A DNA stretch of 45,524 bases from a virus: IMG/VR virus record IMGVR_UViG_3300033064_006589, positions 1 through 45,524 of that record, one strand, 5' to 3'. Position numbers and translations under genes: made by a program. The notes under the pieces are model-generated. The model was not told the DNA's origin. It saw nothing but the letters and a program-made list of their open reading frames with translations, and ran no database searches. Each line of letters begins with the position of its first letter. Positions within the stretch are counted from its first letter, which is position 1. Shown one piece after another: positions 1-45,524 of the stretch.

Positions 1-1
1 G

Positions 2-400
2 TGTCAGTTGTGTGGCGGGGAAGTAGTAACGGTAGACGCTGATGAAGGCGTAACGCCGTTTATGATCGAGTGCAGGTCAACGCCGGAATGTGAGGGCGAT
101 ATGTATTCATCTTTTTATCAAGTCGATCAATCCTTAGAACAAGCAATAGAATTAGGCCGGATACTTATTAAACGGGGAAGAAAGATAATCATTAAAATCG
201 ATTATGAATCGATGATTAAGAGCATTAAAGAAGAACTTTCCCGGTCTGCCAAGCTGAGAGATGCGACGATTGAATATTATAGAGACCGGACGGCACAAGG
301 CCAAATGGCAGAGCTAATCGGTGAACTGGTTACAAAGTGCAATCAATTAGAACGAGAGTTTTTAAGGGTGATGGAACAGCATGAAAAGGATTCCGATTAA
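2..400 (+). CDS. Small zinc-binding phage protein, 5' end cut by window
   Basis: The reading frame is open from base 2, so the gene probably starts outside the window; the first in-window start would be a TTG at 8. The N-terminal part shows Cys-Gln-Leu-Cys, then about 25 residues later Cys-x5-Cys, a pattern that suggests a zinc ribbon. The remainder, from about residue 45, is charged and helical (SIKEELSRSAKLRDATIEYY and onward) and could form a coiled coil. The stop overlaps the next gene by 20 bases, so the two are probably co-transcribed and co-translated. I do not recognise a named family. A role in nucleic-acid or protein binding is only a guess from the Cys pattern. Confidence 0.65.
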   Translation, partial: CQLCGGEVVTVDADEGVTPFMIECRSTPECEGDMYSSFYQVDQSLEQAIELGRILIKRGRKIIIKIDYESMIKSIKEELSRSAKLRDATIEYYRDRTAQGQMAELIGELVTKCNQLEREFLRVMEQHEKDSD

Positions 401-662
401 GGAGAGAAAGGTGGGTGAAGTAGAAAAGCAGAAAGAGATAGAGGAAGTGATCCAGGGTTTAGCTTCGGCCACCCAGGAGGTTATTAAGGACTTGTTGGGT
501 GAAATGGGCTTTGCGATATTGGTTTTTGAGTTTAACCGGCCGGGGATAAGCCATTATGTGTCGAATGCGGAGCGGGCCGATATGATCGATGCGTTGCGGG
601 AGACTGCGGATCGTCTGGAAAAAAAGCAGGACATTCCGCCCGCTCATACAACCATCCAATAA
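381..662 (+). CDS. Hypothetical phage protein, 93 aa
   Basis: The ATG lies inside the end of the preceding gene, in a typical phage operon arrangement. The N-terminus is basic, followed by an amphipathic helix (residues about 12-40), a short hydrophobic strand (FAILVFEF), and a C-terminal section containing GISHYVSNAERADMIDAL and a further helix. The tyrosine-serine-asparagine-aspartate pattern with the closing helix is familiar from small uncharacterised phage early proteins, but no biochemical role is known to me. There is no signal peptide or membrane segment. The position next to replication genes suggests an early gene. Confidence 0.7.
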   Translation: MKRIPIKERKVGEVEKQKEIEEVIQGLASATQEVIKDLLGEMGFAILVFEFNRPGISHYVSNAERADMIDALRETADRLEKKQDIPPAHTTIQ

Positions 663-676
663 AGGAGGGAAGCTAA

Positions 677-1132
677 GTGACAGATGAGCCGAAAATCGTT
701 GTGCTGTGCGGATCGTCACGATTCGTTGATATTATGGCTGTATGTGCATGGCTGATTGAGCGGGATGAAAATGCTATCGTTATGAGTCTTCATTTATTGC
801 CGCATTGGTATAGCAAAGACCTTCCAGACGACCATTTAGCAGAACATGAGGGCGTGGCCGATCAAATGGACGAGCTTCATTTACGCAAGATCGATCTGGC
901 GGCGGAACGTAGGGGAGAGATCTTTGTAGTGAATTGTGATCATTATATCGGGGATAGTACCGGGAAGGAAATCGAATATGCGCAATCAAAGAAGGTAAAT
1001 ATGCGCTGGTATACGCATGACCCGATTGGTGAAAAAGTGAGGGCTATAATCGAAGAATATGTGGGAGAGCAATCCAAGCGTTTGCCTTGCGGTTGCTCCA
1101 TCGATGGCGGCTGTGTTTGTGTTAGGCTATGA
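677..1132 (+). CDS. Nucleoside 2-deoxyribosyltransferase-like protein
   Basis: The start is GTG at 677, nine bases after AAGGAGGG. The 151-aa product opens with a beta strand and a glycine turn (IVVLCGSSRF, residues about 6-15). It continues with ELHLRKIDLAAERRGEIFVV and then GDSTGKEIEYA (G92 to about A102), in which Glu98 sits where this fold keeps its catalytic glutamate. This is the layout of the nucleoside 2-deoxyribosyltransferase-like Rossmann family, which cleaves or exchanges N-glycosidic bonds of nucleosides or nucleotides. The substrate cannot be read from the sequence. A role in nucleotide salvage or modified-base metabolism would fit the replication neighbours. Unusually, the C-terminus ends in a Cys-rich tail (CGC...CVC), a possible metal site. 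Function is inferred from fold motifs only. Confidence 0.65.
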   Translation: MTDEPKIVVLCGSSRFVDIMAVCAWLIERDENAIVMSLHLLPHWYSKDLPDDHLAEHEGVADQMDELHLRKIDLAAERRGEIFVVNCDHYIGDSTGKEIEYAQSKKVNMRWYTHDPIGEKVRAIIEEYVGEQSKRLPCGCSIDGGCVCVRL

Positions 1133-1389
1133 ATCTTTCACTTAAAATGAACAAAAAGGCGAAATCGCACGGAAACAGGAGATATTGAAAGTTCGTTAAT
1201 TTTACAAACATTTTTTTAAGTTTTGAGTTAGAAAACTTTACAGATGTTAACTGTTTGATTTTATTTGAAGTGAACTTTTCTACAGAAACCGGCGCCGTCC
1301 GGATCATGGTGAGCTGAGGCGCCGGCCAGGTCAAAGTGAAAAAAGCCGATAACCGGCCATAACCGGAAATAATTACGGAATTTTAAAAC
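1133..1389. other. Spacer of 257 bases with an inverted repeat
   Basis: This AT-rich gap separates the deoxyribosyltransferase-like gene from the next operon. A 19-codon basic ORF (1129-1188) starts in an ATGA overlap with the upstream stop but is too short to call. The gap contains one GC-rich inverted repeat (listed separately) and a doubled ATAACCGG near 1350-1370. I see no convincing -35/-10 pair or terminator. The change in spacing suggests a transcription boundary or internal promoter here. Confidence 0.5.
1289..1325. promoter_or_regulatory. Inverted repeat CCGGCGCC...GGCGCCGG
   Basis: Perfect 8-bp arms (1289-1296 and 1318-1325) are separated by 21 bases. It lies about 65 bases before the start of the 1390 gene in otherwise AT-rich DNA. 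No T-run follows, so an intrinsic terminator is unlikely. An operator or an mRNA structure is possible. Confidence 0.45.
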
Positions 1390-1845
1390 ATGATGAGTGA
1401 ACACACAAAGAAATTGATTATAAGTTTTCTTGAAATGTTTGAGGAAGAATTCGGCGCTTTTTTGGAAGATTTTCATGAGGTCGAGCCGACCGAAGCAGGC
1501 GTGATTATTGACTGGCTGAAAGGGAAGCCTGCCGTAATTGAGCCCCGAGGAGATGATGATCTGTATGAGAAGTTTGTAGCCGAATTTGCTGAGATGGAGA
1601 ATCATCCCGGCATCGAGCTAAGATTGGATGCGATGCAAGGATGGGCGATTTTCAGCGCCATACAGCTTGCGTGCCGTCATCCGCTTTTCCAAGGACCTAC
1701 GCGCCAGATGGTAGAGGCGATAGCCCGAAGGTTGCAGGAAGTTGTTGCCCAGACACCGGCATTGAAGGCCATAGCTGAAATGCGCTGCCCCGCTAAATAC
1801 GATGTGCCGGTAGCAGATGAAAAAAATACAGAGGGGGAGAATTGA
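1390..1845 (+). CDS. Acidic helical phage protein, 151 aa
   Basis: The product is acidic over its first 75 residues (EMFEEEFGAFLEDFHEVEP, then DDDLYEKFVAEFAEME). A helical C-terminal half follows, containing DAMQGWAIFSAIQLACRHP and RQMVEAIARRLQEV. No catalytic motif, signal peptide or membrane span is visible. Two adjacent ATG codons are available; neither has a strong ribosome binding site. The stop overlaps the next ATG (TGATG at 1843-1847), indicating translational coupling. I do not recognise the family; the composition is that of a small cytoplasmic early phage protein. Confidence 0.65.
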   Translation: MMSEHTKKLIISFLEMFEEEFGAFLEDFHEVEPTEAGVIIDWLKGKPAVIEPRGDDDLYEKFVAEFAEMENHPGIELRLDAMQGWAIFSAIQLACRHPLFQGPTRQMVEAIARRLQEVVAQTPALKAIAEMRCPAKYDVPVADEKNTEGEN

Positions 1846-2021
1846 TGTTGTCGATATTTGAGGGAATGAAGATTCCGATAATGAGCAGCGATACGATTGA
1901 TTTGGTCAGGCAGTTGGGTGAGGATGTTTCGTTTACAGATCAAGACAGGCATATCGAGGCTTATGAATTCAAGGGCCATCTTTATATTGCATCGATTCAG
2001 ACCGCCGGGCCGAGAGAGTAG
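1845..2021 (+). CDS. Small hypothetical protein, 58 aa
   Basis: A 58-codon ORF starts in a TGATG overlap with the preceding stop and follows a GAGGGGGAG ribosome binding site. The product begins MLSIFEGMKIPIMSSDTIDL and ends with a short beta-like stretch (FKGHLYIASIQTAG). The tight overlap, the good ribosome binding site and the soluble protein-like composition argue that it is real despite its size. No function can be assigned. Confidence 0.55.
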   Translation: MLSIFEGMKIPIMSSDTIDLVRQLGEDVSFTDQDRHIEAYEFKGHLYIASIQTAGPRE

Positions 2022-2062
2022 ATGAAAGTTGATGATCAATTTGTTTTAGGCGGGAGGTAGTG

Positions 2063-2338
2063 ATGGGAAAACGCATTCCGATTAAGGCTGCGAAAGATAT
2101 AGCCAGTCAATATGGCTACGACCAGGTTATTATCTGGGCACAGAAAAACGATAAGCACAGACAGCACGTAACGACTTTTGGCAGGTCAGTGGTTGACGCT
2201 GACCAGGCTGCCCAGGGGGGAAATTATATTAAACGAAAGTTCCTGGGGTGGCCCGCGAATGAATGCCTTGCCGAACCTACGCGAGTTCGCAAGCTGCGAG
2301 AGAGGATCAAAGAGTTGGAAAAGAAAATTGGGGAATGA
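2063..2338 (+). CDS. Small phage protein with C-terminal helix, 91 aa
   Basis: GGGAGG lies about 7-8 bases upstream of ATG 2063; a GTG at 2060 would add one residue but is less well placed. The product begins KRIPIKAAKDIASQYGYDQV, followed by a strand (VIIWAQK), a His/Thr-rich middle (QHVTTFGRS) and a highly charged C-terminal helix. This order, a short IPIKAAK...YGYDQV..A head with a HVTT(F/Y)G turn, recurs in small phage early proteins of unknown function. It overlaps the next gene by four bases (ATGA). Confidence 0.65.
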   Translation: MGKRIPIKAAKDIASQYGYDQVIIWAQKNDKHRQHVTTFGRSVVDADQAAQGGNYIKRKFLGWPANECLAEPTRVRKLRERIKELEKKIGE

Positions 2339-2496
2339 ATAATTTTTTAAACATACTGCCAATAATCATTATGGTCGAGAGTTTTGCGGCCAGCATCCCT
2401 TTGTTTGTCTGTAAAAGATGGGGCAGTGCAATATACTGGTTTTCAGCCGGGCTTCTGAATTTTGCCGTTATTTTTTGCATTAAACGGTTTGGATAG
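2335..2496 (+). CDS. Small two-helix membrane protein, 53 aa
   Basis: The ATG at 2335 forms an ATGA overlap with the preceding stop; GGGGAATG supplies a modest ribosome binding site. The 53-residue product has two hydrophobic segments, about residues 5-25 (containing ILPIIIMVESFAASIPLF) and about 33-49 (containing FSAGLLNFAVIF), joined by a short basic turn (CKRWGS). This predicts an inner-membrane hairpin. Position directly before dnaA in the early operon does not explain its task. An earlier in-frame ATG exists at 2263, but it would run antiparallel to no ribosome site and inside the upstream gene, so the short form is preferred. Confidence 0.55.
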   Translation: MNNFLNILPIIIMVESFAASIPLFVCKRWGSAIYWFSAGLLNFAVIFCIKRFG

Positions 2497-2504
2497 GCAA
2501 GATA

Positions 2505-3818
2505 ATGACTGCGTGGGAGACTGCAAAAGTCGCGTTGAAGAAGATATTAGGGGAAAAGTACAGGCTGTGGATCGATCCGCTGAAGTTTGTTGACAGGCGC
2601 GGCGGCATGGTCATCCTGGAATGCCCGAACGAGTACTTTCGGAAACGGGTTAGCGATAATTTTAGCGAGCTGATTGCCGAGGAGCTGGGCCGGGCGTGCG
2701 GGTCGGAAGTAAAGTGTGTTTTTAATATCGATGCGGCGCGGGTTAAGAAAGAGAAGATCGAGGTAAATCCTCAAAGGGTTCTGCCGAATTTGCCCAGGCC
2801 CGGACGATACATGCAGCGAGGTATGACGTTTGATTCATTTGTTACGGGAGACAGCAGCGAGCTGGCGTTTTCGGCCCCGCTGGCCTTGGCAACTAAAAAA
2901 AGTAATAAAGCCGATGCGCTATATTTGATGTCGAGGATCGGATTGGGGAAAACACATCTTTCCCAGTCCATCGGGCATCATATTTTGACGACCTGCCCGT
3001 CGGAGCGGATTTATTATATCAGTGCCGATGATTTCAGTACAGAAATGGTGCAGGCGTTTAGGCAAAACAGAATCGGTGAGTTTAAGAAAAAATACCGGAA
3101 CGAATGCGACGTTCTGATCTTAGAGGACATACATTATTTACAGGGGAAAGACAGGACTCAAATTGAGTTAGCGCTCACATTGGACAACCTGATGGATGCG
3201 GGTAAAAGAATTATATTTTCGAGTTGCTATTTTCCGGCGGACATCCCCAAGCTGAACGGCGAACTAAGGAGCCGCCTGGCCTGCGGTCTGATAGCGGAAA
3301 TATATCCGCCGGACTATATCACTCGCGTGCGAATTTTGCAGCAAAAGGCCAACGGGGCCAATATTCCCAACGAGGTTATCGATTATTTAGCGGCGGATTT
3401 GACCGAGAGCGTACGGCAGCTTGAAGCCGGGTTGATCGGCCTTACGGCCCGCTCGACGCTTTTGGGCGATGAAATTAATATGGAAATGGCCCAAAGCGTG
3501 GTGAAGGGCATCAAGGCCCGTGGGAAAAAGATTACGCCGGAGTCCATTAAAACCCTGGTCTGCAAGTATTTTAGTATCAGCGCGGAAGTGATTGCCTCCA
3601 AAACGCGGAAGCAGAGCATCTTGCGGGCGCGTCAGATGGCGATATACCTGATACGCCTTTACACGGATTTGTCGTTAGAAAAAATCGGAAGTCAATTCAA
3701 CAGAAACCACGCCACGGCGCTGCATTCCTTTGCTGCCGTCGACCGCGAGATAAGAGAAGGCGGCCCGATAAAACGACAGATTGAATATTTAAGGGAGAAG
3801 CTGGAGTCCGGAGCTTAA
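2505..3818 (+). CDS. dnaA: Phage-encoded replication initiator DnaA
   Basis: This 437-aa protein has the complete DnaA architecture. Domain I (about 1-80) includes W-E-T-A-K and IDPLKFV..RGGMVILECPNEYFRKRV. After a short linker (about 80-110) comes the AAA+ core, with FDSFVTGDSSELAFSAPLA, Walker A SRIGLGKT (143-150), Walker B around VLILEDIHYL (E207-D208) and the arginine-finger box ELRSRLACGLIAEIYPP. The C-terminal domain has the DnaA-box-binding helix-turn-helix (about 389-408, ending RNHATALHS). Known DnaA binds oriC boxes, melts the origin and loads the helicase. Here the first Walker A glycine is Ser143, and the first acidic residue of the usual DD pair in Walker B is Glu. ATP handling may therefore differ. 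A weak ribosome site precedes the ATG. Neighbouring methylase and primase genes suggest phage replication initiation. Confidence 0.9.
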   Translation: MTAWETAKVALKKILGEKYRLWIDPLKFVDRRGGMVILECPNEYFRKRVSDNFSELIAEELGRACGSEVKCVFNIDAARVKKEKIEVNPQRVLPNLPRPGRYMQRGMTFDSFVTGDSSELAFSAPLALATKKSNKADALYLMSRIGLGKTHLSQSIGHHILTTCPSERIYYISADDFSTEMVQAFRQNRIGEFKKKYRNECDVLILEDIHYLQGKDRTQIELALTLDNLMDAGKRIIFSSCYFPADIPKLNGELRSRLACGLIAEIYPPDYITRVRILQQKANGANIPNEVIDYLAADLTESVRQLEAGLIGLTARSTLLGDEINMEMAQSVVKGIKARGKKITPESIKTLVCKYFSISAEVIASKTRKQSILRARQMAIYLIRLYTDLSLEKIGSQFNRNHATALHSFAAVDREIREGGPIKRQIEYLREKLESGA

Positions 3819-3943
3819 TGGGTAGTGGAGAAGTTTTTGATATCGAATGTCCTAAAATGACGATGATGGATCTTGCATCGATAAAAAAACGGTTAATGGC
3901 CAGAGCTTCCTGCAGTATCGAAATAAACGGTGGTGATCGATGA
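3818..3943 (+). CDS. 41-residue ORF coupled between dnaA and methylase
   Basis: The ORF starts in a TAATG overlap with the dnaA stop and ends in an ATGA overlap with the methylase start, so it fills the gap exactly. The product begins MGSGEVFDIECPKMTMMDLA and continues with a basic helix (SIKKRLMARAS). Such double overlap is hard to explain unless ribosomes pass through it, either to make a small protein or to couple the two flanking genes. There is no recognisable domain. Confidence 0.5.
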   Translation: MGSGEVFDIECPKMTMMDLASIKKRLMARASCSIEINGGDR

Positions 3944-4743
3944 ACGCCGGAAAAAGCGATGCGTCCGGAAGTTCGAGCTATTTTGGTGGGAAAGGCGGGG
4001 CTGGAACCTATCACACGATTATCAATTTAATGCCGCCACATAGCACGTATATAGAAACGCATTTAGGCGGCGGTGCAATTATGAAGCGAAAAAAGCCCGC
4101 CCCTGTGCTCAATATCGGCATAGACATTGATCCTGAAGTAACGGAATCGTTTAGATTGCCAGGCGTCGATGTCATAAATGACGATGCCGCCAGGTTCTTA
4201 AAAAATTACAGTTTTTGTGGTTATGAATTTGTTTATTCCGATCCGCCATATCTGGCTGGAACTCGCAAGAGCGCTACGCGATATAATTTCGAATATACGA
4301 CCGAGCAGCATATCGAGTTGCTTGAAATTTTAAAATCGCTTCCTTGCATGGTTATGGTTTCAGGTTATTATTCGGTGCTATACGCGGAGTCCCTTGCAGG
4401 TTGGAATTGCCATAGTTTTGAGTCTCAAACACGAAGGGGAAAAGCCGTTGAATGGCTGTGGTACAATTATAATCGGCCTACGGAATTGCATGATTATAGG
4501 TATCTGGGAAATAATTTCAGGGAGCGCGAGCGGATTAAGAGAAAACGGAAAAGGTGGATCGACCGTATTTCTAAAATGCCGATATTGGAAAGAAACGCCA
4601 TGTTTGAAGGGCTGCCGGGACCATCGCGAGAAATAACGATTCGATCAGGATCCCATCGCCGGAAATGTCGCGGGATGCCGGCCGTCATCGCTTTAAATAA
4701 AGAGCAAGGGAGTATGATTGATGGCGAAAGTCATAGAATTTGA
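3940..4743 (+). CDS. D12-class adenine-specific DNA methyltransferase (Dam-like)
   Basis: The 267-aa protein transfers a methyl group from S-adenosylmethionine to adenine N6 in DNA. Visible motifs are the N-terminal YFGGKGGAG (about 17-25), the SAM-binding IETHLGGGAI (about 41-50), an acidic GIDID strand, and the catalytic DPPY at D101-Y104 in VYSDPPYLAG. The order is that of the D12/Dam class (X-I-IV). The C-terminal third, with basic helix RERERIKRKRKRWIDRI, is long and may contact DNA. Target specificity cannot be read directly; GATC would fit a DnaA neighbour. The ATG sits in an ATGA overlap with the 41-residue ORF. It could protect phage DNA from restriction or time replication. Confidence 0.9.
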   Translation: MNAGKSDASGSSSYFGGKGGAGTYHTIINLMPPHSTYIETHLGGGAIMKRKKPAPVLNIGIDIDPEVTESFRLPGVDVINDDAARFLKNYSFCGYEFVYSDPPYLAGTRKSATRYNFEYTTEQHIELLEILKSLPCMVMVSGYYSVLYAESLAGWNCHSFESQTRRGKAVEWLWYNYNRPTELHDYRYLGNNFRERERIKRKRKRWIDRISKMPILERNAMFEGLPGPSREITIRSGSHRRKCRGMPAVIALNKEQGSMIDGESHRI

Positions 4744-4813
4744 AAGCAGAAAGAGCGAGCTGCGGGAAAGAATTGACGAGATCCTTGTAAACGAGGAATT
4801 GATAAAGGAATGA
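4721..4813 (+). CDS. 30-residue ORF continuing in frame after a TGA to 4930
   Basis: An ATG at 4721, about 12 bases after AAGGGAG, opens a 30-codon ORF (MAKVIEFESRKSELRERIDE...). It ends at TGA 4811-4813. The same frame stays open after the TGA to TAA at 4928-4930 and reads like a real protein end (containing RKTFTADLLVWGKVIDICFG). The full unit would be 69 codons with an internal TGA. Either a point mutation has broken a small gene, the TGA is read through, or there is a sequencing error. No start codon of ATG or GTG type lies in the second half. Function is unknown. Confidence 0.4.
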   Translation: MAKVIEFESRKSELRERIDEILVNEELIKE

Positions 4814-4957
4814 ACAGGAGAAGAAGTCAAGCGATATCCCCGGAAGACATTTACTGCTGACTTATTGGTTTGGGGAAAAGTCATCGATATATGCTTTGGG
4901 GCTGATTACTTATATGCAGAAAAAGATTAATGAGTTCATTGCCGGAATTGATGATGT

Positions 4958-7648
4958 ATGACTACTGCTACTCAGCCGGAACACGTATACAGACTGTTTT
5001 TTCATCCGGGCGAAGTCGTCGAGATCCGGGTGGCCGGGCTCAAGGGCGAACGCAAGGGCGTATGGGAAGGCCGTGCTTGGGGAGCCGACGCCTGGGTCTT
5101 CGGATATTTTGACAATGAAACAGATTTTGCCGAGGCGGTACGCAAGCTGGATACGGCCGGTGCCGCTTTTGTTTATTTTACCCCCAACCCCCCCCGTCCC
5201 GAGTTAATCCACCGAGTGCGCAACCGTCTGGTGGTTGCGGACAAAAAACGCACCTTAACCAGTAACCATGAGGTCAGGTGCATCCGCTGGCTGCTGATCG
5301 ATCTGGACCCGTCCAAGGCTGTGCGGCCTGCCGGGATATCTTCCTCCGACGAAGAGCTGGAAGCCGTGGCCGAGTTAGGGAAAGAGATCAAAACGTGGTT
5401 GGGCGATGATCTGGATTTTCCGGACCCCATCGGCGGAATGAGCGGTAATGGGTATCATCTTGTCTATCGGCTCCCAGACCTGCCGAACGAAGTCCCCAGA
5501 GGGCAAAAAAGATCCGAAGCGAGCATGCTCGTTAAAGGGGCGCTGGAAGCACTGGCGCACAGGTTTCAGGACCCGCGCGTGGATGTGGACCAGACAGTTC
5601 ATAATGCGGCGCGGATATGGAAGCTGTACGGGACCGTGGCCCGGAAGGGCGAATCGAGTGAGGAAAGACCGCACCGGAGATCGTATCTTTTTTCGTCTGC
5701 GCCCGAATCGCTGGAGCAGGTGGAAGTTGTATCGAGAAAACAGCTCAAAAGATTGGTGTCCATGGCTCCGGAGGACTCCTCCCGGCCCGCGCCCTCCGCG
5801 TCCTCCTATCCGGTAAAGACCAGCAAGCCGGGCAAGAAAGGCAAAACCCGGCGATATAAGCATGATTTAGGAGACTTGGACGTACCGGCATGGCTGTCGG
5901 CATACGGGAGGGCGGTGCACAGTGTTGAACAGGACGGTAGCGCTACCAGGTTTATCCTGGAGGAATGTGTTTTCGATTCGAGTCACAAAGCCAAGGATGC
6001 CTGTATTGTGCAGGTGCCCAATGAGCCGCTGCGGTATCATTGCTTTCACAATTCGTGCGAGGGGCTGTATTTTAAGGACGCCCGCCGGGTTATCTCGGGA
6101 GAGGACTCGCTCAAGCCGTTTATGACCGGCTACGATCCCAGTCAGGACCGACCTAAAGAAACGCAATATGCCGGGAAAGGTGAGTTGGCGTGTATCAATA
6201 TTGAGGGTATCAATACTGATTTGACGGACCCGTTGGAAAGCCTCTCCGGCCTATCGGCCCCGGGCGACATCGACCCGGCCGAGTTTTTCACGATGAGCTA
6301 CACCAACCGTCCGCGATTTACAGTGAAATTAATGGCAAACTACCTGGCCGCGTATTTAGGTCCCATATGCTGCACATCCGGGCAGTTCTGGCGGTATTCC
6401 GGAGGGGTTTGGAAACAATTCTCGACCGGAAAATTATCTCAGATGATAGTGTGCGCTTTGAAGGAAAAAATACAGCCGGAATGGATTAACGGATCAATCA
6501 AGGTGCTGGAAGGATTGGTCAACCGCGAAGAGAAGGAATGGCCGCAATATCCGCACCTCATTAACGTAAAAAACGGCATGGTGGATCTGTCCGGTATAAC
6601 GGTCAACATTGAAGATGCGGCGGATCTGGACCTGGAGGCGTTACTCAAGCCCCATGATCCTAAATACGGATCGAGGGTGCAACTTGATGTTGAGTATGAT
6701 CTGGATGCGACCAATGATATCTGGTATCAGACCCTGAATGAGATATTCCCGGATGGTCGTCCGGTGGAAGCCGGTAGAACGTGCCTGGGGGATGAAAAAA
6801 TTAAGATGCTGAAACAGTTCGGCGGCTATGTTTTACTGAATACGACAAAATACGAAAAATGTCTTGTTTGCTACGGAGCCGGGGCCAATGGTAAAGGTAC
6901 CGTAATGGATGCGTTCGCCTTTGTGATCGGCGAAGAAAACGCGACCGAATTGTCGATAGAGGATCTGGGAAAGAGCTTTAATTTGCCATATCTGCAAACC
7001 AAAATGATGGTCACCTGCGCGGAGCTGCCCCAAAAAGACAGTGGCGGAGGCGTGCAGAAATTAAAACAGTGTATCTCCGGAGATATGATGAGCGGTGAAC
7101 TGAAATTCGGCAAACGCGTGGATTTCAGGAATAAGGCCAAATTTATTTTCAGTATGAATTTGCCGCCGACGATAAGCGATAAGTCCTATGGGTTCTATCG
7201 CAAAATTCTTGTGCTGAATTTTAACCGGCGGTTTGAAGATCATGAATTTGACAGGGACCGGCGCGAGAAAATACGCGAGCATAAAAACGGCGTTTTTTTG
7301 TGGATGCTGGACGGGGCCGTTGATTTGATTAGATCCAAGGGTTTTACCGAAACCGAAGGGACGGTAAGAGAAAAGAACCTGTTTTTTAAAGCTATCAATC
7401 CGATGTTGCTGTATGTCGAGGAGCAGTGTCGTGTCGATAAGGATGATGAGCAGTTGTATGTTCCTAAAACCGAGCTGCATGAAGACTACCAGCAATGGTG
7501 TAAAAAAACGTTGCATAAACCGTTGGGCCGGACTAACTTTTATTTGCAGATAGAGACTCATTGCAGGCTTAAAGAGGCCCGCCGGGAAGTGGATCGCGGC
7601 GGTATTACCAGCACTCCGCGATGTTATGTGGGGATTGGGTTGATTTGA
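4958..7648 (+). CDS. Primase-helicase: PrimPol-like domain fused to D5-family ATPase
   Basis: The 896-aa protein would prime and unwind phage DNA at the fork. The N-terminal part is of archaeo-eukaryotic primase type: metal motif LLIDLDP (about 111-117), MSGNGYHLVYRL (M161 onward, with H167) and NAARIWKLYGT (N216 onward). A Cys/His-rich stretch follows at about 335-375 (RYHCFHNSCEG), probably a zinc-stabilised PriCT-like region. The C-terminal half has the D5 N-domain (GPICCTSGQFWRYSGGVW) and a superfamily-3 type ATPase with Walker A GAGANGKGT (about 639-647), sensor/Walker motifs MMVTCAELPQ and AKFIFSMNLPP. This is the phage/plasmid P4-family layout. The start is ATG 4958, overlapping a stop in another frame (ATGA). 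Confidence 0.9.
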   Translation: MTTATQPEHVYRLFFHPGEVVEIRVAGLKGERKGVWEGRAWGADAWVFGYFDNETDFAEAVRKLDTAGAAFVYFTPNPPRPELIHRVRNRLVVADKKRTLTSNHEVRCIRWLLIDLDPSKAVRPAGISSSDEELEAVAELGKEIKTWLGDDLDFPDPIGGMSGNGYHLVYRLPDLPNEVPRGQKRSEASMLVKGALEALAHRFQDPRVDVDQTVHNAARIWKLYGTVARKGESSEERPHRRSYLFSSAPESLEQVEVVSRKQLKRLVSMAPEDSSRPAPSASSYPVKTSKPGKKGKTRRYKHDLGDLDVPAWLSAYGRAVHSVEQDGSATRFILEECVFDSSHKAKDACIVQVPNEPLRYHCFHNSCEGLYFKDARRVISGEDSLKPFMTGYDPSQDRPKETQYAGKGELACINIEGINTDLTDPLESLSGLSAPGDIDPAEFFTMSYTNRPRFTVKLMANYLAAYLGPICCTSGQFWRYSGGVWKQFSTGKLSQMIVCALKEKIQPEWINGSIKVLEGLVNREEKEWPQYPHLINVKNGMVDLSGITVNIEDAADLDLEALLKPHDPKYGSRVQLDVEYDLDATNDIWYQTLNEIFPDGRPVEAGRTCLGDEKIKMLKQFGGYVLLNTTKYEKCLVCYGAGANGKGTVMDAFAFVIGEENATELSIEDLGKSFNLPYLQTKMMVTCAELPQKDSGGGVQKLKQCISGDMMSGELKFGKRVDFRNKAKFIFSMNLPPTISDKSYGFYRKILVLNFNRRFEDHEFDRDRREKIREHKNGVFLWMLDGAVDLIRSKGFTETEGTVREKNLFFKAINPMLLYVEEQCRVDKDDEQLYVPKTELHEDYQQWCKKTLHKPLGRTNFYLQIETHCRLKEARREVDRGGITSTPRCYVGIGLI

Positions 7649-7649
7649 G

Positions 7650-7808
7650 ATGGATATGAGTGATCGAGGATCATTTGTTACCGAGTATGTCTACTATGTT
7701 AGGTGTTTTGACGCCGCGAAACCGGAAAAACATCTTTGCTCAACAACGATCCCGTTGTATGTGGCGGGAAGCGCTGGGCGATTGTTGGAGATCCTGATCA
7801 AATGGTAA
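7650..7808 (+). CDS. Small hypothetical protein, 52 aa
   Basis: ATG 7650 begins two bases after the primase stop. The product starts MDMSDRGSFVTEYVYYVRCF and contains KHLCSTTIP, a pattern I associate with longer phage-borne proteins that have a FVTEYIYC head and a LCSTxIP motif. Those proteins usually run further, so this copy may be shortened or frameshifted near 7760-7800. There is no catalytic motif. It overlaps the next ORF by a few bases. Confidence 0.45.
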   Translation: MDMSDRGSFVTEYVYYVRCFDAAKPEKHLCSTTIPLYVAGSAGRLLEILIKW

Positions 7809-8047
7809 GGATGGAGATTATGGAAACAGATAATAACGATTTTATATTTTTAGATGGTGAGGAACTAAAGGGTCTATATCTATACAAGGTCGATTTGGAA
7901 AAGGCGGTTGATTTGGTTTGTACGGGGTGTGGAAGAGAATCAGGGTTTGTACCTACTATGGAATATAGGGGTGATTTAACCAATATTGCCGAAAAATGCA
8001 GTGAATGTGGCGGCAGGGTCGTGATTGATGAAAAAACGGCTCCCTGA
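7802..8047 (+). CDS. Zinc-ribbon protein, about 81 aa
   Basis: Start candidates are ATG 7802, 7811 and 7820; 7802 overlaps the previous stop. The frame is also open further upstream to a TTG at 7736, but that part duplicates coding sequence of the preceding ORF in another frame. The C-terminal half has two Cys pairs, CTGCG and CSECGG, about 30 residues apart, giving a four-cysteine zinc ribbon. The N-terminal half is acidic (METDNNDFIFLDGEELKGLY). Such small ribbons in phages often bind nucleic acid or RNA polymerase, but nothing here identifies the partner. It is the last gene of the rightward early block. Confidence 0.6.
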   Translation: MVRMEIMETDNNDFIFLDGEELKGLYLYKVDLEKAVDLVCTGCGRESGFVPTMEYRGDLTNIAEKCSECGGRVVIDEKTAP

Positions 8048-8063
8048 AATGCCCATATTCGAG

Positions 8064-8303
8064 CGATCTCAGCGAGCCGAAGGGTTAAGGCCGTACAAGT
8101 AATCAGGTAGTTTTGCTGGTCTACCCGGTTTCCTTTCTTTGACAAGATCAAGATCCTTTTTGCAGATAATCCAATCCCGACCGACTTTTGTTGCGGGGAG
8201 TCGTCCGGCCTCGATCAAGGCCCGTCAAATCGACTCGCAGAGACGCCCTGTATTGGACGATCTCAGCGATACGAAGGGTTAAGGTCGCACCTGATATCAG
8301 GTA
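8064..8303. repeat. Imperfect direct repeat, about 46 bp, two copies
   Basis: Copy 1 is at about 8064-8109 and copy 2 at about 8258-8303. Both begin CGATCTCAGCGA, share CGAAGGGTTAAGG and end TCAGGTA; about eight positions differ. They bracket the intact part of the helix-turn-helix remnant. On the minus strand both copies encode LTLR(L/I)AEI in one frame, so they look like duplicated 5' ends of the same small gene. Confidence 0.65.
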
Positions 8304-8321
8304 TTTACGGAGTTTCAGCTT
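8069..8321 (-). pseudogene. Frame-broken helix-turn-helix (excisionase/MerR-like) remnant
   Basis: On the minus strand, 8224 down to the stop at 8069-8071 encodes 51 residues starting RALIEAGRLPATKVGRDWII, then a basic KERKPGRPAK section. This is the second half of a HTH_17/excisionase-type domain (recognition helix plus GRLPAxKVGRDW wing). The first half (TLTLRIAEIVQYRASLRVDL) lies immediately upstream but in a different frame (8226 to about 8321), with an in-frame TGA at 8225-8227 separating them. No start codon with a ribosome site is evident. Intact relatives act as DNA-bending excisionases or small regulators. Here the gene appears dead, possibly a relic of a lysogeny module. Confidence 0.6.
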
Positions 8322-8397
8322 TCAATATTACGTTTAGCTGGTCCGGCGCTTTCGCCTGGATTACGTTAACGCGGCTGCGTGGTGGCGGTTATCGAAG

Positions 8398-8421
8398 GAT
8401 TCGAGTTGATGATTTCGAATC
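8398..8421. repeat. Inverted repeat GATTCGA...TCGAATC
   Basis: Seven-base perfect arms at 8398-8404 and 8415-8421 with a 10-base loop lie in the non-coding stretch after the helix-turn-helix remnant. No T-run follows. It could be a protein-binding site. Confidence 0.4.
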
Positions 8422-8472
8422 AATATCGCAACCCCTCGTCAGGTGGTCTTAGTGAAAGATGGAAGGCAGGAA

Positions 8473-8491
8473 TCGTGAATTGCAATCACGA
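8473..8491. repeat. Inverted repeat TCGTGA-N7-TCACGA
   Basis: Six-base perfect arms surround ATTGCAA, itself nearly symmetrical. It lies 30 bases beyond the end of the minus-strand gene. There is no T-tract on either strand, so a terminator is doubtful. Confidence 0.4.
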
Positions 8492-8521
8492 GTTGCTGTT
8501 TGTGTGTGCCTATCCCCAAGG

Positions 8522-9079
8522 TCACTCTTCTGATATTTGGACCTGATTCCAGATACCCGCGTAGGATACTGTAAAAGTACCATCAACTGTCGCAGCATTT
8601 TCGGAATCTATGCGCACCGTCACGCGATAGGTTCCTGGTGGGAAATCCGTTCGATTGCCATTTGGTTTTTTGTGAGTGAAAAACCTTAAGACATCAGGGA
8701 TATCTTGAACTGCAACACACAGGTCTAACCGTCTTGGCAGATCTGTATCAATGTTCCTTGGGCCGAAATCTGGTTCGTGTGCCCATTTGAGAACAGCTGG
8801 ATTGACGAAATCTGGATGAGGCTGATACTCGTCGCCTGGTTCAAGGATGTTTACCTCAATGAGCCTGCCTTGACACGCCTCTGCCACATCATGGCCATCA
8901 TTGCAGACCATTAGGTGACAGAAGAAACCGGGTGTTCCTCCCATATCTGCTACCGTCCTTGTATGATAGGTTTCATTCGGGGCAAAGTAAATGCGTAAAA
9001 TCGGTCTTCTAGAATACTTGCAAACTTTCTCTATCCATTTTAAGGGATTCAGTAGTCCTAATATTTCGACAAGAGTCAT
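8522..9079 (-). CDS. Lone minus-strand hypothetical protein, 185 aa
   Basis: This is the only convincing minus-strand gene in the window. ATG at 9079-9077 is preceded by GAGGAAGGC, a strong ribosome site. The product has a short hydrophobic/basic N-terminus (VEILGLLNPLKWIEKVCKYS), followed by a beta-rich domain with GFFCHLMVCNDGHDVAEACQ, GRLIEVN..EPGDEYQPHPDF, LKWAHEPD, IDTDLPRRLDLCVAV and a final PPGTYRVTVRIDSENA strand pair. That pattern resembles beta-sandwich proteins of unknown function found in bacterial genomes rather than phage structural genes. Its opposite orientation, isolated position and host-like character fit a moron, a gene carried for the host's benefit. Function is unknown. 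Confidence 0.7.
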   Translation of the reverse strand: MTLVEILGLLNPLKWIEKVCKYSRRPILRIYFAPNETYHTRTVADMGGTPGFFCHLMVCNDGHDVAEACQGRLIEVNILEPGDEYQPHPDFVNPAVLKWAHEPDFGPRNIDTDLPRRLDLCVAVQDIPDVLRFFTHKKPNGNRTDFPPGTYRVTVRIDSENAATVDGTFTVSYAGIWNQVQISEE

Positions 9080-9182
9080 GCCTTCCTCTCGATTAGTGGT
9101 TATAAGCGGATAAACTATGGTTATACGTCATAAACAAATGGACAAACGCGCACATTTAAAGACACATAAGCTACGTATAGAG

Positions 9183-9266
9183 AATTCAAGATTCATTGCC
9201 TGCACCCTGATTTCCAAACATTAAAGATTTCTTGCCTCAATCTTATATTCACATACATTGAAGATT
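9183..9266. repeat. Three spaced copies of ATTNAAGATT
   Basis: Copies begin at 9183, 9219 and 9256, giving spacings of 36 and 37 bases. The first two are followed by TTGCCT in similar positions. The intervening DNA is not conserved. The copies are too short and too few for a CRISPR array; they may be binding sites upstream of the minus-strand gene. Confidence 0.35.
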
Positions 9267-9461
9267 CGGAACCAAAATCATGGATGTCATCTTTTAATTT
9301 GAACACAGATTATGTGTTATCTTTCTTTATGTCATATCCGTTAATATTTAAGATATCATAAATAGTGGTTATCAAGTCAAGTTAATCCCTTTTTTAGAGT
9401 TTTTTTCCCCGGCGCCCGCTCCCCTCCCGCTTTTTTCAAAAATTTAGAACAATTTGTAATA

Positions 9462-9500
9462 GACTACCGTATTTTTGGTAGATTCTACCAGTTGACTACC
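9462..9500. promoter_or_regulatory. GGTAG/CTACC cluster with palindrome TGGTAGATTCTACCA
   Basis: A perfect 6-bp-arm palindrome at 9476-9490 is flanked on both sides by GACTACC (9462-9468 and 9494-9500). Further GGTAG copies lie at about 9717-9745 next to the palindrome GTCGATCAATCGAC. The symmetry suggests a dimeric regulator or origin-binding protein site. Confidence 0.45.
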
Positions 9501-9878
9501 AGTTTAAGACCAGAGTTGAAAAAAATATATGTAATAATATCAAGGTCACTTACCGGTTTTACCATAGTTTCTTTCTTATTTATTGTATGCGAGGAAAAAG
9601 AAATAAAAGATAATAATATATATAAGGTTAAATCGCTCAACTTTGGTAATTTTGGTAAGATCCGCCAGGGCCGCGGGCGGCCTGGAAAAAAAATGGTTTA
9701 TAACTGGCTAAAAACCGGTAGTCGATCAATCGACTTTGGTAGAAGTCTATAACGCTTGAAAATGGTGATTGGGGTGGAAGGGATTGGATTTTTTTGGCGG
9801 TTTTGGAATTCCAGAGTCGATAAAGCCCCTCAGAGATGGTCTGGGGATTTTTGGAAATCCAAAGGGGGGAGGGGTGGC

Positions 9879-9941
9879 AAGTCGCAAATCCTTGACTGAC
9901 GCGACTTTACAAGGGTTGACATAACTAAATATGGATGTCAA
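9879..9941. promoter_or_regulatory. Two adjacent inverted repeats, AAGTCGC/GCGACTT and TTGACAT/ATGTCAA
   Basis: AAGTCGC (9879-9885) pairs with GCGACTT (9901-9907) across 15 bases. TTGACAT (9916-9922) pairs with ATGTCAA (9935-9941) across 12 bases. Both have perfect 7-bp arms. TTGACA is also a consensus -35 hexamer, but no good -10 follows at 16-18 bases. An operator pair overlapping a promoter is plausible. Confidence 0.45.
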
Positions 9942-10146
9942 GCGTAAAGGCGGTTTGAGTCGTTTTATTTTAAGTCTGGGGCATGCCGGGGCTGGATGAG
10001 ATGGTCGGGTTCGTTGTGTTGGCCGGTGCGGCCTGGCAGGAGATGTATAAGGTTGTATAGGGTTGGTCGGCAGCCGGGCACGTGCGATGATCGTTAGCGC
10101 CTGGGGCCTGGTCTCCAGGTTTGTACTAAATACTGTTATGATAAAC

Positions 10147-10164
10147 ACTGCTTAAATAAGCAGT
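10147..10164. promoter_or_regulatory. Perfect palindrome ACTGCTTA-AA-TAAGCAGT
   Basis: Two 8-bp arms with a 2-base centre form an almost ideal dimeric operator. It lies in the gene-free region, preceded by a second imperfect symmetry (CCTGG...CCAGG at about 10102-10120). No T-run follows. Confidence 0.5.
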
Positions 10165-10233
10165 ATAAAAAGAGCCTGGCGGCTTCTCAGATCGTGGCTG
10201 GTGGTTGGTCCGGGATGTTTAGGTCCGGTATAG

Positions 10234-10262
10234 TTGACAGGGGAATTATGTGTGATTATGGC
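10234..10262 (+). promoter_or_regulatory. Candidate sigma-70 promoter
   Basis: TTGACA at 10234-10239 is a perfect -35. With a 17-base spacer the -10 position reads TATGGC, matching only half of TATAAT. It points toward the late genes but lies about 860 bases before the first of them. Low certainty. Confidence 0.25.
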
Positions 10263-10950
10263 ATTTGCTCGCAATATCTTTGTAAAGCGTTGATTTTCGC
10301 GGGTTTGCGGATAGGGTAGATGGGCGGAATAACGATTAGAGAAGATTAGGCCGGGTTATCGGCTGTTATAGCTAAATATTGATTAGATGGCTTTGACGAA
10401 ATTTGGATTATTGAGACAGTTTATTTTATTTCGGATCTGGTGATATCGATTGATGTCGATCAAGATCGGCTGTTTTTATATCGATGTTGTCGGCTCAACG
10501 TCCGATAACGTACAGTGTGTAAACTTTTAACCGGTTTTCCGGGTGTCAATTTCGGCGGTTACAGCGGATTACCGGCAATTGCTTCTTCTACTATTTTTAT
10601 ATCATTTCCAGGTTTCCAGATCAATTCTTTTTCAATATTCTCGAAATCGGCAAATCCCGGAAACGGACTTTTTTATGTCCAGCCTTTTCAAGTGGGTTTC
10701 GTCTCCGGCCTCTCGGGGTGAAAATAGATTGGCCGGAGAGCGACTGCCCGGATCTCGGAAAACGGAAAATCGAAAACCGGGAGATCCGGGACTCCTCCCC
10801 CCCATCAACCCTGTTTGGTATGGGATTTTTCAAACTTTTTCGACCTTCGCTAAATTTTTGATCTTAAGTCGGGGTGCGGGGTTTTGTGGCCAGGGAGCGG
10901 GGCTAAAAAAACTTGTCAAGTACTTTTTTGGGTAAAAAAGGTAAACGTTA

Positions 10951-10990
10951 CATTAAATAGCGTTAAATAGCATTAAATAGCATAAAGATA
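10951..10990. repeat. 10-bp tandem repeat before the terminase genes
   Basis: CATTAAATAG, CGTTAAATAG and CATTAAATAG follow each other at 10951, 10961 and 10971; a fourth degenerate unit (CATAAAGATA) starts at 10981. The period of 10 puts each copy on the same face of the helix. The array lies 137 bases before the terminase small-subunit gene in a very AT-rich stretch. Candidate roles are a terminase recognition (pac) site, iterons or a DNA-unwinding element. Confidence 0.6.
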
Positions 10991-11126
10991 ATTTTATTTC
11001 TCCGCAAGCGGCATTTTTTTAAAAACCCGTGTTATATCTGTAACGGATTGTATTCACCTTTCTCTGTTGGGTGGATAGCCGATATTTGACGACTTTATCC
11101 GCTTCGAATGATTCGACGAGGATTTT

Positions 11127-11783
11127 ATGGCAAACACACAGTCCAAAATTGAAAAGCTGGGTTATGCCGAAACCGTCCAGGAGTTGATGAAGGGCGGCAT
11201 CACTGTCGCCAAGAAAATCGCCGAAATACTGCGCACCGAACACGGCGCGGATGTTTCGGATTCATCGGTTACCCGCTACGTCGCCAAAATCAAGCACACC
11301 ATCAAGGACGATGCTTTTAAAACCATCCGCGATCACGTTGATAAAGAGGTGCCCAAAGATCTGGATGCCCTGGAAGATATGGAACGGCAGTGTCTTGATT
11401 GGGCCTTCGAAGATCCCAAGGAACTGGCCGAGCGTTTGACAGATGCTATATCGCTGGTCGATGGAGAGCTTGATAAATGGATATTACTACTTGAGAACCC
11501 GATTGGAGAAGAAAAAAACCGGAGAGTCGTTGTTAAACAGATCGTGCGCATGGCGCTGGACTATGTGCTTAAAGACGCCCGTATGCAGGCCAAGCGAATT
11601 CAGGCCATGAACACGGCGATAAAAATTATCGACTTAAAGTTGCGGCAGGCCGGCCTGCTTGACGATGATACCAAAGGCCGGATTATTATTTTTGACAGCA
11701 GTAAAGATTATGATGAGTCGAAGCACGGCGATCAGGCCGGTAGTTTTATGCCTTATGTTGTAAAAACATCACGGCAAGAATAA
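11127..11783 (+). CDS. Probable terminase small subunit
   Basis: The 218-aa protein lies immediately before the large terminase. Residues about 15-55 (ELMKGGITVAKKIAEILRTEHG, then DSSVTRYVAKIK) form a helix-turn-helix suited to recognising the packaging site. The remainder is helical and charged, with a long central helix pair (LDALEDMERQCLDWAF; QIVRMALDYVLKDARMQAKRI) for oligomerisation. The tail is short and polar. In tailed phages the small subunit binds pac or cos and hands DNA to the large subunit. Assignment rests on gene position, size and the helix-turn-helix, not on a specific family signature. GAGG at about 11117 serves as ribosome site. Confidence 0.7.
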   Translation: MANTQSKIEKLGYAETVQELMKGGITVAKKIAEILRTEHGADVSDSSVTRYVAKIKHTIKDDAFKTIRDHVDKEVPKDLDALEDMERQCLDWAFEDPKELAERLTDAISLVDGELDKWILLLENPIGEEKNRRVVVKQIVRMALDYVLKDARMQAKRIQAMNTAIKIIDLKLRQAGLLDDDTKGRIIIFDSSKDYDESKHGDQAGSFMPYVVKTSRQE

Positions 11784-11803
11784 CAAAACAGGAATGTTTA
11801 GAA

Positions 11804-13246
11804 ATGTCGGATTTGTTATTTGATCTTTCACCCACTGTGAGCGCATTTGTGCATACCGATGCGAATATTGTGATTCTCCGCGGGCCGAAAGGTGAGGGTA
11901 AGACATACGGGGGGGTCGCCGCTCTTATTCGCCATGCCGAACGCTGTCAAAAAGATATTTACGGCGCTCTGATTCGAGATACCCACCAAAACATCAAAAT
12001 GTCAACGGCTCGTGACATTCAGGACGTATTGGGCTCTTATGGTACGTTCAAAGATGATTGCAAGCAGTTGATCATTCATTCTAAACCCAAAGTTCATATG
12101 TACTTATTCGGCATTGACGATCCGGCGGCGCTTTCCAAGCTGCAAGCGTTTCAGTGCTCGATAATATGGCTGGAAGAGCCAGCTCCGATTAAAGAGGCAG
12201 CAAATGCCGGCCTTCCTCGGGATGTGTATAATCATTCCATTGTGCAGGCGGCGCGGCAGCAAGGGACGATATTGCGAGTACAAATCACTCAAAACCCTGC
12301 GGATGAAGATCACTGGACCGAAGAGGTAGCTAATGAGCCGGAGGTTGTCATTGAAGATCCCGAGACCGGTTTAAAAATAATAAAGAAAGTTTTTAATATT
12401 CCGTACGGAGAAAACAAATATTTAAAACCCATGTCCCGGTTAGCGACCAGGGCTGCTTTTAAGGAAGGCACCGGCGAACATACCAGGTATGTTAAAGGTA
12501 AAGCTGCTCCGCTGCAAAAGGGCAAAAAAGTTCTACCGGAATATGGCGATATGCATTACGCAAACAGAGAGCTGCCGGTTATACCCGGAGCCGTGGGTGT
12601 GCGGTTTTATGACGCCTGGCATCATCCGACCTGCATCATCGGTCAATTGGTTCCCCCTGGAAAACTCTGGGTTCATCAAGCATTCAGTGGTGAAGGCATG
12701 GGTATGCGCGAGTTGATTACCGAGCAGGTTAAGCCCGCTCTGTCTTCTCCCAAATATAAAGATAAAATTCATGACTGGCGCGATATCGGCGATCCTTCCA
12801 TGAAAACCCCCGATCAAAGTACGATAACAATGTCTACCGCTAAGGTAGTAGAAGATTTGTTAAATACAAGATTCGAGCCGGGGCCGACCCGATGGAAAGC
12901 CAGAATACAACCCACCAAAACGGCATTAAGTCGTTTGGCCACGGATGGTGAAATAAAAATTTTAGTGTCTTCTACCGCCTATAAACTGCATCGGTCTTTG
13001 AACGGCGGCTGGCACTGGAAAACAGATAACTCAGGAAATATTATAGGGACGCTGCCGGTGCAAAATGACAATTTTGCGCATTTGGGAAATGCTTTTGCGT
13101 ATGGTGTATCGATTGTATTTCCGTATGAATATGAAGATCAGAAAAAGGGCAAGAAAAAGAACCAGAATAATAAGTTCGGGCGTGCGATGAGTTATGCTCC
13201 GAGCAGTACGTCTGTGTACAGCAATGTTCCGCCTCCGATGATATGA
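11804..13246 (+). CDS. terL: Terminase large subunit (packaging ATPase-nuclease)
   Basis: The 480-aa motor translocates DNA into the prohead and cuts it. The N-terminal ATPase has Walker A GPKGEGKT (27-34), preceded by a NIVILR strand, and Walker B CSIIWLEEP with catalytic Glu124/Glu125. TQNPADEDHW resembles the coupling motif. The C-terminal RNase-H-like nuclease begins at GVRFYDAW (Asp270), with a second acidic cluster at DIGDPSM. The N-terminus lacks the adenine-binding extension seen in longer TerL proteins, and the C-terminus is a polar Lys/Asn/Ser tail. Together with portal and capsid type this fits podovirus terminases. The stop overlaps the next gene (ATGA). Confidence 0.9.
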   Translation: MSDLLFDLSPTVSAFVHTDANIVILRGPKGEGKTYGGVAALIRHAERCQKDIYGALIRDTHQNIKMSTARDIQDVLGSYGTFKDDCKQLIIHSKPKVHMYLFGIDDPAALSKLQAFQCSIIWLEEPAPIKEAANAGLPRDVYNHSIVQAARQQGTILRVQITQNPADEDHWTEEVANEPEVVIEDPETGLKIIKKVFNIPYGENKYLKPMSRLATRAAFKEGTGEHTRYVKGKAAPLQKGKKVLPEYGDMHYANRELPVIPGAVGVRFYDAWHHPTCIIGQLVPPGKLWVHQAFSGEGMGMRELITEQVKPALSSPKYKDKIHDWRDIGDPSMKTPDQSTITMSTAKVVEDLLNTRFEPGPTRWKARIQPTKTALSRLATDGEIKILVSSTAYKLHRSLNGGWHWKTDNSGNIIGTLPVQNDNFAHLGNAFAYGVSIVFPYEYEDQKKGKKKNQNNKFGRAMSYAPSSTSVYSNVPPPMI

Positions 13247-13428
13247 ATATGAATGAAAAAATAAATATAATCGAATTTGGAAAATCTATTTTTGTGGATG
13301 AAGTGGATGAAATTCCAAAAGAAGTTTTTGAAAAACTAAAAGAATTTGAAAGGCGTAAAGATAGATTTGCCAGGTGTATTTTTTCGGTGCCAGAAGGAGA
13401 GTTAGTAAATTATGACCGGTTTTTATAA
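13243..13428 (+). CDS. Small acidic hypothetical protein, 61 aa
   Basis: The start codon overlaps the TerL stop (ATGA). The product is acidic and helical: DEVDEIPKEVFEKLKEFERR. It overlaps the following gene by 17 bases. No domain is recognisable. The tight packing between terminase and portal supports expression. Confidence 0.6.
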   Translation: MNMNEKINIIEFGKSIFVDEVDEIPKEVFEKLKEFERRKDRFARCIFSVPEGELVNYDRFL

Positions 13429-13666
13429 CAGATACTGGGAAATGAGGCAGGGCGGGCCGCATGATAAGGGTGATGATATTTTTAAGTGTACGGACTGCGG
13501 GGGCGAGACACACCCGGTGATGGGTCACAACGGCGAGCCGAATCCCGGAAATTGTTTCAAACACTGCAAGTCGCGGGAAACCCAAAAGCGGCCTGTTAGT
13601 GTAAAGCAGTTTTTTAATCAGGAACACGACCGCATTTTTCCGAATGCGCCAGGCGCGGGGATGTAG
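13412..13666 (+). CDS. Small Cys-rich (zinc-binding) protein, 84 aa
   Basis: The product has CTDCGG, then about 20 residues later NCFKHCKS, a four-cysteine pattern typical of a treble-clef or ribbon zinc site. Two histidines lie between them. The N-terminal segment (FYNRYWEMRQGGPHDKGDD) is aromatic and polar. It lies between terminase and portal, where small head-assembly or packaging helpers are common. The function is unknown; the zinc site is inferred from cysteine spacing. Confidence 0.65.
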   Translation: MTGFYNRYWEMRQGGPHDKGDDIFKCTDCGGETHPVMGHNGEPNPGNCFKHCKSRETQKRPVSVKQFFNQEHDRIFPNAPGAGM

Positions 13667-13669
13667 CGT

Positions 13670-15571
13670 ATGCCAGTACAAATGGGCGGCAATCTGGATG
13701 AATTGAAAGACCGGCACAGGGAAATTGTCGTTAGAGACAATTCCATGGACCCGCAGGAGCTTGAGGAGCGCAAGGAGGCGGCCCGGCGTTACGCCATGGA
13801 GGACGAGCAGCATTTTGTGGATTATCTGAACGATTGCGTCGATAAATCTGTGGAAGATAAAAAAGAAATACGAAAAGTGCAGGAAGAATGCTGGAAGGTG
13901 TTTAACGAAAAAGAGCCGGCTTCTTTTAAAAATAAGGCCCCGTGGCAGTCCCGCATTATCGTGCCGAGGCCGTTCGAGTCGGTGCAGTACGGTGCCGCGG
14001 CCATTAAAAAAGCTTTCTCTCCGGATTATCTGTCCGTGCAAAACCCCAAGGATAAAACAGCGGCGGAGTTCTGGAAAATGGTGTTAGATGACCAAAACGG
14101 TAAGATGAAGGGTAATTTCGTTCTCAAGTTTTCGGACGCTAATCTTATGGGTCTGGCAATCGGCGAAAGCCACGAAATTATCCCGCGTTTTGTACCCGGC
14201 CGGGGCTTGGAATACACGCTGGCCGAGCCGTGGAAGATCCATCGCGACCCGGATGCGCCGTCCCGCGATCCGCAGGGGGGGATGTACTGGATTCATCAAG
14301 AATGGATCGACTGGTACGTGCTGTTAGAGGGGCAGAGGAACGGCAAATATGTTGCCGTGGAGCGGGCCAAGGATACGTCGGGCACAAGTATTAACAATCC
14401 GTTTATGACCAAGGAGGCGATAGCGGCCCGTAAAAAGCAAATCTGGAAGCGTTCCAAATTCAGAACTATGGTGCTGGTTTCGGAATTTTGGGGCGTCGTA
14501 TTGGACAAAAAGGGCGAACTTCTGCTTCCCAGTGCAAATTATACCGTGGCCGGCAACCGGGTCATCGAGGAGCCCAAGCCGCTGCCGTACCGTTCTCTGC
14601 GTTGGCCGGGAGTATCTTTCTCGCCCCTGCCAAACATTTTGGCGTTCGGCGGCAGGGGGTTGGTCGAAGGGGTTACCACCATATGGGAGTCGATGTGCAA
14701 TTTGATGTGTTTGCATGACGATTCTCTAAAATGGGTGGTCGATCCTCCCATAGAAGTGGAGCAAGACCGGCTGATTGATAAAGACGATGTGGAAGATTGG
14801 CCCGGAAAAAAATATCTGGTGCGCGAGAGCGTGCACGGAAACCCGGCAATACGTGCGGTCAGCCGGCGGGATGTGTCCAACTCGGTGATGGGCAATATGC
14901 AGTACCGGGATCAGTTGTATCAGCGCGGGAGTTTTGTGACCGATGGCGTTCAGGGATTGCCCGGCTATCGCAAGGATATGACCTGGCGCGAGAGTTCCCA
15001 GCAGTTGGATCAGGCTATGGGCGTGTTCGGCCTTATGGGTGCCAATATCGAATTAGGGGCCGTGCATGTGCAGCACGCGGCCCAGGAGGTGATCGAGGCG
15101 TTTGCCGGTTATGCCGATTACGCCCGGATGTTCTCGGAGGGAGACGGCGAATTGATGCTGCAACAACTTGGCATACGGCCATCGCTGTATGCCGCCAACG
15201 GTATTGAAGGGCTGCCGTCGATGTCGGGTGTTTTCTCTGTATCCGGGATTCAGGCATTGATGAAGGACGCCGAAACGCTGATGAATCTAAGAAGCGTGGT
15301 GATTCCGCTGGCCGAAAAATCCCGCTTTGCGGAGTACATCCTGCCCTATGGCGTAATTAAGGCGCTGGAATCGCGGATCAACCTTACCGATGAGGGTGTT
15401 TTTGTTGATGAGGATACGGCCAATGAAATCCGGGAAAAAGAAAAAGCCCGGATGCTGAAAGCGGAGCAAGGCGAACATGACGCCCGCGATATGGCGCTAT
15501 ACCAAGCGGTGTTAGCGCTAACCCAGAGACAACCGCCGCCGGCAGGTGCTGAAGGAGAAGTGCCGCAATGA
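13670..15571 (+). CDS. Portal protein (podovirus type)
   Basis: The 633-aa product lies between terminase and scaffold/capsid. It opens with a charged helical segment. A region with WQSRIIVPRPFESVQ, YTLAEPWKIHRDPDAPS and GRGLVEGVTTIWESMCNLM follows; the last reads as the conserved portal wing/stem helix region. PPIEVEQDRL and WRESSQQLDQAMGVFGLMG continue the pattern. The protein should form the dodecameric ring that admits DNA and anchors the tail. The C-terminal 50 residues are acidic and helical (EIREKEKARMLKAEQ), as expected of a barrel or crown. Family assignment is by gene order, length and these segments. Confidence 0.8.
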   Translation: MPVQMGGNLDELKDRHREIVVRDNSMDPQELEERKEAARRYAMEDEQHFVDYLNDCVDKSVEDKKEIRKVQEECWKVFNEKEPASFKNKAPWQSRIIVPRPFESVQYGAAAIKKAFSPDYLSVQNPKDKTAAEFWKMVLDDQNGKMKGNFVLKFSDANLMGLAIGESHEIIPRFVPGRGLEYTLAEPWKIHRDPDAPSRDPQGGMYWIHQEWIDWYVLLEGQRNGKYVAVERAKDTSGTSINNPFMTKEAIAARKKQIWKRSKFRTMVLVSEFWGVVLDKKGELLLPSANYTVAGNRVIEEPKPLPYRSLRWPGVSFSPLPNILAFGGRGLVEGVTTIWESMCNLMCLHDDSLKWVVDPPIEVEQDRLIDKDDVEDWPGKKYLVRESVHGNPAIRAVSRRDVSNSVMGNMQYRDQLYQRGSFVTDGVQGLPGYRKDMTWRESSQQLDQAMGVFGLMGANIELGAVHVQHAAQEVIEAFAGYADYARMFSEGDGELMLQQLGIRPSLYAANGIEGLPSMSGVFSVSGIQALMKDAETLMNLRSVVIPLAEKSRFAEYILPYGVIKALESRINLTDEGVFVDEDTANEIREKEKARMLKAEQGEHDARDMALYQAVLALTQRQPPPAGAEGEVPQ

Positions 15572-15879
15572 AAACCGTTTTTGGATCGATGCAGCCCGAA
15601 GAGCAGGCACGTGAAGAGCGTGAAGCCCTGGCAGAGAAAAAGGAAAAAGAGCGTCTGGAAAAACAGGCCGGTTTGTTGGGAGTAGTGAATTCGGAAGCTA
15701 CCAAAGTACTTGTGGGGATAATTAGGAAACAATTGATCGGCAGAGTAGAAGCGCTTGTAAAGGGAGACGGCGAAGCCAATGCATATATAAAAACATTGAA
15801 TGAATTAGGTATTAAAGAGGGTGCGGCTTTAAACGCCGCCAAGGAGTTACAGGAAAAATATTTTAAAATAAAAGAATAG
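15568..15879 (+). CDS. Coiled-coil protein after portal, 103 aa
   Basis: It starts in an ATGA overlap with the portal stop. The first 45 residues are very rich in Glu, Lys and Arg (EEQAREEREALAEKKEKERL) and predict a coiled coil; the remainder is a mixed helical domain. It could be a portal- or capsid-associated helper. A hairpin region and a strong terminator follow it, so this is the last gene of the terminase-portal transcript. Confidence 0.6.
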   Translation: MKTVFGSMQPEEQAREEREALAEKKEKERLEKQAGLLGVVNSEATKVLVGIIRKQLIGRVEALVKGDGEANAYIKTLNELGIKEGAALNAAKELQEKYFKIKE

Positions 15880-15921
15880 CCGAATTCCCGCCCAAGCGGG
15901 AGTTGTGAAAAAAACAGGGGT

Positions 15922-15951
15922 CTAATTTCGGTTTGGCCAAACTGAGATTAG
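15922..15951. repeat. 30-bp near-perfect palindrome centred on TGGCCA
   Basis: The left arm (CTAATTTCGGTTTGG) matches the reverse complement of the right arm (CCAAACTGAGATTAG) at 13 of 15 positions, without a spacer. It lies six bases before the terminator stem begins. It may be an operator or a cruciform-forming element controlling the capsid operon. Confidence 0.55.
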
Positions 15952-15956
15952 TTAAG

Positions 15957-16007
15957 TAAAAAAGGGCGCTGGTGTGAGCGCACCCTCACACCATGCGCCC
16001 TTTTTTT
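15957..16007 (+). terminator. Strong intrinsic terminator, probably bidirectional
   Basis: GGGCGC-TGGTGTGAG (15964-15978) pairs with CTCACACCA-GCGCCC (15985-16000), leaving one bulged T and a six-base loop. A T7 run follows (16001-16007) and an A-run precedes the stem. It separates the terminase/portal genes from the scaffold/capsid genes. Confidence 0.9.
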
Positions 16008-16113
16008 GCCCCATTTAATCAAAACCGGCCCCGTTGAAAAGGACAACGCCGGTTGAAATCTTTTAAGCTTCGGCCCCTTAACAGGAGAACGCCGGAAAGA
16101 AAGGAGAGCGGCC

Positions 16114-17253
16114 ATGACAGCAGAAGACAAGCAGACAACGCCGGACCTGGATAAAATAATGGTTGAGGGATTAGAGGTTTTTGACATGGATCCCAATCAG
16201 CATCCAGGCTCAGGCCCTGATGTCGAGCCCACGGCGGCGCAGCCTGCGCCGGGAATCGAAACCAAAAAGCAGAAGGAGGAGTCCGCTAAAAAGCCAGAGG
16301 AGCTTTCTGAAGACCCAGACAAAGATCATCGTTTCAAGACCCACGAAGAAGCAGAAAAAGCCTATAAAACCCAGCAGGCGCACGTCACCAAAATAGAGGA
16401 TGAAAAGAAAGATCTGGGCCGGAAGGTCGAGCAGTTAGAAGAGAGAGTTTCCGGCTTTGAAGCCCAGGACCAGAGCGAAAAAGAGCGCCAGGCCCTCGAA
16501 GCTGCCGATCAGGAGATCCTTGAATTCTCGAAAAAACGTCACGAGGAAGTGATGGCCGCTATTGAAGAGCTTGATCCGGAAGATGCGGAGCACAGTAAAA
16601 AAGTAGCGGAACTGTGGGCCGGGCTGAATGCGGATATCAGAAAGTTTGAGAGAGATACCGTGCAAAAAATCGAAGCCGGCGAAGCGGCCGCTCCCGCCGG
16701 GGAAGTAGCGGACCACAAAAGCGGCGGAGGGCAACCGGTAAAAAAAGAGATCGAGTCGGCGGCAGCGGATGCAGGCCAGGTCGGCACGGAAGATGTGCAG
16801 TATGTGCACGCGAGGGTCACCCGGTCCGGCCGCGATCCCCAGAGTCCGATCTTTCAGAGAGCGGCGATCCTTTCTCCTGAAGCGGGAGAAAGCGGAGCGG
16901 AGCTGACGTTAGATGAGCAGATCGACTGGGCGCTTAATAAGGAAAAGGAAATCGAGGGCCGGATAAACCACGAAGGGATTAAGCCGGATGATCCGGTCTG
17001 GCTGCACTTTATGCCGCGTGCGCCTGTTAAAAACGAAAAAGAAGAGGATCTCTCACTCGAAGATCAAGTCGGGTGGGCGATGGAAAAAACCAAAGAACAC
17101 AAGGCGGCGGAAAGAGCCAAGATCAAGCAAGAACTGAACCTGCCGCTATCGGCCGGCAATGTCGGCCGAGGAACTAAAACAGAAGGAACACCTGATGCCG
17201 GGATATCCTTTGGCGCTGCCATCGACAAAGCCGTCGAGGGCCGTCGCCTCTAA
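16114..17253 (+). CDS. Probable scaffolding protein
   Basis: The 379-aa product is acidic, almost free of aromatic residues and predicted largely coiled coil or disordered. It has runs such as KKQKEESAKKPEELSEDPDK, EKKDLGRKVEQLEERVSG and EELDPEDAEHSKKVAELWAG. It sits directly before the major capsid gene after a good ribosome site (AAGGAGAGC). Scaffolding proteins of tailed phages look like this: they direct prohead assembly and leave or are cleaved. Two similar 25-30-residue blocks (DEQIDWALNKEKEIEGR and EDQVGWAMEKTKEHK) form an internal repeat. No protease motif is seen. Confidence 0.75.
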   Translation: MTAEDKQTTPDLDKIMVEGLEVFDMDPNQHPGSGPDVEPTAAQPAPGIETKKQKEESAKKPEELSEDPDKDHRFKTHEEAEKAYKTQQAHVTKIEDEKKDLGRKVEQLEERVSGFEAQDQSEKERQALEAADQEILEFSKKRHEEVMAAIEELDPEDAEHSKKVAELWAGLNADIRKFERDTVQKIEAGEAAAPAGEVADHKSGGGQPVKKEIESAAADAGQVGTEDVQYVHARVTRSGRDPQSPIFQRAAILSPEAGESGAELTLDEQIDWALNKEKEIEGRINHEGIKPDDPVWLHFMPRAPVKNEKEEDLSLEDQVGWAMEKTKEHKAAERAKIKQELNLPLSAGNVGRGTKTEGTPDAGISFGAAIDKAVEGRRL

Positions 17254-17275
17254 ATCGCAAAGAGGAGGATAACCT

Positions 17276-18235
17276 ATGTCTGAGACTACCTGGACTTATG
17301 ATGCAGCCGACGGGGTATATAAATCCCATGCTCTGTCAAGCAAGATGATGGAAACGGCGGCCCAAAAAATGACGGTGGTGCCGTTTACAACCAAGGTGGA
17401 CCAGTTCGGCAAGCGCATGGGCGAGACCGTGACCCTGCAATACTGGAAAGAACTGGATGTGCCCACCAATTACGGCGAGCTGGACGAAGATACGCGCATT
17501 CCCATTGATAAGCTGGAGATGGGCACCCGCGCCATTACGATCAAAGAGTGGGGCCGGGGCGTGGAATACACCAACTTGATGGAGCAGCTTGGCAAGTTCG
17601 ATCCCAAGACCGGCGCCCAGAAAAAGCTAACGATTCAAATGCATAAATGCATGGATATCGCGGCGGCTGAAGGGTTTAAAAATGCCAAAATCATTTTTAT
17701 CCCCACCAGCTTGACCGGCGGCACCTGGGATACGGACGGCACGCCGTCAACCCAGGCGACAGTCAATCTGACCAAAGCGCACATGGGCGTCATCCGCGAC
17801 TATATGGCCAACGACCTGCATGTGCCCTTTTACGAGGGCGACCATTACGTAGGTCTTTTTGCCACCAAAGCCCTGCGCGGCCTGAAGGATGATAAATCCA
17901 TCGAGGACTGGTTTAAGTATCTGCGTAAAGGCGACCTGATCTTCAAAAGCGAGATCGGTCGCGTGGAGCAGACCCGGCTGGTGGAAGTCACGCATGAGGA
18001 TGCCTTTTCCAACGGTGTCGGCTCCGGCAGCGTGCTGGGCGAAGGTGTGATTTTCGGTGACGAGGCCGTAGCCCGCGTGGAAGTGGATTATCCGCACTTG
18101 AGGGCCAACCCGAACTACCAGGGCAGATTCGGTCTTCGAAAAGCAGTGATCTGGTACGGGATCGTCGTCTTTGACATCTATTGGGACTCGGCCAACGACC
18201 TGGAAGCCAAGGTTGTGCGCGTGGGTTCATCGTAG
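17276..18235 (+). CDS. Major capsid protein, N4-gp56 family
   Basis: The 319-aa product has features I recognise from the N4-gp56 major capsid family: an early KMTVVPFTTKVDQFGKRMGE segment, the elongated loop and spine with TLQYWKELDVP, ITIKEWGRGVEYT, then the A-domain-like GLFATKALRGLKD and VEVTHEDAFSNG, ending in a P-domain strand pair (AVIWYGIVVFDIYWD). It should form the HK97-fold icosahedral shell. AGAGGAGG precedes the ATG. No N-terminal delta-domain is apparent, consistent with the separate scaffold gene. The codon composition is GC-rich, as expected of a highly expressed gene. Confidence 0.9.
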   Translation: MSETTWTYDAADGVYKSHALSSKMMETAAQKMTVVPFTTKVDQFGKRMGETVTLQYWKELDVPTNYGELDEDTRIPIDKLEMGTRAITIKEWGRGVEYTNLMEQLGKFDPKTGAQKKLTIQMHKCMDIAAAEGFKNAKIIFIPTSLTGGTWDTDGTPSTQATVNLTKAHMGVIRDYMANDLHVPFYEGDHYVGLFATKALRGLKDDKSIEDWFKYLRKGDLIFKSEIGRVEQTRLVEVTHEDAFSNGVGSGSVLGEGVIFGDEAVARVEVDYPHLRANPNYQGRFGLRKAVIWYGIVVFDIYWDSANDLEAKVVRVGSS

Positions 18236-18271
18236 CAGGCGCTTGCGGAGTTCGTATCGATTAACAGCAAA

Positions 18272-18302
18272 CTCTCGCATTCCGGTCAAACGGATGCGGG
18301 AG
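18272..18302 (+). other. Hairpin after the major capsid gene
   Basis: CTCTCGCATTCCG pairs with CGGATGCGGGAG around GTCAAA, with one bulge and one G-U pair. No T-run follows. It may protect the capsid mRNA 3' end or cause partial termination before the next gene. Confidence 0.5.
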
Positions 18303-18324
18303 CAGCAAACAAAGGAGGAAGATC

Positions 18325-18780
18325 ATGCTACAGCAAGGAACAATCGCCCTGCCGTGTAATTACCTGGTCGATTATGATGATGTTGAGGGCATTGATATGG
18401 ATCAGGCTGCCGGGGATTTGGCGGTTTTTGTGATTCCGTGTAAATGCGTTGTTGAATACGCGGCTGCCGTGGTGACGGAGGTATGTGCCGGGACAACAAG
18501 TACGCCTGTAGTCAAATTCGATAAACGGCCAACCGCGGGCAGTGACACGGGCCGTGGTGACGGAGATATAGGCCATTTGATTTTGGGAACGTCTGTTGCG
18601 GGGAAGTTTGTGTACGACGTGGCCGGCCGCAAAACGGTTCTGGAGCCGGGGCAAGAAGTTGTCTTAGAACTGATTACCGCGGCCGTGGGCACCCCCACGG
18701 GTCATATTCGCCCGGTACTGGTGGTAACTCCCAGGGATGAAATGTTTGCCAACCTGAGCGGCATGACCGAAACGACATAA
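18325..18780 (+). CDS. Head decoration-like protein, 151 aa
   Basis: An AAAGGAGG ribosome site precedes the ATG. The product is beta-rich with alternating Val/Gly/Thr (LAVFVIPCKCVVEYAAAVV; GDGDIGHLILGTSVAGKFVYD) and contains no catalytic motif. In its place immediately after the capsid gene it is most easily explained as a capsid cement or decoration protein. Two cysteines (PCKC) are present. Assignment is positional and compositional only. Confidence 0.55.
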   Translation: MLQQGTIALPCNYLVDYDDVEGIDMDQAAGDLAVFVIPCKCVVEYAAAVVTEVCAGTTSTPVVKFDKRPTAGSDTGRGDGDIGHLILGTSVAGKFVYDVAGRKTVLEPGQEVVLELITAAVGTPTGHIRPVLVVTPRDEMFANLSGMTETT

Positions 18781-18805
18781 AATTAATGATTGTCGATTAA
18801 TGTAG

Positions 18806-18839
18806 CCGGTTGGTTCTGCTTGCGGGCAGGGCCAACCGG
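18806..18839 (+). other. Stem-loop CCGGTTGG...CCAACCGG
   Basis: Perfect 8-bp arms at 18806-18813 and 18832-18839 enclose a smaller CTGC...GCAG stem. It lies about 10 bases before the AGGAGG of the next gene, so it may affect translation or mRNA processing within the head operon. No U-tract. Confidence 0.5.
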
Positions 18840-18860
18840 ACAAAACAGGAGGTATTCAAA

Positions 18861-19328
18861 ATGACAGCATTAGCATCTACGGATGTTTCCGTTTCGATTC
18901 CGGTTGCGGATCGTAATATAATCCCTACCGGAGCTAAAGTTATTTCCATTGCGGATGTCACTTTTGGCGACGGATCTTTGACGTATCCCGCCGGGGGCGT
19001 GCCCCTGCCCGACAAATCGATGTTCGGTTTTAAAAAGCAGATCGAGTTTGTCGCCATAGAGCCGCCCGTGGGAAACGGGTTTGTGTATAAATACGACCGC
19101 ACCAACCACAAGATCAAAATATTTACCCAGGGCGCGGTCACCGGAAGTACGGCGGCGGCCGATTCAACCAGCGGCGCTCTGGCGGAGGATTCCGCTGCAG
19201 CGGAAACGGCCATGCGGCTGATGGGGTCTTCGGTTGATACCACTTACGACCTTGGCGGCATGATCGAGCTGCCTGCAGCTATTGCACCGGCGGAAGTGAC
19301 GTTGAGGCTGCTGATGTTCGGGCAGTAG
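18861..19328 (+). CDS. Virion structural protein, beta-rich, 155 aa
   Basis: ATG 18861 follows ACAGGAGGTATTCAAA and is preferred over an upstream in-frame TTG at 18810 that would run through the stem-loop. The product is rich in Ala, Val, Thr and Gly, with strands such as VSVSIPVADRNIIPTGAKVI and ATLRLLMFG-like ends (VTLRLLMFGQ). The central segment GNGFVYKYDRTNHKIKIFTQ is typical of phage head proteins that follow the capsid gene. It is a probable second decoration or head-stabilising protein. No enzyme motif. Confidence 0.6.
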   Translation: MTALASTDVSVSIPVADRNIIPTGAKVISIADVTFGDGSLTYPAGGVPLPDKSMFGFKKQIEFVAIEPPVGNGFVYKYDRTNHKIKIFTQGAVTGSTAAADSTSGALAEDSAAAETAMRLMGSSVDTTYDLGGMIELPAAIAPAEVTLRLLMFGQ

Positions 19329-19363
19329 CAGTCTGAAAAACAAAAATCGGAAAGGATATTATT

Positions 19364-20203
19364 ATGCAAACATTGCAAGTAAAAACCAGGGACGCGGATG
19401 GGAAAGAATCCAAAAAAACCGTGCAGATCGTGCGAAGCTGGGGCGTGTCATCGGGTCATCAGATTTTTTTGCACGCCAACGGCACTTATGGTTTCAAGGA
19501 CGGCGCCCCGGCAAGAAGCGAGCAGGATTTAAGGCAGGCCATTACCGATCCAATTCAGTTGGAGGCCGCACTGAGCTGGTGGAATCGGGTAGGCCGCAAG
19601 CAGTCGGAAGCGTACTATGCGGTTCTAGAAAAAAGGCAGCGACAGCTCATCGGTGATTATGGCGACACCGGAAGTGCGGATGACAGCGATAAAGATATGG
19701 TTCTTTATGTGCGAATTCCTGTCGGTGCCGAAGATTCGGCCGAGTTTCAGACGCCGCAAACATGGATGGAGCTGGGTTTTGACCGCCGGCCGGGTTGGTG
19801 GGGTCAAGCCGCTGGCATCAAATTCGACGACTGGGTGTATGTGCGTCAAGACGAATTAGAGCCCGGCGCAGAGCCCGAAACCGCGTCCGGCCAGAAACAG
19901 CTTGCCGACATGACGGTGGCTTTTTTGGCCGAGAACGAAGTGCTTGCGCGGCATAACGATGACGCGCTGTACGAGCAATACGGGCCGCTACGGATTACCA
20001 AGACGACTCCGAAGTTCGCCCATGCGATCACGATTGTGAATGACCCCGAGCACGATCCGATTGTGTTTGCCGGCGAAGATGAGCCGAATCCCAAGATTTC
20101 GCTTGAAAGTCTGATGCTGGTCAGCGTGGAGCCCGTTGTCGGGAAAGCTGGCCCAGGTGCCGAAAACCATGACCCCAAGAGCGTCAATCCCGGCGAATTT
20201 TAG
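19364..20203 (+). CDS. Hypothetical virion-region protein, 279 aa
   Basis: The product begins with short strands (LQVKTRDADGKESKKTVQIV) and a glycine turn, then has a segment with two Trp-rich blocks (ALSWWNRVGRKQ; FDRRPGWWGQAAG), and ends in an acidic Pro-rich tail. A linker with EPGAEPETASGQ separates two halves. The gene lies in the head operon after two decoration-like genes. I do not recognise the family. A head-completion or minor head protein is possible. Confidence 0.6.
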   Translation: MQTLQVKTRDADGKESKKTVQIVRSWGVSSGHQIFLHANGTYGFKDGAPARSEQDLRQAITDPIQLEAALSWWNRVGRKQSEAYYAVLEKRQRQLIGDYGDTGSADDSDKDMVLYVRIPVGAEDSAEFQTPQTWMELGFDRRPGWWGQAAGIKFDDWVYVRQDELEPGAEPETASGQKQLADMTVAFLAENEVLARHNDDALYEQYGPLRITKTTPKFAHAITIVNDPEHDPIVFAGEDEPNPKISLESLMLVSVEPVVGKAGPGAENHDPKSVNPGEF

Positions 20204-20206
20204 GCA

Positions 20207-20440
20207 ATGGCTTACGGCGACATTAGAAAATGTTCGGCATGCCCGGCGTTTTGGATCGAGGACGATCAGATGTACGAGGACCCTAACACCTGCCCTCATT
20301 GCGGGGTAGATGTTGGGGATCATGCGGCGGTCGGTTTGGGTGCAAGCAGCTCGTACAGTTTTCCCGTAGCAAGCGTTCCGTTTGTTGCCATCGGCTGGCA
20401 GGCGGCTGAAACCATAACAGTTTATCCTTTAGGGGCCTAA
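20207..20440 (+). CDS. Zinc-ribbon protein with beta tail, 77 aa
   Basis: The N-terminal half has CSACPAFW and CPHCGVDVG, two CxxC knuckles about 20 residues apart, giving a compact zinc ribbon. The second half is hydrophobic and beta-like (SYSFPVASVPFVAIGWQAAE). It is separated by only three bases from the preceding gene and two from the next, so the three genes are co-expressed. Role unknown; a small virion or assembly component is likely by position. Confidence 0.6.
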   Translation: MAYGDIRKCSACPAFWIEDDQMYEDPNTCPHCGVDVGDHAAVGLGASSSYSFPVASVPFVAIGWQAAETITVYPLGA

Positions 20441-20442
20441 AA

Positions 20443-21552
20443 ATGTCTTCACAGGCTTATTATATTATCTTGACAACCCTGGGTGAGAACAAGGTTGCCG
20501 AGGCCATTGCCGGAGGATCTACGATATCCTTAACACAGATGGCCGCAGGTGAGGGCGATTATGCGCCCTCGAAAAGTCAAACAAGTCTCGTAAACGAAAA
20601 TTGGCGGGATTCGTTAAGCAGTGTGGCACGCGACGGCGGAGATCCGAACCGGGTGATTGCCGCAGGAGTGATCCCGTTGGGTACCGGTGGTTGGCCGGTA
20701 CGTGAAGTCGGAGTGTTCGACAGCGACGGAGATCTTTTCGCTATCGGCAAATATCCCATGACGTACAAGCCTACATTGGCTGAAGGGGCGACAACGGATC
20801 TTGAAATCCGCTTTATCATGGAGGTTGCCAGCGAAGCCAATGTCACCATTCTGGTTGATCCGGCCGTGGTTTTGGCAACCCGTGAATATGTGGACGATTC
20901 CATAGCGCCTGTGAGAAGGCTTTCGGCCGGAGCGACCGAGCCGTCTACCACCGTTGCATATATGCTATGGTTTGACACGGCCAACAACCTTTTGAAGATC
21001 CGGAACGCCGCAAATGACGCCTGGTATGTTTTGCCCTTTTCGGTCGTTTTGGATTATGTCCTGGACGTTTTGGCTATCGCCGAACCGGCCAGTCCGGCGG
21101 CAAACCGGCTGCGCGTGTTTGCAAAGGACAACGGCGGAACCACGCAGCTTTATGCCAAAGATTCCGCTGGCCTTGTTACCAGGTTAATGGGGACCGGCGG
21201 ACTGGCCTTTTTGGGCGAAGTCCAGGAATTTGCCGCCGCTCAAAACTTCAACGCCACCACACTAACTTTCTCAGCTACTCAAAATTGGAACACCTCAACT
21301 GACCAGGTGACAAGGCTTACTCTTGCGGGCAACGTTACTATGGCCGCACCGACAGGCCAGGCCGATGGTAGATGGTGTTCAATCACATTCTTCCAGGGCG
21401 CTGTTGATTACACCATAGCATACAACGGAGTATTTAAATTTGGCAAAGCCGGACCACCTGATCCGCCAAGTGGTAGCGGCAGCAAGTCGAAGCTGGTGTT
21501 TGAATCAGACGGCACGAATCTGTATTACATGGGCCGGTGGGAGGAAGCATAA
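20443..21552 (+). CDS. Tail fibre protein with DUF3751/tail-collar N-terminus
   Basis: The 369-aa product opens AYYIILTTLGENKVAEAIAG, then LTQMAAGEGDYAPSKSQTSL and REVGVFDSDGDLFAIGKYP, the pattern of the phage tail-collar fibre N-domain (DUF3751), which attaches fibres to the baseplate or tail. The middle part (about 170-260) has repeated RxxNAANDAW-type motifs seen in fibre shafts. The C-terminus from about 265 (TLTFSATQNWNTSTDQV, then LAGNVTMAAP) resembles a beta-helix or receptor-binding tip. The protein should mediate host adsorption. Its stop overlaps the next ATG (TAATG). Confidence 0.8.
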   Translation: MSSQAYYIILTTLGENKVAEAIAGGSTISLTQMAAGEGDYAPSKSQTSLVNENWRDSLSSVARDGGDPNRVIAAGVIPLGTGGWPVREVGVFDSDGDLFAIGKYPMTYKPTLAEGATTDLEIRFIMEVASEANVTILVDPAVVLATREYVDDSIAPVRRLSAGATEPSTTVAYMLWFDTANNLLKIRNAANDAWYVLPFSVVLDYVLDVLAIAEPASPAANRLRVFAKDNGGTTQLYAKDSAGLVTRLMGTGGLAFLGEVQEFAAAQNFNATTLTFSATQNWNTSTDQVTRLTLAGNVTMAAPTGQADGRWCSITFFQGAVDYTIAYNGVFKFGKAGPPDPPSGSGSKSKLVFESDGTNLYYMGRWEEA

Positions 21553-23828
21553 TGTTGCCATTTGTTATGACAGGGATTAAAGACGATAATTTTTCCCCCC
21601 ATTTGATTCCGTATAGTTGTCGGTTTGATGAGCCTTCTTTAGCTCATATGTCGAGAACTCCTGCGGGTGCGGAAGATCGACAAGTCTTCACCGTAGCTTA
21701 TAGAGTAAAGTTGTGCAAATATGCCGCAAACAATGTTATACTTTTTGCCAGAGCTTCTGGTACTCAACATTTTTATATCTACTTTAATACAGATGGCAAA
21801 ATTTGCATCCTTGATTATGATTCAGGTAATGAGTTTTCGTATATCTCAACTGCTGCATACCGAGATCCCACTTCCCACTATAATTTTTTAGTAGCTATAG
21901 ATACTACTGAGGCAACCGAGGCTGACAGAGTTAAGGTGTATCTTGATAATGATCGCATAATTGATTGGGACACGGAAGACACTTGTGGAACGCAAAACCA
22001 CGAATGCTCTGTTAATTCGACAGGTGTTCATTATATTGGATTTGATAACGGCACATATTATTCTAATATGAACTTATCAGATTTTCATATCATATCTGGC
22101 TCACAGCTTACCCCTTCTTCTTTTAACTATTTAAAATCAGGAATATGGTTTTCTAAAGCATATACAGGGCATCCCGCTGATGATTGTACTTGTTATCTTG
22201 ATTTTTCTGATCCAAATGATCTTGGAGCAGATCAAATAAATGGTAATGATTGGACGGAAGTAAATCTGGCGGCAACAGATCAGTTGCTCGATACTCCGAC
22301 CAATAACTTCGATACCATGAACCCGATTGATCTCTACAATAGTTCCCTTGCCTTAACGGAAGGAAATTTAAAAGTAATGAGCACTGACAATGTCGATTGG
22401 GAAGCTGCAAGGAGTTGGATGTTCATTGATGCAGAGGCTTCAGAAAACAGGTATTGGGAAATTACTGTTGAAGGGACTGGAACAATTTTTCATAGTGTTG
22501 GAATTGCAAAGGCCGCATCTACCTTGGATGCTGATTTAGGGACAGACACAAATTCCCTGTCACTCTATTTTAGCTCAGGGAGTGTATGGTATGATGGAGT
22601 AGAATATACTCATGGATCAGCCATAGATATTGATGATGTCATAATGTTTGCCTTTCTTGATGGTGGTTTATACATAGGATTAAATGGTAATTGGGCTGAT
22701 GGTGATGGAAATTTTGATGAGGCTTCACCTACAGTTTCAATGAACTCTGAAGCTTCATTATCTCTTGAGGGACATTGGGCACCGGCTGTAAGTTGTAATA
22801 GGGTTAATAGTTGGTTGATTTTCAATTTCGGTCAAGGAGATCCGAATGGTAGTAATAATTACTCTGATGAAAATGGTTATGGTGGTTTTAAATATGAGCC
22901 GCCTACAACATGCCTTGCTCAATGTTCACAAAATCAAACAGAGCCAACCATCATTGATAGTTCGGAAGGATTTGTAGCTGAAGTTGATACTGGTGTAAAT
23001 ATCCCCACAACGCTTGCTTCGGCTCGTTCTGGATGGACTGATTATCTTGATATTTTAAAAAATAGGGATAATATTGAAAGTTGGGATTGGATATTTTCAG
23101 ACGATCCAACAAACTCCATACACTCTGACACTGATGCAGGAAAGGGAGCCAAGCAAGCCCTTGCAGCTGGTGATGATTATGTTGGATACTCAATAAGAGT
23201 TGGTGCGAGGTATGGAGTTTACACGGATGAAATTTCCCATACAAATGGAGTCGAGACTGACCAAGCTCACGGACTCGGTTCTGGCGGTAAAATGGGAATT
23301 GTTAAGAGAACAGATAGTGCAGGTAGTTGGTGGACTTCGCATCCTGGGTTAACAGCAAACTATAATATAATTCTCGATACCCCTACGGCGGAAACTGCAA
23401 CTGAATACGTGGCTATTGATGGAACAAATATCACAATTAAAGCTGCTGCCCCAACTGGAACGTATAGGGTAATTGGTTTTAGTGAAGTTGAAGGCTTTTT
23501 AAAAATTTTTACATATATAGGCAATGCCGATGCAGATGGGACTTATACTGATTGTGGCTTGAGATTGAAATCTTCACTTTTTCTTCAAGTTCCTAATGCT
23601 GATAACAGATCAATGTTAGATACAGCAAGAGACACATTTAATCCAGCGTACCATAGCCTATATCCAAATGGTAACGATGTGGAATCAATCGCATTGAATC
23701 CCTATTTAGACATTTTATCAAAAGGGTTTAAACTGCGAACAGCTAATGTGGAAAGAAACGGAAGTGGTAGGGCTTACATTGGTATAGCATGGGCAGAACA
23801 ACCAGGTAAATATAGCAACGCAAGATAA
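21552..23828 (+). CDS. Lectin/SPRY-domain tail protein (receptor-binding or tailspike)
   Basis: ATG 21552 overlaps the fibre stop and follows GGGAGG; an earlier in-frame GTG at 21537 is less likely. The 758-aa product has a concanavalin/LamG-like N-terminal domain (FTVAYRVKLCKYAANNVILF; YIGFDNGTYYSNMNLSDFHI), then a SPRY-like domain at about 275-450 (YWEITVEGTGT, SVGIAKAAS, DIDDVIMFAFLDGGLYIGLN). A C-terminal region common in phage tail proteins (GGKMGIVKRTDSAGSWW; AEYVAIDGTNI-like strands) follows. Such domains bind sugars or surface proteins. The gene is clearly AT-richer than its neighbours (one 60-base line at 22081 has 19 G/C, versus 34 at 17401), a sign of recent exchange. Confidence 0.8.
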   Translation: MLPFVMTGIKDDNFSPHLIPYSCRFDEPSLAHMSRTPAGAEDRQVFTVAYRVKLCKYAANNVILFARASGTQHFYIYFNTDGKICILDYDSGNEFSYISTAAYRDPTSHYNFLVAIDTTEATEADRVKVYLDNDRIIDWDTEDTCGTQNHECSVNSTGVHYIGFDNGTYYSNMNLSDFHIISGSQLTPSSFNYLKSGIWFSKAYTGHPADDCTCYLDFSDPNDLGADQINGNDWTEVNLAATDQLLDTPTNNFDTMNPIDLYNSSLALTEGNLKVMSTDNVDWEAARSWMFIDAEASENRYWEITVEGTGTIFHSVGIAKAASTLDADLGTDTNSLSLYFSSGSVWYDGVEYTHGSAIDIDDVIMFAFLDGGLYIGLNGNWADGDGNFDEASPTVSMNSEASLSLEGHWAPAVSCNRVNSWLIFNFGQGDPNGSNNYSDENGYGGFKYEPPTTCLAQCSQNQTEPTIIDSSEGFVAEVDTGVNIPTTLASARSGWTDYLDILKNRDNIESWDWIFSDDPTNSIHSDTDAGKGAKQALAAGDDYVGYSIRVGARYGVYTDEISHTNGVETDQAHGLGSGGKMGIVKRTDSAGSWWTSHPGLTANYNIILDTPTAETATEYVAIDGTNITIKAAAPTGTYRVIGFSEVEGFLKIFTYIGNADADGTYTDCGLRLKSSLFLQVPNADNRSMLDTARDTFNPAYHSLYPNGNDVESIALNPYLDILSKGFKLRTANVERNGSGRAYIGIAWAEQPGKYSNAR

Positions 23829-23838
23829 GGAGGGAATT

Positions 23839-24444
23839 ATGTGGAAATTTTCATGTGGGTCTATAGTAAAAGCCCCAATGAAAGGCCGGCATATTGTTAA
23901 AGATGGTGGGAGTGTTGTTCATCCCAATGTAGGCAATGCAGATGGTTTCGGATCAGATAGTATTGTTTATCCCCAATCTGTTTTGTCCAAGTGGAGCAAG
24001 CAGGAGATTTATAGTACCTTTGCAGCCAAACAGTTTATCGAAAAACGGAATTTTAACAAGAAATATTACACCACAAACGGATATACAGACAATGAGGTCG
24101 ATCTGGTTGTAACGCGAACATGGGGCTATAAGCCGAAGATGACTCTGGATGAACTAAAGGCGCTCCGAAAAAATGAAGTGCGGAGTATAGCAAGGGGCAT
24201 ATATGAACAATTTGATCGTTATACCCTGCGGTATCAAAGCACTCTGGCAGATTCAGGAACAGAGACCCTTGAGATTCCTGCGAACGTAAAGGAATATATT
24301 CGCTTAGTCAGGTTAGCAAGCAAAACAATTAAAGCCATAATAGAAGGGTATGAAGAAGGGGAATATGATCTTCTCGCAGCATTTGACTGCAACTACGACA
24401 TTATTGGTGGAGTCCAAGTAAGCCGTTGGCCTGAAGGTCCATAG
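23839..24444 (+). CDS. Hypothetical tail-fibre-associated protein, 201 aa
   Basis: AAGGAGGG lies a few bases before the ATG. The product has a short Gly-rich head, then a helical, Lys/Arg-rich body (SKWSKQEIYSTFAAKQFIEK; TLDELKALRKNEVRSIARGI; KEYIRLVRLASKTIKAI). Following a receptor-binding gene, it could be an assembly chaperone for the lectin protein or a tail-attached component. I do not recognise a family. The GC content rises again toward the end. Confidence 0.6.
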   Translation: MWKFSCGSIVKAPMKGRHIVKDGGSVVHPNVGNADGFGSDSIVYPQSVLSKWSKQEIYSTFAAKQFIEKRNFNKKYYTTNGYTDNEVDLVVTRTWGYKPKMTLDELKALRKNEVRSIARGIYEQFDRYTLRYQSTLADSGTETLEIPANVKEYIRLVRLASKTIKAIIEGYEEGEYDLLAAFDCNYDIIGGVQVSRWPEGP

Positions 24445-24501
24445 CCACAGGAGAAGAAACGGAGGCCGCCCGGAGGTAACGTCAAGATGATTGGAGGTAC
24501 T

Positions 24502-24774
24502 ATGAGTGTAAGTAAAAGAATGAAAGAACCGCCGTCTTTGAATCTGTTTTTTCCGGATGGGGGCAAGGTTCAACCCAAAGGCTTTTCAGAAGTAAACATG
24601 GATGATGATGTTACGATTGTTATTAAGGGAAAAGTGACAAGCCTGGCCAACAATCCCGATGCCTGGGATAAGGGCAAGCGAATCGGTGCCAGAATATCAT
24701 CCTGTGAAATATTAGGGCCGGACAAAAAGACGAGTTTTGATAAAGCGATAAAGAAAGCAAGAAAAACAGTGTAA
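24502..24774 (+). CDS. Small hypothetical virion-region protein, 90 aa
   Basis: ATG 24502 sits seven bases after TTGGAGG; an in-frame ATG at 24487 lacks a ribosome site. The product is mixed charged, with FPDGGKVQPKGFSEVNMDDD and VTIVIKGKVTSLANNPDAWD followed by a basic C-terminus (FDKAIKKARKTV). The VTIVIKGKVTSL strand suggests a small OB- or beta-type fold. No function known. Confidence 0.6.
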   Translation: MSVSKRMKEPPSLNLFFPDGGKVQPKGFSEVNMDDDVTIVIKGKVTSLANNPDAWDKGKRIGARISSCEILGPDKKTSFDKAIKKARKTV

Positions 24775-24833
24775 GGATTGATGATTTTTGATTGTCGATT
24801 GAAAATTGAAGATCGAAAAGAGGGAGAAGGGTT

Positions 24834-25220
24834 ATGAGGCGATTATTGACAGCAATTATATTGATATTGGGATTAATGTTTTTGACACAAGCGGCTGTAC
24901 CTTCGCATGCGTTCATGCCGCCGGAATGGTGCCAGCAGAGCGATGAGAAGACAGCGGATGCAACCATTGATACGGGTGCCGGCTTTTTTTACGGGATCGA
25001 AGTCATGACCGACGGCACCAATCCCGTGACCATAGACATATATGACAATACTGCTGCCGGCGGAACAAAATTGATTCCAACCTGGGTAGTTACGACTGCT
25101 GCAACCGACAGGCGTAAGCCTTTGGATAGATTTCCATCAGTACCGTATTCCAAGGGAGTGTATGTAGATATCACGACTTCCGGGACTGTTAAATATATGG
25201 TGTTTTTTCGGGAAAGGTGA
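24834..25220 (+). CDS. Exported protein with signal peptide, 128 aa
   Basis: AGGGAGAAGG precedes ATG 24834. The first 26 residues are a textbook Sec signal peptide: MRRLL basic start, hydrophobic core TAIILILGLMFLTQA and a probable cleavage after SHA. The mature part is a small beta-rich domain (TIDTGAGFFYGIEVMTDGTN; VDITTSGTVKYMVFFRER) of about 100 residues. A secreted protein in the structural operon is unusual. It could act in the periplasm during infection, change the host surface, or be a host-derived gene captured with its flanking repeats. No cysteine lipobox is present, although one Cys occurs early in the mature part. Confidence 0.7.
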   Translation: MRRLLTAIILILGLMFLTQAAVPSHAFMPPEWCQQSDEKTADATIDTGAGFFYGIEVMTDGTNPVTIDIYDNTAAGGTKLIPTWVVTTAATDRRKPLDRFPSVPYSKGVYVDITTSGTVKYMVFFRER

Positions 25221-25229
25221 CGTTTTTTT

Positions 25230-25277
25230 GGTTCAAGGTTCAGGGAACCCTGAACCCAGAACGTTGAACCCTGAACC
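25230..25277. repeat. GGTTCAGGG/CCCTGAACC interspersed repeat
   Basis: GGTTCAGGG (25237-25245) and CCCTGAACC (25248-25256) form a perfect hairpin around AA. An outer GGTTCAA (25230) pairs with TTGAACC (25264), and CCCTGAACC recurs at 25269. The whole 69-base spacer before the adaptor gene is this element. Such repeats are typical of bacterial intergenic DNA rather than phage late operons. Confidence 0.65.
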
Positions 25278-25289
25278 TGTGGAGGCACG

Positions 25290-26210
25290 ATGGATGGGAA
25301 AAAGCTGACAAGGTTGGTGCTGGACGCCCTGGACGAACAGAGCATTTCGGACAATTTTGCGGATCAGCGCCGCATATATGAAAATCTGGACTGGGCTGCG
25401 GAAATCTACAGTGCGGAAACCGGCCAGTTGCGCACTTCGGTGGATATTGCCACGATCATCTATCATCAAGCATATGATCTGCCGCCGAATTTCATAAAGC
25501 TGTACATGAAGACCGGGCGCGGCAAGTTCTATGCAAAATACATTTACGATACGGATCAGGTGTGCTGGCCGCAAATGGTTTCATATGAGAGAATATTCAG
25601 GGCCGATTACATCGATCCTCAAAAAACCCCCAACTGTTTTGCGATTAAAGAAAAAGAAGATCCCGAAAGCCTAATCACCGGAACCACAACGGCCAATGGT
25701 GCGGCCAGCGGCGGTGAATGCACCCTGACAGACAGCACAAAGAAATTCCTTAGCGACGACAAGGTTTATCCTCGCGATATCATCCATAACACAATAGACG
25801 GGTCCGACGGTTATGTGCTGTCGGTAACCGACGACACGCACGTGCAATGCGCCCTCTTCGCCGGCACGGATAATGATTTCACAAGCGGCGATACGTATGT
25901 GATCCAGCCGGCCGCCGAACGCCAGATTTATCTGGAGGCGCCTTCGGAAGTTACCGGCCATATCATCACGATTCCGTATATATGCACACCTCCTCCGATC
26001 TTTTCGGATTACGGTTTTTGGCCGTTTCGACCGCGTACATGCCGGGCGATTGCCTGGGGCGCGGCCAGTCTTTTCAAGGTTCCCAAACGTCAATTCAAAG
26101 AATCGAGCGAGTTGGGCGGGCATTTTGCAGCCGAGGTCAACCGGATGCGGAATGTGCAGGCCCAGAGAATTTTACGGTCAAGTTACGGGCATAGAGGGGT
26201 TCGGCTGTGA
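25290..26210 (+). CDS. Head-tail adaptor / tail-tube A-like protein
   Basis: GTGGAGG precedes ATG 25290. The 306-aa product begins KKLTRLVLDALDEQSISDNF and QRRIYENLDWAAEIYSAETG, a helical start seen in podovirus adaptor proteins. A beta insertion of about 85 residues follows (LITGTTTANGAASGGECTLT; SVTDDTHVQCALFAGTDNDF), then IYLEAPSEV and a C-terminal helical region (RAIAWGAASLFKVPKRQF). By size and position before the tube gene it should sit between portal and tail nozzle. The inserted beta domain might project outward. The stop overlaps the next start (GTGA). Confidence 0.7.
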   Translation: MDGKKLTRLVLDALDEQSISDNFADQRRIYENLDWAAEIYSAETGQLRTSVDIATIIYHQAYDLPPNFIKLYMKTGRGKFYAKYIYDTDQVCWPQMVSYERIFRADYIDPQKTPNCFAIKEKEDPESLITGTTTANGAASGGECTLTDSTKKFLSDDKVYPRDIIHNTIDGSDGYVLSVTDDTHVQCALFAGTDNDFTSGDTYVIQPAAERQIYLEAPSEVTGHIITIPYICTPPPIFSDYGFWPFRPRTCRAIAWGAASLFKVPKRQFKESSELGGHFAAEVNRMRNVQAQRILRSSYGHRGVRL

Positions 26211-28729
26211 GCACGGAAGGGAAAAAGTTTAAAAGAAAACAGTTCGCTTTTACCGGCGAGTGGAATCCCACCGACGACCCCCTTGCAATTGGAGATGAGA
26301 ATTACAGTGAACTTGAAAATTATCGTTATCGAAAACGATCCGGCCTGGAGGCAGTAGAAGGCTACACTCCCATCAATACCTCGCCCATGTCCGATACGCC
26401 GGGAACGTATTATAAAGGGCGTTCCGGAATACAACTCAGAAGTCCTCATACCCAGAAGTCACGGGTTCTGGTGCAAGCGTTGAATGCCGCCGGGACCGGA
26501 TCGGCGGTGCTGGAAAACTTAGCGGCCATTCCCGACCAGGGCAATTTCGAAGCCTCGGTTTTGCATGTGGATGAATCCGGCACCGGATTAGGCAGATTTG
26601 CAAAATGGCCCGGCGGCCACATTGCCTATTGCAACGGCAAGGAATCCAAAATTTACGCCGGTGACGAGAAAGAATGCGATGCTTTTATAACATCGACCGC
26701 CGCGATTGTGCATGAAATTACCAATGCAATCAATTATACCGATGCCGTAAAGAATATTCTCGATACCTCGGGAAATATCGCAATTATTGACGCCACGTCA
26801 AAATGCTGGCTTGTGGGTTCAACTCGTCCGCTTAAGGGCGTGAAAAATTATATCAAAACACCCAACACAACCACCTCGACTTTAACCGTCAAAGAGTGGA
26901 TCGGCAACGCCTGGTCGTCTCTTACGATTACCGACAACACGGCGGCCGGCGGCGTCTCTCAGGCGCAAACCGGGACCGTTACCTGGTCGCATACCAAAGA
27001 TTCTTCAAAAGTCAAAATGTTGTATGGCCGATTGCTTTACTGGTATCAATTTGAGTTGAGCGCCGGCAGTGCGGAGATTTCTCACGTGACCCTTGATGCG
27101 GGTTGGCAAAATATTCTTGATCTCTGGGACGGGCTTTATCGGGTTGTGGGGCAGTTTCGGTTTGAAAGGTCGTTATTTGTACATGATGCCACCATGGATG
27201 TAAATACCGAGACTCCGGCCGGAGCCGATGCAGCCGGCTCTTATACAGCCAAAGTAGGCGGGCTTACCTCCAGCGAATGGATCGATGGCGGACTGGAAGA
27301 AAGTACCTGTGCGCTTTATGTGAAAATGTTTGAAGGTGAGTCCGGCTATGTCAATGCCAATGCAGCCGTGATGACCCTGGAATATTGGACCGGTACTGCA
27401 TGGCAAGCGGTTTCAGGCTTTTTTGACGGTACATCGGAAGGCGGCAAAACTTTGGCAAAAACCGGGTTCATCGTTTGGGACCCGCCTGACCTGGCTGATG
27501 AGGCTGTTAAAAACGACTATGGTTCCAATTTTTATTACTACCGGATAACAGTCAGTGCCACGTTGAGCGCCAATGTTTATATCGACCTGGTTAAAGGCGT
27601 CCCGTCTCCGCAGATACTCTTGCCGGGATACAAGTTCCCTTTTATGTTCCGCGGCCGTCCCATGCTTTGCTGTAATATCAGCAGCAAACAAGGAAACCGA
27701 GTGGATTTCGGTATCTCCAGATCGACGGAAGGATTTAACGGGCCTGACAGCAGCTTCGGCTATGAACCGCTCTCTTTCGGCGGGGTTGAAGACTTGACCT
27801 GTGCCTGCGAGCTGTATAACCGGTTCGGTGCCAATATTTATCATATGGGGATCTTTTGTAAAGATGCCGAAACATATCTTTTAACCGGAAATGATGCCGA
27901 CGATTACGATATCAGAAAAATATCCAGCACGGTGGGCTGTCCTGCGCCTTTGACCATGGATACGATGGAAATGGGCTACGCCATGACCGAAGGCGTTGTG
28001 CGCAATATAGCAGGCTGGGTGTCATACAGCGGACCGTATTTGTTTGACGCCGGCATTCTGGAGCCGATCACCAAAAACCTTGCCTGTTATTTCGACAAAA
28101 GCGATCCGAGATGCATCAATTTTGATGCCATTGAAAACTGCCGCGGCTGGATGGACCCGGACAATCTGAGCTATGTCTTGGGGCTTTGCAGCGGGGCCGG
28201 CCAGACCGAGATCAATGTATGGGTGGCATATGATCTAGTCTTGAAACGCTGGTATCCCATCAAGCCGGCCGGAAGCAACGCCTATCCGCAAGCTGCTTTC
28301 AGGGTGGTAGATGAAGACGGCGCCCAGTATGTTTACGGGCTGCGCGACAACGGGCACATGATGAAGTTGGAGAATGGGCCTGACTGGGACGGAGAAGCAA
28401 TAGTTCAAAAAGTGGTTTTTGCGGATCAGGTGCCGACCGGGAGCATGTGGGACATAGTTACGACCCGGCATTTCAAGCTTGTTTGCGAAGCGATCAGCGA
28501 GGCCGCGACGATTGAAATTAAGCACTATAAAGACGGTGAAGCCGCTGCGACTGAATTGCGATCCATAGCAGCTAACGGAAGCAATCGTTATGTCAGGAAC
28601 ACGCAAAAGTTTGAAAAGAAAGGCTGGTCCCATAAATTTGAATTGCAGACAAGCACATCGAGCGTCAAAAAGGGCGTGCCCCTGCTGGCATGGGGCTACA
28701 CCTGTGAAATTTTACAGAAAGACTATTGA
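26207..28729 (+). CDS. Tail nozzle / tail-tube B-like protein, 840 aa
   Basis: The GTG start overlaps the adaptor stop and is preceded by GAGGGG. The product is rich in beta structure with many Trp/Tyr-Gly turns (ENYRYRKRSGLEAVEGYTPI; GIQLRSPHTQKSRVLVQALN; AYDLVLKRWYPIKPAGSNAY), as in the podoviral tube-B/nozzle proteins that close the tail and form a beta-propeller. The middle (about 320-480) has fibronectin-like repeats (GSYTAKVGGLTSSEWIDGGL). The sequence of adaptor followed by a large beta-propeller protein supports a short-tail morphology. Confidence 0.7.
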   Translation: MSTEGKKFKRKQFAFTGEWNPTDDPLAIGDENYSELENYRYRKRSGLEAVEGYTPINTSPMSDTPGTYYKGRSGIQLRSPHTQKSRVLVQALNAAGTGSAVLENLAAIPDQGNFEASVLHVDESGTGLGRFAKWPGGHIAYCNGKESKIYAGDEKECDAFITSTAAIVHEITNAINYTDAVKNILDTSGNIAIIDATSKCWLVGSTRPLKGVKNYIKTPNTTTSTLTVKEWIGNAWSSLTITDNTAAGGVSQAQTGTVTWSHTKDSSKVKMLYGRLLYWYQFELSAGSAEISHVTLDAGWQNILDLWDGLYRVVGQFRFERSLFVHDATMDVNTETPAGADAAGSYTAKVGGLTSSEWIDGGLEESTCALYVKMFEGESGYVNANAAVMTLEYWTGTAWQAVSGFFDGTSEGGKTLAKTGFIVWDPPDLADEAVKNDYGSNFYYYRITVSATLSANVYIDLVKGVPSPQILLPGYKFPFMFRGRPMLCCNISSKQGNRVDFGISRSTEGFNGPDSSFGYEPLSFGGVEDLTCACELYNRFGANIYHMGIFCKDAETYLLTGNDADDYDIRKISSTVGCPAPLTMDTMEMGYAMTEGVVRNIAGWVSYSGPYLFDAGILEPITKNLACYFDKSDPRCINFDAIENCRGWMDPDNLSYVLGLCSGAGQTEINVWVAYDLVLKRWYPIKPAGSNAYPQAAFRVVDEDGAQYVYGLRDNGHMMKLENGPDWDGEAIVQKVVFADQVPTGSMWDIVTTRHFKLVCEAISEAATIEIKHYKDGEAAATELRSIAANGSNRYVRNTQKFEKKGWSHKFELQTSTSSVKKGVPLLAWGYTCEILQKDY

Positions 28730-28835
28730 ATTGTCGATTGACCCGACTTCGCCTTGCGGCTCCCGCCTACGCAACGCTACGGCGCGGGAACACGCCGGGC
28801 AAGTGATTGTTGATTGACAAATTGAGGAAGGCATT
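28730..28835. repeat. Intergenic spacer with ATTGTCGATTGA-type repeats
   Basis: ATTGTCGATTGA (28730-28741) and a variant with ATTGTTGATTGAC (28807 onward) flank a GC-rich 60-base core. The same 12-mer occurs at 24790-24801, and a variant at 18789-18800. Like the 25230 element, these look like dispersed host-type intergenic repeats. Confidence 0.5.
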
Positions 28836-29288
28836 ATGGATCTGTCAAAAGACTACTATTTTCAGAGGAAGCTACGAAAAATCATGAATACCGCGCCTGA
28901 AGTAAGAGCAATTCCGAATACTGAAGGCGTTGTTGCGGCGCATGTTTCCGGCAAGGCGGCTGAAAGCACCCGGGCCGGTGCTAAAAGTGCGGGAAGAAGT
29001 TTAAGAAAAAGAAAGCTGGCTGAAATCGTGCGCCAGAACACAGCCATGCGCGGCCTGAGATATGACGCCCTGAATATCGCCAAAAGCAACAGGGAGACTA
29101 TGAGAGACTTGGGCCGCAAAGCAACTTGGATTGAGATTGCCAATATTGCAGGGACCGGTATGGCCGGCTATCAAAAACACCAAAAACAAAAAAAGCAGGA
29201 ACAGCAACTTGGAGAGCTAATGGCGTCCAATGAGCGACTGTTGGAAATAAAACGAAACTATTACAATAAACTGCTACAACAAGATTAG
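28836..29288 (+). CDS. Basic helical virion protein, 150 aa (possible ejection protein)
   Basis: GAGGAAGG precedes the ATG. The product is basic and helical (RSLRKRKLAEIVRQNTAMRG; YQKHQKQKKQEQQLGELMAS) with a short hydrophobic segment WIEIANIAGTGMAGY near residue 105. It begins a run of three helical genes before the giant protein. This is the position of internal virion proteins in podoviruses, which are ejected with the DNA. No domain signature. Confidence 0.6.
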   Translation: MDLSKDYYFQRKLRKIMNTAPEVRAIPNTEGVVAAHVSGKAAESTRAGAKSAGRSLRKRKLAEIVRQNTAMRGLRYDALNIAKSNRETMRDLGRKATWIEIANIAGTGMAGYQKHQKQKKQEQQLGELMASNERLLEIKRNYYNKLLQQD

Positions 29289-29297
29289 GGGTGTATC

Positions 29298-30128
29298 ATG
29301 GCGAGTTTGAGCAATATTTACAGTTTTAAAGCTAAAGATCTTTTCAGTCCGCAATATACGGCGTTGACCGAAAAGAAGCCCAGAATCCCGCTGGCAGCAA
29401 TCATCCATGCACAGACTCCGGCTTATAAGGCTGCTAAAGAAGTATCTGTTGAAAAACAAATGGAAGAGGAGGCGCTTGGGCAGGAACAAGAGCAGTTTGA
29501 AGAGGAGATGAAGCTAAGGAAAGCGGAGCAGGCGGAGACCGCGGCGTATCATACCGAAGCTCAAAAACAGGCTGAAAAAGCAACAAAGGTTTCCGGGGCC
29601 AGTGTAGGAGCCGCGACAGGTGCGATAGTAGGATATGCCGCCGCGGGTGGTGGCGCTGCCGCCGGAGCCCAAGCCGGAGCCCAAGCCGGGACGGCGGTGT
29701 CACCAGGAGTCGGCACGGCAGTGGGAGCGGTTATTGGCGGTGTTCTCGGTTATGTAGCCAGCGGAACGGTTTTATGCACGGAACTGCATCGCCAGGGGTT
29801 ATTGCCGGATGAAATTTACCAGGCGGACTGTGAGTACGCCAAGAGCATACCGGAGGTTGTAAAGATCGGTTATCGGATATGGGCGCGTTATCTGGTTTTG
29901 GCAATGCAGAAAAGCAAGCTGGTTACCAGGCTGCTGACTCCCCTGGTCCGCGCCTGGGCCTATCAGATGGCCTATAAAATGGGTGTAGTAGAGAAAGGCA
30001 GCCGGTTGGGCGCCCTGCTTGAATGGGCCGGTGTGCCAATCTGTAAAATGATAGGTGAAACAATCGTAAAGAATCTGTCGATCATCGATAGCGCAAAAAA
30101 AAGGTATTTTAACTTTAATTTAATTTAG
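29298..30128 (+). CDS. Membrane-active internal virion protein with glycine zipper, 276 aa
   Basis: The product has a charged coiled coil (about 45-95: EKQMEEEALGQEQEQFEEEM), followed by a striking Gly/Ala region of about 55 residues (VGAATGAIVGYAAAGGG... through VGTAVGAVIGGVLGY). That region has GxxxG/GxxxA spacing typical of glycine-zipper membrane helices. The C-terminal part is helical and basic (LVTRLLTPLVRAWAYQMAYK). Comparable proteins in short-tailed phages insert into the inner membrane to build a channel for DNA entry. That role is inferred. Confidence 0.6.
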   Translation: MASLSNIYSFKAKDLFSPQYTALTEKKPRIPLAAIIHAQTPAYKAAKEVSVEKQMEEEALGQEQEQFEEEMKLRKAEQAETAAYHTEAQKQAEKATKVSGASVGAATGAIVGYAAAGGGAAAGAQAGAQAGTAVSPGVGTAVGAVIGGVLGYVASGTVLCTELHRQGLLPDEIYQADCEYAKSIPEVVKIGYRIWARYLVLAMQKSKLVTRLLTPLVRAWAYQMAYKMGVVEKGSRLGALLEWAGVPICKMIGETIVKNLSIIDSAKKRYFNFNLI

Positions 30129-30142
30129 ATCAGGAGAAAACA

Positions 30143-31108
30143 ATGAATCCATATACCGCCGTGCCCCAGGCTTTGCGCGAGAGCCGCCGCACCCTGCGGG
30201 ATATAATTACGGATATGGCGGCCACCCGGTCCGAAGAGGCCAAGTCTCAATTTGCACAATCCCAACAAAAAGGCGAGATTGAACTGGCTGAAATGCAAAG
30301 TAAGGCCAAGCTTGCCGAGATCGCCGCTGGTCGTAAATTTAAAGAAGATCAGTTGGATGAGACTACGCGGCATCACAAAGCAATAGAAAATATCCAGTCC
30401 CCCCAGGCTGAGATGTTGAACAAGACGGATACGCTACATAATTGGATGTTGAGTTCACCGCTGATTTCCTCGGCAGTCAAAGATATAGCTTCCAAGAACC
30501 TGCCGCCGGAGGAGCTTAACCAGGTGGTGTCCGGCCATCAGGCCAAGCAGATGTTCGATCAAATCTCCAAGACTCCCGGATTTTTTTACCGCAACTTAAA
30601 AGGGTTGGCAATCGATAAACTTGAGAGCATTACCGCCCAAATTCAGGACCCGAATTCCGGGCTGGATCAAGCAGCCATACAAAAACTTCATGATGAAGAG
30701 TATAAGCCGTTGTTCGACCAATTGGAAAAGCTGAGTGTAATTTTGGGTGAAAACGAAAAGATTACGCCCGAGCAGGAAGAAACAATCATTGATATGGCTA
30801 TGGATTATGTCAAGGCCGGGGCCGGTACCGTGAGCCTGGAGGATGCAATCGTTGAGGTCATGGATGCGGTCAAGCAAATCCGTAATGAGGTCCACGGTAA
30901 TAAAAAGTGGTTTCCGGCCAGCCTGGAAGAACTTCTGTCCCCGGCTGATGAAGCGAGTGCGGCCGGCGGTGATGATAAAGGGAGCTGGAAACATTATCTT
31001 AAAAACCCGCCGAAGTCTGAAACGACTCCGAAACCGCGAGCACAAGAGCCGACGAACCCGACCTTGCGAAAAATTATGACAGATCCGTATGCGCATATAA
31101 CGCCATAA
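30143..31108 (+). CDS. Helical internal virion protein, 321 aa
   Basis: An AGGAG ribosome site precedes the ATG. The first 110 residues are a long helical stretch (RESRRTLRDIITDM; EEAKSQFAQSQQKGEIELAE), the middle is globular-helical, and the last 50 residues are Pro/Lys-rich and disordered. No enzyme motif is visible. Placed between a glycine-zipper protein and the giant polyvalent gene, it is likely packaged in the head and ejected with them, or scaffolds their assembly around the portal. Confidence 0.6.
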   Translation: MNPYTAVPQALRESRRTLRDIITDMAATRSEEAKSQFAQSQQKGEIELAEMQSKAKLAEIAAGRKFKEDQLDETTRHHKAIENIQSPQAEMLNKTDTLHNWMLSSPLISSAVKDIASKNLPPEELNQVVSGHQAKQMFDQISKTPGFFYRNLKGLAIDKLESITAQIQDPNSGLDQAAIQKLHDEEYKPLFDQLEKLSVILGENEKITPEQEETIIDMAMDYVKAGAGTVSLEDAIVEVMDAVKQIRNEVHGNKKWFPASLEELLSPADEASAAGGDDKGSWKHYLKNPPKSETTPKPRAQEPTNPTLRKIMTDPYAHITP

Positions 31109-31116
31109 TAAGAAAC

Positions 31117-34100
31117 ATGAATAAAACCGTCCAAAAGTGGTTTGATGATCCGGAATTCAAAGCCCTGCCCCTTTCGGAAAAAGAAAAGGCCCTGACTTTT
31201 TTCTTTGATCGGGAAATAGCCGGTAAAGATGCCGAAGGTTTCGGCAGGTTGCCGAGTACGGATCAGCGGCGGGTCAGGAACAACTTTGTAGAGATGAATC
31301 TGGCTCCGAACCGGCCGGCTCCGCCGTCGCGCGGACTGCTTTCCGATATTATGGTTTCAGGTGGGCGGGCTGCGGCTGGCGTACCTGAAATGTTTTTGCA
31401 TGGCGCGGCCGGAGTCGATGAACTGGTTGAACGGCATGTCCTGCCTGAAGACGGCGGGTTTGATTTAAAAAAATGGGCCAGGGCCAAAGCGCGGGATATT
31501 GAGGGCTTCAAGGAAGAAAAGCTGCCATTATCAAAAGAAACTCTGACAGGTGGCCCCAGGTCATGGATTACCGGCGGACTTGAAAGCGCCGGCACTTCTT
31601 TGTCAATAAAACTACCGGCCACGTTAACCGGTTTTGCTTTGGCCGGCCCCTTGGGTGCGGTAATAGGATGGCTTTCGGGTGTACCGCTTTTTTCCATGGC
31701 CCAATATGATCAGAGCTTGCAGGAACATTTGAAAGCGGGCGTTTCGGAACCGGATGCCGAAGAAGCGGCAATTTTCGAGGCTGCGTCAGAAGGTGGCTTT
31801 GAGCTGCTTAGCGACGTGATTGAGGTTGTTACCCTCGGCACAGGCGGCATTCTGTCGGCACCCGGCAAAGAAGCCCTGAAAAAAGGGGCAGTAAAAGTAT
31901 TAAAGGGAGCCTGGAAACAATCTCTGAAAAAAGGCGCTGCAGTGGCTGGGGCCGAAACCCTCGGCGAGCTGTCCAATATTGGTGTGCAGGCTGAAATACG
32001 TGCCCAGACCGGGATCGGTGATCAACGTTTCTGGCAGGCGATTAAAGAAAACCTGGGTTCTGTTACGGTGGCCAGTCTGATATTCGGCACCCTGGGCGGC
32101 GGCTTGAATCTCACCAACGCACATATTACCCGCAAACTGCTTGAAGATCAGACAGCCGATCCGGAAAGAAGATTGGCTGCTGTCAAAGAAGTAGCTAATG
32201 CCCTCAATAAAAGCTCTCCCGAAGTTTCCCGGCAATGGACCGCAGGAGCCGTAGACGCCGTAACCGTCGGCGAGCCGATCAAGCTGACCATTGAAAAGCC
32301 GGTCGATACTGCTAAAGTTGCCGCCGAAAAGGAAAAAACGCTTAAGAAAAACCAGCCGTTGGCTTCGAATGCCGAGGCTGTCGCCGATATCGGCAAGAAA
32401 ACGCAAAAACCGATAGTATCCGAAATAGAAACGCCCCCTCGGACCCCATCGCCGGAAATGTCGCGTGGCGCCGGCGCGGCAATGGCCGCATCTGCGGAAC
32501 CTGTTGAAGATCCGCTTATGGTTCAGCCGCGATCCATGGAAGAACTTGAGGCGATGCTGTCACCCGGCCAAAGACAGACCATCAAAGATCGAGCTGAGGA
32601 AATGGCTGTGGAAGACGCTGCGACGGATGATATTACCCGTGAATACGCCCGCGCGGTGATTGCAAAGCATAAAGCCGGGATCCCATCGCCGGAAGCGGAG
32701 GTTGAGCCTGGCGATGAAAAGGTCGAACCTGCCAAAGTGAAGTTTATTATTACGGCCCAGGATAAGGCCAATCTCAAAGAGCTGGGGTATTCCGACGATC
32801 AGATCAACAAGATGAAGCCGAATGAGGCGCAGCGGATCATCGAAGCCGGAAAAGCTCTGGAAACGAAGCCACAAGAAACCGTAGGCGCGGGAGCGGTAAA
32901 ACCGTCCGCCGTGCAGATATTGACAGGGAAAAGGTCGAAAAAGGCTGAAATTAAGATCGATGAACCTAAAGCCGGCGGCGGGGAGCCTCCCGAAGTATCG
33001 ACCGCGACGCAGATATTGGCCGGCAAGAAGCCTGAAACCAAAAAGGAAAAGGCGTTGCGGGAATATACAGCGTTTGTTGTCGGATTGACCGCTGAGGAAA
33101 AAGGAATTGCCGGCGACTTGATTGTGGAAGCGCCTGAATTTGCGTTGCAACAAAAGCTTAAGATTGAAAAGAAGCTGACCGAGGCAGATGAAAAAGAGCC
33201 TTGGAAAATACCCCTTAAAGAGTTTGTAAAAACAAGACCAGTAGAAAAGTATAGGAGGGTTATAAAGAAAGAAGATTTTTGGCATGGCCTTCATTCTGAG
33301 AGCGTTAGACAGGCGGTTGAAAGTGGCGATCCGGTACCGGACGAAGTTCTTAAAGATTATCCCAATCTACAGAAGAAAAAATCAGAAAAACTCAAGCCTA
33401 ATGAAATCGGCAGAAACATCTACGGCGAAAGAGTAGGCGAAGACGAAGGCGGCCGCTATACGGTTACAGACTCGGGGATAAGGGCTTATGCCGCAAGACC
33501 GATAACTCCAACCAGGGCAGGAGTAATCTCTGCGCCTTACACAGCGCAAGAGCTTTTTGATAAGGGAAGCGAGTCGTATCTATCCAGGGAAGAATATGAG
33601 AGTTTTACCGCCGAGGCGAAGGGTGAAGAAAAAACGCCCGAGAAGACCAAAGAAACCAATAAAGATGAATGGAAAAGGGTTCCAGGAGGAGCGTTAGTTT
33701 CAACATTTGGAAATTATTTAATTAGTGGAGAGCCTGGTCAGTATCGATTATCAGACGAGAGTAACGGACAGGCTTTGGGCACATTAACAAATCTTGAAAC
33801 TGCTAAGACAAAGGCTTCTAACCATTGGATAAAAGCGAACAAGGACAAAAAAGAGGAAACGGAAAAGCCAATTAATACCATCTCCTTTGAGAAGATAGAC
33901 GAAAAAACGGAAAAACCTACAGAGCCTTTGACAAGGTCAAAAAAAGATACTATTATAGGTCAAAAAGAACCTACTAAGAAACCTGCGTCTGAAATGACCG
34001 CTGACGATCTCCTCGCTGAGTGGGATCTGCAAGCCGCTGAAACTGAACCTGCTCCGGAACCTGAAGCTAAAGAAAAACCGGTAGAGCTTGTTGTAACTTC

Positions 34101-37100
34101 GCTGGTGTCGGGTAAAACCGAAACAATCTCTTTGCCGGAGCCGCTTACGGCTAAAGATAAAGCCAAAGAAACCGCCGATCATCTAAAAAATGCCTTTAAC
34201 GCATTTAAGGATATTAACAAAATCCTTGGCGAAGAAGGGGCGGTCGGAGAGCTTGACCCGAAGAAGTGGGAGCAAATCAGGCCGCTATTAAAGCTGGCAT
34301 GGGATGAAGTTTTAGCGGCCGGAAAATCAGGCAAAGAATTTGTTGCATTAGCCCTAAAGAATCTACGATCTGAGGGCCGCCCGTACTTTGAAAAGTTTGT
34401 CCGCGAGGAAGTTGGAAAGGAGGGGCAAGATGAACGAACAAATACCGGCACCAATGTTCTGGATGAGGGCGAGGCTGATCTGGCTGCTGGCAAACGAACC
34501 GCAGGAGGTCAAAAGTCTGTATCAGAAAAGCCCGAACGTACTGCGCAAGAGGTTGCAGGAAAAAGCCCAACAAGCGGTATTGAAGCGCCGGAAACTGATG
34601 CAGGAAGGGGATCTGGCCGAGGACCAGATAGACGAGATAGTGCTGAACATGGTGGCCCCGAGCGAGGGAGTACCGTCCGAGCCGCTGCCGGAAGCGCAGG
34701 AACTGAAGATCAGGGACTGGTTGGAGAGTCAGAATTAGCTCCTGAAGACCGTAGCCATGTAATTGAAGAAGATGATGTAATAGTCCCCAAAGGCCCGGAG
34801 TCCAGAATCCAGGCCAATATCAAAGCCATACAGCTTTTAAAGAAGCTCCAAACCGAAGACCGCAATCCTACCCCTGATGAAAAGAAAATCCTGGCCCAAT
34901 ATGTTGGCTGGGGTGCTTTTTCCCAAAAAGTTTTCAATAGAGAATTTACTGATTATTTAAAAAATTTTGCCGACTATCGTTCTCCTGAAAGCCACTTTTA
35001 CAATGATAGCGGCAAAAAATATCTTGCCTGGAAAAAGAAATACGGTACCAGGCTGCATCCGGCCCTCGGCGGTCTTTTATCCGATGAGGAATGGAAGAGC
35101 GCCGAAGAATCAACAATCAATGCCCACTATACGTCCAGATCCGTTATTAAGTCCATGTGGGCCATGGCCGAGCGGTTAGGTTTTAAGGGCGGCACCGTAC
35201 TTGAACCAGGGGCCGGAGTCGGTCACTTCTTCGGACTAATGCCACAAGGTCTTGCTGAGAATTCTTCATTGTTTGGTGTTGAACTGGACACCATCACCGG
35301 TGGAATTCTTGAAAAACTGTATCCGCAGGCCCATATTCAAACTACAGCCTTTGAAAAATCAAAGGGCATAGCTGACAACTCCATCGATCTGACGATTACC
35401 AATGTTCCCTTTGCCAATTACCGGGTAATAGATAAAAAACATCCTGATTATTCCGGGTGGTCGCTGCACAACTATTTCTTTGGCCGATCCCTCAGCTTAA
35501 CCAAGCCGGGCGGTTTGGTTGTCGCCATTACCTCGTCATGGACCATGGATGCCAAGTCAAACGGCAAGGTGCGCGAATACTTAGCAAGCAAGGCTGATCT
35601 TGTGGGCGCTATCCGGCTTCCGAATACCGCCTTTGCTGAAAATGCCGGCACCGAAGTTGTTACCGATATTTTAATATTTCGAAAGAAGGATTCCGGCAAT
35701 GTATCGGCCGGTAATGATTTTAGGGTAACGCACAGGCTGGAAACCAAACAAAGCAAGCAGATTGTGGAAAAGCTCGATGCCGCCCGAAAGCGTTATGCCA
35801 AACTTAACGTTATGCCCAAAGGCCGGAAACGGACCAAGGCCGAAAAAGAGACATTGGCCGCGGCAAGGGTAGAGGTCGATAACCTTCTCGGAGAGCTTCA
35901 GGGCCTTTACGGTGTTAACGAATACTTTATTCAAAACCCGGAAATGGTTCTGGGCGAACATTCTATGAAGGGCACCATGTATGCCGGTGATTCATACACG
36001 GTAACTCCAACCGGCAATCTTGAAGAACAAATACAAGAGATTGTTCAGAGGCTTCCCGAAAATATAGCAGGCGAAGGCACTGACATATCTAAAATCAAGC
36101 CGGTATTATACGCTGATTTGGATTCTAAAGAAGGTACGCTGACTCAAAAAGACGGAAAGATTTATCTGGTTGATAACGGCCGCATGGTCGAACCTTTCTA
36201 TCTCGATACAAAAGGCAAAAAGCAGAAGGTTGCCGGCGTAAGACTCAAACGCTTAAAGTCATACCTGGAACTGCGAGATCTTACAACCAACCTGTTTGAA
36301 GTGATGGCTGATGTAGATACAACAGACGATGATATAACGTATCTACAAGACAAGCTTAACAAAAAATATGACGCCTATGTTAAAAAATATAATCATTTCG
36401 GTCACACTTCAAACTCTTATATCAGAAAAGTCGATAATGATTTTGCTGTTGTCGACGCCCTTGAAATTGAGACCAAAGACGGTCCGGAAGATTTTGTTAA
36501 AGCGCCGATATTTAACACCCGAACCATCTTCCCGTTTGTAGAGCCTACCACAGCGGAAAGCATCGAGGATGCCGCCAACCTGTCTATTATTTACAGGGGG
36601 AGCATTCAGCCGGCTTATATTGCATCCCTGACCGGGACAGAAAATATCGATCAGGTTAAAAGCGATCTTATCAAAAAGGGTTTGGCATTTATCGATCCCA
36701 CAACAGGATTAATGGAAGCAAAAGACCTGTACCTTTCCGGGAATGTAAAGAAAAAGCTGAAAGCCGCGAAAATTGCCGTTGAAGAAAATCCCGAATATAA
36801 ACACAACATAAAGGCTTTAGAGGCAGTTGTCCCGGAAGATATGGATATTGCTTTTATTGAGTTTAGATTAGGATCTTCCTGGATACCGACTGATGTTGTT
36901 CAAGGTTTTTTAAAAGAAGTTTTAGAGGTTAATGCAAAGGTTGAGTATGCAAAAACAGATGTTAGCTCCCGTTGGTTGGTTTCTCGGGAGGGGTATGGCA
37001 ACTGGGATAATGTAAAAAACAGAGAGACATACGGGACCGAGGATAATTACGGGACTTCATTGATCGAGGCTGCGCTGAACCTAAAGCGGATTACGATCAA

Positions 37101-40100
37101 GAAAAAAATGAGAAACGAGGCCGGTAATGAGGTCACGTATGAAGACAAGGACGCCTCAAAAGAAAATAACCTGAAAATTCAGGAAATCAATACCGAATTT
37201 GTCACCTGGGCCAAAACCCATGAGAAGTGGGCCCCGAAGCTGGCAGAGGTATATAACGAAGAAAAGAACGGTCATGTTCTTCGCAAACACTCAGCTCCTG
37301 TATTCAAGGATGCCGAAGGCAATAAAACCCTTCATTATCCAAACGCTTCAACCGCAATTACTCTAAGAGAGCATCAGAGAATTGCAGTTTCAAGGGCGCT
37401 GCAGGAGTCTGTTCTTCTGGCCTATGGCGTGGGTACCGGGAAAACGTACATTTTTATCACCGCAGCTATGGAAATGCGACGAATCGGAACCGCCAGAAAA
37501 CCGATTATCGTGGTCCACAATCAAACCATCGATCAATACCGTCAATCATTTAAAGTTCTTTATCCGGGTGCCAAGGTCCTTATCCCGAATTATCACCAAC
37601 GTTCAAGCCGTATGCGCAAGAAAACGCTTGTGAGCATGGCCACAGGCGATTGGGATGCTATTGTTCTGCCGCAGTCATTCTTTGACGGAATTGCGAATGA
37701 TCCTGCCAGAGAAACCGCATTTGTGGAAGAACAGCTTGATATGATCGATGAACAGATTTCAGATGCGGAGTCCGAAGACGGCAAAAACTCCTTGACAGTT
37801 AAAGAGCTGGTAAAACTAAAAAAACAAAAACGCCAGAAACTTGAGGCGTTGCTGGATCGACGTAAGGATGAAGCGGTTATCTTCGAACAGATGGGAGTCG
37901 ATGCGTTGCTGATTGATGAAGTCCATGCATATAAGCGCAGCGAATTCTATACCAAAATGAACAAGGTGAAAGGGATTGACAGCGGATCATCCCAAAGAAG
38001 CACCAGTCTTATTCTAAAGAGTGAATTTGTCCGGGAGAAAACCGGGGGGAAAAACGTTATTACGGCAACGGGTACGCCGATTTCAAACACCATGGCCGAG
38101 CTTTGGACTATGCTGAGATATGTCCGCCCGGACCTGCTGGAAGAATACGGCGTTACGCTGTTTGATGATTTTGCAGGGGCTTTTGGTAATGTGGTTGAAG
38201 GTACAGAAGAAACAGCCTCCGGATACAAACTGGTTGATCGTTTTGCCGAGTATGTCAACGGGCCTGAACTGCTGACCATGTTTTACTCCGGGGCTGATGT
38301 GAGGTTGACCAAAGACGCCAACTTGAACTTGCCAAAAATGAAGGGTGGCAAACCTCATGTTGTTGTATCTGAAAAGAGCCCGGAACTAACGCGGTACATT
38401 AAGGACATTATCAGGCAATGGAAAGCCTGGGAGAATCTTACCGGGCGTGAAAAAATGAAGAACCGCCATGTTCCCCTGGTGCTTTATGGCAGAGCTAAAA
38501 AAGCGGCGATTGATTTAAGGTTAATTGATCCTGATTATTACAAAGACGATCAGAACAGCAAAATAAGCAAGGCGGCTGAAAACATATACAAAGTATGGAA
38601 AGAAACAGCGAGAAATAAAAGCACTCAAATTGCATTTCTGGACGTATTCAGGGACCGGGCCAAGAACGAAAGGTTTAACGGCCAGAAGGATCTTAAAGAA
38701 AAACTGATGGCCACGGGTGTTCCGTCTAAAGAAATCGCTATATTTTCGGATGCAGGCACCAGCGAGACCAAGCAGTCCCGGATGAAAGAGAGCATCCGTA
38801 ATGGTGATATTCGGGTTGTTATCGGGTCAACGGCAAAGTTGGGCATAGGGGTTGATATAGCTGATAAGATGATAGGTGCTCATCATATCAATGTACCGGA
38901 CAGGCCCATGGATATCGAGCAAAGAGACGGCCGGATTATTCGCCAAACCAACGAGAACGAGGAAGTGGAGATATACCACTATTGCACAAAAGAAACCTTG
39001 GACTCGGTGATGTTTGGGCGTTTGATGAAAAAACAGCGATACGCGGATCAAGTGCTTACCGGTGATGTTGAGGGTAGAACGTTCAAAGATCCGTATAGTG
39101 TAGAACAGGCCTCTTTTGCGGAGTTTGCCGCAGCTTCTTCCGGAAAGGCCGGAAAGCTTCTTTTTGAGAAAAATGAGCTTTTAGCAGCCGAAAATAAGTA
39201 CAAGGTTGCCCAGACCGCACACATCCGGCGCGTATCCAACGCGAGAAAAAATGTTAATCAAATCCCCAATGAGATTAATGCGCTCGAAGATTCTCTTTCA
39301 GAAGAAAACAAGCTGAAAAAGCATGTTGAAGATACCTTTGAAGGTGTGAAGTTGGGCACGGTGACGTTTGACGGCGAAACCATGGATCGGACGGATGCGG
39401 TCAAAAAGATCGAGGAGCGAGTCAGGGCCATAGCGGATGGGTGGAAAAAACAGCTTGAAGGCATGGCCTTCGGAGATTACCAGAAGCTTGTAGAAAGCCA
39501 GGCCGGAAAGTATCCGGGGAGTTTTTTTCATGACGAAGTGCGGGAGACTGTTCGAGCCAAGGCAGGCGGGATTGACATAAAAACAATCCTATCTGCAAAC
39601 ACAAACTGGAAACGAGGCGAAAAACCATCCCAAAAAATTAAGTTTAATAAAGAATGGGGTGGCGAGGAAGAACAGGTTCTTAGGCGGATTCGAGTTGCAT
39701 ATTTTTACAACGGGAAAAACCTTGATCGAGCAAATATAGATCCAGATACGCTTGGTCACAACTTTACCCGTAAATTTAACGACATGCTGAGGGTGGTTGC
39801 CGCAAGGCCGGGCATAACCCAAAAAAGTATTGATAAGTCAAAAAATGATTTGGCTGAATTTAAAAATATTTCCAAGGAAGCCTTTAAATATAAGCAAGAA
39901 TTGTCGCACGCTCAGAAACGAATTGCCGATATTGACAGAGAGCTGGTTAATCTTTCGAATGAAGAAACTGAAGGAATGCCGATCACTGCACAGGAAACGA
40001 CAAAGGAGATAGAGAAAGAAGCCGAAGTCGCCGAAGACAAACCTCAAGAGGAAATAGAGAAAAAAGATAGGGCCGCCAGTGTCTCCGGGTCAGTTCAGTA

Positions 40101-43100
40101 TTACGCTTTTAGGGATAAGGAGTTTGTTCCGGTTGAGGGTAAAAAAGTTAAGGAGATTGATGGCTTTGATGCTTTTTTAAATAAGTACAATGACCGGTGG
40201 GAGGTTATTGAAGCCCGGAGCGGCCTTTCGATGGGATCTGGTGAGACTCAGGAAAAAGCCATTGATAAAGCTTTGGAAAACATAAATCGGTTAGGGATAG
40301 ACCATGTTAACAAGTCAATAGAAACTGCTGTTAGTGAAACCGGTGAATCCCCATGGAGTTCCGGTGGCCACCCTGAATTTTCTACCCGTACAACTCTTGC
40401 GGAATACGAATTAACCCAACAGGATATTCAGGATATATACGAAAAAAGAGGTATGCAAGCGGGCATCTCCCCTGAAGGCCATGTTTGGGTAAAAACAAAG
40501 CCCGGCTATGGATTTGAGGTTCGGCTGGTCGATCATATTTCTGAAGACACTTTGGGGTTTGAAGTTGGAATCGGCCAGATGCAAAAAGACGGCAAGCTAA
40601 TTGCCGGAAAATATGAAAATTCTACTATTGAACTGAGAAAAGACGTTGCGGATATATGGGCGCTACACCATGAAGAAGGGCACTTGGCTGAAGATATCGG
40701 CTTGTTGGCTGCTGCTGATATACGTGTGTTAAATAGTGCTGTGCGGAAGGAAAAGAAAGATGATGCCTACCGTCCGACCAAGGAAGATCGGGCAAATTGG
40801 ATTGAATCTAACCTTGAAGCGCGGGAAAAATACAGAGATCGCGGGCGGCTTTTCCGGGTTCTTCAGAAGATCAGGGATTTAATCGATGCGCTGGTGAATC
40901 TTGCCGAAAGAACAACCTCCAAGAGCGTTCTCAGGGGCTTCGAGACCGGAAAGCTATTTGAGCGTGAAGGCAGACCAACAGTTGCGGAAGCTGTCAAAAA
41001 AAAAGGGCCGCTGTATAAGGTAATTGAGCCCGGACCGGTGATGGGCAAGCAAGCCCTGGATGATATTGAAAAGGATCGATCTTTTGCTAATAGGATATTT
41101 GAACAAAGGGATGTCGGAGTAAAAGAGGCTGAATTAGAGACCCAGGAGCTGCAAAAGGAAGTTCAGCGGCTGGCCGGACCCAAAAGCCGGCGGCGTTTCG
41201 CTCCTTTTGCTTATGACAAAGAGTTGAAGCGGTCTCGGGAGTCGGATCGGCTGGACATGGCCATGATGATCTTTCGGGATCTTAAAATTAATCCGGATAA
41301 AGCGCAGGAATTTCGGCAATGGGCAAAAGAGGCTCTGGAGAACCCTAAAACGCCGAAGGGCCGCAAGATCCAGATAAAAGAATATCTGGATATCCTTGAT
41401 CGAGCAGAGAAGCTCACAGACGAACAAAAGGCCCTGGTGGACGATATCGGCAGGCGCTTTGACCGGGCGTTTATGATTGCCCAGGCGAATAAGGTGGTGA
41501 GCAGATTTCTTGATCACTATGTGCGCCGGGTGTGGAGTTTGCCCAAAGGCAAGGAAAGCGATTTCAGGTCTTCAGGCGCGGCATACGGCTTTAAGACCTT
41601 TACTACGGCCAAGATGCAGCGCAAATTTGAGACCATCCTGGACGGCTGGACGGAGGGGTATGATCTGAAAATTAAAGGGTTAACCAATTCATACGGCGCG
41701 TATATTGCCGATCTGGAAGCTATTCTGGCAAACAAGGATTTTATTGTTCAGGGTTATAGCACCGTCGATACCGAAGGTCGGCATTTGTTTTCAACATCCA
41801 GAAAAGGTCCATATAAAGATTACGCGCCTTTGAAGGCTCCGGGATTTAAAGTATGGGAATGGGCCGGCCGGGTTGAAACCGAAATTGCGCCGGATGAATC
41901 GAATGCCTTGCTGGTGGATGATTACGGCAGAAAATTCTTTTTCGGTGCCGTGGAACGGGAACCCGAAACGTGGGCCGTATTTACAATCGATGAAGATGGC
42001 AACCGGGGCAACCGGGCGCTGCGAGCTTTTTTAGATCAGAAATCGGCAGAGGAATTTGCCGAGAGAGTAGAAGAAGAGTCGAAGCCTTGGGCGGTTTATA
42101 AAATCGACGATGAAGGCAACCGTGGCAACCAGGCCCTGCGGGTCTTTAAGGATCAGAAAGCGGCTGAAGAATTTGCCGGAGAAAAGGATTTTGAAACCCA
42201 TATCGAGCATCGACCGGCCAAGGAAATTGAAACTCATATCGAGTATCGACCTGCTAAAGACATTGCCGACGCCTGGGAAGAACGGCAACTGTATGCCCCT
42301 AAACAACTGGCGGAGATCATCAACAAAATGACCGCCGGGGATCGGCTGTTTCCTCAGACACCGGCCCTGGAGTCTCTGACAAGATTTAACATCGGGCTAA
42401 AAGCCTGGATCTTGTTGTCGTCATTCTTTCATCATATTGCCGGAGCCAGATCATGGACGCTCGGTGTACACCACGGATGGAAAGCCGGCCAGGAATTAAA
42501 GGACCCGGTTACCGGTGAAACATATACAGCGTCCGGCTGGAATCCTGTAACTGCGTTTAAGTCGGGGATGAAAAAAATCGAGGATCGAGCGCCAATTGTC
42601 TTTCTGGGGATAAAAAACGGCCTTACCATAGGGGAATTACAGGACTGGTCGGAAGCCTTGTTGCGAGACCGCAAGAACGTTGCCGAACGGCTGGCTAATT
42701 ATCTGGGAATGAAAAAGACCGGCCAGGCCATAGCACACGTCAGTTTTTTGCGAGAGAAATTCACAGACAGCCTGTTTAAAAAATATTTTGCAGGGCTCAA
42801 GGCCGAAGCGTTTGTTATGGAATACATCCATGAACTACAAAAGGCCCAGACCGCACATCTTGAAAAGGGAATACCGCCTCCGGATGTAAACAAAATTGCC
42901 GAACAGGTCGCGAGATTGATAAATGCCGACTTCGGCGGGCTGCACTTGCAGCGCATGGGTCGAAACCCTACCTTGCAGAAAATATTGCGCCTTTTATTGC
43001 TGGCTCCGGACTGGACAGAAAGTAACTTCAGGACTGTCACCGGATTGATACCGGGACTCAATGAATGGATTAGCAAAGCGGTCGGAGATGTAAAGCCGCC

Positions 43101-44034
43101 GCCGGGCATGGATAAAATATTCCGTAAATTCTGGGGCCGTGTTGCGTTACGGATCACCCTTTCGACGATCTTGATACAACTCCTTTTGAACGGATGGGAC
43201 GACACTAAGGAATTCTACAAAGAACAGTTGTTGTCAGATCAATGGAAAAAATTTCGATGGTTGGGAGTTGATATCAGCAAGCTTTATGAGGCTCTGGGGA
43301 TTGATCTGGAGGGCAAGCGCAAGACGTTTTCAATCGGCGGTCACTTTTTCGATCCGCTGAAGCTGGTAGACCCCCCGAGATTGATCAAACATAAGGGATC
43401 TCCGATAGTTCGGGTAGGCGAGGCGCTAAAAAGCGGTACGGACTGGCGAGAGCGACCGTTTGTTTCAGCCACAGAGCTGCTGACCGGCAAAAAGACGGTG
43501 AAGGCGTCTCCTTACGAAGCTAAAGAGCAGTTTTTAAATAGGCTGCCAGCAACCATCGTCAATCAAATTGTTAATCTTCAGCCGGTTCAGGTGGGCTACT
43601 GGCTGCGTTATCTGCAAGGGGAAGAAGATGCATTGTCAGCTTTGTTGCAGAGCGCCGGGATGCACATGCATACGGCCTGGCCACCGAAACTTGAAGGTCC
43701 GATTACACCTGCCCAAGAAGGCGATCCGGTTTTTGATGCCATCCAGGATCTGATTAAATCCGAAGCGTTGCACATGGGTGCGCCGTCAAGACGAATCACC
43801 GCGGCCGGGATACCAAGGAAACTGACAGCGGCCCAATACAAAGAATATTTACAGGAATCGAGCGATATTGTCCGGCGTAGGCTAAAAGATTTGATAGGCA
43901 GCGATCGCTGGAGCCGAAAGACCCCTGAGCAAAGGGCCGCAATAATCGAAAAGGTTGTTAAATCGGCACGGAAAAGAGCCCGGCAAAAATTGAAAAAACG
44001 TTACTGGAAACCCGGAATTAAAGAAGCGGCATAA
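31117..44034 (+). CDS. Giant polyvalent protein: N6-methyltransferase, SF2 helicase, metalloprotease-like, DarB-like
   Basis: The 4305-residue protein spans 28% of the window. In order: Ala/Gly-rich hydrophobic segments (about 160-335); a disordered Lys/Glu/Pro region with repeated motifs (about 400-1050); a Gly/Arg/Glu linker (about 1105-1208); an Eco57I-type N6-methyltransferase with SAM motif VLEPGAGVGHF (1361 on) and NVPF (1429-1432, a variant of NPPY/F); an SF2 helicase with GVGTGKT (2104-2110), DEVH (2267-2270), TGTPISNTMAELW and QRDGRIIRQ (2602-2610); a coiled coil; HEEGH (3185-3189), a zincin motif; two 30-residue repeats (3619, 3658); and QRMGRNPTLQKI...APDW (3945 on), resembling polyvalent domain LPD38. 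P1 DarB, with methylase and helicase motifs, is ejected to block type I restriction. A similar role is inferred. Confidence 0.85.
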   Translation: MNKTVQKWFDDPEFKALPLSEKEKALTFFFDREIAGKDAEGFGRLPSTDQRRVRNNFVEMNLAPNRPAPPSRGLLSDIMVSGGRAAAGVPEMFLHGAAGVDELVERHVLPEDGGFDLKKWARAKARDIEGFKEEKLPLSKETLTGGPRSWITGGLESAGTSLSIKLPATLTGFALAGPLGAVIGWLSGVPLFSMAQYDQSLQEHLKAGVSEPDAEEAAIFEAASEGGFELLSDVIEVVTLGTGGILSAPGKEALKKGAVKVLKGAWKQSLKKGAAVAGAETLGELSNIGVQAEIRAQTGIGDQRFWQAIKENLGSVTVASLIFGTLGGGLNLTNAHITRKLLEDQTADPERRLAAVKEVANALNKSSPEVSRQWTAGAVDAVTVGEPIKLTIEKPVDTAKVAAEKEKTLKKNQPLASNAEAVADIGKKTQKPIVSEIETPPRTPSPEMSRGAGAAMAASAEPVEDPLMVQPRSMEELEAMLSPGQRQTIKDRAEEMAVEDAATDDITREYARAVIAKHKAGIPSPEAEVEPGDEKVEPAKVKFIITAQDKANLKELGYSDDQINKMKPNEAQRIIEAGKALETKPQETVGAGAVKPSAVQILTGKRSKKAEIKIDEPKAGGGEPPEVSTATQILAGKKPETKKEKALREYTAFVVGLTAEEKGIAGDLIVEAPEFALQQKLKIEKKLTEADEKEPWKIPLKEFVKTRPVEKYRRVIKKEDFWHGLHSESVRQAVESGDPVPDEVLKDYPNLQKKKSEKLKPNEIGRNIYGERVGEDEGGRYTVTDSGIRAYAARPITPTRAGVISAPYTAQELFDKGSESYLSREEYESFTAEAKGEEKTPEKTKETNKDEWKRVPGGALVSTFGNYLISGEPGQYRLSDESNGQALGTLTNLETAKTKASNHWIKANKDKKEETEKPINTISFEKIDEKTEKPTEPLTRSKKDTIIGQKEPTKKPASEMTADDLLAEWDLQAAETEPAPEPEAKEKPVELVVTSLVSGKTETISLPEPLTAKDKAKETADHLKNAFNAFKDINKILGEEGAVGELDPKKWEQIRPLLKLAWDEVLAAGKSGKEFVALALKNLRSEGRPYFEKFVREEVGKEGQDERTNTGTNVLDEGEADLAAGKRTAGGQKSVSEKPERTAQEVAGKSPTSGIEAPETDAGRGSGRGPDRRDSAEHGGPERGSTVRAAAGSAGTEDQGLVGESELAPEDRSHVIEEDDVIVPKGPESRIQANIKAIQLLKKLQTEDRNPTPDEKKILAQYVGWGAFSQKVFNREFTDYLKNFADYRSPESHFYNDSGKKYLAWKKKYGTRLHPALGGLLSDEEWKSAEESTINAHYTSRSVIKSMWAMAERLGFKGGTVLEPGAGVGHFFGLMPQGLAENSSLFGVELDTITGGILEKLYPQAHIQTTAFEKSKGIADNSIDLTITNVPFANYRVIDKKHPDYSGWSLHNYFFGRSLSLTKPGGLVVAITSSWTMDAKSNGKVREYLASKADLVGAIRLPNTAFAENAGTEVVTDILIFRKKDSGNVSAGNDFRVTHRLETKQSKQIVEKLDAARKRYAKLNVMPKGRKRTKAEKETLAAARVEVDNLLGELQGLYGVNEYFIQNPEMVLGEHSMKGTMYAGDSYTVTPTGNLEEQIQEIVQRLPENIAGEGTDISKIKPVLYADLDSKEGTLTQKDGKIYLVDNGRMVEPFYLDTKGKKQKVAGVRLKRLKSYLELRDLTTNLFEVMADVDTTDDDITYLQDKLNKKYDAYVKKYNHFGHTSNSYIRKVDNDFAVVDALEIETKDGPEDFVKAPIFNTRTIFPFVEPTTAESIEDAANLSIIYRGSIQPAYIASLTGTENIDQVKSDLIKKGLAFIDPTTGLMEAKDLYLSGNVKKKLKAAKIAVEENPEYKHNIKALEAVVPEDMDIAFIEFRLGSSWIPTDVVQGFLKEVLEVNAKVEYAKTDVSSRWLVSREGYGNWDNVKNRETYGTEDNYGTSLIEAALNLKRITIKKKMRNEAGNEVTYEDKDASKENNLKIQEINTEFVTWAKTHEKWAPKLAEVYNEEKNGHVLRKHSAPVFKDAEGNKTLHYPNASTAITLREHQRIAVSRALQESVLLAYGVGTGKTYIFITAAMEMRRIGTARKPIIVVHNQTIDQYRQSFKVLYPGAKVLIPNYHQRSSRMRKKTLVSMATGDWDAIVLPQSFFDGIANDPARETAFVEEQLDMIDEQISDAESEDGKNSLTVKELVKLKKQKRQKLEALLDRRKDEAVIFEQMGVDALLIDEVHAYKRSEFYTKMNKVKGIDSGSSQRSTSLILKSEFVREKTGGKNVITATGTPISNTMAELWTMLRYVRPDLLEEYGVTLFDDFAGAFGNVVEGTEETASGYKLVDRFAEYVNGPELLTMFYSGADVRLTKDANLNLPKMKGGKPHVVVSEKSPELTRYIKDIIRQWKAWENLTGREKMKNRHVPLVLYGRAKKAAIDLRLIDPDYYKDDQNSKISKAAENIYKVWKETARNKSTQIAFLDVFRDRAKNERFNGQKDLKEKLMATGVPSKEIAIFSDAGTSETKQSRMKESIRNGDIRVVIGSTAKLGIGVDIADKMIGAHHINVPDRPMDIEQRDGRIIRQTNENEEVEIYHYCTKETLDSVMFGRLMKKQRYADQVLTGDVEGRTFKDPYSVEQASFAEFAAASSGKAGKLLFEKNELLAAENKYKVAQTAHIRRVSNARKNVNQIPNEINALEDSLSEENKLKKHVEDTFEGVKLGTVTFDGETMDRTDAVKKIEERVRAIADGWKKQLEGMAFGDYQKLVESQAGKYPGSFFHDEVRETVRAKAGGIDIKTILSANTNWKRGEKPSQKIKFNKEWGGEEEQVLRRIRVAYFYNGKNLDRANIDPDTLGHNFTRKFNDMLRVVAARPGITQKSIDKSKNDLAEFKNISKEAFKYKQELSHAQKRIADIDRELVNLSNEETEGMPITAQETTKEIEKEAEVAEDKPQEEIEKKDRAASVSGSVQYYAFRDKEFVPVEGKKVKEIDGFDAFLNKYNDRWEVIEARSGLSMGSGETQEKAIDKALENINRLGIDHVNKSIETAVSETGESPWSSGGHPEFSTRTTLAEYELTQQDIQDIYEKRGMQAGISPEGHVWVKTKPGYGFEVRLVDHISEDTLGFEVGIGQMQKDGKLIAGKYENSTIELRKDVADIWALHHEEGHLAEDIGLLAAADIRVLNSAVRKEKKDDAYRPTKEDRANWIESNLEAREKYRDRGRLFRVLQKIRDLIDALVNLAERTTSKSVLRGFETGKLFEREGRPTVAEAVKKKGPLYKVIEPGPVMGKQALDDIEKDRSFANRIFEQRDVGVKEAELETQELQKEVQRLAGPKSRRRFAPFAYDKELKRSRESDRLDMAMMIFRDLKINPDKAQEFRQWAKEALENPKTPKGRKIQIKEYLDILDRAEKLTDEQKALVDDIGRRFDRAFMIAQANKVVSRFLDHYVRRVWSLPKGKESDFRSSGAAYGFKTFTTAKMQRKFETILDGWTEGYDLKIKGLTNSYGAYIADLEAILANKDFIVQGYSTVDTEGRHLFSTSRKGPYKDYAPLKAPGFKVWEWAGRVETEIAPDESNALLVDDYGRKFFFGAVEREPETWAVFTIDEDGNRGNRALRAFLDQKSAEEFAERVEEESKPWAVYKIDDEGNRGNQALRVFKDQKAAEEFAGEKDFETHIEHRPAKEIETHIEYRPAKDIADAWEERQLYAPKQLAEIINKMTAGDRLFPQTPALESLTRFNIGLKAWILLSSFFHHIAGARSWTLGVHHGWKAGQELKDPVTGETYTASGWNPVTAFKSGMKKIEDRAPIVFLGIKNGLTIGELQDWSEALLRDRKNVAERLANYLGMKKTGQAIAHVSFLREKFTDSLFKKYFAGLKAEAFVMEYIHELQKAQTAHLEKGIPPPDVNKIAEQVARLINADFGGLHLQRMGRNPTLQKILRLLLLAPDWTESNFRTVTGLIPGLNEWISKAVGDVKPPPGMDKIFRKFWGRVALRITLSTILIQLLLNGWDDTKEFYKEQLLSDQWKKFRWLGVDISKLYEALGIDLEGKRKTFSIGGHFFDPLKLVDPPRLIKHKGSPIVRVGEALKSGTDWRERPFVSATELLTGKKTVKASPYEAKEQFLNRLPATIVNQIVNLQPVQVGYWLRYLQGEEDALSALLQSAGMHMHTAWPPKLEGPITPAQEGDPVFDAIQDLIKSEALHMGAPSRRITAAGIPRKLTAAQYKEYLQESSDIVRRRLKDLIGSDRWSRKTPEQRAAIIEKVVKSARKRARQKLKKRYWKPGIKEAA
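34430..34738 (+). CDS. 102-residue gene nested out of frame inside the giant gene
   Basis: ATG 34430 follows AAAGGAGGGG with six bases between GGAGG and the start, the best ribosome site in this region. The frame runs 102 codons to TAG 34736-34738. The product is normal-looking: PMFWMRARLIWLLANEPQEV, SLYQKSPNVLRKRLQEKAQQ, then an acidic helical tail. It is predicted to be a helical protein with a possible amphipathic N-terminal helix. Over the same bases the giant frame reads a Gly/Arg/Ala/Glu-rich low-complexity linker (residues about 1105-1208). This suggests that the nested frame is the constrained one. Function unknown. Confidence 0.65.
   Translation: MNEQIPAPMFWMRARLIWLLANEPQEVKSLYQKSPNVLRKRLQEKAQQAVLKRRKLMQEGDLAEDQIDEIVLNMVAPSEGVPSEPLPEAQELKIRDWLESQN
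41971..42177 (+). repeat. Tandem 30-residue repeat inside the giant gene
   Basis: 41971-42060 and 42088-42177 encode WAVFTIDEDGNRGNRALRAF... and WAVYKIDDEGNRGNQALRVF..., about 75% identical in protein, with a nine-codon spacer. The third-base differences indicate an old duplication. Confidence 0.85.
42193..42264 (+). repeat. Tandem 12-residue repeat ETHIE(H/Y)RPAK(E/D)I
   Basis: Two 36-base copies (42193-42228, 42229-42264) follow each other directly after the 30-residue repeats. The encoded peptides differ at two of 12 residues, while the DNA differs at more sites. Confidence 0.85.
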
Positions 44035-44050
44035 AATAGGAGCCTGAAAT

Positions 44051-44254
44051 ATGACAAACGAGAGTTGTAAAGATTGCAGGGCTCACAGTGGTGTTTGTAA
44101 GGACATAAAGCACCTTGAAAAAGGAAATGAAGATCAGTGGAAGGAGATTAATGCCATGAAAAATTGGATGATAGGAACCCTTGCATCATCGGTTCTTAGT
44201 TTGATCGGAATTGTTGTTATGCTTTTTTTGAAATTAACCGGAAAAAGCCCATGA
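44051..44254 (+). CDS. Holin-like one-span protein (XhlA-like), 67 aa
   Basis: TAGGAGCC precedes ATG 44051. The N-terminal half is polar (CKDCRAHSGVCKDIKHLEKG, with three Cys) and reads into EDQWKEINAMKNWMIGTLAS, then a single hydrophobic helix (SSVLSLIGIVVMLFL) and a short basic tail. This polar-coil-plus-C-terminal-helix layout is that of the XhlA/hemolysin-type holin partners. It lies directly before the amidase, overlapping it (ATGA), which supports a role in lysis. Confidence 0.7.
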   Translation: MTNESCKDCRAHSGVCKDIKHLEKGNEDQWKEINAMKNWMIGTLASSVLSLIGIVVMLFLKLTGKSP

Positions 44255-44721
44255 AACACGAATACATCATCCTGCATCATTCGCTGACTAAAGACAGCAA
44301 GACCGTGTCCTGGGGCGCGATTCGCAGATTCCACAACCGGGACCTGGGCTGGCTTGATATCGGCTATCATTTTGGCATTGAGTTGCTGCGTGACGACTAC
44401 GAGATACTTGTTGGCCGCATGATGAACGTTGCCGGGGCTCATTGCCCCCAGGGCGGCATGAATCAAAAATCCCTGGGCATCTGTTTTGTGGGCAATTTTG
44501 ATGTTGCTTCGCCCACCAAGGAGGTGTGGCGGCTCGGAATTCGGCTTGTTAGCTCCCTGCTGAGCATATTTAATCTTCCCATCGAGAACGTCTATGGCCA
44601 TCGAGATTTTAACCCCAAGAAATCATGCCCTGGAAAGATGTTTAGTGTCGAAGCGTTCAAAAAAGATTTAATCATTTTACCATTAAAAAAAGATGAAATG
44701 CTACGGGACGGAGGATATTGA
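44251..44721 (+). CDS. Endolysin: N-acetylmuramoyl-L-alanine amidase
   Basis: The 156-aa enzyme cleaves the bond between muramic acid and the stem peptide of peptidoglycan. It shows the amidase_2 (PGRP-like) zinc site: His9/His10 in YIILHHS, His117 in GHRDF and Cys126 in SCPGK; GYHFGIE with Tyr39 fits the catalytic region. No signal peptide or cell-wall-binding domain is present, so export depends on a holin. The length is that of a single catalytic domain. It is flanked by two membrane proteins in a lysis cassette and overlaps the upstream one by four bases. Confidence 0.92.
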   Translation: MKHEYIILHHSLTKDSKTVSWGAIRRFHNRDLGWLDIGYHFGIELLRDDYEILVGRMMNVAGAHCPQGGMNQKSLGICFVGNFDVASPTKEVWRLGIRLVSSLLSIFNLPIENVYGHRDFNPKKSCPGKMFSVEAFKKDLIILPLKKDEMLRDGGY

Positions 44722-44722
44722 T

Positions 44723-45241
44723 ATGGGTACTCCACTAATCGGAGACGTTATAGAGGCTGTAACCAATATCGGCGGCAAGATAGCCGATAAGATCTGGATG
44801 GATAAAGAGGCCCAGGCTCAGCTTTCTTTTGACAAAGAAAAGTTTAGCCAGGAAATCGGCCTGGCCGTTAAAAAGCTGGCCCAGGATGGCAATCTGGCCG
44901 AGTTGGAGGCCGTGTTTAAAGAGGCCCAGGCTCAGAGGGATTTTGTTTTAAAACAGTTTGGATCCGCCGAAACGCTAAAAGGTTTTGTTATCGGCCGGAT
45001 CATCCTGTTAGGGCGGGCATCGATCCGTTGGATTATCGTCGGATGGGCAGCCTATATGGCCAACAAGGTTATTAAGATGATATTGACAGACAAGGTTATC
45101 TTGGCCCTGGCCGGCGGTACGCTTTCCGGTTCCATGGCCTGGGTTGTAACCCTGATTGTGATTTGTATCCTGGGTATTCCACTGTCATATGTAACCGGTG
45201 TTAGCATCGAAAAGCTGTTAAAATCCAGAGGGGTTATTTAA
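44723..45241 (+). CDS. Holin-like membrane protein, 172 aa
   Basis: ATG 44723 follows ACGGAGGATATTGAT and is preferred to an in-frame ATG at 44693 within the amidase end. The first 85 residues are amphipathic and charged (WMDKEAQAQLSFDKEKFSQE; AELEAVFKEAQAQRDF). The second half has hydrophobic segments at about 103-125 (containing SIRWIIVGWAAYMANKVI), 130-135 and 140-160 (AWVVTLIVICILGIPLSYV). This resembles the holin class with an extended cytoplasmic coil and two or three C-terminal spans (GTA-type 3TM holins). It is the last gene of the late block. Confidence 0.65.
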   Translation: MGTPLIGDVIEAVTNIGGKIADKIWMDKEAQAQLSFDKEKFSQEIGLAVKKLAQDGNLAELEAVFKEAQAQRDFVLKQFGSAETLKGFVIGRIILLGRASIRWIIVGWAAYMANKVIKMILTDKVILALAGGTLSGSMAWVVTLIVICILGIPLSYVTGVSIEKLLKSRGVI

Positions 45242-45425
45242 ATGATTAATGCAGCGACTTGTTGTTTTAGAGAATATGCTTGACTTATTTCTTAATTATA
45301 TTATATTTCATTCCACTTTTTGGATGTGTGTAAGTTGTTGAAAATACGTACTCCAAAAAGATCAAATGGAGAGCAAAATACACTTTAACTGATTTAAAAT
45401 CAACAGCTTAGGCAAGAAAGACTTT
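45242..45425. other. AT-rich spacer after the lysis genes
   Basis: No ORF of note. The stretch is AT-rich and contains a short symmetry ACTCCAAAAAGATCAAATGGAG near 45350. It separates the late operon from the tRNA fragment. Confidence 0.5.
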
Positions 45426-45455
45426 GCCGAGGTAGCTCAGTCGGTAGAGCGATTG
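45426..45455 (+). other. 5' half of a tRNA (acceptor strand and D-arm)
   Basis: GCCGAGG-TA-GCTC-AGTCGGTA-GAGC is an exact tRNA start: 7-base acceptor strand, conserved U8-A9, a perfect 4-bp D-stem and canonical D-loop. After the D-arm the sequence departs: no 5-bp anticodon stem, no TTCRANY T-arm and no CCTCGGC 3' acceptor strand. Instead a terminator follows at 45467. The intact gene would belong to a GCCGAGG...CCTCGGC tRNA. It may be an attachment-site remnant. Confidence 0.7.
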
Positions 45456-45466
45456 GGCGTGAATAC

Positions 45467-45497
45467 AGGCGTTTCCAGGCGGAAACGCCTTTTTTAT
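45467..45497 (+). terminator. Intrinsic terminator
   Basis: AGGCGTTTCC pairs perfectly with GGAAACGCCT around AGGC, followed directly by TTTTTTATTT. A 10-bp stem with four-base loop and U-run is a strong rho-independent terminator, serving either the lysis operon or the truncated tRNA. Confidence 0.9.
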
Positions 45498-45524
45498 TTA
45501 GAGACGTATGCGTTTGGTGTGAGA

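Follow-up and report, generated by a model that had tools for sequence, protein, structure and literature searches.

Small phage genes that lie wholly inside a larger gene, in its +1 frame and with their own Shine-Dalgarno (SD) sequence, are known from Rz/Rz1 and other embedded genes. The locus described here has the same layout, with a nested gene contained wholly within a giant gene, in the +1 frame and behind its own SD. It differs from Rz/Rz1 in that it has no link to lysis, free-standing homologs of the nested gene exist, and the host frame across it is a predicted disordered linker. The giant belongs to the DarB-like polyvalent proteins (Iyer 2017, PMC5512222), whose description makes no mention of TnpV, overlap or frameshift in its main text, and a literature search found no report describing the nested gene or the overlap. 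The nested protein family resembles TnpV, which is present in transposons and ICEs and which in Tn4451 has been postulated to be Xis-like (PMC3158075; PMC9815147); no established function for TnpV was found in the literature. Known TnpV genes are free-standing in these elements, whereas the nested copies are embedded out of frame. We consider it highly probable that the locus carries a real and ancient same-strand overlapping gene, internally initiated and encoding an all-helical TnpV-like protein of ~12 kDa, over which the giant frame reads a linker.

A nested gene within a giant DarB-like gene

The window, meaning the whole analysed stretch of 45,524 nucleotides (IMG/VR record IMGVR_UViG_3300033064_006589), contains a giant gene of 12,918 bp, the largest of the phage (Table 1). 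Its product matches phrog_10089 (DarB-like antirestriction; E=0, 1339.9 bits) and the Pfam families ResIII (2.2e-06), SNF2-related (6e-05) and Eco57I methylase (0.0017). The order LPD36-methylase-SNF2 is present, with LPD36 assigned solely by this order and the text of PMC5512222. In Burkholderia phage JC1, the giant protein is virion-borne, as documented by 51 peptides (PMC9144972).

A reading of this DNA from sequence only had reported a 102-codon open reading frame (ORF) out of frame inside the giant with a GGAGG-N6-ATG start. Sequence and translation confirm this ORF, which ends in a stop codon, lies in the +1 frame relative to the giant, and is preceded by the spacer GGCAAG. The stop-free stretch of the nested frame begins at 34358, and an alternative TTG is located at 34388. 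The product had been described as globular in composition and the giant frame as low in complexity, which is borne out by hydrophobic residue contents of 33% and 9%, respectively; 84% of the giant-frame residues across the ORF are disorder-promoting. The motif RPYFEKFVREE, taken earlier for a domain end, indeed closes a helical domain in the AlphaFold model of a giant-frame fragment, directly before the nested ORF. Over the nested gene, between this well-modelled domain and the next modelled helices, the giant frame is predicted to be disordered and to act as a linker.

Table 1 Features of the nested gene and of the giant gene that encloses it (window coordinates)
Feature	Position	Strand	Evidence
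Giant DarB-like polyvalent protein, MTase + SWI2/SNF2 helicase, 4305 aa	31117..44034	+	phrog_10089, Pfam
Giant's helical domain, closed by ..RPYFEKFVREE where the nested gene starts	34150..34434	+	AlphaFold helices to fragment residue 102; 58-66% identity to L004, L005, L007
SD sequence GGAGG preceding the nested ATG by 6 nt	34419..34423	+	sequence
Nested gene, +1 frame, 102-aa all-helical TnpV-like protein (predicted)	34430..34738	+	homologs, substitution pattern, predicted model
Giant-frame linker over the nested gene, predicted disordered	34432..34743	+	pLDDT <50, nearly all fragment residues 102-205
Start of the conserved LPD36/N6-adenine methylase region of the giant	34780..35604	+	tblastn to DarB-like phages; Eco57I methylase match to residue 1496
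SWI2/SNF2-type helicase module of the giant	37357..38943	+	Pfam ResIII/SNF2/Helicase_C, residues 2081-2609

The nested protein of the window was modelled as five helices (mean pLDDT 91.7, pTM 0.81). Because the underlying alignment combines main-family sequences with the copy of the window, which is divergent, this model supports, but does not prove, common ancestry. PDB sequence and fold searches yielded no relative and no matching solved fold.

Distribution of the nested gene among phages

Using the upstream helical domain as query, we recovered the relatives L004, L005/L006, and L007 at the identities given in Table 1; one further contig (L002) is identical to the window and adds no information. 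All of these relatives have an open +1 ORF of 92-119 aa that starts right after RPYFEKFVREE. The nested protein of L007 in turn matched Klebsiella phages LASTA, SJM3, and SopranoGao, Erwinia phage Stean, and Sinorhizobium phage PBC5, and the LASTA copy extended these matches to PEp14, Pavtok, Itty13, VvAW1, Atu_ph08, POI1126, and Mwe-JY07. Wherever the giant is annotated as a single gene, the matches fall in its +1 frame, and a small gene at the nested position is annotated in none of the database records examined. In the deposited record of Pseudomonas phage Itty13 (L021), opposite-strand ORFs are annotated over the giant (2905-14163), while the giant itself is unannotated. No match was obtained by tblastn against phages with the window's nested protein or its upstream domain, nor by a plasmid search with the LASTA nested protein, and an NCBIfam search gave nothing useful.

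To census the gene, viral and genome contigs were scanned with an alignment of ten nested proteins (A4), which identified 108 loci with nested-protein relatives. At 102 of these loci, the nested ORF is enclosed by an open frame >1000 aa, to which it is always +1. These embedded loci comprise 84 distinct sequences, which form 46 clusters at 70% identity; both counts allow for duplicates, since some loci are one phage in two collections. They span phages of Klebsiella, Erwinia, Pseudomonas, Vibrio, Agrobacterium, Ochrobactrum, and Microcystis, as well as viral contigs and prophages. In the DarB-type giants examined, the nested ORF is positioned directly before the methylase domain. Occurrence at the same place and in the same frame, unannotated, in many other phages indicates that the hidden gene is very probably real and widely overlooked. 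The trait extends far beyond the phage of the window: in many phages, cultured ones among them, the largest gene harbours a protein that is deeply conserved yet unannotated. This shows that whole families are lost from view when gene callers disallow long overlaps.

Five of the six loci that are not embedded carry a free-standing gene without a giant (in Corticibacter, Pseudidiomarina, Variovorax, and the metagenome bins, or MAGs, of a Hyphomicrobiales and a Marinimicrobia member), and the remaining one (L034) is degraded. The Pseudidiomarina homolog (L110, 5974-6762) is 262 aa in all and has a C-terminal extension that is apparently membrane-spanning.

Ten more DarB-type loci, chosen independently of the nested-protein search and without a BLAST match to the nested protein, contain a +1 ORF at 33-186 nt upstream of the methylase match (Burkholderia JC1 and DC1, Pseudomonas 8P and USP_25, Pseudoalteromonas Y7, a Listeria phage contig, a faecal contig, and the rumen-type L009, L010, and L012). 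In the three rumen-type loci, a 71-aa +1 ORF at the nested position (5699-5911) is unlike TnpV in sequence and is possibly another embedded gene. Among the DarB/SNF2 genes inspected, the +1 ORF is absent at P1, a Streptococcus SNF2 gene, and some faecal contigs. Since several of these genes lack the ORF, the nested gene is not essential to the module.

Relationship to TnpV

Profile comparisons indicate that the nested family is TnpV-like. The copy on the Listeria phage contig (L122) scores 29.3 bits against a cut-off of 27 for TnpV (PF14198) and covers 2-110 of 111 positions, and the copies of L007 (23.2) and L095 (26.7) score below the cut-off. In a set of 14 nested proteins, eight match TnpV, all below the cut-off. 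Comparison of the TnpV-like set (A7) with the main phage family (A9) by hhalign gave 96.8%. The likeness consists of size, the all-helical pattern, and a C-terminal AEEI motif in those nested members that match TnpV.

The nested protein of the window has no Pfam match, with none to TnpV at E<=10, and a TnpV profile search of genomes returned no match in the window and, in control genomes, none above the cut-off; it is therefore not filed as a TnpV member. Together with L004, as a profile of two sequences only, it reached hhalign values of 0.7% against the TnpV-like set and 0.2% against the main family. Its pairwise scores gave a top z of 5.6 versus a reversed-control maximum of 2.7. The link of the window copy to the family draws on position, frame, fold, the L004 and L007 intermediates, and weak pairwise scores.

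Possible functions of the nested protein

The fixed position of the nested gene makes a role with the methylase-helicase module plausible, and the protein may tentatively be viewed as a small partner or regulator of the antirestriction module. This would make it a new candidate component of DarB-type antirestriction. The free-standing copies lie elsewhere and do not adjoin methylase-helicase genes, so that an independent role is about equally open. The overlap would then be real but a frozen accident, and the protein an independent Xis-like protein of mobile elements, consistent with the presence of TnpV in transposons and ICEs and its postulated role there (PMC3158075; PMC9815147). This alternative, which concerns function only, has to be reconciled with the constant location of the gene immediately upstream of the methylase module in DarB loci from many lineages, and we give it a little less than an even chance. 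A broader proposal is likewise a serious possibility, if not yet a probable one: DarB-like antirestriction loci in phages of different bacterial phyla may generally include the embedded gene as a component, the giant's linker being the younger frame, created by read-through of a pre-existing gene, and the TnpV-like product may work with the methylase-helicase in the control, packaging or inhibition of host restriction.

Signals for internal initiation

An SD core (GGAG, GAGG or AGGA) precedes 73 of the 84 distinct nested starts, compared with 10.4% of 6214 control +1-phase ATGs (P=1.7e-37 on pairing energy), mostly at a distance of 6-8 nt from the start codon. This enrichment and spacing favour internal initiation over frameshifting. 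The nested protein would be translated from its own SD within the giant mRNA, while ribosomes on the giant would pass through these bases in the other frame and produce a disordered linker between the upstream helical domain and the LPD36-methylase-helicase module. A programmed +1 frameshift, in which ribosomes slip from the giant into the nested frame and produce an N-terminal half ending in the TnpV-like domain, would account for the frame being always +1 and for PBC5, where the N-terminal half of the giant is in frame with the nested domain. However, the start codon is conserved with an SD at initiation spacing, an in-frame stop occurs within 10 codons upstream at 18 of 67 starts, and the PBC5 case is explained by a single-base indel that its relatives lack, which makes frameshifting very improbable.

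In PBC5 (L014), this indel, at ~7911-7930, splits the giant gene. Because it lies just upstream and is absent from relatives, the fusion looks like a sequencing or strain frameshift, which phrog_938 appears to inherit and BFVD probably does too. Matches to the phrog_938 'endolysin' were rejected, as they fall at the C-terminus of a 2185-aa profile that is probably PBC5 orf33, fused through the indel. The best viral fold-search match, Q8W6J4_2 (1093 aa), was also set aside, since it is probably half of PBC5 orf33, judging by its length.

Constraint on the two reading frames

In 16 disjoint pairs aligned as DNA, substitutions at giant codon positions 1/2/3 are distributed 55/23/22% over the ORF, against 15/10/75% downstream (P=2e-44) and 27/26/47% upstream. 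The switch coincides with the ORF ends, and giant codon position 1 is nested position 3. The substitution rate in these pairs is lower in the overlap (6.7%) than outside it (8.9 and 20.5%). Nested identity exceeds giant identity over the same bases in 370 of 371 pairs, of which the divergent ones were aligned on the nested frame, so that the unbiased evidence comes from the close pairs and the 16-pair test. Between the window and L004, its nearest usable relative, the values are 54/48/48, with the codon-position signal near saturation from divergence. The sequence-only reading had looked to a comparison of constraint between the frames across related phages, and this comparison goes in its favour: the nested frame is kept and is the more constrained of the two.

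Synonymous resampling of giant codons often keeps the nested frame open (20% of trials for the window, 52% on average), and openness of the ORF was therefore rejected as evidence by itself; what makes the overlap significant is its conservation, the pattern of substitutions, the signals at the starts, and the existence of free-standing homologs. Given the nested proteins, the median chance of a stop-free giant frame is 0.013 (0/300 for the window), so the giant frame too is kept open by selection. That the +1 frame is merely left open by a low-complexity Gly/Arg/Ala/Glu linker and yields no product would fit the resampling values but is scarcely credible against the free-standing homologs, the codon-position switch, the SD enrichment, the confident predicted fold, and the improbability of the stop-free giant frame, a constraint opposite to what a chance frame implies.

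Origin of the overlap

For the real overlapping gene, the most likely history is that the fusion of neighbouring frames enclosed a tnpV-like gene that had been free-standing. The arrangement would then be locked in, as the sequence of the small protein and the openness of the giant frame both have to be preserved. Engulfment after loss of a stop had been suggested from the sequence, and free-standing homologs fit this history; however, no unfused three-gene ancestor was found among the relatives, and we therefore infer the engulfment step. The homolog envisaged between two shorter proteins exists as a stand-alone gene, in five copies in bacterial genomes, but not in a three-gene arrangement. 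The giant's linker seems to have been born by reading over an older gene, the opposite of how overprinting usually proceeds.

One locus, L118 from a Fibrobacter MAG, has the ORF beneath the initial ~100 codons of a gene that runs on into a methylase/helicase protein and is unfused to the upstream gene, a possible evolutionary intermediate. Regions with an LYHGT (ADP-ribosyltransferase-like) motif occur on either side of the tnpV-like ORF in this bin (4993-5745 and 6231 onward), the second running on into the methylase-helicase protein.
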